A stretch of DNA of 64,000 nucleotides from NCBI GenBank assembly GCA_021806645.1, contig JAJZQX010000001.1, positions 248,001 to 312,000 on the forward strand, in the 5' to 3' direction. Made by a program: the position numbers and the translations under genes. The notes under the pieces were generated by a model. The model did no database searches. It saw only the letters and a program-made list of their open reading frames with translations, and was not told where the DNA came from. The stretch is from Myxococcales bacterium (GTDB lineage: Bacteria; Myxococcota; Myxococcia; Myxococcales; Anaeromyxobacteraceae). Shown piece after piece: positions 1 to 64,000 of this stretch (positions within the stretch are counted from its first letter, which is position 1; each line of letters opens with the position of its first letter).

Positions 1-1
1 G

Positions 2-1108
2 CCGCGCGACACCTTCATCGGCCTGACCGGTCCCGGCGTGGTCAAGTCGGTGCTCGGCGAGGACATCACGCCCGAGGAGCTGGGCGGCCCCAAGGTCCAC
101 GGCGCCTCCGGCGTCGCCGACCTGACCGTGCAGGACGAGCTGGCGGCGCTGCGCCAGGTGGTGCGGCTGCTCGCCTACCTCCCCGACAACAACCGGGTCC
201 CCGCGCCCTTCCAGCCCACCAGCGATCCCATCGACCGCAAGACCTGGGAGATCAACACGCTGCTGAAGAAGGCCTTCAACTCGCCGACCGGCTTCAACAC
301 GCCCTTCGACGTGTCGATCATCATCCAGGCCGTCTGCGACTACGGCGACTACTTCGAGATCCAGCCGGAGCGTGCCCGCGAGGCGGTCACCGCCTTTGGC
401 CGGCTCGGCGGCCAGGTGGTCGGCTTCGTGGCCAACAACAGCGCCGTCGGCTCCGGCCAGATCGACTGCGACTCCGCGCTGAAGATCGCCAGGTTCGTCC
501 GCTTCTGCAACATCTACAACATCCCCATCATCTTCATGGAGGACACCACCGGCTTCCTCCCCGGCCGCGAGCAGGAGGCCCGCGGCATCGTGCAGGCCGG
601 CCGCTCCATGCTCGACGCCATCGTGGACGTGCGGACGCCCCGCATCCTCCTCATCCTGCGCAACGCCTTCGGCGGCGCCTACGCCTCCTACAACAACTAC
701 CCGACCGGCGCCGACCTGGTGCTGGCGCTCCCCACCACCCGCCTCGCGGTGATGGGGCCGGCCGGCAAGGAGTTCGTCTACAAGGACGAGGTCCGCAAGC
801 TCCGCGGCGCGGCAGCCGAGCTGGTGAAGAAGGGGATCGCCACCCGCGCCGCCGCCGGCAGCGACGCCGCGCAGGCCAGGAAGGACGCCGAGAAGGAGGC
901 GGCCGAATGGGTGAAGGGTCAGGAGACGCTGCTCAACCAGCGGTACGAGAAGGAGCTGATGAACCCGAAGGAAGGGCTCTCGCTCGGCTCCATCTCCTCC
1001 ATCGTCATGCCCACCGACCTCCGGCAGGCGCTGGCCGGGAACATCGGCTTCCTGATGCGCCACTACCAGCCCTCCCCGATGACCGGCCCGCAGCGCGAGT
1101 TCCACTGA
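2..1108 (+). CDS. Acyl-CoA carboxylase carboxyltransferase subunit (3' part)
   Basis: The reading frame is open from base 2, so the gene begins before the window; an internal GTG at 38 is not the true start. The visible 368 residues are the C-terminal part of a crotonase-fold carboxyltransferase, with the family's AFGGAYA and GPAGKEF stretches and the conserved region around [14 protein letters not shown]. This subunit moves CO2 from carboxybiotin to an acyl-CoA such as propionyl- or acetyl-CoA in the cytoplasm. It lies 50 bases upstream of a biotin carboxylase/carrier fusion on the same strand, which supports one enzyme complex. The acyl-CoA substrate cannot be read from the sequence; propionyl-CoA is favoured by the neighbouring branched-chain amino acid genes. 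Confidence 0.88.
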
Positions 1109-1158
1109 GCAACGGCCCGATCGCCCACCGCCCGCCACTCGTCGAGAGAGAGAGACCG

Positions 1159-4050
1159 ATGGCCCAGCCGACCGACCTGTACCGCCACAACCCGCTCATC
1201 CACCGCGACCGCCGCCTCGGCGAGTCGAGGTCCGAGTGGGTCCGCTCCTTCGCCTGCACCGACCTGAAGCCGCTCATCGTCTGCCGCGGCCCCATCCGCA
1301 AGGAGGCCATGGACGTCTTCGAGGAGATGGGGATCACCCGCTACGGGATCCTGCTCTCGGAGAAGGACTCGATCGTCTACCCGAACGCGCTGGCGCCCGA
1401 GCTGCGCCAGTTCAACGACACCAGCCGCGTCCACCGGGTGCCCGACTACTCCGGCGCCAGCAAGGAGGAGCGCGTCGAGCGGATGAACCAGATCGTGCAG
1501 ATCGCCCAAGACAACGGCTACGACGCGGTCTTCGCCGGCTACGGCTTCATGGCCGAGGACGAGGAGTTCGTCGCCACCGTCGAGAAGGCCGGCCTCAAGT
1601 TCATCGGCCCCAACTCGACCACCCAGGCCCGCGCCGGCAAGAAGGACGAGGCCAAGCGGACCGCGCTGGAGGTGAAGGTCAGCGTCACCCCGGGCATCAA
1701 CAACGTCACCGCGCGGACCGTGGTCTCCAAGTTCCCCAGCCGCAAGCAGCTGCTGGCGGTCATCGAGGCCCGCAAGCTGGCCGTCGACCCCAGGGTGGCC
1801 GCCGACGAGAAGCTCTCGCTCGAGGACCTGGCCGACCAGATCCTGGCCGCCTGCTACGCCACCGGCCAGGACCTCTACACCATCGACGAGCTGGGCGCGC
1901 AGGTGCAGAAGGAGGTCGTGGCCATGTTCAAGGAGCACCCGCGCAGCCGGGTGCGCCTCAAGGCCATCGGCGGCGGCGGCGGCAAGGGCCAGCGCATCCT
2001 GGGCGGCTCCCTGCTGGCGCTGGAGAAGGCCACCGAGCAGGACATCGCCGCGGCCGCGGTCGAGGCGCCCGCGCTGGTGCGCGAGGTGCTCAGCGAGGTC
2101 AAGGCCACCGGCGCCGGCGACAACAAGAACGTCCTCATCGAGCTCAACATCGAGCAGACCCGGCACAACGAGATCCAGCTGCTCGGCAACGGCGAGTGGT
2201 GCGTGACGCTGGGCGGCCGCGACTGCTCGCTGCAGATGCACGAGCAGAAGCTGCTGGAGATCTCGGTGACGCAGGAGGGGCTGGCCGCGGCCATCGCCCG
2301 GGCCGAGAAGGCCGGCAAGGCGGCCGAGGCCAAGGCGCTCGCCACCGACCTCGAGATCCTCAAGCGGATGGAGGCCGACGCGGCGCGCTTCGGCCAGGCG
2401 GTGGGGCTCGACTCGGCCTCGACCTTCGAGTGCATCGTCGACCGCGACCGCTACTACTTCATGGAGGTCAACACCCGCATCCAGGTGGAGCACCGGGTCT
2501 CGGAGCTCTGCTACAGCCTCAAGTTCACCAACCCGAGCGACGCCGGCGACTTCTTCGTGGTCGAGTCGCTGGTCGAGGCCATGGCGCTGCTGGCGCGCCA
2601 CAAGAAGCGGCTCCCCAAGCCGGTTCGGGTCCCCCGCTTCCCGGCCTCGGCCGAGGCCCGCCTCAACGCCACCGACGCCTCGCTCTCGCCGCACGCCGGC
2701 GGCGTGATCCGCTTCTGGTCGAAGCCCATCGAGGGCGAGATCCGCGACGACCAGGGGATCAGCCTGCCCAACCCGGACACCGGCATGTTCATGCGCTACC
2801 GGGTGGCCGGCGCCTACGACTCCAACATCGCCCTGCTGCTGACCAAGGGCGACCACCGGCTGCAGAGCTACCAGCACCTCTCCACGGTGCTCTCCAGGAC
2901 CAGCCTGCGTGGCCAGGACGTCGCCACCAACCTCGAGTTCCACTACGGCCTGGTCAACTGGTTCATCGGCCAGAACGTGATGGCCAAGCCGACCACCCGC
3001 TTCGTGGTCCCCTACCTGACGCTGGTGGGCCAGCTCAAGGAGGAGGCCGGCAAGATCGACACGGTGTACGCCTTCCTGGAGATGAAGAGGCACTACGCCA
3101 GGAAGGTGGCGGCGGCCAACCCCGACGATCCGGCCATGGCCAAGGCGATGTCGGAGGTGCTCGACCGGAAGGGCACGCTGCTGACGCGACCGATGGACCG
3201 GCTGCTGGAGGACCCGCACCTGCTCTCCGGCTGGCTCAGCCTCCACCGGAACGACTACCGGCTCGAGGGTGGGAAGCTGACGTGGCGGCGCAACCCGCTG
3301 GTCATCCTCCAGGAGACCTACGAGTACCTGAACATGGCGTGGGATCCGAAGGCTCCCGCCGCCGAGGTGATCTGGGAGCACGATCACGCGCTGCTGGCGC
3401 GCGCCATGCGCTTCTACGCCGGCGTGCGCAAGGCGCTCGGCCTCAGCGAGGAGCAGTTCAAGGAGCTCGACGAGGTGCTCGCCAAGGAGGCGCCGCAGGG
3501 CGGGTACGACGCCGCCACCTGGGAGCGGATCCGCGCCGCCCACCTCGGCTTCGAGGCCGGCAAGGAGCTGCTGGGCCTGCTCTTCACCATCGCCGAGAAG
3601 GTGAAGTTCTTCGGCTTCCGCGTCGAGGAGGACCTCGACGTCACCATCCCGGCCCATCTCCACGACGCCGACCTGCAGGTCCGGATGAAGAAGGTGCTGG
3701 TCCCGCCGCCGCAGACCAAGGCGGACGAGATCGTGGCGGTGAGCGGCGGCATGTACTACGGGCAGGAGGCGCCGGGCCGCCCGCGCTTCGTCCAGGAGGG
3801 GATGCACTTCGAGAAGGGGCAGCCGCTCTACATCATCGAGGTCATGAAGATGTTCAACACCGTGCGCGCGCCCTTCTCCGGCACGCTGGACAAGATCATC
3901 ATCCAGGGGGGCGAGGGGTCGATCGTGCAGAAGGGGCAGCCCCTCTTCAAGATCACCCCGGACGAGAAGCACGTCGAGGTCGATCCGCGCGAGCTGGAGA
4001 AGCAGCGGCGGTCCGCCACCGGTGAGGCGCTCAAGGCCATCCTGAAGTAG
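1159..4050 (+). CDS. Biotin carboxylase fused to biotin carboxyl carrier domain
   Basis: A 963-residue fusion that charges biotin with CO2 using ATP and carries the carboxybiotin for the upstream carboxyltransferase. An N-terminal carboxylase domain contains FIGP (about residue 148), the ATP-grasp glycine loop GGGGGKG (about 271), GGRDCSLQ with the QK that follows, and MEVNTRIQVEH. The C-terminal carrier domain has EVMKM with the biotinylated lysine at about 897. The ATG at 1159 is chosen because it follows a GAGAGAGAGA purine run and starts a sensible protein; the open frame reaches further up without homology. The region between FIGP and the glycine loop and the middle of the protein are much longer than in the usual 450-residue carboxylase. 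Similar long forms occur, as I recall, in Geobacter and Anaeromyxobacter relatives. Confidence 0.88.
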   Translation: MAQPTDLYRHNPLIHRDRRLGESRSEWVRSFACTDLKPLIVCRGPIRKEAMDVFEEMGITRYGILLSEKDSIVYPNALAPELRQFNDTSRVHRVPDYSGASKEERVERMNQIVQIAQDNGYDAVFAGYGFMAEDEEFVATVEKAGLKFIGPNSTTQARAGKKDEAKRTALEVKVSVTPGINNVTARTVVSKFPSRKQLLAVIEARKLAVDPRVAADEKLSLEDLADQILAACYATGQDLYTIDELGAQVQKEVVAMFKEHPRSRVRLKAIGGGGGKGQRILGGSLLALEKATEQDIAAAAVEAPALVREVLSEVKATGAGDNKNVLIELNIEQTRHNEIQLLGNGEWCVTLGGRDCSLQMHEQKLLEISVTQEGLAAAIARAEKAGKAAEAKALATDLEILKRMEADAARFGQAVGLDSASTFECIVDRDRYYFMEVNTRIQVEHRVSELCYSLKFTNPSDAGDFFVVESLVEAMALLARHKKRLPKPVRVPRFPASAEARLNATDASLSPHAGGVIRFWSKPIEGEIRDDQGISLPNPDTGMFMRYRVAGAYDSNIALLLTKGDHRLQSYQHLSTVLSRTSLRGQDVATNLEFHYGLVNWFIGQNVMAKPTTRFVVPYLTLVGQLKEEAGKIDTVYAFLEMKRHYARKVAAANPDDPAMAKAMSEVLDRKGTLLTRPMDRLLEDPHLLSGWLSLHRNDYRLEGGKLTWRRNPLVILQETYEYLNMAWDPKAPAAEVIWEHDHALLARAMRFYAGVRKALGLSEEQFKELDEVLAKEAPQGGYDAATWERIRAAHLGFEAGKELLGLLFTIAEKVKFFGFRVEEDLDVTIPAHLHDADLQVRMKKVLVPPPQTKADEIVAVSGGMYYGQEAPGRPRFVQEGMHFEKGQPLYIIEVMKMFNTVRAPFSGTLDKIIIQGGEGSIVQKGQPLFKITPDEKHVEVDPRELEKQRRSATGEALKAILK

Positions 4051-4088
4051 ATTCGGCGGCAACGGACCATGGCGCTGGGGGACCACGG

Positions 4089-4718
4089 ATGAAGCCAGGC
4101 AAGTTCATCGTCTTCGAAGGAATCTACGGCGCCGGGCGGCTGGTGGTGGCGCTGGTGGACAAGGTCCGCGCGGGGCTGGCCGCCGAGGGGGTGGAGGTCT
4201 ACGAGCTCGATAGCCCCGACAGCGGCCGGGCCCAGCTCATGGGGGCCTCCGGCCTCGACGGCAGCTGGCGCTACGGCCGCTTCGACGCCGACTTCTTCTT
4301 CGAGCTGGCGTCGCGGGCGCGGGTCTCGGCGGTGGCGCGCGAGAAGCTGGCCGCGGGGAAGACCGTGCTCTGCAAGAGCTACACCCTCTCCTCGGTGGTC
4401 TACGCCGAGCTGAAGGGGCACGACTGGTTCCGCGAGGACCTGAACGTGCTGGAGGCGCGGGCCCGCGGCATGTCGGGCGCCCACCCGCTGGTGGCCGACC
4501 TGACCGTCTTCGTCGACCTCTCGCCGGAGGCGGCGGCCAGGGAGCTGGGCGACCGGATGAAGGGGGTCTTCACCCTCGACGACCTGAAGAAGCAGCGGTC
4601 CATCTACCTCGCCGAGCTGGCGCGCCTGCCGGCCGGCGGCGTCAAGGCGCTCCACGCCGCCGAGACAGCCGACGCCATCTTCCCCGAGGCGATGGCCGCG
4701 GTCCGTGGGTTGAAGTAG
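4089..4718 (+). CDS. Thymidylate-kinase-like protein with degenerate P-loop
   Basis: 209 residues with the overall layout of dTMP kinase: FEGIYGAG near the N-terminus, a central helix region, and DLTVFVDLSPEAA followed by a C-terminal helix. The P-loop lysine and the next Thr/Ser are gone (FEGIYGAGRLVV, Arg17-Leu18 where the family has Lys-Thr), and the substrate-binding Asp-Arg motif is replaced (CKSYTLSS where DRY..S is expected). Both catalytic sites are therefore altered, so phosphate transfer is doubtful. It lies 38 bases after the biotin carboxylase on the same strand and may belong to that operon. It could be a nucleotide-sensing pseudokinase or a protein with a new role; the family link is fairly sure, the function is not. 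Confidence 0.7.
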   Translation: MKPGKFIVFEGIYGAGRLVVALVDKVRAGLAAEGVEVYELDSPDSGRAQLMGASGLDGSWRYGRFDADFFFELASRARVSAVAREKLAAGKTVLCKSYTLSSVVYAELKGHDWFREDLNVLEARARGMSGAHPLVADLTVFVDLSPEAAARELGDRMKGVFTLDDLKKQRSIYLAELARLPAGGVKALHAAETADAIFPEAMAAVRGLK

Positions 4719-4748
4719 GCGAGGCGGGTCCGCCACCATCTGGGGCCG

Positions 4749-5453
4749 CTACAGCCCCAGGTAGGCCTCGCGGACCTTCGGGTCGGCCAGCAACTGGGAG
4801 CCGGTGCCGGCCAGCACCACCCGGCCCGACTCCAGCACGAAGCCCCGGTGGGCGATGGCCAGCGCGTGCTCGGTGTTCTGCTCCACCAGCAGGACCGTCA
4901 CGCCCTGCCGGTTGATCTCCTCGACGACCCGGAACATCTCCTCCACCATGATGGGGGCGAGCCCCAGGGAGGGCTCGTCGAGCATGAGGATCCGTGGGCC
5001 GGCCATCAGCCCCCGGCCGATGGCCACCATCTGCTGTTCGCCGCCGGAGAGCGTCCCGGCCAGTTGCCGCTCCCGCTCCCGCAACCTCGGGAAGATGGCG
5101 AAGACCTCCGCGAGCCGCTCCTGCTGCCGGGGTCGCGCGGCGCGGGTGAACCCGCCCAGCAGCAGGTTGTCGCGCACCGTCATCTCGGGGAAGAGCTTGC
5201 GCCCCTCCGGAACGTGGACCACGCCGCGGCCGACGATCTCCATGGTGCTGCACCGGGTCAGCGGCTGGCCGTCCAGCACGATGGCGCCGGCCTGGGGCCG
5301 GACCAGCCCGGAGATGGCCTTCAGGGTGGTGGTCTTGCCGGCGCCGTTGGCGCCCACCAGCGCCACGATCTCACCCTGGCCCACGTCGAAGTCCACGCCC
5401 CAGAGGGCGGTGATCTTGCCGTAGGCGGCCTGGAGCCCCTGGACGCGCAGCAT
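4749..5453 (-). CDS. livF: Branched-chain amino acid ABC transporter ATPase LivF
   Basis: 234 residues, the usual length of LivF. It has a Walker A (GANGAGKTT), the signature LSGGEQQM, Walker B RILMLDEPSLGL and an H-loop region. It forms the cytoplasmic ATPase pair with LivG and drives import of leucine, isoleucine and valine or related substrates. It is the last gene of the minus-strand cluster; its ATG overlaps the livG stop by one base (TGATG at 5451-5455). It converges with the thymidylate-kinase-like gene, 30 bases away. The precise substrate is not readable. Confidence 0.93.
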   Translation of the reverse strand: MLRVQGLQAAYGKITALWGVDFDVGQGEIVALVGANGAGKTTTLKAISGLVRPQAGAIVLDGQPLTRCSTMEIVGRGVVHVPEGRKLFPEMTVRDNLLLGGFTRAARPRQQERLAEVFAIFPRLRERERQLAGTLSGGEQQMVAIGRGLMAGPRILMLDEPSLGLAPIMVEEMFRVVEEINRQGVTVLLVEQNTEHALAIAHRGFVLESGRVVLAGTGSQLLADPKVREAYLGL

Positions 5454-6172
5454 CAGGCCGACCTCTTTCCGAAGTAGGCGGCCAGCACGGCCGGCTCCCG
5501 CACCACCTGCGCCGGAGGTCCCTCGGCGATCTTCTCGCCCTGGTTGACCACCACCACGCGGTCGGAGATGCGCATGATGGCCTTCATGACGTGCTCCACC
5601 AGGATGACCGTGACGCCGCCCCGGCGGATCTCCTCGACCATGCCCGAGGCCACGTCCACCTCGCTCGGGTTGAGCCCGCCCATGGGCTCGTCGAGCAGCA
5701 GCAGGCGCGGGCCGGTGGCCAGCGCCTTGGCCAGCTCGAGCCGCTTCTGGTCCAAGAGCGTGAGTTGGCTGGCCAGGTCGCCGGCGCGCGACCCGAGCCC
5801 GAGCCGCCCGAGGACGTCGAGCGCGAAGGCCTCCGCGTCGCGGCGGGCCGGGTGGCGCAGGAAGGCGGCCAGGGTCACGTTCTCCTTCACCGTAAGTCCC
5901 GGGAAGGGCTTGACGATCTGGAAGGTGCGGGCGATGCCGCGCCGGGCCACGGCGTGCGGCCGCAGGCCGACCACGCTCTTCCCGTCGAGCCGGATCCGCC
6001 CCGCCGAGGGCTGCACGTAGCCGGTGATCAGGTTGAAGACGGTGGTCTTGCCGGCGCCGTTCGGGCCGATCAGCCCCAGGACCTCCTGCTCACCGACGTT
6101 GAACGAGAGGTCGCCGACGGCCCGCAGGCCGCCGAAGGTCCGCGTCAGCCCCTCGATCTCAAGCAGCGCCAT
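5453..6172 (-). CDS. livG: Branched-chain amino acid ABC transporter ATPase LivG
   Basis: 239 residues with Walker A (GPNGAGKTT), a signature region SQLTLLDQKRLELAKAL of the LivG type, Walker B LLLLDEPMGGLNP, and a C-terminal switch histidine in VEHVM. The LivG signature is the known variant form, distinct from the LSGGEQQ of LivF. It overlaps the 3' end of livM by 14 bases, which points to translational coupling. It is the second ATPase of the importer. Confidence 0.93.
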   Translation of the reverse strand: MALLEIEGLTRTFGGLRAVGDLSFNVGEQEVLGLIGPNGAGKTTVFNLITGYVQPSAGRIRLDGKSVVGLRPHAVARRGIARTFQIVKPFPGLTVKENVTLAAFLRHPARRDAEAFALDVLGRLGLGSRAGDLASQLTLLDQKRLELAKALATGPRLLLLDEPMGGLNPSEVDVASGMVEEIRRGGVTVILVEHVMKAIMRISDRVVVVNQGEKIAEGPPAQVVREPAVLAAYFGKRSA

Positions 6173-7133
6173 GGCCGAGGACCCTCGCCTGGAGGCTGGA
6201 GAAGAGCTTCCGGGCGCGGCCCCAGATGCCCTCCGGCATGTACCGGATCGCCAGCATCATGAAGAGGCCGTAGAAGATCAGGTGGCCCACCTGGAAGCGC
6301 TCGCGCACCGTCTCGCCGACGGTGGTGAGGAAGATGGCGCCGATGAGCGGGCCGCCCACGGTGCCGAGCCCGCCCACCATGGCGATGAAGACCATCTCCA
6401 TGGAGAGGGAGATGTTGAGGACCGCGTCGGGATCGACGTAGCGGAAGTAGAAGGCGTAGAAGCCGCCGCCCATGCCGGCCAGGAAGGCGGAGAGGGCCAG
6501 CGTCATCACCTTGGCGCGCACGGTGTCGATGCCCACCGCCTCGGCGGCGTCCTCGTTCTCGCGGATGGCGACCAGGTAGGCCCCCAGCCGCGAGGTCCGG
6601 AGCCAGGCGGTGGAGGCCAGCCCGGCCAGCGCCAGCAGCGCGGCCACGACGTAGAAGGGCAGCTTGCTCTCCCAGTCGACGGCCAGCCCGAAGACACGCA
6701 GTGGCGGCAGGCCGGTGATGAGGAAGCCGACCGGCCCGTTGGTGACCGCCTCCCAGTTGAGGGCCACCAGCTTCACGATCTCGGCCACCGCCAGCGTGGC
6801 CAGCGAGAAGTACGGGCCCCTGAGCCGGAAGCAGACCAGGCCGATGGGGAGCGAGGCCAGCGCGGCCACCAGGCCGCCCACCGGGATGCCCCACCAGGGC
6901 GACACGCCCGCCTTCAGGTAGAGGATCATGGTGACGTAGGCGCCGATGCCGAAGAGGGCGGCGTGGCCGAAGGAGACCTGGCCGGCGAAGCCGCCCAGCA
7001 CGTTCCAGGCCGCGCCGAGCAGGGTCCACATCAGGATCAGGATCGCCACGTGGAGGAAGAAGGAGTTGGGGGCGAACACCGGCAGGGCGGCCAGGGCCAC
7101 CGCGCCCGCCAGCCATGGGGCCAGCGAGCGCAT
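6159..7133 (-). CDS. livM: Branched-chain amino acid ABC permease LivM
   Basis: Polytopic membrane permease of 324 residues, starting MRSLAPWLAG and showing eight or more hydrophobic stretches. The LivM signature is present: GGFAGQVSFGHAALFGIGAY in the N-terminal half and the EAA-like loop IRENEDAAEAVGID. The ATG at 7133 is chosen over the longer open frame because the upstream residues are low-complexity and this ATG overlaps the livH stop as TGATG. It pairs with LivH in the inner membrane. Confidence 0.92.
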   Translation of the reverse strand: MRSLAPWLAGAVALAALPVFAPNSFFLHVAILILMWTLLGAAWNVLGGFAGQVSFGHAALFGIGAYVTMILYLKAGVSPWWGIPVGGLVAALASLPIGLVCFRLRGPYFSLATLAVAEIVKLVALNWEAVTNGPVGFLITGLPPLRVFGLAVDWESKLPFYVVAALLALAGLASTAWLRTSRLGAYLVAIRENEDAAEAVGIDTVRAKVMTLALSAFLAGMGGGFYAFYFRYVDPDAVLNISLSMEMVFIAMVGGLGTVGGPLIGAIFLTTVGETVRERFQVGHLIFYGLFMMLAIRYMPEGIWGRARKLFSSLQARVLGHGAA

Positions 7134-7996
7134 CACTTGCCGACCCCGAAGAGGCCGGAAGGCCGGTAGAGCAGGACCGCCAGGAAGAGGACGAACCCGA
7201 TGCCGTCCTTGTAGGTGCTGGAGACGTAGACCGCCCCCAGCGACTCCACCACCCCGAGCAGGATGCCCCCGGCGATGGCTCCGGGCACCGACCCGAGGCC
7301 TCCCAGGACCACGATGACGAAGCACTTCACGATGAGCAGCTCGCCCACCGTCGGGTAAAGGTAGAGCGACGGCGCCAGCAGCACGCCGGCCGCGCCGGCC
7401 AGCGCCGTGCCCAGCCCGAAGGTGATCATCGCCACCCGCTCCACGTCGACCCCCATGAGGATGGCCGCCTCGCCGTTCTGGCTGGTGGCGCGGATGGCGC
7501 GCCCCATGTCGGTCCGCGAGAGGAAGAGCCAGAGGGCGCCGGTGATGGCCAGCGCCACCACGAAGGCCACCGCCAGCGGCACCGCGATGGAGATGCCGAA
7601 GGGGCGGACCGGCTCCTGACCGTAGGAGAGGTTGATGGTCCGGTAGTCGCCGGTCCAGAAGAAGAGGGCCAGGTTGGCGATGAGCAGGGAGAGGCCGGCG
7701 GTGTAGAGCAGGGTGTTGAGCTCGCCGCCCGGGATGATCTTCCGGAGCAGGAGGCGGTAGAGCAGCATCCCGCCCAGGAACATCAGCGGCACCCAGAGCA
7801 CCAGCGAGAGGAAGGGGTCGAGCTTCCAGAGCGCCTGGCCCCAGAAGGCGCCGAACATCCCCAGCATGACCATCTCGCCGTGGGCCAGGTTGATGATGCG
7901 CATCACCCCGAAGACCACGGTCAGCCCTATGCCGATCATGGCGTAGAGGGCGCCGGTCAGGACGCCGCTGGTCAGGCTCTGGGCAAAGGTCTCCAT
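7133..7996 (-). CDS. livH: Branched-chain amino acid ABC permease LivH
   Basis: 287-residue inner-membrane permease. Hydrophobic segments alternate with short loops; the family stretch INLAHGEMVMLGMF near residue 35 and the cytoplasmic loop AIRATSQNGEAAILMGVD are present. It forms a heterodimer with LivM through which the substrate passes. The 49-base gap from the substrate-binding protein gene suggests one transcript, with the binding protein transcribed first. Confidence 0.92.
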   Translation of the reverse strand: METFAQSLTSGVLTGALYAMIGIGLTVVFGVMRIINLAHGEMVMLGMFGAFWGQALWKLDPFLSLVLWVPLMFLGGMLLYRLLLRKIIPGGELNTLLYTAGLSLLIANLALFFWTGDYRTINLSYGQEPVRPFGISIAVPLAVAFVVALAITGALWLFLSRTDMGRAIRATSQNGEAAILMGVDVERVAMITFGLGTALAGAAGVLLAPSLYLYPTVGELLIVKCFVIVVLGGLGSVPGAIAGGILLGVVESLGAVYVSSTYKDGIGFVLFLAVLLYRPSGLFGVGK

Positions 7997-8045
7997 CGGT
8001 CGGCGCGCGCCGGCCCGCCCCCGAACCTCCGGGGGACCCGGGCTG

Positions 8046-9272
8046 TTACTTCAGTGCCAGGGGGTCGGGGAAGGTCAGTCCGGTCTCGGCGTTGGACTTG
8101 GGCCAGACGTTGAGGAGTTGGCCGCCCTTCCACTGCGCCATCACCGAGTGCTCCGGCGAGTAGATGTTCTGGTTGGTGTACATGTCGCCCAGCGGGCCCG
8201 CCCAGTTGCCGAACTTCACCTTGCCGAAGACGGTGGTCATGTCGGTGGCCAGCAGCGCCTTGCGGACGGCGTCGCGGTCGGCGTCGAGGTTGCCGGTCAG
8301 CTTGGCCCGCTTCAGGGCGTCGGCGATGATGTAGATGATCGAGTACCCCTCCACCTCGTGCTCGTGGGGCCAGATGCCGAACTGCTTGTGGAACTTCGCG
8401 TAGAAGGCCTTCACCTTGGGATCGTTCGGGTTGCCGGACCAGGCCGCCGAGGAGAAGACGTTCTGGGCGAGGGGGCCGAGCTGGGTGGCCATGTCGGCCA
8501 CGCCGAAGCCGCCGCCAAAGCCGACGAAGGCGCGGGGGCGGATGCCGATCTCCTTGGCGTGGCGGGTCAGCAGGATGGCGTCGGTGGTGGAGACGGCGAC
8601 CAGCAGCAGGTAGTCGGGGTTGGTGCCCTTCACCTTGGTCATGATGGGCTTGAAGTCGAGCGTGTTCACCGGGTAGGCCTCGTCGGCCACGATGGCCACG
8701 CCCTTGGCCTTGAGCTGCTTCATGACCGCGGCGCCGATGGTCTTGCCGAAGAGGGTGTTGTCGTAGACCACGGCCGCCGACTTGGGCATGGCGCCGGGGT
8801 AGGTGGAGATGAAGTCGTTGAAGGCGGCCGGGTAGATGGAGCCGGTGGGGTTGTTGCGGAAGACCCACTCGAAGCCCTTGGCGGTGATCATGTCGGCCGA
8901 CGGGTGGTCCACCAGGTACGGGGTCTTGAGCCGCTGGCTGATCGAGGCGATCTCCATGGCCTGGCCCGAGGCCCGGCCGCCGGTCAAGACCAGCACCTTC
9001 TCCTGGGTGATCAACTTCTCGGTCACGGTGGCGGCCAGCGCGTTCTTGGCCTGGTGGTCCTCGATGACGATCTCCAGCTTTCGGCCGTTGACCCCGCCGG
9101 CGGCGTTGATCTCCTCGATGGCCATCCCGTAGGCCTTCTTGAACTTGTCGCCGAACGGGGCGTCGGGGCCGGTCATGGGTTGTGGCGCGCCGATCCTGAG
9201 CGGCTGGGCCAGCGCGGGCGAGGAGGAGAGGACGGCCAACAGTGCGAAGATCGAGGTGACGAACGTGCGCAT
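8046..9272 (-). CDS. Periplasmic branched-chain amino acid binding protein
   Basis: 408 residues. A signal peptide is clear at residues 1-22 (MRTFVTSIFALLAVLSSSPA then LAQ), followed by the two-lobed Leu/Ile/Val-binding fold: PLRIGAPQPMTGPDAPFG, AAGGVNGRKLEIVIEDHQA, and LLVAVSTTDAILLTRHAKE. It captures the substrate in the periplasm and delivers it to LivHM. The start is supported by a GGGAGCA ribosome site before the ATG. It is LivK-like, but the ligand could also be an aromatic acid or amide, as these proteins vary widely. Confidence 0.9.
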   Translation of the reverse strand: MRTFVTSIFALLAVLSSSPALAQPLRIGAPQPMTGPDAPFGDKFKKAYGMAIEEINAAGGVNGRKLEIVIEDHQAKNALAATVTEKLITQEKVLVLTGGRASGQAMEIASISQRLKTPYLVDHPSADMITAKGFEWVFRNNPTGSIYPAAFNDFISTYPGAMPKSAAVVYDNTLFGKTIGAAVMKQLKAKGVAIVADEAYPVNTLDFKPIMTKVKGTNPDYLLLVAVSTTDAILLTRHAKEIGIRPRAFVGFGGGFGVADMATQLGPLAQNVFSSAAWSGNPNDPKVKAFYAKFHKQFGIWPHEHEVEGYSIIYIIADALKRAKLTGNLDADRDAVRKALLATDMTTVFGKVKFGNWAGPLGDMYTNQNIYSPEHSVMAQWKGGQLLNVWPKSNAETGLTFPDPLALK

Positions 9273-9305
9273 GTGTTGCTCCCTGGGTGAGGCCGTGACG
9301 GCGCT

Positions 9306-10808
<1,503 letters not shown>

Positions 10809-11047
10809 GAGGCCAGAAGGTTAAGACTCCGCTCCGTACCCGGCAAGGGCATTTCGTGGAAAGGCGTCGTTGGCGCGCTGCGTCGGCGCGGCGTCTTCTT
10901 CCCGGGCGAGCTCACCTCGAGCAGTCGGGTCGCATGGAGTCGGCGTTCCTGGTGTACCGTCAGTAGATCCGGCCCTCAGGGCAAGACGGGTCTCCACCAC
11001 TCCGAGGTGCGGGCCCACGGCGCGGTGAACGGGAGTAGGCTCCTGGC

Positions 11048-12175
11048 GTGGCCCGCCCGCACCACATCGTCCTCGTGCCGGGCTTCTTCGGGTTCGCCAA
11101 TCTCGGCGACCTCACCTACTTCGGTCACGTCCGCGACCTGCTGCGCCAGCGCGGGCCGCCGCTCGGCGTCGAGGGTGAGGTGGAGGTGGTCCTCACCGAG
11201 CCGACCGCCTCGCTGACCCGGCGCGCCGCGATCCTCTGCGAGACCATCTCCAGGCTGCTCGACCGGGCGCCGGGCCGGGTGAGCCTCATCGGCCACTCCA
11301 GCGGCGGCCTCGACGCCCGCCTGCTCTGCACCCCCGGGGTGACGCTGCCCACCGGCGCCGACCCCGAGCGCTGCGCCCGCGCCGTCCGGTCGCTGGTCAC
11401 CGTCTCCACGCCGCACCACGGCACCCCGCTGGCCCAGACCTTCTCCAGCCTGCTCGGCCAGCAGATGCTGCGGCTCCTCTCTCTCACCACCATCCACGCG
11501 CTCCGCACCGGCCGCCTCCCGCTCTCGGCCGTGCTCCGGCTGGCCCGCCTGCTGCGCTTCGGCAAGGCGCCGCCCTCGGGCGTCCTCGACCAGCTCTACA
11601 AGCAGCTCCTGGCCGACTTCTCCGGCGAGCGCCGGCGCGCCCTTGAGGCCTTCCTCGCCGACGTGCGCAGCGACCAGGGGCTGCTCGGCCAGCTGACGCC
11701 GGCCGCCATGGAGATGTTCAACGCCTCGGCGGAGGACCGGCCGGAGCTGCCCTACGGCTGCGTGGTCACGCAGGCGCGACCACCGGGCGTGAAGTCGCTC
11801 CTGGGGGCGGGGTTGAGCCCCTACGCGCAGGCCACCCACGCGCTCTTCCTTGCGCTCTACCGGTTCTCCTCCGGCATGCCCAGTGGGTGGTTGCCGCGCC
11901 TCACCGAGGAGCAGGTCGATGGGCTGCACCGGGCCTACGGGCGCGTCCCGCCACCGGCCGCCAACGACGGCATCGTCCCCACCCTGAGCCAGGTGCGCGG
12001 CCGCGTGCTCCACGCCGCCTGGGCCGATCACCATGACGTGCTGGGGCACTTCCACGATCCGACCCATGTGCCGCCCCACTTCGACTGGGTGGCCTCCGGC
12101 TCGGGGTTCGACCGCGCGCGCTTCGAGGCCCTGTGGGGCGACGTGGCCGGATTCCTGGCCGACCCCCGGGCGTGA
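11048..12175 (+). CDS. Lipase/esterase-like alpha/beta hydrolase
   Basis: 375 residues starting with a GTG (MARPHHIVLVPGFFGF), after a GGGAG run. The alpha/beta-hydrolase layout is clear: oxyanion-side HIVLVPGFFGF near the N-terminus, the nucleophile elbow GHSSGG with Ser about 84, TVSTPHHGTPLA after it, and a late His in ADHHDVLGHF. These match triacylglycerol lipase-type enzymes. No signal peptide is visible, so it is probably cytoplasmic or released by another route. Natural substrate unknown; it stands alone between divergent mmsA and a phosphatase remnant. Confidence 0.75.
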   Translation: MARPHHIVLVPGFFGFANLGDLTYFGHVRDLLRQRGPPLGVEGEVEVVLTEPTASLTRRAAILCETISRLLDRAPGRVSLIGHSSGGLDARLLCTPGVTLPTGADPERCARAVRSLVTVSTPHHGTPLAQTFSSLLGQQMLRLLSLTTIHALRTGRLPLSAVLRLARLLRFGKAPPSGVLDQLYKQLLADFSGERRRALEAFLADVRSDQGLLGQLTPAAMEMFNASAEDRPELPYGCVVTQARPPGVKSLLGAGLSPYAQATHALFLALYRFSSGMPSGWLPRLTEEQVDGLHRAYGRVPPPAANDGIVPTLSQVRGRVLHAAWADHHDVLGHFHDPTHVPPHFDWVASGSGFDRARFEALWGDVAGFLADPRA

Positions 12176-12267
12176 GGGGGCGCCGGGGCGCGTCGGGTCC
12201 TGGCGCCGGTCCGTCTCCCCGAACGAAGGGCGCCTCCGAGGATCGCGGCACCGGTCGCAGCCGGGGC

Positions 12268-12859
12268 ATGACCAGCGACCCCACCAACCGCGATCCGGGT
12301 GGCCCCAACCACGTCCGGCTCGAGCAGAACTATTGCGGCGCGGTCTACGAGATGGTGATCGCGCCCGACGACGTCGTCGGCTCGAGCTACGTGGCCGGCT
12401 CGCTGCACGCCCTTGTCGAGGGCGTCCCGCTCGACCCGCTCGGCGGCAGCGCGGTGGCCTATCCCGTCGACAGCCCCATGTTCGACGCCACCGCCACCGA
12501 CGAGGCGGGCGCCGTGGCCAAGACCAACGTCTGCAGCGTGGGCGCCATCGCCAACCCGGACAACATCACCTACATCCCGGGCTACTCGACCCTCGTCATC
12601 GGCGAGGACACCACCGACGGCACCAGAACGACGCGCTCTGGGCGTACGACCTCACCACCGGAACCTCACCCGGATCCTCACCTCGCCCTACGGCTCCGAG
12701 GTCACCGGCGCCTACTGGTACCCGAACGTCAACGGCCACGCCTACCTGAAGGTGCAGATCCAGCACCCGTACGTGAAGTCCGATCCGGAGAAGGACCCCG
12801 ACGCCGCCGCACGCCAGTCGTACGTGGGCTACATCGGGCCCTTCCCGGCCATGGACTGA
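12268..12859 (+). pseudogene. PhoX-type (DUF839) phosphatase remnant, frameshifted
   Basis: About 195 residues of the C-terminal part of a PhoX/DUF839 protein spread over three frames. Frame one runs from the ATG at 12268 through VCSVGAIANPDNITYIPG and LVIGEDTTDG. A lost base near 12620 moves HQNDALWAYDLTTG into a second frame, and another lost base near 12661 moves NLTRILTSPYGSEVTGAYWYPN to the third, which ends in GYIGPFPAMD at 12859. Complete proteins of this kind are about 600 residues, so the N-terminal two thirds is missing. Two separate one-base losses in about 45 bases may be true decay or an assembly error, but the missing front end argues for decay. Confidence 0.75.
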
Positions 12860-13108
12860 GCCGGACCGGGGCCAGAGCGAGCGGGGCGCCGGCCAGCACC
12901 GGCGCCTCGCTCGGCCGTGCGCTCTCCTGGAGCCACTGGCCGAACCACTCATTCCCGCGGCCATGGGACGGGGTGAGTTGCAGGTGTCCCGCGGGCCTGG
13001 GATCATGGCGCGAGGCCCTTGGCGCGTTCGAGCCATCTCGGGATGCCGGCACGACCAACTGTCGCCCTTCTCGCGAGCCGGCGTGGCGGCGAGGCCTCCG
13101 GGTTCGCC

Positions 13109-13810
13109 ATGACCGTCACAGGGATCAGCGTGCCGGCCGCGCTGCCGGCCTACTGCGAACGGACCGGCCCCGGCCCGTGGGCGGAGCCGCTCGACGCCGT
13201 GTCCAACCTCGCCTTCCTGGTGGCCGCGGCGCTGGCGCTGCTCGCCTGGCGGCGGGACCGGCCGCGCGACTGGCCGCTCCTCCTGCTGGTGGCCGACGCC
13301 GGGGCCATCGGCCTGGGCAGCCTGGCCTTCCACGTGGCTCCCGGGCCGCTGACCTGGGCCGGCGACGTCTGGCCCATCCGGCTCTACGTCCTGGGCCACC
13401 TGGCGCTGGCGCTGCGGCGGCTGGGCGGGGCAGGGTGGCTGACCACGCTGGGAGGGCTCGTGGCCCTGTCGGCGGCGACCACGGCCGCGATCCGGGCCTG
13501 GCCGGCGGCGCTGGCCGGCGGCGTCGGCTACCTCCCTGTGCTGGCGGCGCTCACGCTGCTGGGCGGGTGGCTGGCCTGGCGCCCCGGCGAGCCGGAGCTG
13601 CGCGCGGCCGGGCGGGCGCACCTGGTCGCCGCCTCGACCTTCGCGGCGGCGCTGGTCTTCCGGAGCATCGACCTGCCCGCCTGCGCCCTTTTCCCGGCGG
13701 GCACCCACTTCCTCTGGCACCTGCTCACCGGGCTCACCGTCGCGCTGCTGCTGCTCGCCATGGTGGGAAGTCGGGGTCAGGTGAGGTGTCGGGCCCGGAC
13801 GGCGGAGTGA
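13109..13810 (+). CDS. Ceramidase-like integral membrane hydrolase
   Basis: 233 residues with about seven hydrophobic segments. The alkaline ceramidase/PAQR-type (CREST) pattern is visible: YCERTGPGPWAEPLDAVSN at the start, GLGSLAFHV (Ser71, His75), AGDVWPI (Asp86) and a late HFLWH pair of histidines. In known members these residues bind a zinc ion in the membrane and hydrolyse an amide. The ATG at 13109 is preferred because the family begins close to YCE; the longer frame adds only low-complexity residues. The real substrate is unknown; bacterial members are mostly uncharacterised. Confidence 0.75.
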   Translation: MTVTGISVPAALPAYCERTGPGPWAEPLDAVSNLAFLVAAALALLAWRRDRPRDWPLLLLVADAGAIGLGSLAFHVAPGPLTWAGDVWPIRLYVLGHLALALRRLGGAGWLTTLGGLVALSAATTAAIRAWPAALAGGVGYLPVLAALTLLGGWLAWRPGEPELRAAGRAHLVAASTFAAALVFRSIDLPACALFPAGTHFLWHLLTGLTVALLLLAMVGSRGQVRCRARTAE

Positions 13811-13850
13811 CGGGTGTGCCCCAAGGGGCGGTTACTCGGAGGACACGGCG

Positions 13851-14303
13851 ATGGTCACGAAGATCTCACCCCGACGCGCGGACTATGCGTGGTTCCGCCC
13901 CATCACGTCGCGCTGGATGGACAACGACGTCTACGGGCACGTCAACAACGCGCACTACTACTCGTACTTCGACACCGTCATCAACCAGTACCTCATCGAG
14001 CGCGGTGGGCTCGACATCAACTCGAGCCCGGTGGTGGGGTTCGTGGTGAGCTCGAGCTGCGACTTCTTCCGCCCCGTGGCCTACCCGGACGACCTCCAGG
14101 TCGGACTGCGCGTGGACCGTACCGGGAAGAGCTCGGTCCACTACGGGGTGGCGCTGTTCGCCGCCGGGGATGACGCCGCGCGTGCCGCCGGGATGGTGGT
14201 CCACGTCTTCGTGGATCGGGGGACCTCGAGGCCGGTGCAGATCCCGGAGCCGATCCGGCAGGCCCTCCAGGCCATCGCCGGCGGGGCCCGGCCGCGACCG
14301 TGA
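13851..14303 (+). CDS. Hot-dog fold acyl-CoA thioesterase (4HBT/YbgC type)
   Basis: 150 residues, one hot-dog domain. The active-site stretch [13 protein letters not shown] (residues 21-33) is the classic 4-hydroxybenzoyl-CoA/YbgC-type thioesterase motif, with the Asp in MDND acting as base or nucleophile. [13 protein letters not shown] and a C-terminal IPEPIRQAL helix complete the fold. It hydrolyses a short or aromatic acyl-CoA in the cytoplasm. A GGAGGA ribosome site lies before the ATG. It converges with the DUF503 gene, seven bases apart. Confidence 0.87.
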
Positions 14304-14310
14304 CCGCTGC

Positions 14311-14691
14311 TCAGCGGTCCTCCTCGTCGGCCTTCGGCTCCCAGGGCATGGCCCCCTCGGCCTCGGCCAGCGATCGTGTCCCGTCGCCCATCCCGTCGTC
14401 CCACGGCTCGATGACCAGGTCGCGCGCGGTCACCAGGATCTGCCCGCCGTGCATGGAGGCCACCAGGTCGGCCACCTTGTCGAGGGTCTCGTTGACGAAG
14501 GCGTGGTCGTTGCCGACGGCGGTGACCCCGATCACGCTCCGCTGCCATAGGTCGTTCTCGGCCACCTCGGCGATCGAGACGTTGAACCGGGCCTTGACCC
14601 GGTCGATGGCCGAACGGAGCAGGTGGCGCTTCGACTTGAGGGAGCCGGACGCGGGCAGGAACAGGACCAGTCTCAGCACACCGACGAACAT
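14311..14691 (-). CDS. DUF503 (YlxP-like) protein
   Basis: 126 residues. The start MFVGVLRLVLFLPASGSLK, the KSKR that follows, and VSIAEVAENDLWQRSVIGV match the DUF503/YlxP family, small ferredoxin-like folds often encoded beside rbfA in the infB region of other bacteria. Here it is away from that region. The acidic tail after residue 100 (DDGMGDGTRSLAEAEGA) is an extension. The ATG at 14691 is preferred to the longer open frame, which has no homology. Function in ribosome or RNA metabolism is inferred only from the family's usual context. Confidence 0.85.
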   Translation of the reverse strand: MFVGVLRLVLFLPASGSLKSKRHLLRSAIDRVKARFNVSIAEVAENDLWQRSVIGVTAVGNDHAFVNETLDKVADLVASMHGGQILVTARDLVIEPWDDGMGDGTRSLAEAEGAMPWEPKADEEDR

Positions 14692-14972
14692 CCGAACCTC
14701 CGCCGCGGGAGCCCGAGCCGGCTCGAGCCGGCCGGGCCGTACCGCTGGAGGTGACGTTAGCGGATGCGGACCGAGGCCACGTGCTGCCCCTTGTGGGTGC
14801 ACGAGGCGTGACGACGCCCCCGCGATCGGGTGTCGGCCTGCTGGCGCGGAAGCCAGCCGCCGGCCCCCAAGCGCCACTTCTTGACCTACGTCACCTGGGG
14901 CCCGGGCACGGGTGATCCCGGTGGCGTGGGCAGAGTTCAGCAGGGGAACGCGGCCCGCGGTGTCGGCGGGGC

Positions 14973-15233
14973 CTACTTCTTGAGCCCGGCGACGTAGTCC
15001 GCCACGGCCGGAGCGTCGTCGATCGCCACGGGCTTCATCTTCCCCTGGCCCCCCTTTATGACCTTGAGGACCTTGGCGGCGGGGGTTCCGGCGATCGGCC
15101 TTGGCATGATCTTGCCGCCCACGCCCTCCTTGCCATGGCACATCGCGCACTTCTTCGAGAAGGTCTCGGCTCCATTGGCGAGGGCGGTCGAAGCGAAGAG
15201 GAGGACGGTGACGGCAACGAGGGCGCGCTTCAT
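14973..15233 (-). CDS. Small periplasmic monoheme cytochrome c
   Basis: 86 residues with a signal peptide (MKRALVAVTVLLFASTALA) and one haem c motif, CAMCH, at about residues 32-36. A methionine that could be the distal ligand occurs in GKIMPRPI or GKMKPV. The size and the final helix AVADYVAGLKK fit a class I cytochrome c. It would shuttle electrons in the periplasm. An AAAGGA ribosome site precedes the ATG at 15233. No partner oxidoreductase is adjacent on its strand; the divergent GMC oxidoreductase is a possible but unproven partner. Confidence 0.87.
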   Translation of the reverse strand: MKRALVAVTVLLFASTALANGAETFSKKCAMCHGKEGVGGKIMPRPIAGTPAAKVLKVIKGGQGKMKPVAIDDAPAVADYVAGLKK

Positions 15234-15399
15234 GTGGAATCCTTTCGGTGGGGCGTGGCGGCGTGCATCTTGACGCAGGAGAAGTCCTAGCAGGTTCCGG
15301 CCACGAGGTGCACCAGGCCCCGAGCCCACCTCCGGCCGTGACCCGGCCGGGAAGTCCCGGTATCCTTCGACGGCCAGCCCGCCCCCGTCAGGAGGACCC

Positions 15400-17040
15400 G
15401 TGAACACCGTCGGTTCGTTCGACTACGTGATCGCCGGCGGCGGCACCGCCGGCTGCCTGCTCGCGAACCGGCTCTCGGCCGATCCCGAGGTCTCTGTCCT
15501 GCTGCTGGAGGCGGGCGGGCGGGACACGGGGATCTGGATCCAGATCCCGGTCGGCTACCTCTTCTGCATCGGCAACCCGCGCACCGACTGGTGCTACCGC
15601 ACCGAGCCCGACCCGGGGCTCAACGGCCGCAGCATCCTCTACGCGCGCGGGCGGGTCCTGGGTGGCTGCACCTCGATCAACGCCATGCTCTACATGCGGG
15701 GCCAGGCCCGGGACTACGACGAGTGGGCCCGGCTCAGCGGCGACCCGAGCTGGTCATGGGAGCGGGTGCTCCCGATCTTCAAGCGGACCGAAAACTACTG
15801 GCGCGGCGCCGACGAGCTCCACGGCGCGGCGGGCGAGTGGCGGGTCGAGCCCCAGCGGCTCTCGTGGGAGATCCTGGACGCCTTCCGCGACGCCGCCGCC
15901 GAGGTGGGTATCGGCCGGATCGACGACTTCAACCGCGGCGACAACGAGGGCAGCTCGCGCTTCGAGGTGAACCAGCGCCGCGGGGTCCGCTGGAACGCCA
16001 CCAAGGCCTTCCTGCGGCCGGCGGCGGGGCGCAGGAACCTGACCGTGCTCACCGGCGCGCCGGTGCGGCGCCTGCGGCTCGGGCGCGGTGCGTCCGGGGC
16101 CACCGAGGCCCAGGGCGTCGAGTTCTACCGGGGGGAGGAGACCGTCTTCGCCGAAGCGCGCCGCGAGACCATCCTGGCGGCGGGCGCCATCGGCTCGCCC
16201 CACGTCCTCCAGTTCTCGGGCATCGGCCCGGGCGCGCACCTGCAGGCGCTGGGGGTGCCGGTGCTTCACGACCTCCCCGGCGTGGGCGGCAACCTCCACG
16301 ATCACCTGCAGCTCCGCACCGCCTACAAGGTGAAGAACGTCCTCACCCTCAACACCCTCGCCAACTCCTGGTGGGGCAAGGCGAAGATGGGTCTCGAGTA
16401 CGCCGTCCGGCGCACCGGGCCGCTCACCATGGCCCCATCGCAGCTGGGCGCCTGCACCAGGTCCGACCCGGGCCAGGCCACCGCCAACATCGAGTTCCAC
16501 GTCCAGCCGCTCTCCCTCGACAAGTTCGGCGAGCCACTGCACACCTTCCCGGCCTTCACGGTGAGCGTGTGCAACCTGCGGCCGACCTCCCGCGGCCACG
16601 TGCGGCTCAAGTCGCCAGACCCGCGCGCCGCGCCGGAGATCCGCCTCAACTACCTCTCCACGCCGGAGGACCAGCGCGTCGCGGTGGACTCGCTCCGGCT
16701 GGCGCGACGGATCGTGAACGGCACCGAGACCATGAGGCGGTACGCGCCGGAGGAGTTCGTCCCCGGCCCGTCGTTCCAGTCGGACACCGAGCTGGTCAAG
16801 GCGGCGGGCAACGTGGGGACGACGATCTTCCACCCGGTCAGCACCTGCCGGATGGGGCGCGCCGGCGACGAGGGCGCCGTGGTGGACAGCCGCCTGCGGG
16901 TGAGGGGGGTGGGGCGCCTGCGCGTCATCGACGCATCGGTCATGCCGACCATCACCTCGGGCAACACCGCCTCGCCCACCGTGATGATCGCCGAGAAGGG
17001 CGCGGCGGCGGTGATCGAGGACCGCCGGGCGGCGCGGTGA
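15400..17040 (+). CDS. GMC-family FAD oxidoreductase (choline dehydrogenase type)
   Basis: 546 residues. The N-terminal FAD-binding fold is plain: FDYVIAGGGTAGCLLANRLS with a Glu-ended strand VLLLEAGG. Further GMC signatures are ARGRVLGGCTSINAM, the second signature GAIGSPHVLQFSGIGP, and the C-terminal HPVSTCRMG with GNTASPTVM, which holds the catalytic His/Asn region. Members oxidise alcohols such as choline or long-chain alcohols and pass electrons to quinone or cytochrome. The start is the GTG at 15400, nine bases after GGAGG. It is divergent from the small cytochrome gene. The alcohol cannot be predicted. Confidence 0.9.
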   Translation: MNTVGSFDYVIAGGGTAGCLLANRLSADPEVSVLLLEAGGRDTGIWIQIPVGYLFCIGNPRTDWCYRTEPDPGLNGRSILYARGRVLGGCTSINAMLYMRGQARDYDEWARLSGDPSWSWERVLPIFKRTENYWRGADELHGAAGEWRVEPQRLSWEILDAFRDAAAEVGIGRIDDFNRGDNEGSSRFEVNQRRGVRWNATKAFLRPAAGRRNLTVLTGAPVRRLRLGRGASGATEAQGVEFYRGEETVFAEARRETILAAGAIGSPHVLQFSGIGPGAHLQALGVPVLHDLPGVGGNLHDHLQLRTAYKVKNVLTLNTLANSWWGKAKMGLEYAVRRTGPLTMAPSQLGACTRSDPGQATANIEFHVQPLSLDKFGEPLHTFPAFTVSVCNLRPTSRGHVRLKSPDPRAAPEIRLNYLSTPEDQRVAVDSLRLARRIVNGTETMRRYAPEEFVPGPSFQSDTELVKAAGNVGTTIFHPVSTCRMGRAGDEGAVVDSRLRVRGVGRLRVIDASVMPTITSGNTASPTVMIAEKGAAAVIEDRRAAR

Positions 17041-17062
17041 GGAGACATCCTGGAGACGGAAG

Positions 17063-17410
17063 CTATCGGGGACCATCCGGCAAGAGACCTTCCAGCTGCC
17101 CGATGAGGGGCGGGAGGTCCTTCGCCACGATGTCCAGGAGTATGTCGAGGTCCACGTCGAAGTAGGCGTGGGCGAGCCGGTTGCGGAGTCCACTCATCGA
17201 CGGCCAGCGGACCTCCGGGTGCGCCGACTGGTAGTCGGGGGAGACCTTGCCGGCCGCCTCGCCGACGATCTCGAGGAGCCGCGCCAGCGCCAGCTGCGTC
17301 AGCTCGTCGGCCGCGACCTGGGCCCGAGCCTTCCCGGCGACCAGGCTCACCGCCTTGCGGGCGGCGTCGAGCATGTGCCGCAGGCGGACCGCGTCGTCAT
17401 ACCGCGACAT
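17063..17410 (-). CDS. hepT: HepT-like toxin (DUF86 HEPN RNase)
   Basis: 115 residues, a HEPN-domain protein. The RX4HXY RNase motif is complete: Arg76, His81 and Tyr83 in RNRLAHAY. The overall helix pattern and the GEAAGKVS turn fit HepT. In studied systems HepT cleaves RNA and is silenced when its partner MntA attaches AMP to the motif tyrosine. The gene overlaps the end of mntA by 14 bases, antitoxin first, as in known pairs. It lies just 3' of and convergent with the GMC oxidoreductase gene. Confidence 0.87.
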   Translation of the reverse strand: MSRYDDAVRLRHMLDAARKAVSLVAGKARAQVAADELTQLALARLLEIVGEAAGKVSPDYQSAHPEVRWPSMSGLRNRLAHAYFDVDLDILLDIVAKDLPPLIGQLEGLLPDGPR

Positions 17411-17696
17411 ACTGGTTCACGGCCTCGGCGAGCACCTGGTCGCGGAAATAGCGGGAGAGGAAGCCCGGGGTGTTGAGGTCGACCTTGCGGCCGAGGAGAG
17501 CGGTCAGCTCCCGCTCCATGTCGAAGAACGCCAGGCCGGGGACGTGGCCCGGTTCGAACTCGACAAGCACATCCACGTCACTGGCCGCCGCGAAGTCGTC
17601 CCGCAACACGGAGCCGAAGAGCGCCAGCCGCTGGACGTGGTGGCGCCGGCAGAAGTCGGCGAGGACCCTTCGGTCGATGGGGATCTGGACGGCCAC
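17397..17696 (-). CDS. mntA: MntA-like nucleotidyltransferase antitoxin
   Basis: 99 residues, a minimal nucleotidyltransferase. The GSX10DXD motif is intact: Gly28-Ser29, then Asp40 and Asp42 in SDVDVLVEF. A third acid lies in KVDLN. In characterised pairs this enzyme transfers AMP to the HepT toxin. The ATG at 17696 opens the operon; no nearby intact gene shares its strand upstream. With HepT it forms a complete toxin-antitoxin pair in an accessory-looking region next to a restriction-modification locus. Confidence 0.87.
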   Translation of the reverse strand: MAVQIPIDRRVLADFCRRHHVQRLALFGSVLRDDFAAASDVDVLVEFEPGHVPGLAFFDMERELTALLGRKVDLNTPGFLSRYFRDQVLAEAVNQYVAV

Positions 17697-17873
17697 AACT
17701 GGATTGTAGCCGACTCCGGTCTGTCGGTCGCGCCACGGCCCTCCCGTTACGGACGGGAACTGAACGCAGCCCGACTGTCACACGGGGTGGGGATGGGGCC
17801 CTCCTCGTCCTGAGTTCATTGCCGTGAAGCGGATTTCCCCAGGTAGACGCGCGTACCGGCCAAGGAGGATTCA

Positions 17874-18182
17874 ATGAAGACGCTCGCTCTCGCAGTGAGG
17901 ACCGTCTTCGCCACCGCCTGCAGCGGTTTCTCCGAGCCTTCGCCGACGCCGGCGCCGAAGGGGTGGGCGGTGACCACGCTGGCCGGCCAGGCCGGGGCGT
18001 CTGACCGCGCTGATGGGGTCGGGGCGGCGGCGCGCCTCCTTGGGCCCTACGCCAACACCAGCGACGGCGCCAACCTCTACGTCCTCGACGCCGCTCTCCA
18101 CCCGACCTACGCCTTCCGCCGCAAGGTGATTATCGGAACCGGCGAGATCGGAACAGGCGAGGTCGTGCCGATCGGGGCCTAA
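17874..18182 (+). pseudogene. NHL-repeat lipoprotein remnant
   Basis: 102 codons from an ATG preceded by AAGGAG. The start resembles a lipoprotein signal (MKTLALAVRTVFATACSG), then WAVTTLAGQAGASDRADGVG and ARLLGPYANTSDGANLYVLD, which match the first NHL-type beta-propeller repeat of extracellular proteins that usually run for several hundred residues. After LYVLD the sequence loses the repeat pattern and stops at 18182. It is best read as the shortened N-terminal end of a larger gene, although a short expressed peptide cannot be excluded. Its stop overlaps the stop of the convergent methyltransferase gene. Confidence 0.55.
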
Positions 18183-19882
18183 CGCCGCGTGTCTACGAAG
18201 TCAAAGTCAGGCAATGCCACCAGGGAGTATGCACGGAGCGCCAGTGCATCGAGGGCTCCGAAGTCGCGCGCTTCGAACGCGTCGGCGATGTGGCGAGCGA
18301 ACCCAGCTGGAATTGACGATGGTTTCGGCACTCGAATCCGCCTCAGGTACTGCGCCTGGAACCTCAAGTAGCCGCCGCGCATCTTCACCGCGTAGGACCA
18401 GACGAAGAACAACGCGACCTTCGAGCTCAGCAGGCCGCCCAGGACCTTCATGTCCCAGGTCTCGCTGGTGACGAAGTAAAGGTTGTGGTGGGGGTGGAAG
18501 CGCCCCTTTTCCAGGACCACCTCGTTGCTCCCGGCGATGTCCGGGATGAGGAGCTTGGGGAGCGGCACGAGGTGCGGATACACGCGGTCGATGGTCCGGA
18601 ACCAGCCCAAGGGGTTCTTCTGGGCCACGTGGCGCTTCTTGATGTCGGCCGCGTGCGTGTCGAGGTACCGGGCGAGCTTCGGGTATTTGGCAAGGTCTAC
18701 GACCGGTCCGTCGTCCGTGAAAGCGTTGATCACGCACCGATGGGCGTCGCGGACCTTCCCGTTCTCGATGTCCTCGCGCATTACGAGCGGCACGAGCCGG
18801 TCGGACTCGATGTCGGCGTCCCCGGGGACGATGAACACCTTGTCCGCGCCCGTGGCGACTCCGATGCGGACCTGGGTCTTGCCGTCCGCCTCCAGCGGCT
18901 CGAAGCGGCGCTCCAGGTCGCGCAGAACCTCCAGGTGCTCAGGCGAACTGAGCACCCACGGCTCCGCAGCCTCGAACCACTTCTCGTAGGTGCTGACGCT
19001 CGCTCCAGGGCGGACCTTGGCCCTGGGGCTCTCGAGCAGTTTGAGGAGGTCGGCGCACTCGTCGATGGAGCCGGTCGCGAGTTTGCCGACCTGGACCTTG
19101 TGGCTGTGGTCGCGGCCGATGGCGAAGATCGAGGGGTAGGCGATCACCTCCGACTCGAACGGCGAGGCAGTGTGGAGGTCCACGTAGGTGTGCACGTGGA
19201 AGTCGCGCGCGATCATCTCGCGGAGCGGCGCGCCGTACCGGTTCAGGGTCCAGCGGTCAGCGCAGATGAACGAAAGGACGCCCTTGGGCCCCAGGAGGTC
19301 CAGGCTGCGCTCGATGAACGCGACGTAGAGGTCTGCTCGGTCGAAGAGCGACACGTACCGGTGTCGGTACTCGGCCTGGAGCTCGGGCGCGAGCTGCTCG
19401 ATCCGCACGTAGGGCGGATTCCCCACGACCACGTCGAAGCGCCGGTGGATCGGTGCCAGCAGGAAGTCGCCTTCTTGGACCCAGGCTTGGCAAAGGCGCT
19501 TGCGGTCGGTTGCTCCCAGGCCGGCGCTGTCCAGCTCACGCTCGACAGCTTGACGGCTCAGCTCGACGTGTTCGGGGTCGATGTCGAAGGCGAGAACGGC
19601 CCCCGTGAGCGTTCGTGGATCGCGCCCATGGCGTTCGCACGAAGCGAGGAGACGCTTGAGCGCAGGCACCAGGAACGCGCCGTGACCTACCGAGGGCTCT
19701 AGCAGCGACAGGCTCCCCAGGTCGCGATCCTCGACGTACCCGGCCAGATCCAGGATGAGGTCCACGATCTGCGGCTTGGTCAGTACGACGCCGTGCGTCT
19801 CTCCCGAGCTCCGCTCGCCGTAGTCGTAGGCTCCCTTGGGTACGGCGAAGGGAAGTTGAAGATGCGCCTGCATGGGGTTCAT
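18179..19882 (-). CDS. XhoI/PaeR7I-type DNA adenine methyltransferase
   Basis: 567 residues. An S-adenosylmethionine-binding strand SLLEPSVGHGAFLVPAL lies near residue 60 and the catalytic NPPY at 155-158 (VVGNPPYVRIEQ), the order of gamma-class N6-adenine methyltransferases; a C-terminal target-recognition part with PKLLIPDIAGSNE follows. It would protect DNA, probably at CTCGAG given the adjacent XhoI/PaeR7I-type nuclease. The ATG at 19882 overlaps the nuclease stop by one base (TGATG). The open frame continues upstream into the nuclease gene only because of the frameshift there. The methyltransferase itself appears intact. Confidence 0.85.
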   Translation of the reverse strand: MNPMQAHLQLPFAVPKGAYDYGERSSGETHGVVLTKPQIVDLILDLAGYVEDRDLGSLSLLEPSVGHGAFLVPALKRLLASCERHGRDPRTLTGAVLAFDIDPEHVELSRQAVERELDSAGLGATDRKRLCQAWVQEGDFLLAPIHRRFDVVVGNPPYVRIEQLAPELQAEYRHRYVSLFDRADLYVAFIERSLDLLGPKGVLSFICADRWTLNRYGAPLREMIARDFHVHTYVDLHTASPFESEVIAYPSIFAIGRDHSHKVQVGKLATGSIDECADLLKLLESPRAKVRPGASVSTYEKWFEAAEPWVLSSPEHLEVLRDLERRFEPLEADGKTQVRIGVATGADKVFIVPGDADIESDRLVPLVMREDIENGKVRDAHRCVINAFTDDGPVVDLAKYPKLARYLDTHAADIKKRHVAQKNPLGWFRTIDRVYPHLVPLPKLLIPDIAGSNEVVLEKGRFHPHHNLYFVTSETWDMKVLGGLLSSKVALFFVWSYAVKMRGGYLRFQAQYLRRIRVPKPSSIPAGFARHIADAFEARDFGALDALALRAYSLVALPDFDFVDTRR

Positions 19883-20617
19883 CAGAGGCTCGCCTTGTAG
19901 GTCCTGACGTGGCCGGCGAGACCGGCCAGGAACTTCTTCATGGAGAGATCGACGGCCGGTTCGGCGTAGCCTCCGCGTGGTCCAGCCTTCGCCGTGGACA
20001 TCAGCAAGGACGAGCCGTCGAACAGCTTCTTCAGGACGAGCTTGCGAAGAATCAACTCGTACCTCTTGGCGTAGGAGGAGCCCTTGAACTCGGGGAACAC
20101 TGGGAAGTGGGGCTCGTCCACGCCGACGGTGCCCGTGGACCCCTTGCAGTCCTCCAGCAGCAGGACCCACCCGAGCCAGGGGCGTGGGTGCTCGACGCCG
20201 AAGGCGCCCTTCTCGTAGGCCTCCCAGAGGTCGGTGGCGGTCCCGATGGCCTCCCTCCGCGCGGTTGTTGAAGTTGTTGCCGAAGGAGGGGCCTCGCTGG
20301 CTCTTGAACTCGAGCGCCGCCACCAGGTGGCCTTCATGGACGACGAGCATGTCCCACTTCTTGGTGGGCCTGTAGAAGCCGGGCAGGGTCAGCTCGGTGT
20401 CGGTGTAGATACTCGCTTCGGGCATGTCGTTCTCGGTCAGGAGCCAGGCCACCAGGTTGCAGAAGCCGTTCATCTGCTTGCCGCCGGTGACGGCCGCTCG
20501 CGCCCCGCGATCGGCATCGCCCTTCCTCTGGCGCCTGGACTGTCGCTCGAGGGTCTGCCAGTAGTGGGCCACCGCCCGCTTCACATGGGTGGCGAAGTCG
20601 TTGGGAACGAGTGGCAC
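19882..20617 (-). pseudogene. XhoI/PaeR7I-family restriction endonuclease, frameshifted
   Basis: The first 120 or so residues (GTG at 20617, LVPNDFATHVKRAVAHYW, ALEFKSQRGPSFGNNFNNR) and the last part in another frame (EAIGTATDLWEAYEKGAFG to the stop at 19882) together give a normal XhoI/PaeR7I-type nuclease of about 245 residues. The DMLVV...ALEFKSQ segment looks like the PD-(D/E)XK-type catalytic core. One extra base in the CCC run at about 20253-20255 breaks the frame; removing it gives NNRAEEAIGTATDLW. The enzyme would cut CTCGAG. As written the gene yields a shortened, probably dead product. A base-call error is also possible. Confidence 0.82.
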
Positions 20618-20703
20618 GTTGAGAGGCTACCAGACCGGAAGGACATCGGCCCGCACACTACGTTCCAAGTTCGGGCCAGCCAGGGCGCAGCGGCCCACAA
20701 ACG

Positions 20704-20729
20704 CTTCGGCCCGCCAATGCGGGCCGAAG
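20704..20729 (-). terminator. Probable tmRNA terminator
   Basis: Perfect 11-bp inverted repeat (CTTCGGCCCGC and its complement) around a four-base loop, starting eight bases after the tmRNA 3' end on the minus strand. The stem is very GC-rich; only a short, impure T run (CGTTTGTG) follows, so termination strength is uncertain. Confidence 0.65.
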
Positions 20730-20735
20730 GGTGAA

Positions 20736-21082
<347 letters not shown>

Positions 21083-21189
21083 AAAGACGAACTGCGCATC
21101 TCATACCAACTTGTGGCCGCGAAGGACATCGGGCGTCCGCCCTCCCACCTAAGGGCGAAGCGCCGGGTCTCACCGACGGGGGATGCGCC

Positions 21190-21636
21190 CTAGCGCACCA
21201 GGTACGGCGCCAGCCAGGAGTGGGCCTTCTCCACCGCCTCCGGCAGCGCCGCCTCGGCCTCCGGCGAGAGCCGCTCCACGAAGGAGAAGTCCTTGCCGGC
21301 CACCGTGACCAGCAGCCCCTGGGGCGCCTGGCCGTAGCTGGTGCGCGCCAGCCCGAGGATCTCCTCCGGCGTCAGCGCGTGGAGCAGCGCCGCCCGCGGC
21401 GCCCGCGAGGTGACCTGGTTGGCGTGGACCTCGCCGGGCGGTCCGGAGACCGCCGCGTCGAGGAAGACCACCGCGTCGGCGCGCGCCGCCTGCTCGGCGT
21501 GCTCGGGCACCAGCTGCACCGCCTCGACGACCTGGTGGGAGCCTGGCGGCAGGCGGGAGACCAGGGCCCGGCCGATCGCCAGGCCGACGCCATCGTCACC
21601 GCGGGAGCCATTGCCGAGCGAGAGCAGCAGGATCAC
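21190..21636 (-). CDS. Hydrogenase maturation protease (M52 family)
   Basis: 148 residues. The start MILLLSLGNGSRGDDGVGLAIG has the family's GN..R.DDGVG motif with a metal-binding acid; a second acid lies in VVFLDAAVSGPPG and a His in LLHALTPEE, giving the three nickel ligands of this peptidase type. Such enzymes trim the C-terminus of [NiFe]-hydrogenase large subunits after nickel insertion. No hydrogenase gene is present in the window, so its substrate must be encoded elsewhere. It is 98 bases downstream of a membrane protein gene on the same strand. Confidence 0.85.
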   Translation of the reverse strand: MILLLSLGNGSRGDDGVGLAIGRALVSRLPPGSHQVVEAVQLVPEHAEQAARADAVVFLDAAVSGPPGEVHANQVTSRAPRAALLHALTPEEILGLARTSYGQAPQGLLVTVAGKDFSFVERLSPEAEAALPEAVEKAHSWLAPYLVR

Positions 21637-21734
21637 GTGTCACCTCGCGATGCCGGCCGCCGAACCGTTCCCCGACGAGCGCCAACGCCGGACACATCCT
21701 ACCAGCCGCGACCCGGGAACAGGAGGGCTCCCGC

Positions 21735-23330
21735 TCAGCGCCACGCACCCGGGCGGGCATAGACCATCACCAGCGCCACCTCGTCGAGGTACAGGGCGCC
21801 GACGGCCCGCGAGGTGCCGAAGGCCGTCCAGACCTCGTACTCCGCGTCGCGCGCGCCGTCGCGGGCCACCACGGCCAGGTCGGCCTCGTCCACGCCGGCC
21901 GCGTCGGTGAGGTCGGCGCGGAGCAGGCCGGCCTGCCGGTATCGCTCGATGGCCCAGGGGGCCACGCCGATCCAGCGGACCCTGGCGCCGGGGGCCGCGT
22001 GGAGCGCCAGCTCGTCGAGCAGGCCACGGACCGCCTCGCCGCCCTCCTGCCGCGGCCAGCCCCTCCACGCGGCCCCGGCGGCCCCGCCCAGCGGCTCGCC
22101 CCAGGCCGAGGCGCCGAGCGGGAAGGTCACCGCCGCGGCTCGCAGCCCGGGGTAGAGCAGGGCGATGGCCAGCGCGCCGAGCACCGCCAGCCGCCGCTCG
22201 GGCCAGGCCAGCTCCGCCAGAGCGACCAGCGCCCGGGCCCCGAGCAGGGCCAGCGGCGCCAGCGCCTGGACCACCGGCGAGAGGCCCGGGAGGCGCGGCG
22301 CCACCCCGACGGCGGCGAGGAGCAGGGGGAGCGTCCCGGCCAGGAGCCAGAGCGCCTCAAGCCTGGCCACGTCGCCGTCGTGCCGGCGCAGCGCCCCCGC
22401 CAGCCGGAGCGTGGCGTGGCCGGCGCCGAGCGCCAGCAGGGCGACGGTCGGCGCCGGCAGGGCGGCCAGGGCGTGCAGCGCCGGGTTGACCACAAGTCGT
22501 GGTTGGCCCCAGCCGATGGTGCCAAGGAGCGCGCCGGCGGCACCGAGCGGAGCGCTCCAGAGGCTCGGCCAGAAGGCCAGCACCGCCGCCGGGATGAGCA
22601 GGAGGGCCGCGCCGATGGCGGTCGGCAGGTGCCGCAGCCGCGCCGCCCAGTCGGTACCCGGCGCTGGGGTGGGGTGGTTGTGGCGGGCCAGCCAGCGCAG
22701 GTGGACACGCCCCAACCCCCAGTGGAGCACCAGCACCGGCCAGAGCGAAGAGAGGTCGGGCCGGACCGCCGCGGCCGCGGCGCAGAGCACCCCGCACCAG
22801 AGGCCGGCGCCGGTCCGGCTCAGCCGCGTCGTGTTGGCCAGGGCCCGGGCGTAGGCCTGCACCGCCATCAGCCAGAGCAGCGCGCCGAGCAGGTCGGGTG
22901 TGGCGAGCAGTCCGAGCGAGAGGGTCCGCGGCGTGAACCAGAAGACGGCCGGCGCCAGCAGGGCCACCGGCACGCCGCCCAGGGCGAAGCCGGTCAGGGC
23001 CAGCGCCGCGGCGAGCAGGCCGGCCACGAGGGCGGCGCCCAGCCGGAGGCCGCGGATTGGGCCGAGGCCGAGCCGCTCGCCGGCGGCGCCGGCGAAGCCG
23101 TGGAAGGCCTCGGCCAGCAGCGGCCGCCCGCGCTCGGCGGAGAGCTCGGCCAGCCCGCGGAGGCTCGCGGCGGGCTGGCGCGGCGACGCCAGCAGCCACC
23201 CGGCGGTGCGAGCCCCGGCCGACATGCTGGCCGCCTCGCTGCTGGTGATGCCAGCGGCGCCCGAGAGCGCCAGCGCGGCGGCGAAGACCAGCCCCCCCCA
23301 GGCGAGGGCGATGCGGGCGCGCCAGCTCAT
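21735..23330 (-). CDS. Polytopic membrane protein, possibly GT-C glycosyltransferase-like
   Basis: 531 residues, about ten hydrophobic segments, rich in Ala and Leu, with a soluble C-terminal part from about residue 430 (RVRWIGVAPWAIERYRQAG). The layout, with a first membrane helix, a long loop and a series of helices such as LLATPDLLGALLWLMAVQAY, recalls GT-C/PMT-type glycosyltransferases. However, I see no clear acidic catalytic motif after the first helix, so this remains a structural guess. The start overlaps the end of the preceding gene by four bases (ATGA), and the two genes probably act together in the inner membrane. Confidence 0.6.
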   Translation of the reverse strand: MSWRARIALAWGGLVFAAALALSGAAGITSSEAASMSAGARTAGWLLASPRQPAASLRGLAELSAERGRPLLAEAFHGFAGAAGERLGLGPIRGLRLGAALVAGLLAAALALTGFALGGVPVALLAPAVFWFTPRTLSLGLLATPDLLGALLWLMAVQAYARALANTTRLSRTGAGLWCGVLCAAAAAVRPDLSSLWPVLVLHWGLGRVHLRWLARHNHPTPAPGTDWAARLRHLPTAIGAALLLIPAAVLAFWPSLWSAPLGAAGALLGTIGWGQPRLVVNPALHALAALPAPTVALLALGAGHATLRLAGALRRHDGDVARLEALWLLAGTLPLLLAAVGVAPRLPGLSPVVQALAPLALLGARALVALAELAWPERRLAVLGALAIALLYPGLRAAAVTFPLGASAWGEPLGGAAGAAWRGWPRQEGGEAVRGLLDELALHAAPGARVRWIGVAPWAIERYRQAGLLRADLTDAAGVDEADLAVVARDGARDAEYEVWTAFGTSRAVGALYLDEVALVMVYARPGAWR

Positions 23331-24226
23331 GGCAGGATCAGCGCCTCCACGCAGAGGGTGACCCCGGCCGGCGTCTCAGCCTCGATCGTCACCGAGTGGG
23401 CGGTCCCGGCGAAGCGCACCGTGTCGATCCGGAACGGCTGCCAGCCCCCGAGAGGCGTCACCACCACCGGGATGGCCGGCTCGTCATCGACGCGGACCAG
23501 CAGGCGCGCCGATCCGGTGGCGGTGGGCGGCAGCAGCGCGAGGTGTCCGGCCAGCTCGTCGCCGAGCACCATCCTGGGCAGCGGGAGCTGGACCTGCGTG
23601 CCGGTCCCGGTGGCCAGCTCCAGGCAGCGCCGGGCCACCCCCTGGACGTCGCGCCAGCGGGTCGGCAGGTTGCCCAGCCCCGCCAGCGAGGCGAGGGGGA
23701 GCACCGGCGCGGCGAGGTCGAGCCGAGCCACGCGCAGCGGCCCGAGCTGCTGGGTGTCGGTCGAGACGGTGCGGCCGGCCAGCGGGGGGTGCGGTCCAGG
23801 GGTGGTGACGCCGCTGGCCGCCACCAGCCAGACGCGCCGGACGCCGGGGAGCCACTCGGCGTCGAGCGCGCTGGTGGCGAGCAGCGGCAGGCGCGCCGGG
23901 ACAGCCTGGCGCGCCCCCTCCAGCCACGGCGGGGCGATGGCGACCAGGTCGCCCGGCCGGGCGTCCCGCTCCAGCAGCGCCGTGAGGGCGCGCCAGTCGA
24001 GCGGAGAGGGGAGCCGCGCGGCCAGCCTGGCGCGGGCGTCGAGCGAGGCGAGGCCGAGGACGACGAGCGCCACCGCCAGCACCTGCGCTGCCAGCCGCCG
24101 CCTGGGCGGGCGAATCGCCCAGGTCCGCCGGAGCCAGCCGAGCCCGCCATGCCAGGAGTCGCGCAGCTGCGCCAGCAGGTCGTCCCGCAGGTGAGCCAGG
24201 AGGCGGACGAAGAGGCGAACCGCCAT
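23327..24226 (-). CDS. Membrane-anchored protein of unknown function
   Basis: 299 residues. A basic N-terminal cytoplasmic part (about 45 residues) is followed by one membrane helix (LAAQVLAVALVVLGLASL) and a large periplasmic domain. The domain is beta-rich, ending in GWQPFRIDTVRFAGTAHSVTIEAETPAGVTL, which has the flavour of a carbohydrate-binding or jelly-roll fold. No catalytic motif is recognised. It lies nine bases downstream of carG and overlaps the next gene by four bases, suggesting a carD-carG-membrane-protein transcript. Function unknown. Confidence 0.6.
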   Translation of the reverse strand: MAVRLFVRLLAHLRDDLLAQLRDSWHGGLGWLRRTWAIRPPRRRLAAQVLAVALVVLGLASLDARARLAARLPSPLDWRALTALLERDARPGDLVAIAPPWLEGARQAVPARLPLLATSALDAEWLPGVRRVWLVAASGVTTPGPHPPLAGRTVSTDTQQLGPLRVARLDLAAPVLPLASLAGLGNLPTRWRDVQGVARRCLELATGTGTQVQLPLPRMVLGDELAGHLALLPPTATGSARLLVRVDDEPAIPVVVTPLGGWQPFRIDTVRFAGTAHSVTIEAETPAGVTLCVEALILP

Positions 24227-24235
24227 CGGTGCCGA

Positions 24236-24778
24236 TCAGGTCTTCGCGAGCCGGATCTTCCGCTCGCTCTTCTCGCGGCAGAAGGTGCAGAGCCCGGCGT
24301 CGGGGGTGGGCCCGAGGTGCGGCGACCAGGACGGGTGCATGGCGCAGCGCACGTCGTAGCAGTGGTGGAGGTCCCAGAGGTGGCCGATGACGTGGACCGC
24401 CTCGCGCGCCAGCCTGCGGCGCCAGTTCTCGATCGAGGCCTCGGTCACGCCGCGCGCCGGGAGCCGGCTGAGCGAGAGGATGGCCCGGTCGCCGCCGTAG
24501 CGGGCGAAGCCCCAGCTCGGTGGGTCGCCCAGCGGGCCAGCGGCCAGCGTCAGCGGCGCGGCGGTGACGAAGAGCACCTTGTCGTCGGCGACGGCACGGA
24601 CCGGGCCGGCGGCGTCGAGGAGGGCCTCGGCGTCCCACGAGCCGTCCTTGGCGCCGCCCTTCGGCACGTGGAGCTCACCGGCATGCTCGGTGCCGAGGCC
24701 GAAGGTGGCGCGCAGCGTCTTCACCAGCGCGACGACGTCGGTCGGGTCGAGCGTGGTCAGGGTGGCGATCCGGATCAC
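24236..24778 (-). CDS. carG: CarG, catalytically altered archaemetzincin-like CarD partner
   Basis: 180 residues of archaemetzincin type. The zinc motif normally HExxHxxGxxHC is here HVIGHLWDLHHC: His129, His133 and His139 remain but the catalytic Glu is Val130 and the Gly is Asp136. The second metal set is kept: Cys140, Cys145 (with CAM, Met147), Cys164 and Cys167. In Myxococcus xanthus, CarG is a non-proteolytic zinc protein of this type that works with the regulator CarD in light response and development. The gene overlaps the end of carD by four bases (ATGA). Identification rests on motif plus neighbour. Confidence 0.85.
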   Translation of the reverse strand: MIRIATLTTLDPTDVVALVKTLRATFGLGTEHAGELHVPKGGAKDGSWDAEALLDAAGPVRAVADDKVLFVTAAPLTLAAGPLGDPPSWGFARYGGDRAILSLSRLPARGVTEASIENWRRRLAREAVHVIGHLWDLHHCYDVRCAMHPSWSPHLGPTPDAGLCTFCREKSERKIRLAKT

Positions 24779-25845
24779 CTCTTCTTCCCCCCCCCCTTGC
24801 CGGCCGCCCTGCCCTTGGCCTTCTTCCTGGTCGATGGGTTGCTGGCCGGCTTGCCCGCAGCCTTCTTCGCGGCTGGCCGCGAAGGCGCCTTGGCGGACCT
24901 GACGGCCGCCTTCTTCACGGGCGGGGCCTTCTTCCGCGCCGCCTTGGCAGGGGCCGTGGCTGGCCTGGCGACTCCCTTGACCGCGGCGGCCAGCGCCGGG
25001 ACCAGCCTGAGCGGCGCGGCCGGCGCGGCGGTGGGCCGCACGGTCTCGGCCCGCGCCTCGCCAGCTTCGGCGGCCTCGGCCGTCTCTCCCTCGGCCGCCT
25101 CTCCGGTCGCCTCGGCGGCCCCGTCGGCGCCGGCCTCCTCGCCGAGCCCCTCGATCCCCAGCCCCTCGAGCCCGAGATCGTCGAGCCCGTCCTCCTCCTC
25201 CTCGGCCACGAAGCGGCGGCGCGGCGGGCGGCTCGGCATCAGGATCGGCTTGGGCGGCGGCTTCAGCTTGAAGCGGGTGCCGGCCGGCGGCATCAACGCG
25301 AAGTCGATGAGATCCTCGGCCAGCCCGGGCGACATGCCCAGCGAGGCGGCCACCTCGGCCACCAGCAGGTGGCGGGCGTTGTCGTACTGGCCGCGCTCCT
25401 TGGTGGGGAGCGGCCGCAGCCGGGAGAGCGAGTGGAGTCCCTTGACCACCTCGGCGATGCCGAGGACGCCGCCGCCGACCATACGGTCGGCGTTGTCGCG
25501 GTGGCGGATCTTCCAGTTGAGCTCCGGGTCGGCCAGCTCGGCGGCCAGGTAGTGGAAGACCCCTTCCATCAGCTCGGCCGAGGCGACGCGGCGCAGTCCG
25601 ACGGCGGCCACCTTGCCGCGCGGCACCAGGACGGCGGCGCCGTCCTCCTCGCGCTTCATCCGGATCACCTCCAGCCGCTGGCCGGCGATATCCTGGAGCT
25701 CGGGGCCGACCACCACGCAGACCCCTTGCGCCGGGTAGACCAGGCGGTCGCCCGGCTTCAGCGCCGAGGCGTCGGCGATGGTGCCCTCCAGCTCGGAGAG
25801 CTCGGCCTTGGGGTCATCTGGATGGCGCGGGGGCTGGCCTCTCAC
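24775..25845 (-). CDS. carD: CarD-family global transcription regulator with histone H1-like tail
   Basis: About 356 residues. The N-terminal RNA-polymerase-interacting domain (CdnL/TRCF type) is clear: KPGDRLVYPAQGVCVVVG, IRMKREEDGAAVLVP and KVAAVGLRRVAS. An acidic stretch at about 220-255 (EEEEDGLDDLGLEGLG) is followed by a Lys/Ala/Pro-rich basic tail (KKAPPVKKAAVRSAKAPSRP). Myxococcus CarD has an AT-hook HMGA-like tail; no RGRP hook is seen here, so the tail is more like histone H1. It should act on RNA polymerase at regulated promoters with CarG. The start is uncertain: no in-frame ATG exists, and the GTG at 25845 is a reasonable choice. Confidence 0.87.
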   Translation of the reverse strand: MRGQPPRHPDDPKAELSELEGTIADASALKPGDRLVYPAQGVCVVVGPELQDIAGQRLEVIRMKREEDGAAVLVPRGKVAAVGLRRVASAELMEGVFHYLAAELADPELNWKIRHRDNADRMVGGGVLGIAEVVKGLHSLSRLRPLPTKERGQYDNARHLLVAEVAASLGMSPGLAEDLIDFALMPPAGTRFKLKPPPKPILMPSRPPRRRFVAEEEEDGLDDLGLEGLGIEGLGEEAGADGAAEATGEAAEGETAEAAEAGEARAETVRPTAAPAAPLRLVPALAAAVKGVARPATAPAKAARKKAPPVKKAAVRSAKAPSRPAAKKAAGKPASNPSTRKKAKGRAAGKGGGKKR

Positions 25846-25932
25846 GCGGTTGGCTGTACCACGCGGGCCGGGAGCGGCCAAGCGCCGGCCCGGGGCCCCG
25901 GGACGCCCGGGCCAGGGAGCTGGGGCTGCGCC

Positions 25933-26784
25933 CTAAGGCTCGACGGCGCGCAGCCGGCGGGCGGCCAGCTCAACGTACTCCGGGTCACGCTCGAGGCCGA
26001 GGAAGCGGCAGCCGGCCCGGACCGCGGCCACGCCGGTGGTCCCCGAGCCGCAGAAGGGGTCGAGCACCAGGTCGCCCGGCTGGGCGCTGGCGGCCACCAC
26101 CCGGTCGAGCAGGGCGATGGGCTTCTGGGTCGGGTGCCGGCCGTGGGTCTTCTCGCGCGGCGCCGGCGTGGGCAGCGGCCAGACCACCTGATCACCGCCC
26201 GGCACCGGCTGCTCGGAGATGGCCCAGAGGTCGCGCATCTGCTTGCCGCCGTTCTCCTGCTTCATCGCCTGGTAGTTGAAGCGGTGGGCCAGTGGCTTCG
26301 ACTTCATCGGGCTGGCCCAGAGCAGGATCTCGGTGGAGTGGGTGAACATGCGGCAGGCCAGGTTGGGCGAGGCGTTCGGCTTGTACCAGGTGACGGTGTT
26401 GAGCAGGTGGTAGCCGAGCTGCTGCATGGCGAAGCCGATGGAGAAGATGACGTGCTGCGTGCCCGATACCCAGATGGTGCCGGAGGGCTTCAAGACGCGG
26501 CGGACCGCCTTCAGCCACTCGGTCTGGAAGGCGTGGTCGCCCAGCACGCCGCGCGAGACGTCCCAGTCGCCCTTGTCCACCGAGACGCGGCGGCCCGACT
26601 GGCAGGAGGTCCCGCCGTTGGAGAGCATGTAGGGCGGATCGGCGAAGCAGAGGTCCACCGAGTGAGGGGGGAGCTTCTCGAGCGACGCCAGGCAGTCGCC
26701 CTGCGCCAGCGCCCACCCGGCGCCGCGCGCGGCGGTTCCGGGGAGACGGTCCCACTCGCGGAGATCCACCAGTCGTCGGGCCAT
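25933..26784 (-). CDS. Solitary DNA adenine methyltransferase (DpnA/MboI-B type)
   Basis: 283 residues. The catalytic DPPY lies at 49-52, within FADPPYMLSNGG, followed by SVDKGDWD, WVSGTQHVIFSIG, CRMFTHSTE and, near the C-terminus, HPTQKP and the SAM-binding FCGSGTTGVAA. This is the beta-class order (catalysis before SAM motif). It closely recalls M2.DpnII/M.MboI-B, which methylate adenine in GATC, including single-stranded DNA. No nuclease gene is adjacent, so it may be a regulatory or protective orphan. The exact target site is inferred. It lies upstream of carD on the same strand with an 87-base gap. Confidence 0.85.
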   Translation of the reverse strand: MARRLVDLREWDRLPGTAARGAGWALAQGDCLASLEKLPPHSVDLCFADPPYMLSNGGTSCQSGRRVSVDKGDWDVSRGVLGDHAFQTEWLKAVRRVLKPSGTIWVSGTQHVIFSIGFAMQQLGYHLLNTVTWYKPNASPNLACRMFTHSTEILLWASPMKSKPLAHRFNYQAMKQENGGKQMRDLWAISEQPVPGGDQVVWPLPTPAPREKTHGRHPTQKPIALLDRVVAASAQPGDLVLDPFCGSGTTGVAAVRAGCRFLGLERDPEYVELAARRLRAVEP

Positions 26785-26858
26785 GGCTGGTCATGGTAGG
26801 GGCGATATCGATCGCGTCGAGTTTTTGGACGAGATCGGGGTGCTAGAGTGCGCCCGCC

Positions 26859-27824
26859 ATGGCCCCCCCACGCCCCGTCCCGCCCCTCTCGAGCTGGCTC
26901 GAGGAGCTCCTCTCCAGCAGCGCCCTCCCGGTCGCCGGGTTCGGCACCCTCGTCGTCGCCGCCGCTCTCTACCTCACCGGCCTGATCTCGGAAGGCGCGG
27001 CCGCGGCGCTGCTGGCGCTGCTGGTCGCCACGGCGCTGGCGCTCTTCATGATCCGGCCGGCGCTGGCCGGATCGATCGACCCGACCACGCGGGGCGTCGC
27101 TGTCCTCATCGCCCTGGCGGCCGGACTGCTCTGCGCCGTCTCGGCCGTCTCCTCGGTGGCTCCCGGAACGCCGCTGGTCCAGGGCGAGGTCCAGCGGGTC
27201 GGCGACCGGGTGGAGCTGCCGGCCGGGGCCCTCGGCGCGGCCAGCGGCCTCCGGCTGCTGGTCCACGCGCCTCTGCCGTCCGGCGGGACGCCGGTGGTCG
27301 AGTTCCGCTTCACCGGCGGCGCGACGCCGCTCTCCGGCCAGGTGGAGCGGACCGTCTCCTACTCGCGGGTCGGGCGCGGCGGCCGGGCCGCGGTGGCGCA
27401 CGACCACAACGAGGTCTGGGTCCACGGCGCGCTGGGGGCGGGCGCCACCGCGCTGACGCTCGAGCGGATCGACGGCCTCGTGGCCGGCCCGCTGGCCGTC
27501 TCCGTGTACGGTGAGTGGATCTCGCCGCTGGTGCTCTGGCTGGTCTCCCTGGCGGTGCTGGCGCTGGCGGCCGTCTGGGAGGCGCGGCTCCATGGGAAGC
27601 ACTTCGCGGCGCTGGCCGGCATGGCGCTCGCCTACGGCCTGCTGGTGAATGGCAACGCCACGCCCAGCGCCGCCATCGGGACGTCGCTGGGCGCCATCCT
27701 GCTCGGGGCGCTCGGCGGCGCGCTGGCCGGCGGCCTGCTGGCGATGCTGGCCCGGCTGCTTCCCTGGAACCCCGTGGCGCTGGTGGAAACGCCTTGCGGG
27801 AAGAACGGCAAGACGAGGGTGTGA
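26859..27824 (+). CDS. Inner-membrane protein of unknown function
   Basis: 321 residues. Three N-terminal membrane helices (for example FGTLVVAAALYLTGLI and AALLALLVATALALFMI) are followed by a beta-rich extracytoplasmic domain (about 105-225) and three C-terminal helices ending with a basic tail. The final helix stretch AILLGALGGALAGGLLAML is glycine-rich. No family is recognised. Its stop overlaps the queG start by four bases (GTGA), so the two are translationally coupled, but no functional link is evident. Confidence 0.6.
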   Translation: MAPPRPVPPLSSWLEELLSSSALPVAGFGTLVVAAALYLTGLISEGAAAALLALLVATALALFMIRPALAGSIDPTTRGVAVLIALAAGLLCAVSAVSSVAPGTPLVQGEVQRVGDRVELPAGALGAASGLRLLVHAPLPSGGTPVVEFRFTGGATPLSGQVERTVSYSRVGRGGRAAVAHDHNEVWVHGALGAGATALTLERIDGLVAGPLAVSVYGEWISPLVLWLVSLAVLALAAVWEARLHGKHFAALAGMALAYGLLVNGNATPSAAIGTSLGAILLGALGGALAGGLLAMLARLLPWNPVALVETPCGKNGKTRV

Positions 27825-28852
27825 CCGGCCCGCTCGACAGCCCCTTCGTCAAGGCGGCCGCGCTCCGCGCCGGGTTCCACGAGGTGGGGGTGGCCCGGGC
27901 CGAGCCGCTCGACGCCACGCCCCTCGACCGGGTGCTGGCTTCGGGCTGGGAGGCCGACATGGCCTGGCTCCGGACGCAGCGGGCCGAGCGGCTCGACCCC
28001 TCGCGGCTCCTCCCCGGCGCGCGCAGCGTGGTGGCGCTGGCGCTCTCCTACCGCGACGCCGAGCGGCCTCCGCCCGGCCCGGGTGAGGGCGAGGTGGCGC
28101 GCTTCGCCCGGGGCCGCGACTACCACCCGGTGATGAAGAAGAAGCTGAAAGGGCTCGCCGCCGAGTTGACGGCGCGCGACCCAGGCCTGCGCTGCTTCGC
28201 CTCCTCCGACCTCGCCCCGACCATGGAGAAGGTCTGGGCGCAGCGGGCCGGCCTCGGCTGGATCGGCAAGAACGGCTGCCTGATCACGCCACGCCACGGC
28301 TCCTGGGTGCTGCTGGCGACGCTGCTGCTCGACCGCGACCTGGAGCCCGACGCGCCGCACCCCGAGCGGTGCGGCCGCTGCGAGGCCTGCCTGCCGGCCT
28401 GCCCCACCGGGGCCATCCCGGAGCCGGGCTTCGTGGACGCGCGCCACTGCCTCGCCTTCTGGACCATCGAGCGGCGTGGGGCCATCCCGGCGGCCATGGC
28501 GGAGCGGCTGGGGAACCACCTCTTCGGCTGCGACGACTGCCAGGCCTGCTGCCCCTGGAACGGCACCGTCGAGCCGGGGTCCGACCTGGAGCTGCGGCCG
28601 CGCGAAGGACAGTCGGCCATCCCCATCGAGGCGCTGCTCCAGCTCACCGAGGCCGAGTACGCCCGGCGCTTCCACGGCACCTCGCTGGCGCGCGCCCGCT
28701 TCGACGGGCTGGTCCGCAACGCGCTGCTCATCGCGGGCGGCTCGGGCGAGCCGCGCTGGCTCCAGCTGGTGGTCCCGTGGCTCGCCAGCCCGCACGACGG
28801 GGTGCGCGCCGCGGCCGGGTGGGCCATGGCGCGCCTCGGGGAAAGCAATTAG
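27821..28852 (+). CDS. queG: Epoxyqueuosine reductase QueG
   Basis: 343 residues. It performs the last step of queuosine synthesis, removing the epoxide of epoxyqueuosine in tRNA using cobalamin and two [4Fe-4S] clusters. Both ferredoxin-type cluster motifs are present: CGRCEACLPACPTGAI and CDDCQACCPWN. The N-terminal part has the family's GFHEVGVARAEP and WIGKNGCLI; the C-terminal part has the HEAT-like RNALLIAGGSGEPRW. The GTG at 27821 is chosen because it begins the recognised homology. Cytoplasmic; followed 11 bases later by the ygfZ-like gene. Confidence 0.92.
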   Translation: MTGPLDSPFVKAAALRAGFHEVGVARAEPLDATPLDRVLASGWEADMAWLRTQRAERLDPSRLLPGARSVVALALSYRDAERPPPGPGEGEVARFARGRDYHPVMKKKLKGLAAELTARDPGLRCFASSDLAPTMEKVWAQRAGLGWIGKNGCLITPRHGSWVLLATLLLDRDLEPDAPHPERCGRCEACLPACPTGAIPEPGFVDARHCLAFWTIERRGAIPAAMAERLGNHLFGCDDCQACCPWNGTVEPGSDLELRPREGQSAIPIEALLQLTEAEYARRFHGTSLARARFDGLVRNALLIAGGSGEPRWLQLVVPWLASPHDGVRAAAGWAMARLGESN

Positions 28853-28863
28853 GTTCCGCCCAG

Positions 28864-29775
28864 ATGACGCTCACCGAGAAGTTCCAGGCCGCCCGCACCC
28901 GGCTCGCCGTGGGGCCGCTGCGGCCGCGCACGCTCCTCCACGCCGGCGGACCCGACGCGCGCGACTACCTGCACCGGATGCTCACGCAGGACGTGAATGG
29001 CCTGCCGCCCGGCGGCGCCGCCCACTTCGCCCTGCTCACCGTGAAGGGGCACCTGGTGGCCGAAGGGCAGCTGCTCCTCGTGCCCGACGGCGTGCTGCTC
29101 GACGTCGATCCGGCCGCGGCGGCGGCGCTGCGCACCCAGCTCGAGAAGATGGTGATCATGGACGACGTCACCATCACCGACCAGACCGGGGCGTGGCGGG
29201 TCCTGCCGCTGCTCGGCCCCGGCGCCTCGGCCGCGGCCGATGCCCATGGCGCCGGCCTGCCACGATGGGTGAACAAGCGGCGCGGCGCCCCCGCCCTCGA
29301 CCTGCTGGTGCCGGCCGGCGGCGCCGAGGACTTGCGGGCCGGGCTGGTGGCGGGCGGCGCGGCGCCGCTCGACGAGGCCGACCTCGAGGCGCTCCGGATC
29401 GCCGGCGGCGTCGGCCGGTGGGGCGCTGAGCTGGACGGGTCGCGCCTTCCCATGGAGGCCGGGCTCACCGCCGACGCCATCAGCTTCACCAAGGGCTGCT
29501 ACCTGGGGCAGGAGGTGGTGGTGCGCGCCACCTCGCGCGGCCAGATCCAGCGCGGGCTGGTGCTGCTGAAGCTGCCCGAGGGGGCGGGTCCCGGGAGCCG
29601 GCTCGGCGCCGGCGGTGTCGAGGTCGGTGCCGTCACCAGCGCCGCGGAGACGCCCGAGGGGCGGCTGGGGCTCGGCTACCTGAGGCGGGCCCACTGGGGC
29701 GCGGGCACCCGGCTCGCCACCGGCGGCGGCGAGGCCGAGGTGGTGCGCGCCGTGGCCGGCGAGCAGGAGCGGTAG
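28864..29775 (+). CDS. YgfZ/GcvT-domain folate-binding protein
   Basis: 303 residues. The conserved KGCYLGQEVV motif with its essential Cys lies at about residue 213 and identifies the YgfZ family, which supports iron-sulfur cluster enzymes with folate. The N-terminal GcvT-like fold has RTLLHAGGPDARDYLHRMLTQDVNGL. The ATG at 28864 is 11 bases after queG, whose product carries two Fe-S clusters, so co-expression makes sense. Convergent with the peroxiredoxin gene, 11 bases away. Confidence 0.87.
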   Translation: MTLTEKFQAARTRLAVGPLRPRTLLHAGGPDARDYLHRMLTQDVNGLPPGGAAHFALLTVKGHLVAEGQLLLVPDGVLLDVDPAAAAALRTQLEKMVIMDDVTITDQTGAWRVLPLLGPGASAAADAHGAGLPRWVNKRRGAPALDLLVPAGGAEDLRAGLVAGGAAPLDEADLEALRIAGGVGRWGAELDGSRLPMEAGLTADAISFTKGCYLGQEVVVRATSRGQIQRGLVLLKLPEGAGPGSRLGAGGVEVGAVTSAAETPEGRLGLGYLRRAHWGAGTRLATGGGEAEVVRAVAGEQER

Positions 29776-29786
29776 CTCGCTACCCC

Positions 29787-30269
29787 TTACTTCTTGAGGG
29801 GGCAGAGGGCGATGGCGCCGTTGGGATCGACGGCGTCGCTCCCCTCCACGACCTTCACGATCTTCCCGTCCTGCCCGATCACCACGTTGGACCGGTTGGC
29901 GTAGCCGAGCACCGGCACGGTGCCGGTGTACTGGCTGGCCACCTTGCCGCCGGCGTCGGACAGCAGCGGGTAGGGGAGCTTGTACTCGGCCTTGAACTTC
30001 TTCTGCGTCGCCACGTCGTCTACCGAGATGCCGAGCACCTGCGCCCCCTTCTTCTCCACCTCGGCGTACTTGTCGCGGAAGTTGGAGTTCTGCCTGGTGC
30101 AGCCGGAGGTGAAGGCCTTCGGGTAGAAGGCCAGGATCACCGGCCCCTGCTCGAGCAGCCTGGAGAGGGTGACCGGCTTCCCCTCGGTGTCGGGGAGCGT
30201 GAAGTCGGGAGCCTTGTCGCCGGCCTTGAGGCCGGAGGCGAGCACGAGGGCGAGGATGGTCGTGGTCAT
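29787..30269 (-). CDS. Peroxiredoxin (AhpC/TSA, Bcp-like)
   Basis: 160 residues, one thioredoxin-fold domain. [20 protein letters not shown] and the peroxidatic-site segment [12 protein letters not shown] (normally P...TPGCT) mark a Bcp-type peroxiredoxin that reduces peroxides. The N-terminal hydrophobic [13 protein letters not shown] could act as a signal peptide and place it in the periplasm. A second Cys lies close to the C-terminus (ALCPLKK), a possible resolving residue in an unusual place. Divergent from the MDR dehydrogenase gene. Confidence 0.83.
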
Positions 30270-30398
30270 GCGGGGCGTCTAGCGGCGAGGGGAGCGCCGC
30301 GCAACTCGTCCATCGACCAGCCCCCCGAAGGGCGTCGCGGCGCTGGCAAGGGGCGCCCCGCCGGTTTAGATTCCCCCGACGCCCACCGGAGGTTTCGC

Positions 30399-31427
30399 AT
30401 GAAAGCCGCAGCCATCCGTTCGCACGGTGGTCCCGAGGTGGTCGAGCTGCTCGACCTGCCCGACCCGGTCGCCAGGGCGGGCGAGGCGGTGGTGGAGGTG
30501 AGGGCCGCCGCGCTCAACCACCTCGACCTCTGGGTCCGCAAGGGCTGGCCCGGCCTCAAGCTGGCCTTCCCGCACGTGCTCGGCTCCGACGTGGCCGGCG
30601 TGGTGGAGTCGGTCGGGCCGGGCGTGACCGGCTGGAAGGAGGGCGACGAGGTGGTGGTCAACCCGTCGCTCGGCTGCACCCGCTGCGAGCGCTGCCTGGC
30701 CGGCCAGGAGAACCTCTGCCGCCACTTCGTCATCCTCGGCGAGCACGTCTCCGGCGGGCAGGCGGAGCGGCTGGCGGTCCCGGCGCGCAACCTCTTCCAG
30801 AAGCCGAAGAACCTCTCCTTCGAGGAGGCGGCCGCCGTGCCGCTCACCTTCATGACGGCGTGGCACGCGGTGGCGGTGCGCGCGGCGCTGCGCCCCGGCG
30901 AGACCATCCTGGTCCACGCCGCCGGCTCGGGGGTGGGGGTGGCGGCGGTCCAGATCGCCCGGCTGCTGGGCGCGCGCGTCATCGCCACCGCCGGCTCCGC
31001 CGCCAAGCTGGAGCGGGCCAGGGCGCTCGGCGCCGACGAGGTCATCAACTACGAGACGCAGGACTTCCTCGCCGAGGTGAAGCGGCTCACCGGCAAGCAG
31101 GGGGTGGACGTGGTCTTCGAGCACGTCGGCAAGACCACCTGGGAGAAGAGCCTGCTGGCGGCCGGCATCGGCGGCCGGATCGTCACCGTGGGCGCCACCA
31201 CCGGCTATGATCCGCCCACCGACCTGCGCCACGTCTTCTTCCGGCAGCTCTCCATCCTCGGCTCGACCATGGGGACCGCCGCCGACCTGCTGCGGGTGCT
31301 CGCCTTCGTGTCGCGGGGGAAGCTGAAGCCGGTGGTGGCCCAGGTGCTGCCGCTGCTCGACGTGGTCAAGGCGCAGCGGCTCCTCGCCGACCGGGCCCTC
31401 TTCGGCAAGGTGGTGCTGGTGCCCTGA
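30399..31427 (+). CDS. MDR-family zinc-type alcohol dehydrogenase/quinone reductase
   Basis: 342 residues with an N-terminal GroES-like domain and a NAD(P)-binding domain (AAGSGVGVAAVQIARLLGA). The structural-zinc loop is kept: CTRCERCLAGQENLC. The catalytic-zinc ligands are not: Asn replaces the usual Cys (LNHLDLW), and GSDVAG replaces GHE. It therefore resembles quinone or enoyl reductases that use NADPH without a catalytic zinc. GGAGG precedes the ATG at 30399. Cytoplasmic; substrate unknown. Confidence 0.85.
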   Translation: MKAAAIRSHGGPEVVELLDLPDPVARAGEAVVEVRAAALNHLDLWVRKGWPGLKLAFPHVLGSDVAGVVESVGPGVTGWKEGDEVVVNPSLGCTRCERCLAGQENLCRHFVILGEHVSGGQAERLAVPARNLFQKPKNLSFEEAAAVPLTFMTAWHAVAVRAALRPGETILVHAAGSGVGVAAVQIARLLGARVIATAGSAAKLERARALGADEVINYETQDFLAEVKRLTGKQGVDVVFEHVGKTTWEKSLLAAGIGGRIVTVGATTGYDPPTDLRHVFFRQLSILGSTMGTAADLLRVLAFVSRGKLKPVVAQVLPLLDVVKAQRLLADRALFGKVVLVP

Positions 31428-31460
31428 GTCAACGGCCCCGGCCCGGCCGGCGCTCCGCGC

Positions 31461-32411
31461 CTACCCGAGCTGCCCGCGCAGCTCGCGCAGCCGGGCCACC
31501 CGCTCCTCGACCGGCGGGTGGGTCGAGAAGAGCGACATCATCTTGGCGCCGGGGCCGCGCAGCGGGTTGACGATGAAGAGGTGGGCGGTGGCCGGGCCGG
31601 CCGAGGTCATGGGCTCGAGGTCGTTGCCCCGCTCCAGCGCCAGCAGCGCCTGGGCCAGCGGCTCGGGATCGCCCACCAGCGCTGCGCCGGAGGCGTCGGC
31701 CCCGAACTCGCGCGAGCGGGAGATGGCCAGCTGGATCACCAGCGCCACCAGCGGGGCCACGATGGCCCAGGCGATCAGCTCCAGCCCGCTCGGCCCGTCG
31801 CGGTCGCTCCGCCCCCCGCCGAGGATGGCGCCCCAGCGGAGCACGTAGCCGACGGTGGAGATGAGCCCGGCCATGGCCCCGGCCACGGTGGCGATGAGGA
31901 TGTCGCGGTTCCGCACGTGCGACAGCTCGTGGGCCAGCACCCCCTCCAGCTGCCGCCGGTCGAGGACCCGCAGGATCCCCTCGGTGACCGCCACCGCGGC
32001 GTGCTCGGGGTCGCGGCCGGTGGCGAAGGCGTTGGGGGCGTCGGTGGGGATGACGTAGATGCGCGGCATGGGGAGCCCGGCCTTGCGCGTCAGCCGCTCC
32101 ACGATCTCGTGGACCTCGGGCAGCTGCTCCCGCTCCACCGGGCGGGCGCCGTTGCCCATCAGCGCCAGCTTGTCTGAGAACCAGTAGGCCAGGAAGTTGA
32201 AGATGAGGCCGATGGCGCCGAAGGCGAGCATCCCCTGGGCGCCGCCGACCATGCTGCCGCCGATGGCCAGGAGCGCGACCAGGCCGCCCATGAGCATGGC
32301 GGTCCTGGCGTAGTTCCGGCCGACGCCGCGGGGCGGCGCCAGGGCCGGGCCGGGGGGCGGCGGGGCGGGATTCCGGGCGGTTCGGGCGGGGTCGAATGGC
32401 ATGGTTTCCAT
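31461..32411 (-). CDS. HtpX-like membrane zinc metalloprotease (M48)
   Basis: 316 residues. The zinc motif HELSH lies at about residue 163 (VLAHELSHVRNRD) and the third ligand Glu in SREFGADASG. Two N-terminal membrane helices and two more after the zinc site match HtpX, an inner-membrane protease that removes damaged membrane proteins. A proline-rich N-terminal extension of about 30 residues is unusual. The first in-frame ATG is used; METMPF has a second start three residues later. Divergent from top6B. Confidence 0.87.
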   Translation of the reverse strand: METMPFDPARTARNPAPPPPGPALAPPRGVGRNYARTAMLMGGLVALLAIGGSMVGGAQGMLAFGAIGLIFNFLAYWFSDKLALMGNGARPVEREQLPEVHEIVERLTRKAGLPMPRIYVIPTDAPNAFATGRDPEHAAVAVTEGILRVLDRRQLEGVLAHELSHVRNRDILIATVAGAMAGLISTVGYVLRWGAILGGGRSDRDGPSGLELIAWAIVAPLVALVIQLAISRSREFGADASGAALVGDPEPLAQALLALERGNDLEPMTSAGPATAHLFIVNPLRGPGAKMMSLFSTHPPVEERVARLRELRGQLG

Positions 32412-32516
32412 GTAACCACCCCCCGGGAAAGGTCAATCCCGGCGGCCGTTTTGTCGCGCCCCGGGGGCTCGCGTGCTAGACCGGAAGCGGTCGATATCGC
32501 GAGGGTTTGACGGACC

Positions 32517-34601
32517 ATGGCGGCAATCAAGAAGGCGGCGGCGAAGCGGAAGGTCAAGGTTCCCGCGAAGGCGGAGCGACAGCTCTCCCTCATCGAGGTG
32601 GCACCGGCGAGTGCCCCGGCGCGAGCGGCCGGCGTGGCGCCCGGAAAGGTGACGGTGAAGGCCACCGCGAAGGCCCTCGCAAAGGCGAAGGCGGCCAGGG
32701 TGGCCGCGGCCGAGCCGGAGGCCGAGCTGGAGCTGCCGGTCGAGCCACCGGCCGCGGCGGAGCGGACGCCCAGGCGCCGCGCCACCGCCGAGCAGATGGC
32801 CAAGGGGCAGCGCGAGATCTCCATCTCCGAGTTCTTCACCAAGAACCGGCACCTGCTCGGCTTCGACAACCCCTCCAAGGCGCTGCTCACCACCATCAAG
32901 GAGGCGGTGGACAACTCGCTCGACGCCTGCGAGGAGGCCGGCATCCTCCCCGAGATCACCATCGAGGTCCGCGACCTGGCGCTCGACGTCCGGGGCCAGG
33001 GCGAGCTGACCAAGGGCGAGGGGCGCTTCGTGGTCATCGTCGAGGACAACGGCCCGGGCATCGTCAAGGGGCAGGTGCCCAAGATCTTCGGCAAGCTGCT
33101 CTACGGCTCCAAGTTCCACCGGCTCAAGCAGGCGCGCGGCCAGCAGGGGATCGGCATCTCGGCGGCGGCCATGTACGGCCAGCTCACCACCGGCCGGCCC
33201 ATCCGCGTCACCTCCCGCACCGGGAAGGGGAAGCCGGCCCACGCCTTCGAGATCCAGATCGACACCCGCAAGAACGACCCCACGGTGGTGTCCGACCAGG
33301 AGCAGAAGGACTGGCCCCAGGAGCACGGCACCCGGGTCGAGCTGGAGATCGTGGCCGACTGGCGCACCGGCCAGCGCTTCGTCAACCGCTACGTCGAGCA
33401 CACCGCGCTCTCCAACCCGCACGCCACCGTCCACTACCTGCGGCCGAAGCAGGAGCGGCTCACCTTCCCGCGGGCCACCGACGAGCTCCCCCGCGAGGCG
33501 CTCGAGATCAAGCCGCACCCGCACGGCGTCGAGCTGGGCGCGCTGATGCTGATGGCGGCCGAGTCGAGGAGCCACGACGTGAAGGGCTTCCTGCAGACCG
33601 CCTTCAGCCGGGTCTCGGCGCCGGTGGCGGGGGCGATCCTGAAGAACTCGGGGATCAAGGAGCGGCTGCGCCCGCGGGAGCTGGGCGAGGATCGGGCCCT
33701 GGCCGAGAAGCTGCACAAGGGGATCCTGGCCACCAGGATCATGGCCCCCTCGACCAACTGCCTGAGCCCCATCGGCGATGAGCTGATGAAGCGGGGGCTG
33801 GTCTCCTTCCTCTCGGTGATCGAGACCGAGGGTCCGGAGGCCGAGGACGACGGGCAGCTCGATCTCGACTCGGCGGCCAAGAAGCCGGTCCGCAGGAAGG
33901 GCAAGGCCCCCGAGCCGGCGCCGCCGCCCGAGCTCCCTCCCGAGGAGGGCGAGGAGCGGATCAAGGGGCACAAGTACTTCATCGCCACCGTGACCCGGCC
34001 GCCCAAGGTCTACCGCGGCAACCCGTTCCAGGTGGAGGTCGGGCTGGCCTTCGGCGGCTCCTGGCCGGCCGACAAGACCATCGAGCTCTTCCGCTTCGCC
34101 AACCGGGTGCCGCTGCTCTTCCAGCGTGGCGCCTGCGGCATGACTGAGGCGATCGTCAAGACCGACTGGCGCAACTACCTGCTCTCGCAGCCCAAGGGCT
34201 CGCTGCCGGTCGGGCCCATGGCCCTGCTGGTCCACATCGCGTCGGTCTGGGTGCCGTTCACCAGCGAGGCCAAGGAGGCGCTGGCCCACTACCCCGAGAT
34301 CATCCGCGAGATCCAGCTGGCGGCGCAGGAGTGCGGGCGCAAGCTGGCCACCTTCATCCGCAAGAAGAAGCAGGCCGACTACCAGGCGCAGCGCCGCTCC
34401 ATCTTCGAACTCTACATCGAGGAGGTGGCCGGCTCCATCCACCGCATCACCGGCAACAGCCGCGACGCCATCAAGCGCGACTTCCTGCGGGTGGCCGAGC
34501 AGGTGACGGAGGCCGACCTGGCCGCCGAGGACAAGAAGCTGGACGAGGCGAGCGAGAAGCTCACCAGGCGGCCGCGGCGCCGTGACGAGGAGGCGGAATA
34601 G
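32517..34601 (+). CDS. top6B: DNA topoisomerase VI subunit B
   Basis: 694 residues. The ATP-binding GHKL domain is plain: KEAVDNSLDACEEAG with its Asn, EDNGPGI and the glycine-rich GQQGIGISAAAMYG. It hydrolyses ATP and, with subunit A, makes double-strand passage to relax or decatenate DNA. Compared with archaeal subunits it has a Lys/Ala/Glu-rich N-terminal extension of about 90 residues and an acidic then Pro-rich insert around residues 440-485. The enzyme is mainly archaeal and plant; bacterial copies are uncommon. It lies two bases before the A subunit gene. Confidence 0.93.
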   Translation: MAAIKKAAAKRKVKVPAKAERQLSLIEVAPASAPARAAGVAPGKVTVKATAKALAKAKAARVAAAEPEAELELPVEPPAAAERTPRRRATAEQMAKGQREISISEFFTKNRHLLGFDNPSKALLTTIKEAVDNSLDACEEAGILPEITIEVRDLALDVRGQGELTKGEGRFVVIVEDNGPGIVKGQVPKIFGKLLYGSKFHRLKQARGQQGIGISAAAMYGQLTTGRPIRVTSRTGKGKPAHAFEIQIDTRKNDPTVVSDQEQKDWPQEHGTRVELEIVADWRTGQRFVNRYVEHTALSNPHATVHYLRPKQERLTFPRATDELPREALEIKPHPHGVELGALMLMAAESRSHDVKGFLQTAFSRVSAPVAGAILKNSGIKERLRPRELGEDRALAEKLHKGILATRIMAPSTNCLSPIGDELMKRGLVSFLSVIETEGPEAEDDGQLDLDSAAKKPVRRKGKAPEPAPPPELPPEEGEERIKGHKYFIATVTRPPKVYRGNPFQVEVGLAFGGSWPADKTIELFRFANRVPLLFQRGACGMTEAIVKTDWRNYLLSQPKGSLPVGPMALLVHIASVWVPFTSEAKEALAHYPEIIREIQLAAQECGRKLATFIRKKKQADYQAQRRSIFELYIEEVAGSIHRITGNSRDAIKRDFLRVAEQVTEADLAAEDKKLDEASEKLTRRPRRRDEEAE

Positions 34602-34603
34602 CG

Positions 34604-35704
34604 ATGCGCCTGGACGCGGTCTCCAAGAAGACGGTGGGCAAGATCGAGCGGCTCGCCGAGAGCGTCATCAAGTCGGTGAAGGGGAGGAAGAACCCCTTCG
34701 TCGAGATCCCCATCCGCTCGCTGGCCAACGTCCACTTCGACAAGAAGAAGGGCGTGGTGCAGCTGGGGAGCCAGACGCAGAAGCGCTACTTCTTCAACGT
34801 GGCGATGGCCAAGAAGTTCATGCAGACCTTCCTGGTGTCGGACGCCTGCAAGGAGCTGGTGGAGAGCGGCAAGACCACCAGCATCCGCGACCTCTACTAC
34901 ATCACCAAGCACACCATCGGCGACACCAGGCAGAACACCTTCGAGGAGCAGGACGAGTCGGACCCCATCATCGAGGACCTCGAGGTGTCACTCGACGCCC
35001 TCCGCGAGGAGCTCCACCTCTTCGCCTCCCGCAAGGGGTCGATGGTCGGCCCGGTCACCATCCGCGACTCCGGCGACACCATCGACCTGCGGCGCATGGG
35101 GTCGGGCGGCTGGGCCGTGCCCTCCATCGTCGAGGAGAACGTCGTCCAGCTCGGCAAGCACGAGGCCAGGTACATCCTGCTCATCGAGAAGGACGCCGTC
35201 TGGAGCCGCTTCAACGAGGACAAGTTCTGGAAGCGGGAGAAGTGCATCATCATCCAGGGCGGAGGCCAGCCGCCCCGAGGCGTGCGGCGCATGGTGCAGC
35301 GGCTCCACGCCGAGCTGCGCCTGCCGGTCTACGTGCTGGTCGACAACGACCCGTGGGGCTTCTACATCTACTCGGTGATGAAGCAGGGCTCGATCAACCT
35401 GGCCTACGAGTCGATGCGGATGGCGGTGCCATCGGCCCGCTTCGTCGGGCTCTCCAGCTTCGACAAGGACAAGTACGAGCTGCCCATGAACGTGGCCATC
35501 AAGATGGACGACGGCGACGTGGCGCGGGCCAGGCAGATGCTGGCCTACCCCTGGTTCGCCGACAAGCGGTGGCAGCGGGAGATCCAGGAGATGGTCCGCT
35601 CGGGCGTGAAGTTCGAGCTGGAGGCCCTCTCCCGGCGCGGCATCAGCTTCATCACCGAGGAGTACCTGCCGAAGAAGCTTCGCGAGAAGGACTGGCTGGA
35701 GTAG
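34604..35704 (+). CDS. top6A: DNA topoisomerase VI subunit A (Spo11-like)
   Basis: 366 residues. The DNA-cleaving tyrosine lies in IRDLYYITKH (Tyr99 by comparison with Spo11/Top6A), and the metal-binding Toprim domain is present with IEKDAVW and VDNDPWGFYIY. It cuts both strands and stays covalently attached through tyrosine. The gene follows subunit B by two bases, so the two are made together. Length is normal for the family and no key residue is missing. Confidence 0.93.
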   Translation: MRLDAVSKKTVGKIERLAESVIKSVKGRKNPFVEIPIRSLANVHFDKKKGVVQLGSQTQKRYFFNVAMAKKFMQTFLVSDACKELVESGKTTSIRDLYYITKHTIGDTRQNTFEEQDESDPIIEDLEVSLDALREELHLFASRKGSMVGPVTIRDSGDTIDLRRMGSGGWAVPSIVEENVVQLGKHEARYILLIEKDAVWSRFNEDKFWKREKCIIIQGGGQPPRGVRRMVQRLHAELRLPVYVLVDNDPWGFYIYSVMKQGSINLAYESMRMAVPSARFVGLSSFDKDKYELPMNVAIKMDDGDVARARQMLAYPWFADKRWQREIQEMVRSGVKFELEALSRRGISFITEEYLPKKLREKDWLE

Positions 35705-35742
35705 ATTCCCGCCGCTTTCAACCGGATCAGGAGGAGGACCGC

Positions 35743-35874
35743 ATGGCCGCCATCAAGGGCAATCGTTCGAAGCGCAAGGCGTCAAACCGCAGCAAGCCGA
35801 AGCGGGCGCAGGTGAAGCGCAAGCGGGTGCTGTCGATCAAGCGCAAGCGCCGCGCCAAGAAGGGCCCCCGGTAG
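35743..35874 (+). CDS. Small, strongly basic protein after topoisomerase VI
   Basis: 43 residues, nearly half Lys or Arg, with KRKRVLSIKRKRRAKKGPR at the end. A strong ribosome site (AGGAGGA, about seven bases before the ATG at 35743) and a position 38 bases after top6A support a real gene. It resembles ribosomal-type or histone-like basic peptides but I recognise no family. It may bind nucleic acid. Confidence 0.7.
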   Translation: MAAIKGNRSKRKASNRSKPKRAQVKRKRVLSIKRKRRAKKGPR

Positions 35875-35951
35875 GGCGGTCCCCGGGGACGCATCGTGCG
35901 GCAGCAGGCTCGCGGCCGGCCGGGGTCCGACCCCCGAGCCGGCCGTGTCGT

Positions 35952-35968
35952 CTCCGCCGCCGGCGGAG
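35952..35968. terminator. Possible shared terminator hairpin
   Basis: Seven-bp inverted repeat (CTCCGCC/GGCGGAG, three-base loop) between the converging basic-protein gene and PAS-like gene. No T run follows on either strand, so this is only a candidate. Confidence 0.25.
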
Positions 35969-35986
35969 GTGTCCTGGGGCGGTGCA

Positions 35987-36661
35987 CTAGCTGAAGCGGG
36001 CGCGTGGCTCTTCGGGGCCGCGCGCGGCGTCGGCGCCGGCCGGGTCGTGGAGTTCGAGGCAGAGCGGGCAGTACGCGAAGCGGGTGTCGGTGGGCGGATG
36101 CAGCAGCAGCCCGATCGAGAGGTCCCACTCGGCCGCATCCTCGGGCCGGGCCACGCGCCGGCAGCAGCTGCACTGGACGATCCCGGTCTCGCCCCGCCAC
36201 CGCTCGGGCGGCCCCTCGACCGGAGGGTAGACGTCGGCCAGCGGCCGCTCGCGCACCAGCCGGTGGACGATGGCCAGGCTGACCACCTCGCCCTCGCTCC
36301 CGACCTCTGGCGTCAGCTCGGTCGCCACCAGCCGGGCCAGGTCCGGCGTGTTGGACTCGTTGAGCTGGACGACGGCGCCGTTGCGCCGGGAGCCGAGCCG
36401 CCGCGCGGCCCGCTCGAGCAACAGCCGGTGTGACCGTCGCGGCTCCTCGCCGGCGATCTGCTCGAACCAGCGGGTCCCCACCAGGCCGCGCGACATCACC
36501 AGGACGTTGCCGCCGTTGGCGAAGGCGAACCGATCCCACGCCTCGTTGACGAAGAGGATGATGCCGCTCCGATCGAGCAGCAGGGCCGGCTCGGCTAGCT
36601 GGGCGAGCAGCCTGATCTCGTCGGCCAGGGGGACCGGTTGCTGTAGGAGGCGAACCGCCAT
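35987..36661 (-). CDS. PAS-like domain protein with Cys-rich C-terminal part
   Basis: 224 residues. The N-terminal part LLAQLAEPALLLDRSGIILFVNEAWDRFA has the classic PAS beginning, so a small-molecule or redox-sensing domain is likely over residues 10-120. The C-terminal part has CSCCRR and CPLCLELH, possible zinc ligands. No output domain such as kinase or GGDEF is visible. It may be a sensor that acts through partners. It is divergent from the redoxin gene; the two could share a regulatory region of about 160 bases. Confidence 0.6.
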   Translation of the reverse strand: MAVRLLQQPVPLADEIRLLAQLAEPALLLDRSGIILFVNEAWDRFAFANGGNVLVMSRGLVGTRWFEQIAGEEPRRSHRLLLERAARRLGSRRNGAVVQLNESNTPDLARLVATELTPEVGSEGEVVSLAIVHRLVRERPLADVYPPVEGPPERWRGETGIVQCSCCRRVARPEDAAEWDLSIGLLLHPPTDTRFAYCPLCLELHDPAGADAARGPEEPRARFS

Positions 36662-36819
36662 GAACCTGGCTCATGCAGCGGCAATGCCAGCCCGTCGCGC
36701 CGGCAATTCCAGCAGTTGGGCCGCCGCTGGGGCCACCCTGGGTGCGCGGCGGGACCGCTGTCGCGCCCGGGAGTAGAGGTGGGCTTGCGCTCGAGGGTCG
36801 GGGTGGGCAGCATGGCGGC

Positions 36820-37323
36820 GTGGCCCCCCTTCCATCCCAGCTCGACGCCGGCACCCCGCTTCCCGGGGTGGAGGTCACCGGCGAAGCCGGCGCGCCGGTG
36901 TCGCTCACGGCGCTGGCCGTGGACGGGCCAGCGCTCCTCTTCGTCTACAAGGCCGACTGCCCCGCCACGGCGGTGGCCGGTCCGGTGCTGGCTCGCTTCG
37001 CCCAGCTCCCCGGGCTCCGGATCTTCGCCGTCTCGCAGGACGCCGCCGCCGAGACGGCCGACTTCGCGGCGGCCTGTGGCTGGGCAGGGAAGGTCGCCGT
37101 GCTTCGAGACCCCGAGCCGTGGCGCGCCTCGGATGCGCTCGGCGCCCGGGTCACGCCGACCTGGATCCTGGTCGAGCGAGGTGGCCGGATCGCGGCGGCG
37201 GCGGAGGGGTGGAGCCGCGCAGACGCCAACCTGCTGGCGGCGCGCGCGGCGGCGCTGCTCCATCTCTCCCCGGTGACGGTCTCGGCGGAAGGTGGCGCCG
37301 AGCCGCCGTGGCGTCCTGGTTGA
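36820..37323 (+). CDS. Thioredoxin-fold (redoxin-like) protein
   Basis: About 167 residues from a GTG at 36820. The fold pattern is TPLPGVEVTGEAGAPVSL, then FVYKADCPATAVAGPVL with a single active-site Cys (CPAT), RIFAVSQDAAAETADFA and TPTWILVERGGRI. It looks like an AhpC/TlpA-type redoxin with one Cys at the usual place and a second in ACGWAG. The longer open frame upstream is low-complexity and is left out. A bacterioferritin-comigratory or thiol-disulphide role is possible. No signal peptide is evident. Confidence 0.65.
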   Translation: MAPLPSQLDAGTPLPGVEVTGEAGAPVSLTALAVDGPALLFVYKADCPATAVAGPVLARFAQLPGLRIFAVSQDAAAETADFAAACGWAGKVAVLRDPEPWRASDALGARVTPTWILVERGGRIAAAAEGWSRADANLLAARAAALLHLSPVTVSAEGGAEPPWRPG

Positions 37324-37365
37324 ATGTCCCGCAACGCGGCGTAGGTGACGCCGCCAGCGATCCGG

Positions 37366-38196
37366 CTAACCCGAGACCCGCCGGGCGTCGCGACGAACGG
37401 GGTGCGGCTGGCCGAAGAAGGGCGCGCACCGCCCGAGGAAGTCGGAGAGGCAGGCCTGCTCGGCGGGAGTGAGGCGCGCCGCCAGCAGCCCCGGCAGCCG
37501 GTCGCGCGCCGCCTGGGCGCTCTCCTCGTAGCCGTCGAGCGTGAGTGAGCCCTCCACCAGCCGGTGGCGCAGCCAGAGCAGCCAGGTCTGGACCACGTCG
37601 GTCATGCAGTAGGCGGCGATCCGGTCGTGAGCCCCGGCGGCGTAGAGCGCGCCGACATCCTCACCCGCCACGTCCACCTTGCCCGGCAGGCCGACCAGCT
37701 TGGCGTAGAGGTCGAGCGGGGCCGCGCCCCCCGAGCCGGCACCGGCCAGCAGCTCCTTCACGTCGACATGGGCGGACGAGCCGCCCCGGCGGGCCTCGGC
37801 GAACCAGCCGGGCGCCTGCACCTGCAGCTTGAGCGAGCGGAGCGCCAGGACCGGGAGGTCGAACCCGCCACCGTGGAAGGTGATGACGGTGGCGCCGTCG
37901 AGCCGCGCCCAGAGCCGCTCGAGGAAGCGGGGCTCCGGCTCCTTCTGGTCGGTCCAGCAGGCGGCGTCGGTGAGCGTCACCAGCCCGCGCTCCTCGACCG
38001 CCTCGAGCAGGCAGGCCGCGACCGGGCGGTGGAAGGGGAGCGGCAGGAAGTCGCTGCGCCCGCCGGTCCGGGCGCGCCGGTCGGCGACCACCCGCTTCAG
38101 CTGCTCGGGGTAGCTGGCGCCGCCATGACGGCCCACGGAGGCCACCAGCCCCTCGTCGGGGACCGTCTCCAGGTCGATGGTCACGAACCGCTGCAC
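37366..38196 (-). CDS. Predicted 3'-5' exonuclease (PolB-type DnaQ fold)
   Basis: 276 residues. The DxE exonuclease motif lies at the very start, FVTIDLETVPDEG; a second acid lies in ITFHGGGFDLPVL and others near HVDVKELL and DVVQTWLLWLR. These match the predicted exonucleases related to the proofreading domain of PolB (PF10108 type). The enzyme would digest DNA or RNA 3' to 5'; its place in repair is unknown. Convergent with the redoxin gene. Confidence 0.8.
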   Translation of the reverse strand: MQRFVTIDLETVPDEGLVASVGRHGGASYPEQLKRVVADRRARTGGRSDFLPLPFHRPVAACLLEAVEERGLVTLTDAACWTDQKEPEPRFLERLWARLDGATVITFHGGGFDLPVLALRSLKLQVQAPGWFAEARRGGSSAHVDVKELLAGAGSGGAAPLDLYAKLVGLPGKVDVAGEDVGALYAAGAHDRIAAYCMTDVVQTWLLWLRHRLVEGSLTLDGYEESAQAARDRLPGLLAARLTPAEQACLSDFLGRCAPFFGQPHPVRRDARRVSG

Positions 38197-38229
38197 ACCC
38201 GGAGTGTGGCAGGACGGTCTGACACCGAC

Positions 38230-39354
38230 CTATCGTGGAAACGACCGGGGTGGCGCGTCGGCGAAGCCCTCGCCGTCGAGGGCGACCAGGAAGGCGACCA
38301 GGTCGTCGATCTCGGCGGCGTCGAGCCGGAGCGGCTTCGACAGCGGGGAGAGCCAGGGGTTGGCGATGCCGCCCTGCTGGTAGTGGACCACCGCGTCGCG
38401 CAGCGTGGCCAGCGAGCCGTCGTGCATGTATGGGGCGCGCCGCGACACCTCGCGGAGGGTGGGGGTCTTGAAGGCGCCGGTGTCGCGCGGGTCGTGCGTC
38501 ACCGCGGCCCGGCCCGGGTCGGCGAAGCCGCTGGCCGGCGGCGCGCCTGGCGTTGGCTGGCGCCAGCCGGCGCCCAGGTTGTGGAAGCGGGCGTCGCTGT
38601 AGCCGGGGCCGAGGTGGCACTTGTTGCACCCGGCGCGGCCGAAGAAGAGCTCCCGCCCGCGCCGCTCGGCCGGCGACAGGGCGGCCTCGTCTCCGGCGTC
38701 GAACCGGTCGGCGCGCGAGTTGCCGGAGAGGCGGGTCGCCTCGTAGGCGGCGAGGGCCTCGGCGATCCGGTCGATGTCGATCCGCTCGTCGCCGAAGGCC
38801 TCGGCGACGGCGCGCCGGTAGCCGGGGCGGGCCGCCACGGTGGCCACCACGGCGTCGAGGGGCATGGCCATCTCGACGGGGTTGGCGAGCGGCCCCTTGG
38901 CCTGTTCGGCCAGGCTGGCGGCGCGGCCGTCCCAGAACCAGACCGGGTAGACGGGCCAGGCGGCGTTGAGGATGGGCGGCGCCTTGCGGGTGCCCTGCTG
39001 GCCGCGGACGCCGGTGGAGTGGGCGGTCGGCTCGGAGAAGCCGTTGGCGGGCCGGTGGCAGGAGGCGCAGGAGATGGTGCCGTCGGCCGAGAGGCGGGGG
39101 TCGAAGAAGAGCCAGCGGCCCAGCCGGACCTTCTCCGGCGTCACCCAGGGCGTGGCCGCGAAGTCGGCCGGGCTGCCGAGCGGTGGCACGGGGAGGGGGC
39201 GGACCGGGTTGTCCGATTCCCAGGCCGGCCTGCCGGCGACGGGGGCGGTGGCGAGCGGCGCGGCCGGCACGGCGCGGCAGGCGGCCAGGAGGGCGACGAG
39301 GCTGGTGACGAGGAAGAGGGAGCTGCCGAGCTGGGTCGGACGAGGAGAGGGCAC
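38230..39354 (-). CDS. Di-heme cytochrome c peroxidase/MauG-like lipoprotein
   Basis: 374 residues. A lipoprotein signal ends at LLAAC. Two haem c motifs occur: CASCH (about residue 96) and CNKCH (about 246), in the spacing of the CCP/MauG family; FDPRLSADGTISCASCHRPANGF and KTPTLREVSRRAPYMHDGS are typical. It would reduce hydrogen peroxide in the periplasm or modify a substrate as MauG does. The start is a GTG without a clear ribosome site, and no in-frame ATG exists nearby. It is 33 bases upstream of the exonuclease gene. Confidence 0.87.
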   Translation of the reverse strand: MPSPRPTQLGSSLFLVTSLVALLAACRAVPAAPLATAPVAGRPAWESDNPVRPLPVPPLGSPADFAATPWVTPEKVRLGRWLFFDPRLSADGTISCASCHRPANGFSEPTAHSTGVRGQQGTRKAPPILNAAWPVYPVWFWDGRAASLAEQAKGPLANPVEMAMPLDAVVATVAARPGYRRAVAEAFGDERIDIDRIAEALAAYEATRLSGNSRADRFDAGDEAALSPAERRGRELFFGRAGCNKCHLGPGYSDARFHNLGAGWRQPTPGAPPASGFADPGRAAVTHDPRDTGAFKTPTLREVSRRAPYMHDGSLATLRDAVVHYQQGGIANPWLSPLSKPLRLDAAEIDDLVAFLVALDGEGFADAPPRSFPR

Positions 39355-39461
39355 GCCCGGCTTGGCTACCCCGCGAGCGGAGCAGCGTCAACCGGCGGAC
39401 CGGGCCAGGGACGGTGATGCCGGCGAGGGACACTCGCCGGCCCCGGGTGCTCCAGGTGAGG

Positions 39462-42400
39462 CTAGTAGGTGCCGCCAACGGTGTAAGTCTTGGTGCGGTC
39501 GGTGCCGCACGGGCTCACGCCCATGACGCAGCTCCCGCCCCAGGTGGTCGCTCCAATCTTGGCAGGCTGGTGGTTCTTCAGCAGCTGGGTGTTGCGGATG
39601 AAGGCGTAGGGCAAGGCGCCCGCGGTGGCCCAGCGGGTGCCTGTCGTGGGAGTCAGGCCGCCAACCGGCAACGCGTTGACGCCGTGGACGTCCTGCGCGC
39701 GCGTCGGCCGCGGCACGGTGATGGTGCCGAAGTTGGTCTTGCTGCCGTGGCAGATGTTGCAGCCGAAGTTCATGTAGTCGTTCATGCTGTTGTCGACGCC
39801 GGTAGTGATGGCCGAGCCGGCGCCATGGCCGTCGGTATCCGGCACGGAGGTGTCATACCCAGTGTGACACCTGGTGCACAGCGTCACCTTGTTGGTGGTC
39901 GATGGCGTGCCGGTGACCGTCGGCACCCCGCGCAGGGTGTTGATCCCTCCGTGGGCCGTGACCGTCCTGGTGATGACGCCGGTGTCGGCGGGGTCGGAGT
40001 GGCAGTCCCAGCAGGAAAGCAGCGGGCCCCAACTCGTCAGGTCGACCGACGCGCCTCTCGTAGCCGCGTTCCATGGAGCCGCCATGCGCGTCAGCTTCGC
40101 GTACCAGTTGTTCTGCTTCCCGGTCACCGGGTGGTACGAGGAGTTGGTGGTCTTGAACGACTCGTTGACGTCGGCGACGCCGCCCAGCACGCCGTTGGCG
40201 GTGATGCCCACTCCCGTGTAGCCCGCTCCGGCGATGGTGGTGCCGAACGGCTTTTCCGCCGTCCCCGTCGTCGGAACCCGCGCCAGCGGGCTCACCGCGC
40301 CGTTGCCGTCGTGGCACTTGAGGCACTGGTTGATCATGATGGCCTGGACCGCCGGCTCCAGCGTGGCGCTGCCCAGGTTGCGGCTGAACTGGGTGAAGGT
40401 CGCGTCGGTGGCCGTGGTGGTGTAGGAACCCGCGCCGGTTCCGCCGAACGTCACGCCCTTGATGTTCGCCCCGGTGTCCGGATCCCTCAGGTTGATGACG
40501 CCGTCCTTGTGGACGGCCGACGGGTCGCCGGTCGCCGCGTCCCCTTCCATGTGGCAGACCACGCAGTCCCACTTGGTGACCGCGCCGCCGGCGGAGCGCT
40601 TGTGCGACCAGGCCTGGGCGAACTCCGGGACGATGGGGCGCCGGGTGCCCTGGGTGCCGGTGTGGCAGCTGATGCAGTCGCCGCCGCCGTCGAGCTGGCC
40701 GTTGATGTGGGAGAGCGCGTTGACCGCGGCGATGGTGGAGGCCGAGGTCGGCATGGTGGCCGAGTAGCCCCCGTGGCAACTGCCGCACTCGGTGACCGGC
40801 GTCGGGTGGGCGGCCGTGGCCGGCGGCAGGCCGTGGCACGAGCCGCACTGCGCCAGGGTGGTGGCCCCGTTCCAGGCCGGGGCGTTGGCCTGCCCGGCGG
40901 CCGTGTCGGTGCTCCTGGGGTCGTGGCAGTAGACGCTGCTGCAGGTCGGCTGCGTGTAGCCCGGCGTCTTGGTCTCGAAGGCGGTGTCGCCGGCCAGCGC
41001 GCCGAAGGTCAGCGTGGCGCGGGCCACGCCCGTGCCCACGCCGGTGGCGTGAGCCGTGTCGGTGTTGCTGGCCGGCAGCGCGTGGCACTCGGTGCAGGTG
41101 ACGGGCGTCGAGCGCCAGCGCGGCGTCCCGCCCGCCCCGACCAGGTGGGCGCGGTGGGCGCCGACGCCAGGGGCGGTGGTGGCGGTGGCGCCGGTGGTGT
41201 CGGCGCTGGTGGCGGTGCCGGTGGCGCCAGGGGCCGCCTTGACGGTGCTGGTGGTGAGTGTCACCGCCGTGTCGGAGCGATCGCCGTGGCAGGCGGTGCA
41301 GCCGGCCGTCGACTTGGTGATCAGGCCGTCCACGTGCGTGGCCGCCGCCACCGTGGCGCTGGCGTAACCGGCGTGGCAACTGCCGCAGCCGGTGTTCTGC
41401 GGGTGCGGGTAGGTCGGCTGCGGGGCCGCCACCGACTGTCCGTGGCAGGCGTTGCAGGCCAGCTTGCCGGCCGCGCCCCAGGTGACGCTGTTCCCGGTCG
41501 TGCCGCCGGCGAACTGGCCGTGGCAGTAGGTGCTGGCGCAGGTCTGCGTCGCCTGGACGTAGGGACCGGGCGAGGCGCTGGCCGCTATCGCCAGGTTGCC
41601 GAAGGCCACCGGGTTGGCGGGATAGGTGTGCGGCGCCGTGGCGGGGATGAGGCCGGTGTGGCAGTTGAGGCAGGCGAGCGGGCTGGAGAGGGGGCCCGGG
41701 GCGGCGGTGTCGCCCTGGTTCACGTGCGCCAGGTGAGCCCCCACGGCCGCGGCGGTGGTCGCGAAGGCGGGCGGAGCGACCGGCTGCAGCGGGTCGGCGC
41801 CGGCCACGCTCGAGCGTCCGGCGGTGCCGTGGCAGGAGGTGCAGGACAGGTTCGCCACGTTGACGACGCCGTTGAGATGGTTGGTGAGACTCACCGCCGA
41901 GGCGAGGCTGGATGGGCTGGGCGCGTCGGCGTAACCGTCGTGGCAGCTCGAGCAGGCCGTGGAGGTGGTGTGGCCCGTGCCTGCGGGCGGCAGGCCGTGG
42001 CAGCTGCCGCACACGATGTTGCCGGTGGCGGACCAGAGCGGGGTCTTCACCAGCCCGGCGGCGGTGTCGCCGGCACGGGGCAGGTGGCAGTAGTTGGTGC
42101 AGGTCGGGAAGGCGGCGCCGGGCGTGAAGCCTCCGCTGGCCGGCGTCACCGCGTAGCCTCCCGCCGCGGCGGTCGCGCCCCAGAGGATGTTGATCGAGCC
42201 GTTGGCGTGGCGGAGATTGCCGGTGTTGTCGGCGTGGCACTCGGTGCACGTGAAACCGCCCTGGTGGAGCGTGAGCGTGGCCACGTGCTTCTGGTGAGCG
42301 CCGATGGCGTTGCCACCGGAGGTGGCGCCGGTGATGTCGCTGGGCGGGGCGTCGTTGGTGGCGCTGCCGTGGCAGGAGTGGCAGGTGAGGCCCGAGGGAC

Positions 42401-43835
42401 CGGCGCCGACGAAGACGTGGTCGGTGACGCTGACCGAGCTGCTGGTGTACCCGGGGTGGCAGGTGCCGCAGTCGCTCCGCGGCACGTGCCAGCCACCCGC
42501 CGCGGTGTAGGGGAGCGGGATGGCGTGGCAGCTGCCGCAGGTGGCGCCGGTCGCCCCCTCGTTCCACCTGGGCGAGGTGTGCGTGCCACCGGCCAGCGTG
42601 GCGCCGTGGCAGAAGTTGGTGCAGTTGGCGCCGCCGGCGGGGAGCGTGGCGTCGTTCCAGCGGGCCAGGTCGCCGGCGGCGGGCGTCGGCGCGATGCCAT
42701 TGGAGGCGGTGGCGCTCCACCCGACGACGACGGTCCCGTTGACGTGGGCGGTGTTGGTCGGGAGAGTGGGGCCGTGGCAGTCGAAGCACTGCGCGGGCCG
42801 GGCAAGCGACGTGCCGCCGACGTGCGCCTCATGGGCGCCGACCGCGTAGGCGGTGATGGTGTTCTCGCCCTGGCTGCCCACCGGTGGGGCGGCCAGGTTG
42901 GCGCGGACCACGGTGCCGCTGCCGGCGTTGGGGAAGGTGGCGTCGGCGGCCCGGGTGGCGCTGCCGTGGCAGAAGATGCACTCGGTCTGCCAGCTAGGGT
43001 GGCCGTTGGCGGTGTGGCAGGCATTGCAGCTCACGCCGGCCGTGCCGCCGTTGAAGTCGGTGCCGTGGCAGACCGTGCAGCCCTGCAGCCCGCCGGTGGC
43101 GGCCGGGCCGTGGTTGGCCGGGTCGGCCCAGTTGGGAGAGTGCCCGCCGCCGCCGTCGAGCTGGCCGTTGACGTGCTTGCCGCCCCCGACGTTGATGGTG
43201 CCATCGGCGGCGTTGACCGTGTCTAGGTGGCAGTCGGCGCAAGCCGTGGTGTCGGCGTATCCGGCGCCGCCGGGTCCTTGCGGGTGCTGCGCCGGTGGCG
43301 TCACGCCCGCCCCGAAATGACAGGTGCCGCAGGCGCCGGCCGGCGCGCCGCCCAGCCAGTCCGGCGCGTGGTTGGTGCCACCGTGGCCGAGCGAGATGCC
43401 GTGGCAGTAGTTGGTGCAGGTGTGGACCGCCGGAACCCACTCCGGCGGGATCACGTTGCCGGCCGCCGCCAGTTCCTTGAAGGTGACCGTGGCCCGCTGG
43501 CTGGTGTTGTGGCCGGGCGAGGTGATCGACGCCGGCACCACGTGGCAGGCGCCGCAGGAGACGCCGCGCGAGATGTGGCGGGTGTGGGCGCCGACCTCGA
43601 TGGCCGTCTGGGTGTTCTCGTTGGTGAACTGGGCCCCGCCGATGGCGATGGCGCCGGCCGCGTTGCGTGGCAGGCTCCAGGGCGGCGCGCCCGTCTGGTT
43701 GTCCTGGCCGCCGTGGCAGCTGAGGCACCCGCGGGTAGGGTCGGCGGGGGCCGGCAACGGCCTCGCCTTGTCGCACCCGATCAGGGCGAAGACGGAGACG
43801 AGCGCGGCGACGGCAACCAGATGATTGGAGCGCAT
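39462..43835 (-). CDS. Giant multiheme c-type cytochrome lipoprotein (33 motifs)
   Basis: 1457 residues. A lipoprotein signal (MRSNHLVAVAALVSVFALIGC) places it at the cell surface or periplasm. I count 28 CXXCH, three CX3CH (CTNYCH, CTNFCH, CTNYCH) and two CX4CH (CASTYCH, CSSVYCH), giving 33 possible haem sites. The pattern of a CX3-4CH followed by CGSCHGLPP repeats through the protein, like Geobacter CxxxxCH-CXXCH modules. It probably conducts electrons across or outside the envelope. The ATG at 43835 is selected because the lipoprotein signal begins there; the open frame upstream has no homology. No porin gene is immediately adjacent. A possible FNR-type site is upstream. Confidence 0.92.
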   Translation of the reverse strand: MRSNHLVAVAALVSVFALIGCDKARPLPAPADPTRGCLSCHGGQDNQTGAPPWSLPRNAAGAIAIGGAQFTNENTQTAIEVGAHTRHISRGVSCGACHVVPASITSPGHNTSQRATVTFKELAAAGNVIPPEWVPAVHTCTNYCHGISLGHGGTNHAPDWLGGAPAGACGTCHFGAGVTPPAQHPQGPGGAGYADTTACADCHLDTVNAADGTINVGGGKHVNGQLDGGGGHSPNWADPANHGPAATGGLQGCTVCHGTDFNGGTAGVSCNACHTANGHPSWQTECIFCHGSATRAADATFPNAGSGTVVRANLAAPPVGSQGENTITAYAVGAHEAHVGGTSLARPAQCFDCHGPTLPTNTAHVNGTVVVGWSATASNGIAPTPAAGDLARWNDATLPAGGANCTNFCHGATLAGGTHTSPRWNEGATGATCGSCHAIPLPYTAAGGWHVPRSDCGTCHPGYTSSSVSVTDHVFVGAGPSGLTCHSCHGSATNDAPPSDITGATSGGNAIGAHQKHVATLTLHQGGFTCTECHADNTGNLRHANGSINILWGATAAAGGYAVTPASGGFTPGAAFPTCTNYCHLPRAGDTAAGLVKTPLWSATGNIVCGSCHGLPPAGTGHTTSTACSSCHDGYADAPSPSSLASAVSLTNHLNGVVNVANLSCTSCHGTAGRSSVAGADPLQPVAPPAFATTAAAVGAHLAHVNQGDTAAPGPLSSPLACLNCHTGLIPATAPHTYPANPVAFGNLAIAASASPGPYVQATQTCASTYCHGQFAGGTTGNSVTWGAAGKLACNACHGQSVAAPQPTYPHPQNTGCGSCHAGYASATVAAATHVDGLITKSTAGCTACHGDRSDTAVTLTTSTVKAAPGATGTATSADTTGATATTAPGVGAHRAHLVGAGGTPRWRSTPVTCTECHALPASNTDTAHATGVGTGVARATLTFGALAGDTAFETKTPGYTQPTCSSVYCHDPRSTDTAAGQANAPAWNGATTLAQCGSCHGLPPATAAHPTPVTECGSCHGGYSATMPTSASTIAAVNALSHINGQLDGGGDCISCHTGTQGTRRPIVPEFAQAWSHKRSAGGAVTKWDCVVCHMEGDAATGDPSAVHKDGVINLRDPDTGANIKGVTFGGTGAGSYTTTATDATFTQFSRNLGSATLEPAVQAIMINQCLKCHDGNGAVSPLARVPTTGTAEKPFGTTIAGAGYTGVGITANGVLGGVADVNESFKTTNSSYHPVTGKQNNWYAKLTRMAAPWNAATRGASVDLTSWGPLLSCWDCHSDPADTGVITRTVTAHGGINTLRGVPTVTGTPSTTNKVTLCTRCHTGYDTSVPDTDGHGAGSAITTGVDNSMNDYMNFGCNICHGSKTNFGTITVPRPTRAQDVHGVNALPVGGLTPTTGTRWATAGALPYAFIRNTQLLKNHQPAKIGATTWGGSCVMGVSPCGTDRTKTYTVGGTY

Positions 43836-43900
43836 ACGGATGACCTCGGTCGAACGACCAGCCATGGTCGAGGGACAAGCGACGGGCAAGCGGATGCCGA

Positions 43901-43942
43901 ATGATGCCGGTTCGCTGCTCCCCTTGGCTTGACCGAGATCAA
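43901..43942 (-). promoter_or_regulatory. Possible FNR/CRP-type site and -10 element
   Basis: TTGACCGAGATCAA at 43929-43942 matches the FNR consensus TTGATNNNNATCAA at nine of ten fixed positions. On the minus strand CATCAT (43906-43901, four of six to the -10 consensus) lies where a -10 would sit if the site is centred at -41.5. It is about 95 bases before the giant cytochrome start and fits low-oxygen activation. Not proven. Confidence 0.45.
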
Positions 43943-43987
43943 CAGGCGACTGTAGGCCGCCACAATTGTCTGGCGTGACCGTCGCGG

Positions 43988-44725
43988 CTACGGCCAGTAC
44001 CTGCAGGTCTTCACGGCGTGGCAGGAGGCGTAGCAGGTTCGCGGTCCGCTGCAGGTCGGGTCCTGCCAGCCGACCACCGGCAAGACCTGGAGCGAGCCGT
44101 CCGCATGCGTCGCCAGCGCGACGCCGCCAACCCCGGCCGTGGAGTAGCCCACGCCGTGGCAGGCGCCGCAATCGAGCCGGGTCGCCGGCGGGAGTGTTTC
44201 CACGTGGTAGTCGTGCAGGCCCGTGGTGGTGGCCTGCGACTGCTGGTCCCAGTGGCAGGCGCCGCAAGTGAGCGGCGTGGTCCGCGTCCAGAGCGGCGTG
44301 CGGACGGCGCCGCCCATGGCGGGGTCGTGGCAGTAGTTGGCGCAGGTGGGCTGGTCGCGATTCCAGGTGGCCACCACCGTGTCGTTGGCGCCAACCACGT
44401 TGCCAGAGAAGGTGACCATGGCGTGGGGACCGTCGATGTGGGTCCGGTCACCCTCGGCCGGGACCACGTGGCAGGTGGCGCACGCGACGCCCTGGGCGAG
44501 GTGGGCCTGGTGCGCCCCCACCGTCACCTCGGTGCGGGCGGTGAGGCCGTGGGCGTCCATGGGCGGCGCCGCCTGGGCCAGCGCCGTGCCGGCCCGCGTG
44601 GGATCGCCGTGGCAGCCGGCGCAGCCCTGGTCGCCGACCGGGGGCGTGGTGCTGGCGCCGCCGCAGCCGGCGAGCCCGATGGCGCTGATCAGTGCGGTGA
44701 GTACGAGGGAAGGGCTGGTGCGCAT
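43988..44725 (-). CDS. Hexaheme-type multiheme cytochrome lipoprotein
   Basis: 245 residues. The lipoprotein signal ends at GLAGC. Haem motifs are CAGCH, CATCH, CANYCH, CGACH, CGACH and CYASCH: four CXXCH and two CX3CH. The spacing and module order (VGAHQAHLAQGVACATCHVVP, NYCHDPAMGG) are close to the start of the giant cytochrome, so the two genes are likely relatives by duplication. It would transfer electrons at the outer membrane. Transcribed toward the giant cytochrome gene with a 152-base gap. Confidence 0.9.
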   Translation of the reverse strand: MRTSPSLVLTALISAIGLAGCGGASTTPPVGDQGCAGCHGDPTRAGTALAQAAPPMDAHGLTARTEVTVGAHQAHLAQGVACATCHVVPAEGDRTHIDGPHAMVTFSGNVVGANDTVVATWNRDQPTCANYCHDPAMGGAVRTPLWTRTTPLTCGACHWDQQSQATTTGLHDYHVETLPPATRLDCGACHGVGYSTAGVGGVALATHADGSLQVLPVVGWQDPTCSGPRTCYASCHAVKTCRYWP

Positions 44726-44894
44726 GCGTAAGACCTCGCGGGACGTCAGGGGAGGGGCGCCGCTGGCGCCCCGGCCGGTGCACCTCGAGTCTGCGCCAAC
44801 CGACGTGAGCGTCAACTGATTTGAGACGGAACTGCGGGCCACGTCCCGAGTTCCGCGCGTCCCGCTGATGGCGCCGGGGTGGGCCAGGCTACCA

Positions 44895-45734
44895 CTACTT
44901 GATGAACCGGATGTACTGCTGGATCTCCTCCGACTCGCAGGCCGGCTCCGCGGGGCGCTCCTCGAACTGGACGGTGAGGCAGCGGGTGAGGACGGCGACC
45001 TGCTCCTCGGTGCATCTTCGCAGCCCGTTCTTGAACTGGCGCGACGCCTCGTGGGAGCGGGCCAGCACCTCGTTCGTCTGCTTCAGCCGGGCCTGGAGCG
45101 CGTAGATCTTCCGCCGGTCGCCGCCGCCGCGCCGCACCCGGGCCTGCTCCACGGCCAGCTGGTCCCTGAGCTTGTCCCGCCGGACGCCATGGTGGCAGGC
45201 GAGAGCGGAGTGGACCATCCGCATGAAGGCGGGGTCCCCGGCGTGGAAGGTGTCGAGCGTGGCGTGGGTCTCGGCCTCCTCGGCCTTGGACCCGGCCGTC
45301 AGCTCGGCCTTCTCCGCGGGCGTGAGCAGGGAGCGGGGCTTGCCGGCCAGCCGCTCGCGCTGGATCTGCGCCCACGCCTCGGCGCGTGCGGCCTCGGAGG
45401 CGTCCGGGCCGACGCGCCGGTCGAGCTCGTTCATGTCTTCCAGTCTCTCCAGCTCCACTTCGCGGTTCCGCCGGAAGGCGGAGAGGCACTCGCCGAGGGT
45501 CCGCCGCGGCAGCTCGTTCCGGCGGGCGATCTCGGCTGGGCCCAGCCCCTGTCCCTGGAAGAACCTGACCCGCCTGTCGAGCACGCGGAGCTCGGCGGAG
45601 CAGGACTCCTTCTCGAGGTCGGTCAGCGGCCTCGGCCGGGCGGTCGCCCGCTTGGTGGCGGCCCTGGGCGCGGCGCTCGGCCGGAGCGGGACCACCAAGG
45701 TGAGCGCGGCGGCCAGAGCGAGGATCTTACCCAT
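44895..45734 (-). CDS. Secreted protein of unknown function
   Basis: 279 residues. A signal peptide is visible (MGKILALAAALTLVVPLRPSAA). The rest is charged and mostly helical, with coiled-coil-prone stretches (ELERLEDMNELDRRV and KLRDQLAVEQARVRR) and four scattered Cys residues that could form disulphides (for example CHHG, RCTEEQ). A GGAGGAAT ribosome site precedes the ATG at 45734. I recognise no family. It is just upstream, on the same strand, of the cytochrome genes but separated by 169 bases. Confidence 0.6.
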   Translation of the reverse strand: MGKILALAAALTLVVPLRPSAAPRAATKRATARPRPLTDLEKESCSAELRVLDRRVRFFQGQGLGPAEIARRNELPRRTLGECLSAFRRNREVELERLEDMNELDRRVGPDASEAARAEAWAQIQRERLAGKPRSLLTPAEKAELTAGSKAEEAETHATLDTFHAGDPAFMRMVHSALACHHGVRRDKLRDQLAVEQARVRRGGGDRRKIYALQARLKQTNEVLARSHEASRQFKNGLRRCTEEQVAVLTRCLTVQFEERPAEPACESEEIQQYIRFIK

Positions 45735-45867
45735 GGATTCCTCCCGTTGAACGGACGCTTCTAGCACGCTCGACCCCGGCCGTGGAGGGTCCGTGTCGGC
45801 GCGGGACAGCGGCGTTGGCGCCGGTGTATCATCCCGTGTGACCCCAACCTTGGACCCCGGAGGCCTC

Positions 45868-46089
45868 GTGACCCAGGCCGAACGTGTTGCCCGTCAGGAC
45901 GTGCTGCGAGACGTGATCAAGCGGCTGGAAGGCGCGCTGGCGGAGTTCCGCGCCGAGGCGGAGAAGACGCTGGTCGGCTGCGAGCACACCTACCCCGACG
46001 GCCGCGCCGCCGCGATTGGCGGCAGCACCAAGATCTGCGCCGTCTGCGGCGCCATGCTCAAGGGCCGCGACGACAAGCTCTGGGGCTGA
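45868..46089 (+). CDS. Small protein with possible zinc site
   Basis: 73 residues from a GTG (VTQAERVARQDVLRD) seven bases after GGAGG. The N-terminal half is a charged helix (EGALAEFRAEAEKTL), the C-terminal half has CEHTYPDG and CAVCGAML, a possible Cys/His zinc cluster. No family recognised. It lies 17 bases before the DUF1015 gene and is probably in the same transcript. Confidence 0.6.
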   Translation: MTQAERVARQDVLRDVIKRLEGALAEFRAEAEKTLVGCEHTYPDGRAAAIGGSTKICAVCGAMLKGRDDKLWG

Positions 46090-46106
46090 ACCCGGGACCT
46101 CCCGAC

Positions 46107-47321
46107 ATGTCCGTCCTGCGACCGTTCCGAGCCCTCCGCCCGCCGGCCGCGCTGGCCGCGCGGGTCGCCTCGCCTCCCTATGACGTCGTCTCCACCGACG
46201 AGGCCCGGGCCCTGGCGGTCGGCAACCGCGACAGCTACCTGCGCGTCTCGCGCCCCGAGATCGATCTCCCCGCCGGGACCGACGAGCACGCCGACCAGGT
46301 CTACGCCCAGGGGAAGAAGAACCTCGACGAGCTGGTGAAGCGGGGGGTGCTGGTGGCCGAGCCGGCGCCGCGCTACTTCGTCTACGCCCAGCGGATGGGG
46401 CGGCACCGGCAGGTCGGGCTGGTGGCTTGCGCCAGCGTGGACGAGTACGACCGCGGGCTCATCAAGAAGCACGAGAGGACGCGCGCCGACAAGGAGGAGG
46501 ACCGGGTCCGTCACGTGGACACGCTCTCCGCCCACGACGAGCCGGTCTTCCTCACCTACCGGGCGGTGCCGGCCATCGACGCCCTCGTCGCCGAGGTGCA
46601 GCGCGCCGCGCCGGAGTACGACCTGGTGACGCAGGACGCGGTGGCTCACCAGCTCTGGGTGGTGCCCGACGCCGTGGCGGAGAAGCTGGAGGCGCACTTC
46701 TGCGCGGTGCCGGCGCTCTACGTAGCCGACGGCCACCACCGCTCGGCGGCGGCGTCGCGGGTGCATGCGAAGCGGAAGGGGCAGCCGGGCGATCACGGCC
46801 AGTTCCTGGCAGTGGTCTTCCCGGACGACCAGATGCAGATCCTGGCCTACAACCGGCTGGTGCGCGATCCGCGGCAGCGCTCGCCCATGGCCCTGCTGGC
46901 GGCGCTCCAGGAGGTCCTCGACCTGGAGCCGGCCGCCTCGCCGGCGCCGGATCATCCGCAGGCCTTCGGCATCTACCTGGGCAAGCGCTGGTACCACGCC
47001 CACGTCCGCCCCGGCACCTTCGACACCTCGGGCCCGGTGGCCCGTCTCGACTGTTCGCTGGCGCAGGACCAGATCCTGGAGCCGCTCTTCGGCATCAAGG
47101 ACCCGCGCACCTCGAAGGACGTCGATTTCGTGGGCGGCATCCGCGGACACGAGGAGCTGGAGCGGCGAGTGGACGGGGAGGGCTGGTCGCTGGCGCTCCA
47201 CCTCTACCCGACGGGGGTCGAACAGGTGATGAGCGTCTCCGACGCCGGGCTGATCATGCCGCCCAAGAGCACCTGGTTCGAGCCGAAGCTGAGGTCAGGG
47301 CTGTTCGTGCATCCGTTCTAG
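46107..47321 (+). CDS. DUF1015 family protein
   Basis: 404 residues with the family signatures FRALRPPAALAARVASPPYDVVS at the start, KKHERTRADKEEDRVRH and YVADGHHRSAAA in the middle. Some members have been linked to free serine kinase activity in serine metabolism; I recall this only generally and treat it as a hint. The conserved ADGHHR may be the catalytic heart. Cytoplasmic. It precedes the thioesterase gene by 47 bases. Confidence 0.83.
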   Translation: MSVLRPFRALRPPAALAARVASPPYDVVSTDEARALAVGNRDSYLRVSRPEIDLPAGTDEHADQVYAQGKKNLDELVKRGVLVAEPAPRYFVYAQRMGRHRQVGLVACASVDEYDRGLIKKHERTRADKEEDRVRHVDTLSAHDEPVFLTYRAVPAIDALVAEVQRAAPEYDLVTQDAVAHQLWVVPDAVAEKLEAHFCAVPALYVADGHHRSAAASRVHAKRKGQPGDHGQFLAVVFPDDQMQILAYNRLVRDPRQRSPMALLAALQEVLDLEPAASPAPDHPQAFGIYLGKRWYHAHVRPGTFDTSGPVARLDCSLAQDQILEPLFGIKDPRTSKDVDFVGGIRGHEELERRVDGEGWSLALHLYPTGVEQVMSVSDAGLIMPPKSTWFEPKLRSGLFVHPF

Positions 47322-47368
47322 GGAACGGGGCGGCGGCAGGAGCGGTCCATGCGCGGTGCGAGGCGATC

Positions 47369-47812
47369 ATGAGCGATGGAGACCTCGACGTCCTCAAGTC
47401 GCGCTTCTACGAGGCGGCCTTCATTCGCGACCTGGGGATCGAGTTGGTGAGCGTCTCCCCCGGCGAGGCCGTGACCCGCCTCCGGGTGCAGGAGCGGTTC
47501 CTGCAGCAGGACGGGTTCGTCCACGCCGGCGTGGTGGCGACCCTGGCGGACCACACCGGCGGGGCCTCGGCCTGGACCCTGGTGAAGCCCGAGCAGACGG
47601 TGCTCACCGTCGAGTTCAAGATCAACCTCCTCAATCCGGCCGCCGGCCCGGAGCTGAACTGCCGGGCCAGGGTCCTGCGGCCGGGGGGGCGGCTCACCAC
47701 CTCCGAGGTGGACGTCTTCTCGGGGGACGGCTCCCACGCCGCGCGCCTCAACATGACGCTCGCCGTCGTCGACACCGACCGGCTGCGGAAGGGCGCTCGA
47801 GCCGGTCGCTGA
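47369..47812 (+). CDS. PaaI-type hot-dog thioesterase
   Basis: 147 residues. The PaaI signature is plain: FLQQDGFVHAGVVATLADHTGG, with Asp in ADHTGG and a later VEFKINLLNPAAG. It would hydrolyse aromatic or medium-chain acyl-CoA in the cytoplasm. The ATG at 47369 starts the homology (MSDGDLDVLKSRFYEAAF). Different subfamily from the thioesterase at 13851. Confidence 0.85.
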   Translation: MSDGDLDVLKSRFYEAAFIRDLGIELVSVSPGEAVTRLRVQERFLQQDGFVHAGVVATLADHTGGASAWTLVKPEQTVLTVEFKINLLNPAAGPELNCRARVLRPGGRLTTSEVDVFSGDGSHAARLNMTLAVVDTDRLRKGARAGR

Positions 47813-47968
47813 GGGCCCTCGAGGCTTCCCCAGCGGATACGGTCCGCCGACCTTGCGCGTCAGCGGCCGCGCCTGGCGCGTCGGGCCGCGAGTTCGCCCT
47901 GCATCTGCGGGTAGCGCGTCTCACTGAAGTTGGCCGGCAGCCGGTCGTCGCCGGCCGCTCAGCAGCCC

Positions 47969-48154
47969 CTTGGGAGGAGCGATGGGGCGAAGCGGGCGCT
48001 CCACGCCGCGGTGGTGCGGAACCTGCAAGCTTCGCCAGGCATCCAACCGGAGCAGGTGCTAATCGTGCTGCACGAGCCGCCGCTGGTGAACTGGGGCGTC
48101 CGCGGCGGGAAGGCGGCCTCCGACATCGACCTCGGCTTCGCCTTGAAGGTCTGA
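47969..48154 (+). pseudogene. Tautomerase-family C-terminal remnant
   Basis: About 60 codons: LGRSDGAKRALHAAVVRNLQ, GIQPEQVLIVLHEPPLVNWGVRGGKAASDIDLGF. These match the second half of a tautomerase-superfamily protein of about 130 residues. The N-terminal half, including the catalytic Pro after the initiator Met, is absent; the open frame does extend to an ATG at 47930 but with unrelated residues. Probably a dead fragment, with low chance of being a short real gene. Confidence 0.6.
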
Positions 48155-48156
48155 CC

Positions 48157-48543
48157 TCACGGGCTGGACGCCGCCGGCTGCCCCGCCGCCAGCTGCGCCC
48201 GGACCGTCCCGATCAACCGCTCGACGCCGAACGGCTTCTCCAGCACGGCATCGGCTGCGTTCGGGCCGGCGGGTGGGGGCAGGCCGGAGATGAGGACCAG
48301 CCGGACTCCGGCCAGCGCCGGCTCGCGCCGGAGCTGGGCCACCAGCTCCGAGCCGGTCATGCCCGGCATCAGCTGGTCGACGATCACCAGCGCCGGGCGC
48401 GGCAGCGCCGCCAGCCGGGCCAGCGCGCCGGCCGCATCGCGGGCCACCGACACCTCGAACCCCTCGCCGGAGAGGCACTCGGAGATGTTCTCCAGCAGGG
48501 CGACGTCGTCATCGACGATCAGGATGTGGGGGCGAGGAACCAC
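48157..48543 (-). CDS. Single-domain response regulator receiver
   Basis: 128 residues from a GTG at 48543. A complete receiver domain: acids in ILIVDDDVALL (Asp11-13), the phospho-accepting Asp56 in VIVDQLMPGM, Ser/Thr in LVLISGLPP and Lys in LEKPFG. No output domain, so it probably signals by protein contact, as in chemotaxis or phosphorelays. Adjacent genes show no histidine kinase. The upstream open frame has no homology. Confidence 0.8.
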   Translation of the reverse strand: MVPRPHILIVDDDVALLENISECLSGEGFEVSVARDAAGALARLAALPRPALVIVDQLMPGMTGSELVAQLRREPALAGVRLVLISGLPPPAGPNAADAVLEKPFGVERLIGTVRAQLAAGQPAASSP

Positions 48544-48681
48544 GGCAGCGATACTTAGCGGGACGACCCGGCCCGGGCAACTGCAGCGGTGCTGGGCGCT
48601 GTCAGCAGCCGTTGAAGCCGGCGACGCCCCCACGTCACGAAGCGTGAGAAGGCGCGGCTGGAGGGTGAACCCGCCGACCGG

Positions 48682-49878
48682 TCATGGTGGATCGGCGTGG
48701 GGCTCCTGGGGCTGCACGCCGGTCCGGATCGCCTGCTCGGCCTTGCAGGCCTCCTCGAGCCCAGCCTTGCAGGCCTCGGCGATGTACCGGTAGCCACGCG
48801 CGGCGTCGGCCGGGACGCCCTGCCCGCGGTAGTACCGGTAGCCGACGTTGGCCAGCACCGAGCGGGCGGCGAGGCGGACCGCGGTGACGCGAGTCTCCTC
48901 GAGGAGCCGCTCGCCGATGGTCGCGGCGGTGGACAGGTCGTCGTGCCCCACCGCCACCACCGCCCGGATCAGCTCCACCTGGTCGGTGTGGACGCCCGCG
49001 GCGTCGAGCCGCTCCAGTTCGCGCGCGGCCGTGGCGACGTCGTTCCGGTCCAGCGCCGCGAAAGCCCCCTGGACCGCCTCGTCGGTGGCGTACCGGGAGA
49101 GGCCGTGGCGCGGCCAGACGGCGGCGGCGAACAGCGCGCCGAAGGCGAGCGCGAAGGGCAACCAGGCGGCGGCCCGGCGAGGGAACCGCCGTGTCATGAT
49201 CCAGGCGGCGGCCGCGCCGGTGACCAGCCCGCCGCCGTGGGCGGCGTGGTCGATGGGGAGCCTGGCCGCCACCGCCAGCACGGTCCAGACGCCGAGCTGC
49301 GCGGCGATGCTGAGCGTCGAGGCGCTGCGAAGGAACGGCCCCCAGCCCGGGAGCATGCGCCGGTGGAGCACCATAGTGGCGCCGATCATCCCGAAGAGCG
49401 CCCCCGAAGCGCCGGCACCGATGACATCGTGCACGGCCATCGAGGCGGCCGACGCGCCGACCCCGGCGAGCAGGTAGAGGGCGAGGAAACGGGCGTGGCC
49501 AAAGGCCCGCTCCACCATCCGGCACCAGCCGAAGCCGAAGATCGAGTTGGCCAGCAGGTGGACCCAGCCGATGTGGACGAAGACCGCGGTGAGCAGCCTC
49601 CACCACTGGCCCGAGCCGATGAGCCCACGCTCCAGCGCGCCGGCGGCGACGAGCGCCTCGGTGCTGGTCGGGTCGGCGAACCGCCAGCCGAGGATGACGA
49701 GGACGGCGACGTTGACGGCGATGATGGCGGCCGCCACCGGGGCCTCGGTCACCGCGGCCAGGCGGGTAGGGCGGTGCGGTGCGGCCGGCGCGCGGGCAGG
49801 CGGCCACCCCGGGGGCTCCGGCGCTTCCTGCGGGAGAGGGTGGTGCCTGGTCTCTGGTGAGAGAGGGTCCTGCTTCAT
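48682..49878 (-). CDS. Rhomboid intramembrane serine protease with C-terminal repeat domain
   Basis: 398 residues. The catalytic dyad is visible: Ser in GAGASGALFGM and His in DHAAHGGGLVTGA, with six membrane helices between about residues 45 and 260 and the rhomboid HIGWVHLLANS motif. It cleaves membrane-spanning proteins in the membrane. A soluble C-terminal domain (about 270-398) has helical repeats of TPR/Sel1 type (GYRYYRGQGVPADAARGYRYI), which may select partners. The first 40 residues are Pro-rich. Divergent from the PilZ-like gene. Confidence 0.85.
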   Translation of the reverse strand: MKQDPLSPETRHHPLPQEAPEPPGWPPARAPAAPHRPTRLAAVTEAPVAAAIIAVNVAVLVILGWRFADPTSTEALVAAGALERGLIGSGQWWRLLTAVFVHIGWVHLLANSIFGFGWCRMVERAFGHARFLALYLLAGVGASAASMAVHDVIGAGASGALFGMIGATMVLHRRMLPGWGPFLRSASTLSIAAQLGVWTVLAVAARLPIDHAAHGGGLVTGAAAAWIMTRRFPRRAAAWLPFALAFGALFAAAVWPRHGLSRYATDEAVQGAFAALDRNDVATAARELERLDAAGVHTDQVELIRAVVAVGHDDLSTAATIGERLLEETRVTAVRLAARSVLANVGYRYYRGQGVPADAARGYRYIAEACKAGLEEACKAEQAIRTGVQPQEPHADPP

Positions 49879-49964
49879 GGGCTGAACATACCGCGGGCCA
49901 GGAGCCGGAGAATGGGGTCTCGCTGGTTCGTCACCAGGCGGTCCAACGCGGTACTATCGGTCCG

Positions 49965-50966
49965 GTGAGCGAGTACATCGTCAACCCGCGCCGCGGACCC
50001 CGAGCGCCGTCTCGTTGCGCCGCGCTGGTGCATGCGCCCGACGCCGCCTGGAACACGGAGACCGAGGACTTCGGCCCCATGGGGTGCCAGCTCGTGGCGC
50101 CGGGGGCCATGGCGCGAGGCCTCCGGCTGACGCTGGTCTTCGCCAACCCGAAGGTGCAGGGGTCCCTGCAGGTAGAAGGGAAGGTGGCCTGGGCCAGCTC
50201 GCAGCCGCCCTGGCGCGTCGGCGTGGCCTTCGGAGACCTTAGCCGCTCGCTGGCCGCGCGCTGGTTCGCCCGGCTCATGGCGGCGCACCCGGGCCTGGGC
50301 GGCTTCCGCCGGGTGCCGGATCGGCTCCCCGTCGACGCCATGGTCTACCTCTCCCCGCCACCGACCTACCTGCTCGACTTCACCTCCGAGGAGCTGGAGG
50401 TCCTGCGCCACGTGGCGAGCGGGACCACCATCGCCTCGCTCCGCGACCGGCTGGCGACCAGATGGAGCGCGTCGCTGCGGGCCGTCTTCTCGCTCATGGC
50501 GCGGGGGGTGTTGACCCTCTCCAGGAGCTCGGCGGCCCACCTCTCGGCCTGGAAGAAGGTGATGGCGGACCTGGACGCCGAGTTCGTCCTGGAGCTGCAG
50601 CGCGCACGGCCGCCGCCGGCGGCTGCGCTCTCCGTGAGGGTGGCCGCCGCGAGTCCCCCGCCGCCGTCGAGCGGGCTCGAGTTCGATCTGAAGCCGGCCG
50701 CCTCGCCTCCGACCGGACCGCCCCGGCACGAGGACCCCTTCGCGGCGGCGGTCTCCGCGCCTGGCGCGTCGACGGCCGGCACCGGCTGGCGCGGTGGTGT
50801 GCACCACCGGTCTCGCGGGGCCCAGGAGTCCCTCGACCTGGGCCGTGCGGAGCTGGCGGCCGGTCGGGGCAGCAGCGCGCTGGCTCACCTGCGGCGCGCC
50901 CTCCAGTTCGCCCCGGGCGACCCCGAGATCGCCTCCGAGATCGGTCGAGCGATGTCGGGCGGGTAA
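49965..50966 (+). CDS. PilZ-like domain protein
   Basis: 333 residues from a GTG. The first 110 residues resemble a PilZ domain that binds cyclic di-GMP: an Arg-rich start (NPRRGPRAPSR) and DFGPMGCQL in the place of D/NxSxxG, with VGVAFGDL closing the barrel. The motif is imperfect, so binding may be lost. A middle helical part (FTSEELEVLRHVASG) and a Pro-rich linker follow, then a TPR-like end (SLDLGRAELAAGRGSSALAHL). Possibly a motility or surface-behaviour regulator. Confidence 0.6.
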   Translation: MSEYIVNPRRGPRAPSRCAALVHAPDAAWNTETEDFGPMGCQLVAPGAMARGLRLTLVFANPKVQGSLQVEGKVAWASSQPPWRVGVAFGDLSRSLAARWFARLMAAHPGLGGFRRVPDRLPVDAMVYLSPPPTYLLDFTSEELEVLRHVASGTTIASLRDRLATRWSASLRAVFSLMARGVLTLSRSSAAHLSAWKKVMADLDAEFVLELQRARPPPAAALSVRVAAASPPPPSSGLEFDLKPAASPPTGPPRHEDPFAAAVSAPGASTAGTGWRGGVHHRSRGAQESLDLGRAELAAGRGSSALAHLRRALQFAPGDPEIASEIGRAMSGG

Positions 50967-50985
50967 GGCCGGATCGACCTAAATT

Positions 50986-51009
50986 GTGGACCGAACTGGT
51001 CAAATCCAC
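50986..51009. promoter_or_regulatory. Possible operator before the Nfn-type fusion gene
   Basis: Nested inverted repeats: GTGGA...TCCAC (50986-51009), with GACC-GAACT-GGTC (50989-51001) inside, in an AT-richer patch about 90 bases before the ATG at 51098. The layout could suit an Rrf2-, MarR- or similar dimeric regulator. No matching regulator gene is adjacent; low certainty. Confidence 0.35.
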
Positions 51010-51097
51010 GATCCGGCCGGTCTTGACTCGACCGCCCCGCATTGGTACTCCCGGCGGGCCGCCCCGATGTCCCACTGCTACGGAGGGTACGTCCCCG

Positions 51098-54000
51098 ATG
51101 TACAAGATCGTCCGCCGCGAGGCCTTCTCCGACACGACGTTCCTCTGGGAGGTCCACGCCCCCGACGTGGCCAAGGCGGCCCAGCCGGGCCACTTCGTCA
51201 TGCTCCGCCTCGGCAACGGCTCCGAGCGCATCCCGCTCACGGTGGCCGACTTCGACCGGGAGAAGGGGACCATCACCATGGTCATCCAGGCGCTCGGCAA
51301 GACCACGCGCCAGATGATGACGGACTACAGGGAGGGGGACGAGTTCGAGGACTTCGTCGGCCCGCTCGGCCTGCCGCAGCACGTCGGCAAGCTCGGCCAC
51401 GTCGTCCTGGTCGGCGGCGGCCTCGGCGTGGCCCCGGTCTACCCGCAGCTGCGCGCCTTCAAGGAGGCGGGCAACCGCGTCACCGGCATCATCGGCTTCC
51501 GCAACAAGGACCTGGTCTTCTGGGAGAAGAAGTTCGCGCAGTACTGCGACGACCTGATCGTCTGCACCGACGACGGCAGCTACGGCAAGCCTGGCTTCGT
51601 CACCCAGGCGCTCAAGGAGCTCTGCGAGAAGGACAAGCCGGACCTGGCCGTGGCCATCGGTCCGCTCCCCATGATGAACGCCTGCGTCGAGACCACGCGG
51701 CCGTTCGGCGTGAAGACCATGGTGTCCCTCAACGCCATCATGGTGGACGGCACCGGCATGTGCGGCTCCTGCCGCGTCACCGTCGGCAAGGAGGTCCGCT
51801 TCGCCTGCGTGGACGGCCCGGACTTCGACGGCCACCAGGTCGACTTCAAGGAACTGCTGGCGCGCCAGAAGCGGTTCAAGGCCCAGGAGACCCGGGCCAC
51901 CGAGGACTACGCGCACGTCTGCAACCTCGAGAAGCAGCTCTTCGAGGAGCAGAAGCGCAACTACAAGAAGATCAAGGAGCTCACGCCCCACCAGGCCAAG
52001 ATGCCGGAGCGCGATCACGTGGAGCGCGCCGGCAACTTCAAGGAGGTCAACCTGGGGTACTCGCTCCAGGACGCCCTCGGCGAGGCGGAGCGCTGCATCC
52101 AGTGCGCCAAGCCAGCTTGCATCGCCGGCTGCCCGGTGGCCATCGACATCCCGCGCTTCATCCGGCACCTGGTGGTGCGCGACATCGACGGGGCCCTCGA
52201 CGTCATCAACGAGGCCTCGATCTTCCCGTCGGTCTGCGGCCGCGTCTGCCCGCAGGAGACGCAGTGCGAGGCCCAGTGCATCATCGCCAAGAAGGTCGAG
52301 TCGGTCGGCATCGGCCGCCTGGAGCGGTTCGTCGGTGACAACGCACGGCCCAAGCCGGTCATCCCGCCGGTCTTCGCCCCCGGCGACAAGCTCGGCAAGG
52401 TGGCGGTCTGCGGCTCCGGCCCGGCCGGACTGGCCGTTGCCGCCGACCTGGTGAAGTTCGGCTGCGACGTCACGGTCTACGAGGCGCTCCACGTGGTCGG
52501 CGGCGTGCTCCGCTACGGCATCCCCTCGTTCCGGCTGCCGCGCGACATCATCGACCGCGAGGTGAAGCGGCTCACCGACCTGGGCGTCAAGATCGAGACC
52601 AACAAGGTCATCGGCAAGACCTTCACGGTGCCACAGCTGATGGGCGAGAAGGGCTACGACGCGGTCTTCCTCGGCGTCGGCGCCGGGGCCCCGGCCTTCC
52701 TGGGCATCCCGGGGGAGTTCGCCGGGCAGGTCTACTCGGCCAACGAGTTCCTCACCCGGGTCAACCTGATGGGTGGCGACCAGTTCCCGCTCAAGGACAC
52801 GCCCGTCTCCATCGGCAAGAGCGCCGTGGTCATCGGCGCCGGCAACACCGCCATGGACTGCCTTCGCGTCGCCAAGCGCCTCGGCACCGAGACGGTCCGC
52901 TGCGTCTACCGGCGCACCGAGGCCGAGGCGCCGGCCCGCATCGAGGAGCTCCGCCACGCCAGGGAGGAGGGGATCGAGTTCTTCTTCCTGCACTCGCCGG
53001 TCGAGATCTACGTGGACCCAGACGGCAACGTGAAGGGGATGAAGGTCGAGGAGATGGTCCTCGGCGACCCGGACGAGAAGGGGCGCCGCAAGCCGGTCCC
53101 CACCGGCAAGTTCAAGGACCTCGAGTGCGACACCGTCATCTACGCGCTCGGCACCAAGGCCAACCCCATCATCACCCAGTCGACGCCGGGGCTCGCCGTC
53201 AACAAGTGGGGGAACATCGTCGCCGACGACGGCAAGACCCAGTGCACGTCGCTGCCGGGGGTCTTCGCCGGCGGTGACATCGTCACGGGTGGCGCCACGG
53301 TGATCCTGGCCATGGGGGCCGGCCGCCGCGCGGCCCGCTCCATCGGCGCCTACCTCGGCGGCAAGAAGCGGAAGTGGCCCATCACCGAGGACGACATGGC
53401 CGCCTTCAGGCCGCCCACGCCGCTCGGCGCGGGTGCCGAGCCCGGTGCCGCGGCCGCTTCGGCCGCCGCCGCCGAGAAGCTCTGCCCCAAGTGCCGCCAG
53501 CCGCTCGACGGTGACGAGGAGTACGTCTGCTGCGCCACCGACACGCTCACCTGGAAGTGCCAGGACTGCGCCAAGGTGAGCGAGGGCTTCGCCTTCCCGT
53601 ACGGGATGTGCCCGGCCTGCGGTGGCAAGCTCGTGGTGGCCGATCCGGCCCGGGCTGCCGACGAGGCCGCGCTCGAGGCGGTTCGCATCGCCTTCGAGAT
53701 CGAGCTGGGCGGCATCGCCTTCTACGGCCGGGCCGCCCAGGAGGCGAGCGACCCGATGCTCCGCGAGCTCTTCGGGCGCTTCGCCGCGATGGAGAAGGAG
53801 CACATGGCGACGCTCTCGCGCCGCTACCACGTGCAGGTGCCGGCCGCGGGCGACTTCAAGGTGGACCGGGCGGCCGTCTACGCCGGCATCCCCAACCGGC
53901 CCGAGGATCCGGCCAACCTGTTCCGCATCGCCATCGCCTTCGAGGAGCGCGCGGTGAAGTTCTTCACCGAGCGCGGCGCGGCGGTGGCGGCCGGCTCACC

Positions 54001-54106
54001 CGAGAAGCAGCTCTACAGGGAGCTTGCGGCCGAGGAGAAGGAGCACGTCGACCTCCTCACCACCGAGCTCGAGCGCTGGCAGGCCGGCAAGCCGGGGCTG
54101 ATGTAG
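51098..54106 (+). CDS. NfnA-NfnB fusion with C-terminal rubrerythrin-like domain
   Basis: 1002 residues joining three parts. Residues 1-280 are the NfnA/ferredoxin-NADP reductase-like subunit: RLGNGSERIPLTVADF for flavin, VGGGLGVAPVYPQL, and a [2Fe-2S] site with Cys222, Cys225 and Cys237. Residues 300-770 are the NfnB/glutamate-synthase small-subunit-like part: Fe-S cysteines from Cys333 (CIQCAKPACIAGCP), then FAD (CGSGPAGLAVAADL) and NAD(P) (VIGAGNTAMDCLRVAKRLG) folds. Residues 796-850 have three CXXC pairs (CPKC, CQDC, CPAC) and 862-1002 form a ferritin-like domain with EKEH (899-902) and EEKEH (979-983). Nfn enzymes exchange electrons between NADH, NADPH and ferredoxin. The tail could reduce peroxide or oxygen using these electrons. 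The start is the ATG after GGAGGGT. Confidence 0.88.
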   Translation: MYKIVRREAFSDTTFLWEVHAPDVAKAAQPGHFVMLRLGNGSERIPLTVADFDREKGTITMVIQALGKTTRQMMTDYREGDEFEDFVGPLGLPQHVGKLGHVVLVGGGLGVAPVYPQLRAFKEAGNRVTGIIGFRNKDLVFWEKKFAQYCDDLIVCTDDGSYGKPGFVTQALKELCEKDKPDLAVAIGPLPMMNACVETTRPFGVKTMVSLNAIMVDGTGMCGSCRVTVGKEVRFACVDGPDFDGHQVDFKELLARQKRFKAQETRATEDYAHVCNLEKQLFEEQKRNYKKIKELTPHQAKMPERDHVERAGNFKEVNLGYSLQDALGEAERCIQCAKPACIAGCPVAIDIPRFIRHLVVRDIDGALDVINEASIFPSVCGRVCPQETQCEAQCIIAKKVESVGIGRLERFVGDNARPKPVIPPVFAPGDKLGKVAVCGSGPAGLAVAADLVKFGCDVTVYEALHVVGGVLRYGIPSFRLPRDIIDREVKRLTDLGVKIETNKVIGKTFTVPQLMGEKGYDAVFLGVGAGAPAFLGIPGEFAGQVYSANEFLTRVNLMGGDQFPLKDTPVSIGKSAVVIGAGNTAMDCLRVAKRLGTETVRCVYRRTEAEAPARIEELRHAREEGIEFFFLHSPVEIYVDPDGNVKGMKVEEMVLGDPDEKGRRKPVPTGKFKDLECDTVIYALGTKANPIITQSTPGLAVNKWGNIVADDGKTQCTSLPGVFAGGDIVTGGATVILAMGAGRRAARSIGAYLGGKKRKWPITEDDMAAFRPPTPLGAGAEPGAAAASAAAAEKLCPKCRQPLDGDEEYVCCATDTLTWKCQDCAKVSEGFAFPYGMCPACGGKLVVADPARAADEAALEAVRIAFEIELGGIAFYGRAAQEASDPMLRELFGRFAAMEKEHMATLSRRYHVQVPAAGDFKVDRAAVYAGIPNRPEDPANLFRIAIAFEERAVKFFTERGAAVAAGSPEKQLYRELAAEEKEHVDLLTTELERWQAGKPGLM

Positions 54107-54129
54107 ATCCGGCGGCGCCCCGGCGCCGC

Positions 54130-54528
54130 CTACCCGATCTCGACCGCGCTCGGGCTGTAGCAGGAGAGGGCCAGCAGGCTGGTCCGCTGCCACTTGCGCG
54201 CCGGGCTGGAGATGAAGCGCAGCCGGTACTGCTTGTCGCCGGCCGACTGGATCTTCTGGATCCAGTAGATGAAGCTCTTGAAGCCCGACGAGTTGCAGAA
54301 CTCCAGCTCCGTGAAGTCGACGCGCACGTCCTTGGCGCCGGCCTTGAGCAGGTGATCGTGCACCTGGTCGACGAACGGGTTGAGCACGCTGGCTGGGTTG
54401 ACCGTGCTGATGGTGCCGCGGAACTGGACACGGGTGCCCATCGGCTCCACGTGCATGGCCGCCGAGTACTTCTCCTCGGAGACCTGGATGGCGGGCGTGC
54501 GGGCGCCGGGCTTGGACGGGTCAACCAT
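54130..54528 (-). CDS. STAS-domain protein (RsbV-like)
   Basis: 132 residues. The anti-anti-sigma-type STAS fold is suggested by VDFTELEFCNSSGFKSFIYWIQKIQ, where a Ser in NSSG would be the phosphorylation site. It is longer than RsbV/SpoIIAA, with extra residues at both ends. It overlaps the kinase gene by eight bases. In partner switching it would bind the kinase-like protein when unphosphorylated. Last gene of the operon. Confidence 0.75.
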   Translation of the reverse strand: MVDPSKPGARTPAIQVSEEKYSAAMHVEPMGTRVQFRGTISTVNPASVLNPFVDQVHDHLLKAGAKDVRVDFTELEFCNSSGFKSFIYWIQKIQSAGDKQYRLRFISSPARKWQRTSLLALSCYSPSAVEIG

Positions 54529-55042
54529 GGATGCCTCCGGTAACCTTGAGCTGGGGCGCGCGCAGGCGGCCCCATGCGAGGACCGTGATCCGGTTCCCCT
54601 CGCGGGTGATTGAGAGTTCGAGCTGGGCCTCGAAGCGGACGCGTGCCAGGCCGAGCCCGCCGCGCTGGTTCATGGGAGCCTCCGCCATGGCGCGCAGGTA
54701 GCTCCGCAGCGGGTCGGGCTCCTGGTTGATGCGATCGAGCCGTCCCTTGAACTCGGCGAACTGTTCCTCGGTGCCGGGGTTGGAGATGGCGATCTCGATC
54801 CGGTCGGCGGCGGGATCGACCTGCAAGGTCAGGTCGACGCTCTCGCCGCCGGCATGCGGGATGGCGTTCTGCATCAGCTCGTGGACCGCCAGCGCCACCT
54901 GCGCCTCGCGGCTCTCGCCGGGGCAGGCGCAAGCACAGAAGGACTCGACGAAGCGCCGGATCTCGTCCACGAAGACCCAGGGTGGCTTCATCCGCAGCAT
55001 GAGGTAGATGGGGCGGTTGGCTTGGCTCGGTTCAGTCGTCAT
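54521..55042 (-). CDS. RsbW-like anti-sigma/serine kinase (HATPase)
   Basis: 173 residues. GHKL ATPase N-box in ALAVHELMQNAIPHA, then IEIAISNPGT as the Asp-Gly-type G1 region (Asn-Pro here), and RGGLGLARVR for the G2 box. These features mark the RsbW/SpoIIAB family, which phosphorylates an STAS partner and may bind a sigma factor. No sigma factor gene lies nearby, so the target is unknown. Overlaps the phosphatase gene by 11 bases and the STAS gene by eight. Confidence 0.82.
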   Translation of the reverse strand: MTTEPSQANRPIYLMLRMKPPWVFVDEIRRFVESFCACACPGESREAQVALAVHELMQNAIPHAGGESVDLTLQVDPAADRIEIAISNPGTEEQFAEFKGRLDRINQEPDPLRSYLRAMAEAPMNQRGGLGLARVRFEAQLELSITREGNRITVLAWGRLRAPQLKVTGGIHG

Positions 55043-56909
55043 CGATCTTCCGTCTCAGGACCACCACGGTGATGTCATCCGCCTGCACGGCGGCGTGCGC
55101 TTCCACTTCCTGGAACACCCGCGCCAGGATCTCGGCCGCCGGGGCGGGGCGCTCGGCCCGGAGCAGCTCGACCAGCCGGTCCTCCCCGTAGAGGGTCCCC
55201 CCGGAGTCCTGCGCCTCCACCACGCCGTCGGTGATGAAGCAGACGGCGTCGCCGGGCCCGAGCTGGAACTCGTAGGAGACGATCCGGGAGGAGAGGTCGG
55301 CGGTGAGCCCCACCCACGGGCCGACCGGCTCGATCACGTCGACGGTGGCGCCTCGGCGGGCGACGAAGATGGGCTGGTGGGCCCCGGCGGCGACGAAGCG
55401 GCCGCCACCCATGTGACGGGCGGCCATGAGGGTGAGGTAGTCGTCGCGCCCCATCCGGTTCCGGACGTTCTCGTGCACCACCCGGTTGACGGCCGACACC
55501 ACGTCGCGCGGATCGCGGTTGGGGTCGTCGGCGATGGTCCCGTAGGCCGCCGCCTGCGCCATCATCATCACCAGCCCGGAGTTGATGCCATGGCCGGAGA
55601 CGTCGCCCACCAGCACCCAGAAGGTCTCCGGGAAGGAGAGGATGTCGTAGAGGTCGCCGCCGACGTCCTCGGCCGGCTTCATCCGCGCGGCCACCTCGAA
55701 GCCGGGAACCGCCGGATTGCCGGGCAGGATGGCGGTCTGGATCCGGTGGGCGATCTGCACTTCCTTGCGGAGCGCCTCGGTCCGTTGCAGCTCGGCGTGG
55801 GAGCGGGCCACCTCGGCCACCATGGTGTTGAAGGAGCCGACCAGCGCCCCCAGCTCGTCCGAGTAGCGGCCCGGGATGCGGGTGGAGAGGTCGCCGGCGG
55901 CGACGCGGGCCATCGACCCGGTCACCTCGGAGAGCGGCCGGGCCGCCGCCCGCAGCGCCCAGACGCTGACCAGGCCGGCGCCGGCCAGCACGGCGAGGAA
56001 GAGGACGGCGAGCAGGATGCGGAGCGAGCCCAGCGGACCGAAGGCCGAGGCCTCCGGCTCGAGCATCATGGCCGCCCAGCGGGGCGAGCTGGGGTCCAGG
56101 TCGGTCCGCACCGAGAGGAGTGGGACCGATCCGGCGACGGCCGTCCGCACCATGGCGCCCGGGGCGGCCGGGGTCTCCACCACCGACATGATCGGGCCGG
56201 CCTCCAGCGCCGGCGGGACCAGCACCACGGTGCGGGTGGCGTCGTAGACCACCGGCACCAGATCGCCGTCGGCGCCGCGGACCTCGTCGAGGAGCCGGCG
56301 CATGGCGTTGGTGGAGATGGCCGCCACCACCGAGCCGACGATGTCGCTGGCGAAGTCGAGCACCGGCGAGGCCACCAGGATGACCGGCTCCTCGCCGCCC
56401 TCGGCGTCCACCTGCGAGAGCGTCATCAGGTCGGCCGTGGCGGGACCGCCGGACAGGGCCTGATCGACCACCCGCAGGTTGAGCGGCCGGCCATGCTGCG
56501 TGGCGAGGGCCACGCCGCGCCGCTCGCCCGGCGGCCCGGCCCGCACGCCCGCCAGCAGCGTCCCCTCCGGTCCGGTCAGGGCCGCGGCGGCGATCGAGCC
56601 GCCCTGGTCCTGGATGAGCCGTCGCAGGTAGTCCTCGGCGAACTTCGGGTCGCCCGAGTCGAGGGTGAGCTGCATCGCCCCCGCCTCGGACCAGGCGCGC
56701 ACGGTGAGGGCGCGCTCCCGCTGGTAGCGCAGCACCGCCTCGTGGACCTCGCGCGAGCGGGCCTGCAGGTGGTCCTTCACCGCGGCCTCGACCACGCCGC
56801 GGGCCACCCGATCGAAGCCAAAGGCCGCCAGCGCCAGCGCGCCGGCGACCAGGGCCAGCGTGGCCGCCAGCAGCCGCAGCCGGAGCGAGTTGGAGATCCG
56901 CTCGAACAT
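55032..56909 (-). CDS. Membrane sensor with SpoIIE-type PP2C phosphatase (RsbU-like)
   Basis: 625 residues. First membrane helix at about 10-32, a large periplasmic sensor domain (about 40-295, dCache-like), a second helix near 300 (ILLAVLFLAVLAGAGLVSVWA), a HAMP linker with ARPLSEVTGSMARVAAGDLS, and a PP2C phosphatase with EDVGGDLYD, GDVSGHG, ITDGVVEA and ADDITVVV metal-binding acids. It would dephosphorylate the STAS protein in response to a periplasmic signal. The ATG overlaps the small cytochrome stop (TGATG), tying sensing to haem proteins. Confidence 0.88.
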   Translation of the reverse strand: MFERISNSLRLRLLAATLALVAGALALAAFGFDRVARGVVEAAVKDHLQARSREVHEAVLRYQRERALTVRAWSEAGAMQLTLDSGDPKFAEDYLRRLIQDQGGSIAAAALTGPEGTLLAGVRAGPPGERRGVALATQHGRPLNLRVVDQALSGGPATADLMTLSQVDAEGGEEPVILVASPVLDFASDIVGSVVAAISTNAMRRLLDEVRGADGDLVPVVYDATRTVVLVPPALEAGPIMSVVETPAAPGAMVRTAVAGSVPLLSVRTDLDPSSPRWAAMMLEPEASAFGPLGSLRILLAVLFLAVLAGAGLVSVWALRAAARPLSEVTGSMARVAAGDLSTRIPGRYSDELGALVGSFNTMVAEVARSHAELQRTEALRKEVQIAHRIQTAILPGNPAVPGFEVAARMKPAEDVGGDLYDILSFPETFWVLVGDVSGHGINSGLVMMMAQAAAYGTIADDPNRDPRDVVSAVNRVVHENVRNRMGRDDYLTLMAARHMGGGRFVAAGAHQPIFVARRGATVDVIEPVGPWVGLTADLSSRIVSYEFQLGPGDAVCFITDGVVEAQDSGGTLYGEDRLVELLRAERPAPAAEILARVFQEVEAHAAVQADDITVVVLRRKIDDD

Positions 56910-57244
56910 CACCTGAGGCCCTGCTTGGTCGAGTAGTACTTGAGGAACTGGTAGATGTCGGCCGCCTGCTCCTCGTTGATGCCGGAGTTGGGGCGCCTGA
57001 TCATCTTCTTCATGTAACGCTTCCACTCGGCCGCGTCGAACCGGGAGTTGATGGGTCGCGCCACCGGGTGGCACTTGGCGCACTTGCCGAGGAAGACCGG
57101 GTAGCGCTGCTGCATGGCCGGAGGCCAGGACGAGACGTCGATCCGGTCCGGGCCGTCGTCGCGAGGATCCCACTGCGCCTTGGCCGGGGCCTTGGCCCCG
57201 GTGGCCAGGGCCGCGGCCACCACCACCGCCAGCATGAAGTTCAT
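56909..57244 (-). CDS. Small monoheme cytochrome c
   Basis: 111 residues. Short signal peptide (MNFMLAVVVAAALATGAKA) and one haem motif, CAKCH, followed by PVARPINSRFDAAEWKRYMKKM and a C-terminal helix DIYQFLKYYS. The motif and length resemble periplasmic class I-type cytochromes. Overlaps the porin stop by one base and the phosphatase start by one base (TGATG both), which shows tight coupling. Possible electron donor or sensor partner. Confidence 0.85.
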   Translation of the reverse strand: MNFMLAVVVAAALATGAKAPAKAQWDPRDDGPDRIDVSSWPPAMQQRYPVFLGKCAKCHPVARPINSRFDAAEWKRYMKKMIRRPNSGINEEQAADIYQFLKYYSTKQGLR

Positions 57245-58392
57245 CAGAACGCCCCCCCGAAACCGACGTGTCCCGACTGGAACACCGCGAAGCTGGTCGG
57301 CTTCCAGTACTCGTACGACAGCTTCATGTAGGTCCCCGACACCGGCGTGATGACGGTGCCGGCGGTGAACCGCTCGATGGCGGCGTCCGGGGTCATGTTG
57401 GCCACCGAGCCGGGCAGCGGGACGCCGAGCCGTTCCAGCTTGTCGTAACGGTAGACCATGGTGACGTAGCGGCCGAGCGGATGCTCCATTTCCCCGTAGA
57501 ACCCCCGCTTGTCGAAGAAGCCGTCCACCAGCGTCCACTGGTAGCCCGTGGCGTCGGCATCGAGGGCCGTCCTGCGGATGGCGTACTCGCCCCGCAGCGT
57601 CACCTTCCAGAGCTGGAGGGACAGGTCGGCCCCGGCGATGTCGTACTGCAGCCTGGCGGCCCTGTCGTAGCGGCCGCCGGTGTAGCTCCCCCCGAGGCTG
57701 ACGTCGCCGAGGACGTCGCCGGGGTCGCTCGAGTAGGTGAGCGTGACCCGCCCGCCGTAGGACGGCACACTGTTGTTGTCGGTGTACGGCGGGGCGCGGA
57801 GCGCCATCCACTCCACGTCGTTGCTCCCCTTGAAGCCGGAGACGGCGTAGCCGGCATACCAGAACTGCACCCGGCTCCCCAGCCAGGTCTGGCCGTAGAG
57901 CATCAGGCCGGTGTCGACGTAGGGGAGCATGATCACCCCCGAGTTGAAGGAGGTCCGTCCGGCGTACGCCATGCGCCCCATGTCGTAGACGAGTGGCGCC
58001 GAGGTGGTCTTGTGGCCGGACTGGTCGATCCGGTTGGCGTACTCGCCGAACGGGACGTCGAGCCGGCCGACCTGGGCGTTGAACCAGGGCTTGGGCTGCC
58101 AGTCGAGCATCACGTGGTCCATCTCGACGCCGTGGCAGCTGATGCAGGCCTTGGCGGAGAAGGAGAGGGTGTCGTGCACGTCGACGCCGAAGCGCATCGA
58201 GGCGTCGACGGTGATCCCTTGCGGCGCCTTCACCTGGTCGGCGCCCGGCTGCTGGGTGGGTACGACCCAGCTGTCCACGTAGGCCGAGCCGGAGAACTGC
58301 AGGCTGGGCGCCGCCACCGCACGCGCCGCCGCCAGCGCGCCCGCGGCCACGGCGATCGCCGTGGCCAGCCGCATGGCGCTTCGGTCAGTCAT
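57244..58392 (-). CDS. Outer-membrane beta-barrel with one haem c motif
   Basis: 382 residues. A signal peptide (about 1-28) leads to a beta-barrel with alternating strands and a final Phe (GHVGFGGAF), the outer-membrane targeting end. A single CISCH (Cys83, Cys86, His87) sits in the N-terminal strands, just before GVEMDHVMLDW. A haem motif inside a porin is rare. It may form a pore for the haem lipoprotein and the small cytochrome. The ATG at 58392 (GGAGCG before it) overlaps the lipoprotein stop by eight bases; an alternative start is 58374. Confidence 0.82.
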   Translation of the reverse strand: MTDRSAMRLATAIAVAAGALAAARAVAAPSLQFSGSAYVDSWVVPTQQPGADQVKAPQGITVDASMRFGVDVHDTLSFSAKACISCHGVEMDHVMLDWQPKPWFNAQVGRLDVPFGEYANRIDQSGHKTTSAPLVYDMGRMAYAGRTSFNSGVIMLPYVDTGLMLYGQTWLGSRVQFWYAGYAVSGFKGSNDVEWMALRAPPYTDNNSVPSYGGRVTLTYSSDPGDVLGDVSLGGSYTGGRYDRAARLQYDIAGADLSLQLWKVTLRGEYAIRRTALDADATGYQWTLVDGFFDKRGFYGEMEHPLGRYVTMVYRYDKLERLGVPLPGSVANMTPDAAIERFTAGTVITPVSGTYMKLSYEYWKPTSFAVFQSGHVGFGGAF

Positions 58393-60121
58393 TCGGCGCT
58401 CCGCTGCCGATCCAGGTCTCGATGGACAGGATCTCCTCCTCGGTGAGGGGCTCCCCCGCCGCCGGCGGCGGCATCCGATCCCCGTATCCTCCCACGGATG
58501 TCTGCGTTCCGCGGAGCTTGTTGACGAGGTAGCTATTCTCCGGATGCCCGGGCTCGACCAGGTGGCGCGGGGCCTGGACCGATGGGACCGAGACCAGTTG
58601 CGACCAACCGGCGCCGGGATCGAGCGAGACCGGCACGCCGCTGGAAGGCGGCGGGCCGCCCGAATGGCAAGCCGTCGTGGCACAGCGCGGCACGAAGATG
58701 CTCGAGCTGACGGTCGAGTAGGCGCCGCTCCCGCCGAGGCCGCCGATGCCGCCGCCTCTGCGGGACCGGAACTGGGCGTCATCGGGGTCGTTGGTCATCC
58801 GCCGCCGTGCCAGCTCCAGCGTCCAGGTCCCGTTGGTCCAGCGGGCACCGGCCCGGACGTCGTCGCGGTGGGGGCTGGGGCGGTGGAGCACGAAGCCGGG
58901 GAGGGCGAACGGGCCAGCGCCGGTGGGCGAGGTGAGCGGCACCGGCAGGGTGCCGACGGGCGGCGGAGGCGGATAGGCAAGGTACCTCGGGTCCCAGCCC
59001 GGCTCCGGATCGACCAGCTGGCGGAAGAGGTAAGGCGGGTTGAGCGCGTAGTCGCCGACGCCGGTGCCGGTCGCCATGGCGAAGGGCAGGCCCGGCAGGC
59101 CGCCGGTGAGGTTGGCCACCGAGGTGCCGCGGCTGCATGGGTAGACGAACTGGCCGACCCCATCCTTCGCGGTGCAGGCGCGTGAGCAGGTGAGGCCGTC
59201 TGCGGCGTGGCAGCGGTCGCCGGCCGGGCCGGTGGTGTCGATGTGGAGGTCGTCGGCCAGGCCGTAGGGGGCGGTCGAGGCGGCGCGCCAGGCCCAGGCG
59301 TCGAGCCGCTCGCCAGTGGCGCTGGTGCGGCAGGAGAAGCTGGCGAGGTAGCCCGGCGGTGGCCACGGCGTGGGGGCCGGCGTGGGCGGGATGACGAGCG
59401 TCGGCGCCGAGGCGACGTGGCAGGCGGTGGCGCAGCCCCTGGTCGCATGGCTCGGCACGCTGTCGCCGATGGCGAAGGAGAGGTAGGCGGCGTCCTCGGT
59501 CCGGCCCCGGTCCGAGTGCCAGGCCACGCCGTCCCAGCTCCACGGCTGGTGGACGTCGTGCTTGACCGGCGCGTTCCACTGGAGCAGCAGGTAGAGTTCC
59601 CGGTCGTCGAAGGCGGCCCGGACCTTGACGGTGGCCACCCCGTGGTCGAAGGGGGGCAGCGGCGCCGAGCAGCCGGCCGAGCCCTCCGCGGCGGTGGCCG
59701 GCGGCGCGTCGGGCGCGCAGGGGGTCGGGCAGTAGGGGGTGCCGGTGGTCGGGTCGATCACCTGGCTGTGGTGTGTCCTCCACCGGCAGTACCAGCCCGA
59801 CGGCGTCAAGCCGACGGCCTGTCCAGCCGGTGCCAGCGCCACCTCGGTGGCCGGCCAGCCGGCCCACTCGCCGGCGTCGCCGTCGAGGGTAGGCGGCGTG
59901 GCGAACCGGTGGGCCAGCGCCTCGCCCGGCCCGGCGCTCGAGCCGATGAACTTGAGCTTGACGGGGCCGGAGCTCTGCGGCACCAGCCCGCCCGCGGCGA
60001 TCACGCCGATCGACACCACCGTGTCCACGGGCGCGGAGCCCGAGACCGGCCCTTGCACGCAGCCGCTGGCGGCGAGCGCGAGTGCGACGGAGATGAGCGG
60101 GGGAACCGAACGGAACGTCAT
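58385..60121 (-). CDS. Lipoprotein with EB_dh-type haem domain and two unusual haem motifs
   Basis: 578 residues. The lipoprotein box is LAASGC. Residues 70-240 resemble an ethylbenzene-dehydrogenase-type haem b domain or related beta fold (PPTLDGDAGEWAGWPATEV and RAAFDDRELYLLLQWNAP). Haem c-like motifs are CATACH (CX3CH) and CATTACH (CX4CH); no CXXCH is present. The last 100 residues (MPPPAAGEPLTEEEILSIETWIGSG) look like a cytochrome c-type end, as in cytochromes of the planctomycete kind. First gene of the six-gene operon. Likely a surface electron carrier. Confidence 0.8.
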   Translation of the reverse strand: MTFRSVPPLISVALALAASGCVQGPVSGSAPVDTVVSIGVIAAGGLVPQSSGPVKLKFIGSSAGPGEALAHRFATPPTLDGDAGEWAGWPATEVALAPAGQAVGLTPSGWYCRWRTHHSQVIDPTTGTPYCPTPCAPDAPPATAAEGSAGCSAPLPPFDHGVATVKVRAAFDDRELYLLLQWNAPVKHDVHQPWSWDGVAWHSDRGRTEDAAYLSFAIGDSVPSHATRGCATACHVASAPTLVIPPTPAPTPWPPPGYLASFSCRTSATGERLDAWAWRAASTAPYGLADDLHIDTTGPAGDRCHAADGLTCSRACTAKDGVGQFVYPCSRGTSVANLTGGLPGLPFAMATGTGVGDYALNPPYLFRQLVDPEPGWDPRYLAYPPPPPVGTLPVPLTSPTGAGPFALPGFVLHRPSPHRDDVRAGARWTNGTWTLELARRRMTNDPDDAQFRSRRGGGIGGLGGSGAYSTVSSSIFVPRCATTACHSGGPPPSSGVPVSLDPGAGWSQLVSVPSVQAPRHLVEPGHPENSYLVNKLRGTQTSVGGYGDRMPPPAAGEPLTEEEILSIETWIGSGAPND

Positions 60122-60190
60122 GTCGTGCGAACGCCCGGGCGGGCGCTCCTTCCCCCAGGAGCCGGTCCAGGACGCTGTCGGTTTTGGCGC

Positions 60191-60221
60191 ATGGTACCGG
60201 GCGCCGCCGTGTAGGTGTCAA
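60191..60221 (-). promoter_or_regulatory. Possible sigma70-type promoter for the six-gene operon
   Basis: On the minus strand TTGACA (60221-60216) and TACCAT (60196-60191) are separated by 19 bases, slightly long, about 70 bases before the lipoprotein start. The -35 overlaps the GIY-YIG stop codon. A plausible but unproven start for the operon. Confidence 0.4.
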
Positions 60222-60520
60222 TGCGCCTCGGTGGTCCGGCAGCCGGGTCCTGCGACCTCCCGACCCTTGACCAGCTCGAGCTTCTCGGTCCGGCTCAGCC
60301 GCTTCAAGGCCGCCTCCCGCTTGAGCGCCCCGCTCCGTCCCCGGGCCGGCGCGCTCCAGGCCAGCTCCACCGGCAGGCGGGAGCGGGTGTAGCGCGCGCC
60401 GAGCCCGCTGGCGTGGGCCGCCAGCCGCCGCTCCAGGTCGTTGGTGGCGCCGGTGTAGAGCGTGCCGTCGGCGCAGCGCAGGATGTAGACGCGCCAGCCA
60501 CGCGGCCGCCGCGCCACCAC
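60218..60520 (-). CDS. GIY-YIG endonuclease-domain protein
   Basis: 100 residues. The domain begins WRVYILRCADGTLYTGATNDLERRL, giving the YIL...YTG form of GIY-YIG, with Arg in LERRL and Glu in KREAALK. This is the UPF0213/YhbQ-like stand-alone type, of unsettled role in DNA processing. The start is a GTG at 60520 or 60517; the longer frame is not homologous. It lies four bases after the small basic gene. Confidence 0.85.
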   Translation of the reverse strand: MVARRPRGWRVYILRCADGTLYTGATNDLERRLAAHASGLGARYTRSRLPVELAWSAPARGRSGALKREAALKRLSRTEKLELVKGREVAGPGCRTTEAH

Positions 60521-60524
60521 GGGT

Positions 60525-60713
60525 CTACCGGCCGCGCTGGGCGCTGCGGGCGGTGCGCTTGGCGACGAACGGGTTGCTCGGTTTGCCGCCGCGGGGCAGG
60601 GGCTCGACCGCGGTCTTGTTCTCCAGGTGGATGGCGTGCTCGGCACCCTGCTGGACCGGCTCGGTGCGGTGAACCGGCTTGCCATCCTTCTTCCGCTTCT
60701 TGCTGACGGGCAT
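60525..60713 (-). CDS. Small basic protein
   Basis: 62 residues, positively charged, with MPVSKKRKKDGKPVHRTEP and KPSNPFVAKRTARSAQRGR. A strong GAGGAGG ribosome site is found seven bases before the ATG at 60713. No family known to me, but the codon pattern and ribosome site support a real gene. Probably co-transcribed with the GIY-YIG gene. Confidence 0.65.
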   Translation of the reverse strand: MPVSKKRKKDGKPVHRTEPVQQGAEHAIHLENKTAVEPLPRGGKPSNPFVAKRTARSAQRGR

Positions 60714-60791
60714 CTGGCCTCCTCGTGGCTCGGGGCGATTCTAACCTGGAATGCGTGACCCGCCGACACCGATCCGGCCCTTGGAACAAAC

Positions 60792-60819
60792 GAAAGCCCC
60801 GGGGTTGGCCGGGGCTTTC
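60792..60819 (-). terminator. Terminator after tRNA-Arg
   Basis: Inverted repeat of 11 bp (GAAAGCCCCGG and complement, six-base loop), 13 bases beyond the tRNA 3' end, followed on the minus strand by GTTTGTT. It separates the tRNA from the small basic gene. Confidence 0.75.
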
Positions 60820-60832
60820 CGCTGGCTGGAAA

Positions 60833-60909
<77 letters not shown>

Positions 60910-61061
60910 GTGCGGGGTGGGTACTTAGGGCATCCATGCCAGAAAGGCAAGACGGGTCACGGGTCTGAAGATCGTGGGCCGGTGAAGTCCATATGTGCTT
61001 AGAAAAAGTGGAAGGGGAGTATTGAGCCCTTCAGGGGCGGTCTGCTACAAAGCGCCGCACC

Positions 61062-61739
61062 GTGTTCGAACTCCACTCCACTGAAGACGTCCTCCGTCTC
61101 TCGGCGCTCTCCTCGGCCGTCATCGCCATCGCCATCCTGGTTTACTACCTCGCGGTCCGTCCGCCGCTCGGCCGGGCCACCAAGGTGGTGCTCCTGTTCG
61201 GACTGGGCGTGATGCCGCTCGCCGTGTCGCTCGCCGGCAACATCTCCGGCTTCGAGTACACGCTGAGGCGCGACTTCTGCGGCTCGTGCCACGTCATGCG
61301 CCCTTACGTCGAAGACGCGTCCGACCCGGCCTCGAAGTCGCTGGCCTCGATCCACAGCCGGAACGCCGCCTTCGGCCCGGAGTCCTGCTACACCTGCCAC
61401 GCCGACTACCAGATCTTCGGCGCCATGACGACCAAGGCCAACGGCCTGAAGCACCTCTATTACTACATCACCGAGTACGCCAACACCGGTCCGTACGGCG
61501 AGGGTGGCAAGCCCATCCACATGTACAAGGAGTTCCAGAACGGCATGTGCGTGCGCTGCCACTCCACCGAGGCGCCGCGCTGGGCGGCCGTCGAGGACCA
61601 CGCCGGCATGATCGAGGACATCCGCAAGGGCGACGCCAAGTGCATCGACTGCCACACCGGCGAGAAGATCCACCCGCGCGCCTTCGCGCACGGCGGCAAC
61701 GGCAAGGCCCCGGCTCCCGCTGGCGAGCAGAAGGAGTAG
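61062..61739 (+). CDS. Membrane-anchored tetraheme cytochrome c (NapC/NirT-like)
   Basis: 225 residues. Two hydrophobic segments lie before the haems (ALSSAVIAIAILVYYLAV and VVLLFGLGVMPLAVSLAG), then four haem motifs: CGSCH (Cys73), CYTCH, CVRCH and CIDCH. The spacing and the short anchor fit the NapC/NirT group, which passes electrons from quinol to periplasmic reductases. No reductase is adjacent. The start is a GTG at 61062. A small membrane protein gene follows after three bases. Confidence 0.85.
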   Translation: MFELHSTEDVLRLSALSSAVIAIAILVYYLAVRPPLGRATKVVLLFGLGVMPLAVSLAGNISGFEYTLRRDFCGSCHVMRPYVEDASDPASKSLASIHSRNAAFGPESCYTCHADYQIFGAMTTKANGLKHLYYYITEYANTGPYGEGGKPIHMYKEFQNGMCVRCHSTEAPRWAAVEDHAGMIEDIRKGDAKCIDCHTGEKIHPRAFAHGGNGKAPAPAGEQKE

Positions 61740-61742
61740 GCG

Positions 61743-62006
61743 ATGTTCAACGTCACCAAGATCACCATCCGCCGCTTGGTCCTCATCTCCACCATCGCCA
61801 CCCTGGGATCGCTCTTCCTGATGGTCGCCTCGATCCTCTTCCCCGGGCCGCTCCTGCTGGTGGTGGCCATGAGCATGGGGCAAGTGCTCGGGGTGTCCTC
61901 GCTGGTGCTCTACCTGCTGGCCATCGCCCTCGACCTGCAGGGGTACGGCGAACACGACGAGCTGGGCCAGGCCGGTTCGGCCGGCTCAGGCACCGGCGGC
62001 GAGTAG
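61743..62006 (+). CDS. Small membrane protein after the tetraheme cytochrome
   Basis: 87 residues with two membrane helices (VLISTIATLGSLFLMVASILF and VLGVSSLVLYLLAIALDL) and a Gly-rich end. No family recognised. The close spacing to the cytochrome gene (three bases) suggests that the products form one membrane complex, for example as an anchor or stabiliser. Confidence 0.65.
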   Translation: MFNVTKITIRRLVLISTIATLGSLFLMVASILFPGPLLLVVAMSMGQVLGVSSLVLYLLAIALDLQGYGEHDELGQAGSAGSGTGGE

Positions 62007-62107
62007 CCACATCCCGACCAGCGGCTTGCCGCTCCTCGGTTGGACTGCTACGACTGTGTCGGTCCCGCTCTCGGGACTGCTGACCAACGGCGGACGGGTG
62101 GGTATCC

Positions 62108-62755
62108 ATGACGGTCCGGGCGATCGCGGTCGAGGACGACGAGGCGGTCTCGCGACTGATCGCCCAGGTCCTCACCTCCCACGGCATCGAGGTGCTGGGA
62201 ACGGCGGCGACAGGCGAGGAGGGCGTGGCGCTGGCCCGGCAGACCAGGCCGGACGTGGCGCTGGTAGATCTCGGCCTCCCACGGATGAGCGGCGAGGACG
62301 TCATCGCCACCATCCGGCGCGACCAGCCGAATACCGCCTGCATCGCGCTCACCGCGGTGGACATCCCGGCCCGCGTGCTGGCTGCCATGCGGGCCGGGGC
62401 CGCCGGCTACATCCTGAAGCCGTTCCACGCCGCCGATCTGGTCCGCGCGGTCGAGGATGTCCTCAGCGGCGACGCGGCCCCGATCAGCCCGCGCGCCGCC
62501 AAGGTGCTGCTGGCCGAGCTGCGCGGTGACGCCCCCGACCAGAAGCCGTCCTCCGGCCCGGCGCTCTCCAAGCGCGAGCTGGAGGTGCTGGCGCTCCTGG
62601 TCCACGGCCACACCTACGCCGACGTGGCTCAGGCGCTCGGCCTGGCCGAGGGTACGGTCCAGACCTACGTGAAGCGGATCTACGAGAAGATGGACGTCTC
62701 CACCAAGGCCGAGGCGGCGCTGCTCGCCGTGGCCCGGGGGCTGGTGAAGCCCTAG
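62108..62755 (+). CDS. NarL/LuxR-type response regulator
   Basis: 215 residues. Receiver domain with Asp10-11, phospho-site Asp54 (VALVDLGLP) and Lys104 (YILKPFH), then a LuxR-type helix-turn-helix at about 150-205 (LSKRELEVLALLVHG and GLAEGTVQTYVKRIYEK). It would bind DNA after phosphorylation. No histidine kinase is adjacent. Its place after the tetraheme cytochrome suggests control of respiratory genes, but this is only positional. Confidence 0.9.
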   Translation: MTVRAIAVEDDEAVSRLIAQVLTSHGIEVLGTAATGEEGVALARQTRPDVALVDLGLPRMSGEDVIATIRRDQPNTACIALTAVDIPARVLAAMRAGAAGYILKPFHAADLVRAVEDVLSGDAAPISPRAAKVLLAELRGDAPDQKPSSGPALSKRELEVLALLVHGHTYADVAQALGLAEGTVQTYVKRIYEKMDVSTKAEAALLAVARGLVKP

Positions 62756-62822
62756 AAGTCCCGCGGATCCCGGCACTTCGGGCTCATGACGCACGAGGTC
62801 ACGCCCCGCGGGAGCGTGCGCC

Positions 62823-62850
62823 TTGACTTGCGGGGTTCGGTCCCTATAAT
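62823..62850 (+). promoter_or_regulatory. Near-consensus sigma70 promoter for yceD-rpmF-plsX
   Basis: TTGACT (62823-62828) and TATAAT (62845-62850), 16 bases apart: a -35 with five of six and a perfect -10. The expected start of transcription is near 62857, so the leader before the ATG at 62884 is about 27 bases. It is the clearest promoter in the window. Confidence 0.85.
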
Positions 62851-62883
62851 GAGCGCCCTTTGAGTACCGGAATAATTGCGCAA

Positions 62884-63450
62884 ATGCGCGTCAACATTGA
62901 TGAAATCAAGGAAGCCGGCATCGACCGGCGCTGGGACTTGCCCCGCGAGGCGCTCGACGCCATCGTGCTGGGCGACCGCTCCGGCTGGCGGGCGAGCGGG
63001 GGCGCTCACGTCGAGGCCCGGATCGAGAAGCTCGACCGGCGCGTCTTCGTGAAGGCCAGGGTCACGGCCGAGCTGGCCGGCGAGTGCAGCCGGTGCCTCG
63101 CCCCCATCGCCTCCCGGCTTCCCTTCGCGTTCGCGTTGACGCTGGTTCCGGCCGACGAATACGACGAGCAGGAGAGCGTGGCGGCGGAGGACAAGGCCCA
63201 CCACCCGGTGGCCGGCAGCTTCGACCCGCAGCATGCGGAGGAAGAGGCCTACCAGGGAAAGGTGGTCGATCTCGACCCCTTCCTCCGCGAACAGGTGCTG
63301 CTGTCGCTGCCCGAGTACCCGGTCTGCCGGGAGGGCTGCAAGGGGCTCTGCTCCGTCTGCGGCAAGAACTTGAATGACGGCGAGTGCGGCTGCGACCGCA
63401 AGGTGCCCGACCCGCGCTGGGCCGGCCTCGCCAAGGTGAAGCTGACGTAG
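62884..63450 (+). CDS. yceD: YceD/DUF177 protein
   Basis: 188 residues. MRVNIDEIKEAGIDRRWDLPRE and the later ELAGECSRCLAPI, VVDLDPFLREQVLLSLPEYP and CREGCKGLCSVCGKNL fit DUF177. The gene is nearly always followed by rpmF, as here (34 bases). The family is linked to rRNA or ribosome maturation. The ATG at 62884 is preferred to a TTG at 62860 on family grounds and TSS distance. Confidence 0.9.
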   Translation: MRVNIDEIKEAGIDRRWDLPREALDAIVLGDRSGWRASGGAHVEARIEKLDRRVFVKARVTAELAGECSRCLAPIASRLPFAFALTLVPADEYDEQESVAAEDKAHHPVAGSFDPQHAEEEAYQGKVVDLDPFLREQVLLSLPEYPVCREGCKGLCSVCGKNLNDGECGCDRKVPDPRWAGLAKVKLT

Positions 63451-63484
63451 TCCATTTCGCGGTACCAGCCGAAGGAGTATCACC

Positions 63485-63664
63485 GTGGGCGTTCCCAAGA
63501 AGCGTACCAGCAGCATGCGTCGCGACCGCCGCCGGGCGGCCAACTTCAAGTTGAAGGGCGTCAACGTCACCAAGTGCCCGAAGTGCCAGGAGCCGGTGCT
63601 GTCCCACCGCGTCTGTCCGTCCTGCGGGACGTACAAGGGCGCGCAGGTCACCGACGCGCCCTGA
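63485..63664 (+). CDS. rpmF: 50S ribosomal protein L32
   Basis: 59 residues, usual for L32. The protein starts with a GTG (GVPKKRTSSMRRDRRRAAN) after AAGGAG and has a zinc-binding pair CPKC and CPSC. It is a component of the large ribosomal subunit. The yceD-rpmF-plsX order is widely conserved. Confidence 0.95.
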   Translation: MGVPKKRTSSMRRDRRRAANFKLKGVNVTKCPKCQEPVLSHRVCPSCGTYKGAQVTDAP

Positions 63665-63670
63665 GACTTG

Positions 63671-64000
63671 ATGACCAGGCACCTCGCGCCCGTCGCCGTC
63701 GATGCGATGGGGGGTGATCATGCCCCCGGCGCGATCGTGCAGGGTGCCATTGACGCGGCGCGCAAGGGCCACCCGGTCACGCTGGTGGGGCCGGAGGGGG
63801 TGATGCGCGAGGAGCTGGCACGCCGCCACGCGACCAGATCCCTTCCCATCGAGGTTCAGCACGCCACCGAGGTGATCGACTTCCACGATCACCCCGGGCA
63901 GGCGATGCGCCGCAAGAAGGACAACTCCATCCGCGTCTGCTTCGACCTGGTGGCGGAGGGCAAGGCGTGCGCCATGATCTCCGCCGGCAACTCCGGCGCG
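63671..64000 (+). CDS. plsX: Phosphate acyltransferase PlsX (5' part)
   Basis: The first 110 residues from the ATG at 63671; the gene runs out of the window. VAVDAMGGDHAPGAIVQGA and ATEVIDFHDHPGQAMRRKKDNS are characteristic of PlsX, which makes acyl-phosphate from acyl-ACP for phospholipid synthesis. It lies six bases after rpmF. Confidence 0.95.
   Translation, partial: MTRHLAPVAVDAMGGDHAPGAIVQGAIDAARKGHPVTLVGPEGVMREELARRHATRSLPIEVQHATEVIDFHDHPGQAMRRKKDNSIRVCFDLVAEGKACAMISAGNSGA

Follow-up and report, generated by a model that had tools for sequence, protein, structure and literature searches.

A conserved six-gene operon of Anaeromyxobacteraceae encodes a probable outer-membrane electron conduit together with a partner-switching module

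Introduction

How metal-respiring bacteria notice the use of an outer-membrane electron route is little understood. Among signalling systems, the closest to the locus described here are SiaABC(D) of Pseudomonas aeruginosa and the slr1658/slr1659 superfamily of cyanobacteria and other bacteria, for whose regulators we know of no link to outer-membrane haem proteins. In the Sia system, SiaC acts by a free/phosphorylated logic and binds a diguanylate cyclase (PMC8457831), and in Synechocystis the loss of slr1658 leads to poorer recovery from iron limitation and to more of the redox factor Pgr5 (PMC7555055). Among electron-transfer systems, the porin-cytochrome conduit (Pcc) of Anaeromyxobacter consists of two genes, for a porin and a 12-14 haem cytochrome (PMC4245776), and a Cyc2 chain has a signal peptide, one CXXCH motif and a barrel of 16 strands (PMC8406198).

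A search of the open-access journal literature found no publication that joins partner switching and extracellular electron transfer, which agrees with the initial annotation of this DNA, whose author knew of no described system with such a layout. Searches on the domain names together with Geobacter returned nothing relevant, and the genome paper of A. dehalogenans 2CP-C (PMC2330069) mentions neither SpoIIE nor porins. Here we describe a six-gene operon of this kind from a genome of 4.14 Mb in 33 contigs, which belongs to a genus close to Anaeromyxobacter. The window, throughout, is the whole stretch of 64,000 nucleotides that was analysed.

Results

Six overlapping genes on one strand

Six ORFs follow each other on the minus strand at 54130-60121 of the window, from 58385-60121 (first) to 54130-54528 (last), and in all six the codon-position composition is that of coding sequence. 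The features of the locus are the following.

60191..60221 (-), conserved promoter-like element before the first gene, TTGACACCTAC-N14-TACCAT, the TTGACA and TACCAT hexamers standing 19 bases apart
58385..60121 (-), surface haem lipoprotein, 578 aa (PF09459, E=2.4e-21)
59417..59434 (-), CX3CH haem motif (CATACH) in the EB_dh domain of the lipoprotein, invariant in aligned EB_dh homologues
58664..58684 (-), CX4CH haem motif (CATTACH) in the C-terminal domain of the lipoprotein, invariant in the C-terminal domains of nearer relatives
57244..58392 (-), haem porin, modelled as 16-stranded, 382 aa, with a C-terminal Phe (AlphaFold2 pLDDT 90; Foldseek likeness to OmpF, OprP and Omp32)
58132..58146 (-), CXXCH of the porin, residues 83-87, invariant in 41 homologues
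56909..57244 (-), small monohaem periplasmic cytochrome c, 111 aa (CAKCH; CxKCH kept in 14 homologues)
55032..56909 (-), membrane SpoIIE-type phosphatase, 625 aa, with dCACHE-like sensor, HAMP and PP2C domains (PF07228, E=1.1e-36; PF00672)
54521..55042 (-), HATPase serine kinase, slr1658/SiaB-like, 173 aa (PF13581, E=1.8e-9; NF047703, E=6.9e-6; DUF6272, E=0.0016)
54130..54528 (-), STAS-type substrate protein, 132 aa (NF047705, E=6.7e-9; STAS_2 and SiaC weak)

The initial annotation had described a chain of stop/start overlaps of 1 to 11 bases, and the measured overlaps confirm it: 8 bases for lipoprotein/porin, 1 for porin/cytochrome, 1 for cytochrome/phosphatase, 11 for phosphatase/kinase and 8 for kinase/STAS. 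Taken alone, these overlaps are weak evidence for an operon, because overlapping or abutting neighbours are common in the window (12 of 43 same-strand pairs); the conservation of the order in other genomes is strong evidence for a six-gene unit.

Conservation and co-inheritance

We searched 145 genomes of the order with the porin and read the neighbourhoods from the resulting loci. The order lipoprotein-porin-cytochrome-phosphatase-kinase-STAS is kept in 12 genomes belonging to three genera. A full-length phosphatase profile (E < 1e-90) applied to 147 genomes of the class found an orthologue in 15, and the porin is present in every one of these 15 genomes, of which 12 have the six-part order, one has a permuted cluster and two are cut by contig ends. 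The permuted genome (G023) has the order cytochrome-phosphatase-kinase-STAS-decahaem-EB_dh-lipoprotein-porin on one strand within ~9 kb and is thus rearranged yet still clustered. In one of the two interrupted genomes (G033) a contig ends inside the phosphatase gene, and a second contig carries the rest of this gene followed by the kinase and STAS genes. In the other (G084), which comes from another family, contig C6 ends with the porin-cytochrome pair and contig C66 begins with the phosphatase, STAS and kinase genes; the two ends have an exact 138-base overlap in common and carry inverted repeats of 27 bases on the far sides, so a small mobile element probably lies between the cytochrome and phosphatase genes. 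Small mobile elements of this type are usually present in multiple copies, and for this reason the join of C6 and C66 is likely rather than proven.

Of the family genomes that are at least 85% complete, 12 carry the porin as well as the kinase and 6 carry neither, in a count that ignores kinship, and the protein distances of the six genes correlate across nine genomes (r=0.81-0.95). Furthermore, the genes that flank the six-gene block differ between groups, with NrfHA, an octahaem cytochrome or unrelated genes lying 3′ of the STAS gene according to the group. Because all 15 phosphatase genomes carry the porin, the order or the cluster is kept and the flanks differ, the linkage of conduit and switch is far beyond chance and, judged by genome comparison, the six genes are a real conserved operon. 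Because the species set comes down to one family and a single other genome, a small number of evolutionary events may account for the co-occurrence.

A porin scan of 84,980 species gave matches only in Myxococcota or in unplaced deltaproteobacterial or bacterial MAGs, and the six-gene order was seen only in Anaeromyxobacteraceae and one other Myxococcota lineage. The initial annotation had proposed, as its own test, a search for the same order in other Myxococcota and in Desulfobacterota; the order is kept in the 12 genomes above, which supports the annotation, whereas no named Desulfobacterota in the scan has the porin. Outside the operon-bearing set, the porin and cytochrome, often with the lipoprotein, are widespread in Myxococcota that lack the switch, and the majority of conduits with this type of porin in other Myxococcota have none. 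The conduit therefore seems older and more widely distributed than the switch, which would have been added in, or transferred between, two lineages.

A promoter-like element before the first gene

Comparison of the upstream regions gave the family consensus TTGACACCYRC-N14-TANSAT ahead of the first gene. Perfect matches occur in 11 family genomes, every one at this operon and none elsewhere in those genomes, and the remaining matches, each with 2 mismatches, are only somewhat more frequent than in a backward control. One genome (G016) has the same element with a spacer 1 base shorter. The range given in the initial annotation has this site (60191-60221) at its upstream end; the lipoprotein gene itself starts at 60121. 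A sigma-70 scan with spacers of 16-18 bases found no promoter, and a sigma-54 search found no consistent site. The sole copy of the element precedes the first gene, with no second copy inside the operon, which supports a single predicted transcription start.

The haem proteins

The lipoprotein has the lipobox LAASGC, an EB_dh domain at residues 159-453 and, at its C-terminus, a domain with the CX4CH motif. It contains no CXXCH, and CX3CH and CX4CH are its haem motifs. In other Anaeromyxobacter genomes separate genes encode the EB_dh and CX4CH parts, or there is no EB_dh part; in many of these an MtrC/MtrF-type decahaem cytochrome of 820-880 aa adjoins the operon (PF22113 in the example tested), and in one (L051/L085) the decahaem protein and the CX4CH domain are fused in a single 954 aa chain. 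The EB_dh protein and the decahaem protein therefore seem to be surface modules that can replace each other on a common base.

No Pfam family matched the porin. In its model the CXXCH sits at a short hairpin between strands 3 and 4, which by topology would be on the outer side, and a lone haem in the barrel cannot by itself bridge the outer membrane. The small cytochrome has one haem motif and matches Pfam cytochrome families weakly. A PDB sequence search with the kinase, STAS protein and porin gave no useful relative. Separately, a NapC/NirT-type tetrahaem protein is encoded at 61062-61739 of the window.

The haem motifs are conserved in all three proteins (lipoprotein, porin and cytochrome). 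The surroundings of the operon in relatives hold NrfA-type and octahaem cytochromes, and one locus (L038) has an apparent two-gene Pcc conduit in its surroundings, as in PMC4245776. Given the haem motifs, the porin fold and the decahaem, NrfA, octahaem and Pcc neighbours, we infer, with good support, an outer-membrane electron-transfer role for the haem half of the operon.

The phosphatase and its sensor domain

The catalytic motifs of the phosphatase (DVGGD, GDVSGHG, TDG and DD.T) are invariant in 11 homologues, and PF07228 scores 127 bits. It is the only SpoIIE-domain protein in the window genome (G000), and three other genomes of the family (G035, G019 and G023) likewise have one SpoIIE phosphatase each. 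Its N-terminal 372 residues were modelled (AlphaFold2 pLDDT 81) as a double alpha/beta domain behind a long N-terminal helix, the arrangement of a dCACHE sensor. The Foldseek domain matches are Tlp3, DctB, PctA and CtaA, with TM scores of about 0.55-0.7 by target length, and the best of them are dCACHE sensors for amino acids and dicarboxylates.

The initial annotation had suggested that this periplasmic domain could sense the redox state or the substrate of the haem proteins. As the domain is modelled as a dCACHE like those of DctB and amino-acid chemoreceptors, a small-molecule signal is more likely than a redox signal. A version of the redox reading in which the domain docks a haem protein, the monohaem cytochrome or another, and signals whether it is oxidised or reduced strikes us as unlikely. 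It would fit the adjacency of the cytochrome and phosphatase genes, which overlap by 1 base here and are still adjacent in the permuted genome, and the invariant cysteines in the kinase (FCxCA) and the STAS protein (C78/C123) would allow a cytoplasmic redox input; however, the dCACHE-like domain contains no haem motif and matches small-molecule sensors.

The kinase and the STAS protein

The kinase scores 38.1 bits with PF13581, against a cut-off of 27.4, and its N box (ELMQN) and G2 box (GGLGLAR) are invariant in the alignment. An invariant Asn (N88) takes the place of the G1-box Asp of RsbW, which makes the kinase activity a putative one; Asn is usual at this position in the SiaB-like group. 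The cysteines C36 and C38 (FCxCA) are invariant, and the divergent kinase of G084 keeps the first of them within its FC motif. In the STAS protein the CNSSGFK motif, which includes the predicted phosphoserine S80/S81, is invariant, as are C78 and C123, and the STAS Pfam models remain below cut-off.

The best curated matches of the pair lie in the slr1658/slr1659 superfamily, with 25.6 bits for the kinase (NF047703) and 36 bits for the STAS protein (NF047705), both below the cut-off of 100. The Sia families also score below their cut-offs, with 73.2 of 700 bits for SiaA, 18.5 of 26.6 for SiaB (DUF6272) and 17.2 of 24.5 for SiaC (DUF1987), whereas the RsbW model reaches 15.3 bits against 145 and the anti-anti-sigma model 11.6 against 53.45, which places the pair outside both of these families. 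All six genes were found at the place and on the strand that the initial annotation gave, but its RsbW-type label for the kinase fails on this score, the kinase and STAS protein being nearer to slr1658/slr1659 and SiaB/SiaC than to RsbW.

Since the pair is Sia/slr1658-like and not RsbW/V-like, a sigma factor would not be the default target of the switch. We accordingly regard as improbable a scheme of RsbU/W/V style in which the switch acts through a sigma factor on the transcription of the operon, or of a stress regulon, and merely shares the promoter of the conduit. The SpoIIE, HATPase and STAS domains are the three domain types of RsbU/W/V, and an operon-specific element with an unusual 19-base spacer is what autoregulation would lead one to expect; yet the kinase and STAS protein fall far below the RsbW and anti-anti-sigma cut-offs, and in relatives neither the switch gene set nor the adjoining genes that were read include one for a sigma or anti-sigma factor. 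Nor was a conserved regulator or effector found beside the STAS gene in relatives, and the variation between groups of the genes downstream of STAS argues against a target in cis. The operon contains no diguanylate cyclase gene, and there are 10 GGDEF matches elsewhere in the window genome, 9 of them over cut-off.

Discussion

The reading that we favour, to which we give about an even chance, is that one operon builds a small outer-membrane electron conduit and its own phosphorylation switch. The lipoprotein, or the decahaem MtrC-type cytochrome in relatives, would meet an external electron donor or acceptor, and the porin haem and the monohaem cytochrome would carry electrons between the cell surface and the periplasm. 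Binding of a small periplasmic ligand, probably a substrate or by-product of this respiration, to the phosphatase's dCACHE domain would change phosphatase activity via HAMP. The HATPase kinase would phosphorylate the STAS protein at the conserved CNSSG serine (Ser80/81) and the phosphatase would take the phosphate off, leaving a free STAS protein that may bind and control a target whose gene lies outside the operon. SiaC does so with a diguanylate cyclase, and by this analogy an enzyme, for instance a diguanylate cyclase, is a reasonable guess for the target. Making the conduit would then also make the signalling unit that informs the cytoplasm of the conduit's substrate.

More tentatively, and with some doubt, we suggest that a covalent-haem porin of a new class and a co-transcribed switch may serve to report conduit use to a cytoplasmic effector, for example one for attachment or motility on minerals. 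If true, extracellular respiration would have a phospho-signalling circuit of its own, through which external electron flow would be coupled to behaviour.

That the operon merely juxtaposes two independent gene sets, neighbours by descent only and without functional coupling, is very unlikely: most members do lie in one family, and many other Myxococcota have the conduit half without the switch, but the block stays while its flanks turn over, the permuted genome is still clustered, the subfamily-specific phosphatase never occurs without the porin in 147 genomes, and both are missing in g4-g6.

The genome evidence thus ties a sensor-phosphatase to one conduit. In G000, G035, G019 and G023 it is the sole SpoIIE phosphatase, so knock-out phenotypes would be cleanly readable. 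A second subject is the porin family itself, in which an invariant haem motif lies inside the barrel and which is spread through Myxococcota.

Compared with known systems, the switch has its best full-module similarity to SiaABC(D) (SiaA E=1.7e-20, DUF6272 and SiaC weak). Both comprise a HAMP membrane PP2C phosphatase, a HATPase-type kinase and a STAS-like substrate, encoded together; in contrast to Sia, the switch of the operon is below the three family cut-offs, is not accompanied by a diguanylate cyclase gene and stands with electron-transfer proteins. The iron and redox phenotype of slr1658 may be taken as a loose but fitting parallel. Triads in other Myxococcota (kinase, STAS, a protein of ~450 aa and phosphatase) belong to the same three switch families, but have a shorter phosphatase and the extra conserved gene, and lack both haem genes and FCxCA.

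On the conduit side, Pcc/MtrCAB likewise encodes a porin, a surface haem lipoprotein and a periplasmic cytochrome together, and relatives of the operon have an adjacent MtrC-type decahaem cytochrome. Unlike in those systems, the periplasmic partner here is monohaem rather than of 8-14 haems and a haem motif lies in the porin itself, so that the combination of porin, periplasmic multihaem cytochrome and surface cytochrome that marks Pcc/MtrCAB is absent. The Anaeromyxobacter Pcc of PMC4245776 is a different cluster. With Cyc2 the porin shares the single-chain build of signal peptide, lone CXXCH and 16-stranded barrel, but carries its haem motif between strands 3 and 4, whereas that of Cyc2 is in an N-terminal domain. 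We rejected its identification as Cyc2: AXPXFAR[Q/K][T/Y] is missing, and DVHDTLSFSAKA precedes the CXXCH, inside the barrel. We conclude that the operon joins a new form of partner switching to what is probably an electron conduit of the outer membrane.

Redox and other genes in the window

Genes lying near the operon, or elsewhere in the window, include the following:

40002-44725, minus strand: two multihaem lipoprotein-like proteins of 1277 and 245 aa (PF09698)
51098-54106, plus strand: composite protein of 1002 aa
61062-61739, plus strand: NapC/NirT-type tetrahaem cytochrome (PF03264, E=2.4e-15)
62108-62755, after the tetrahaem cytochrome gene: LuxR-type response regulator
18182-20617, minus strand: protein of 812 aa with an N-terminal XhoI-like nuclease domain and an Eco57I/N6 methylase domain

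The NapC/NirT-type protein is a possible inner-membrane quinol dehydrogenase of the conduit. We found that the gene of the 1002 aa protein, which joins ferredoxin-reductase/DHODB-like and glutamate-synthase-small-subunit-like parts to a rubrerythrin-like C-terminus, is convergent with the operon and lies beside it in two other same-genus genomes as well (L032, L200). Both multihaem lipoprotein-like proteins carry Geobacter-type CxxxxCH...CXXCH motifs. As judged from its domains, the 812 aa protein is a restriction-modification enzyme in which nuclease and methylase are fused.

Conduit and switch genes in relatives

In G023, a family genome with the operon genes permuted, the conduit set bearing switch genes adjoins a second set without them:

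L041:3290-8000: lipoprotein, porin, cytochrome and decahaem genes
L041:9117-11033, between the two sets: CHASE8/HAMP hybrid histidine kinase

In G084, from another family, both contig ends that divide the operon carry a small element (L043:10900-11200 and L128:1-190). Its terminal inverted repeats are 27 bases long, and no gene was evident within it. This element is probably multi-copy, and its position inside the operon probably broke the assembly.

A further Myxococcota cluster (L131-L140) shares the HATPase kinase, STAS and SpoIIE phosphatase families with the operon but differs from it in lacking haem genes and in encoding an additional protein of ~450 aa.
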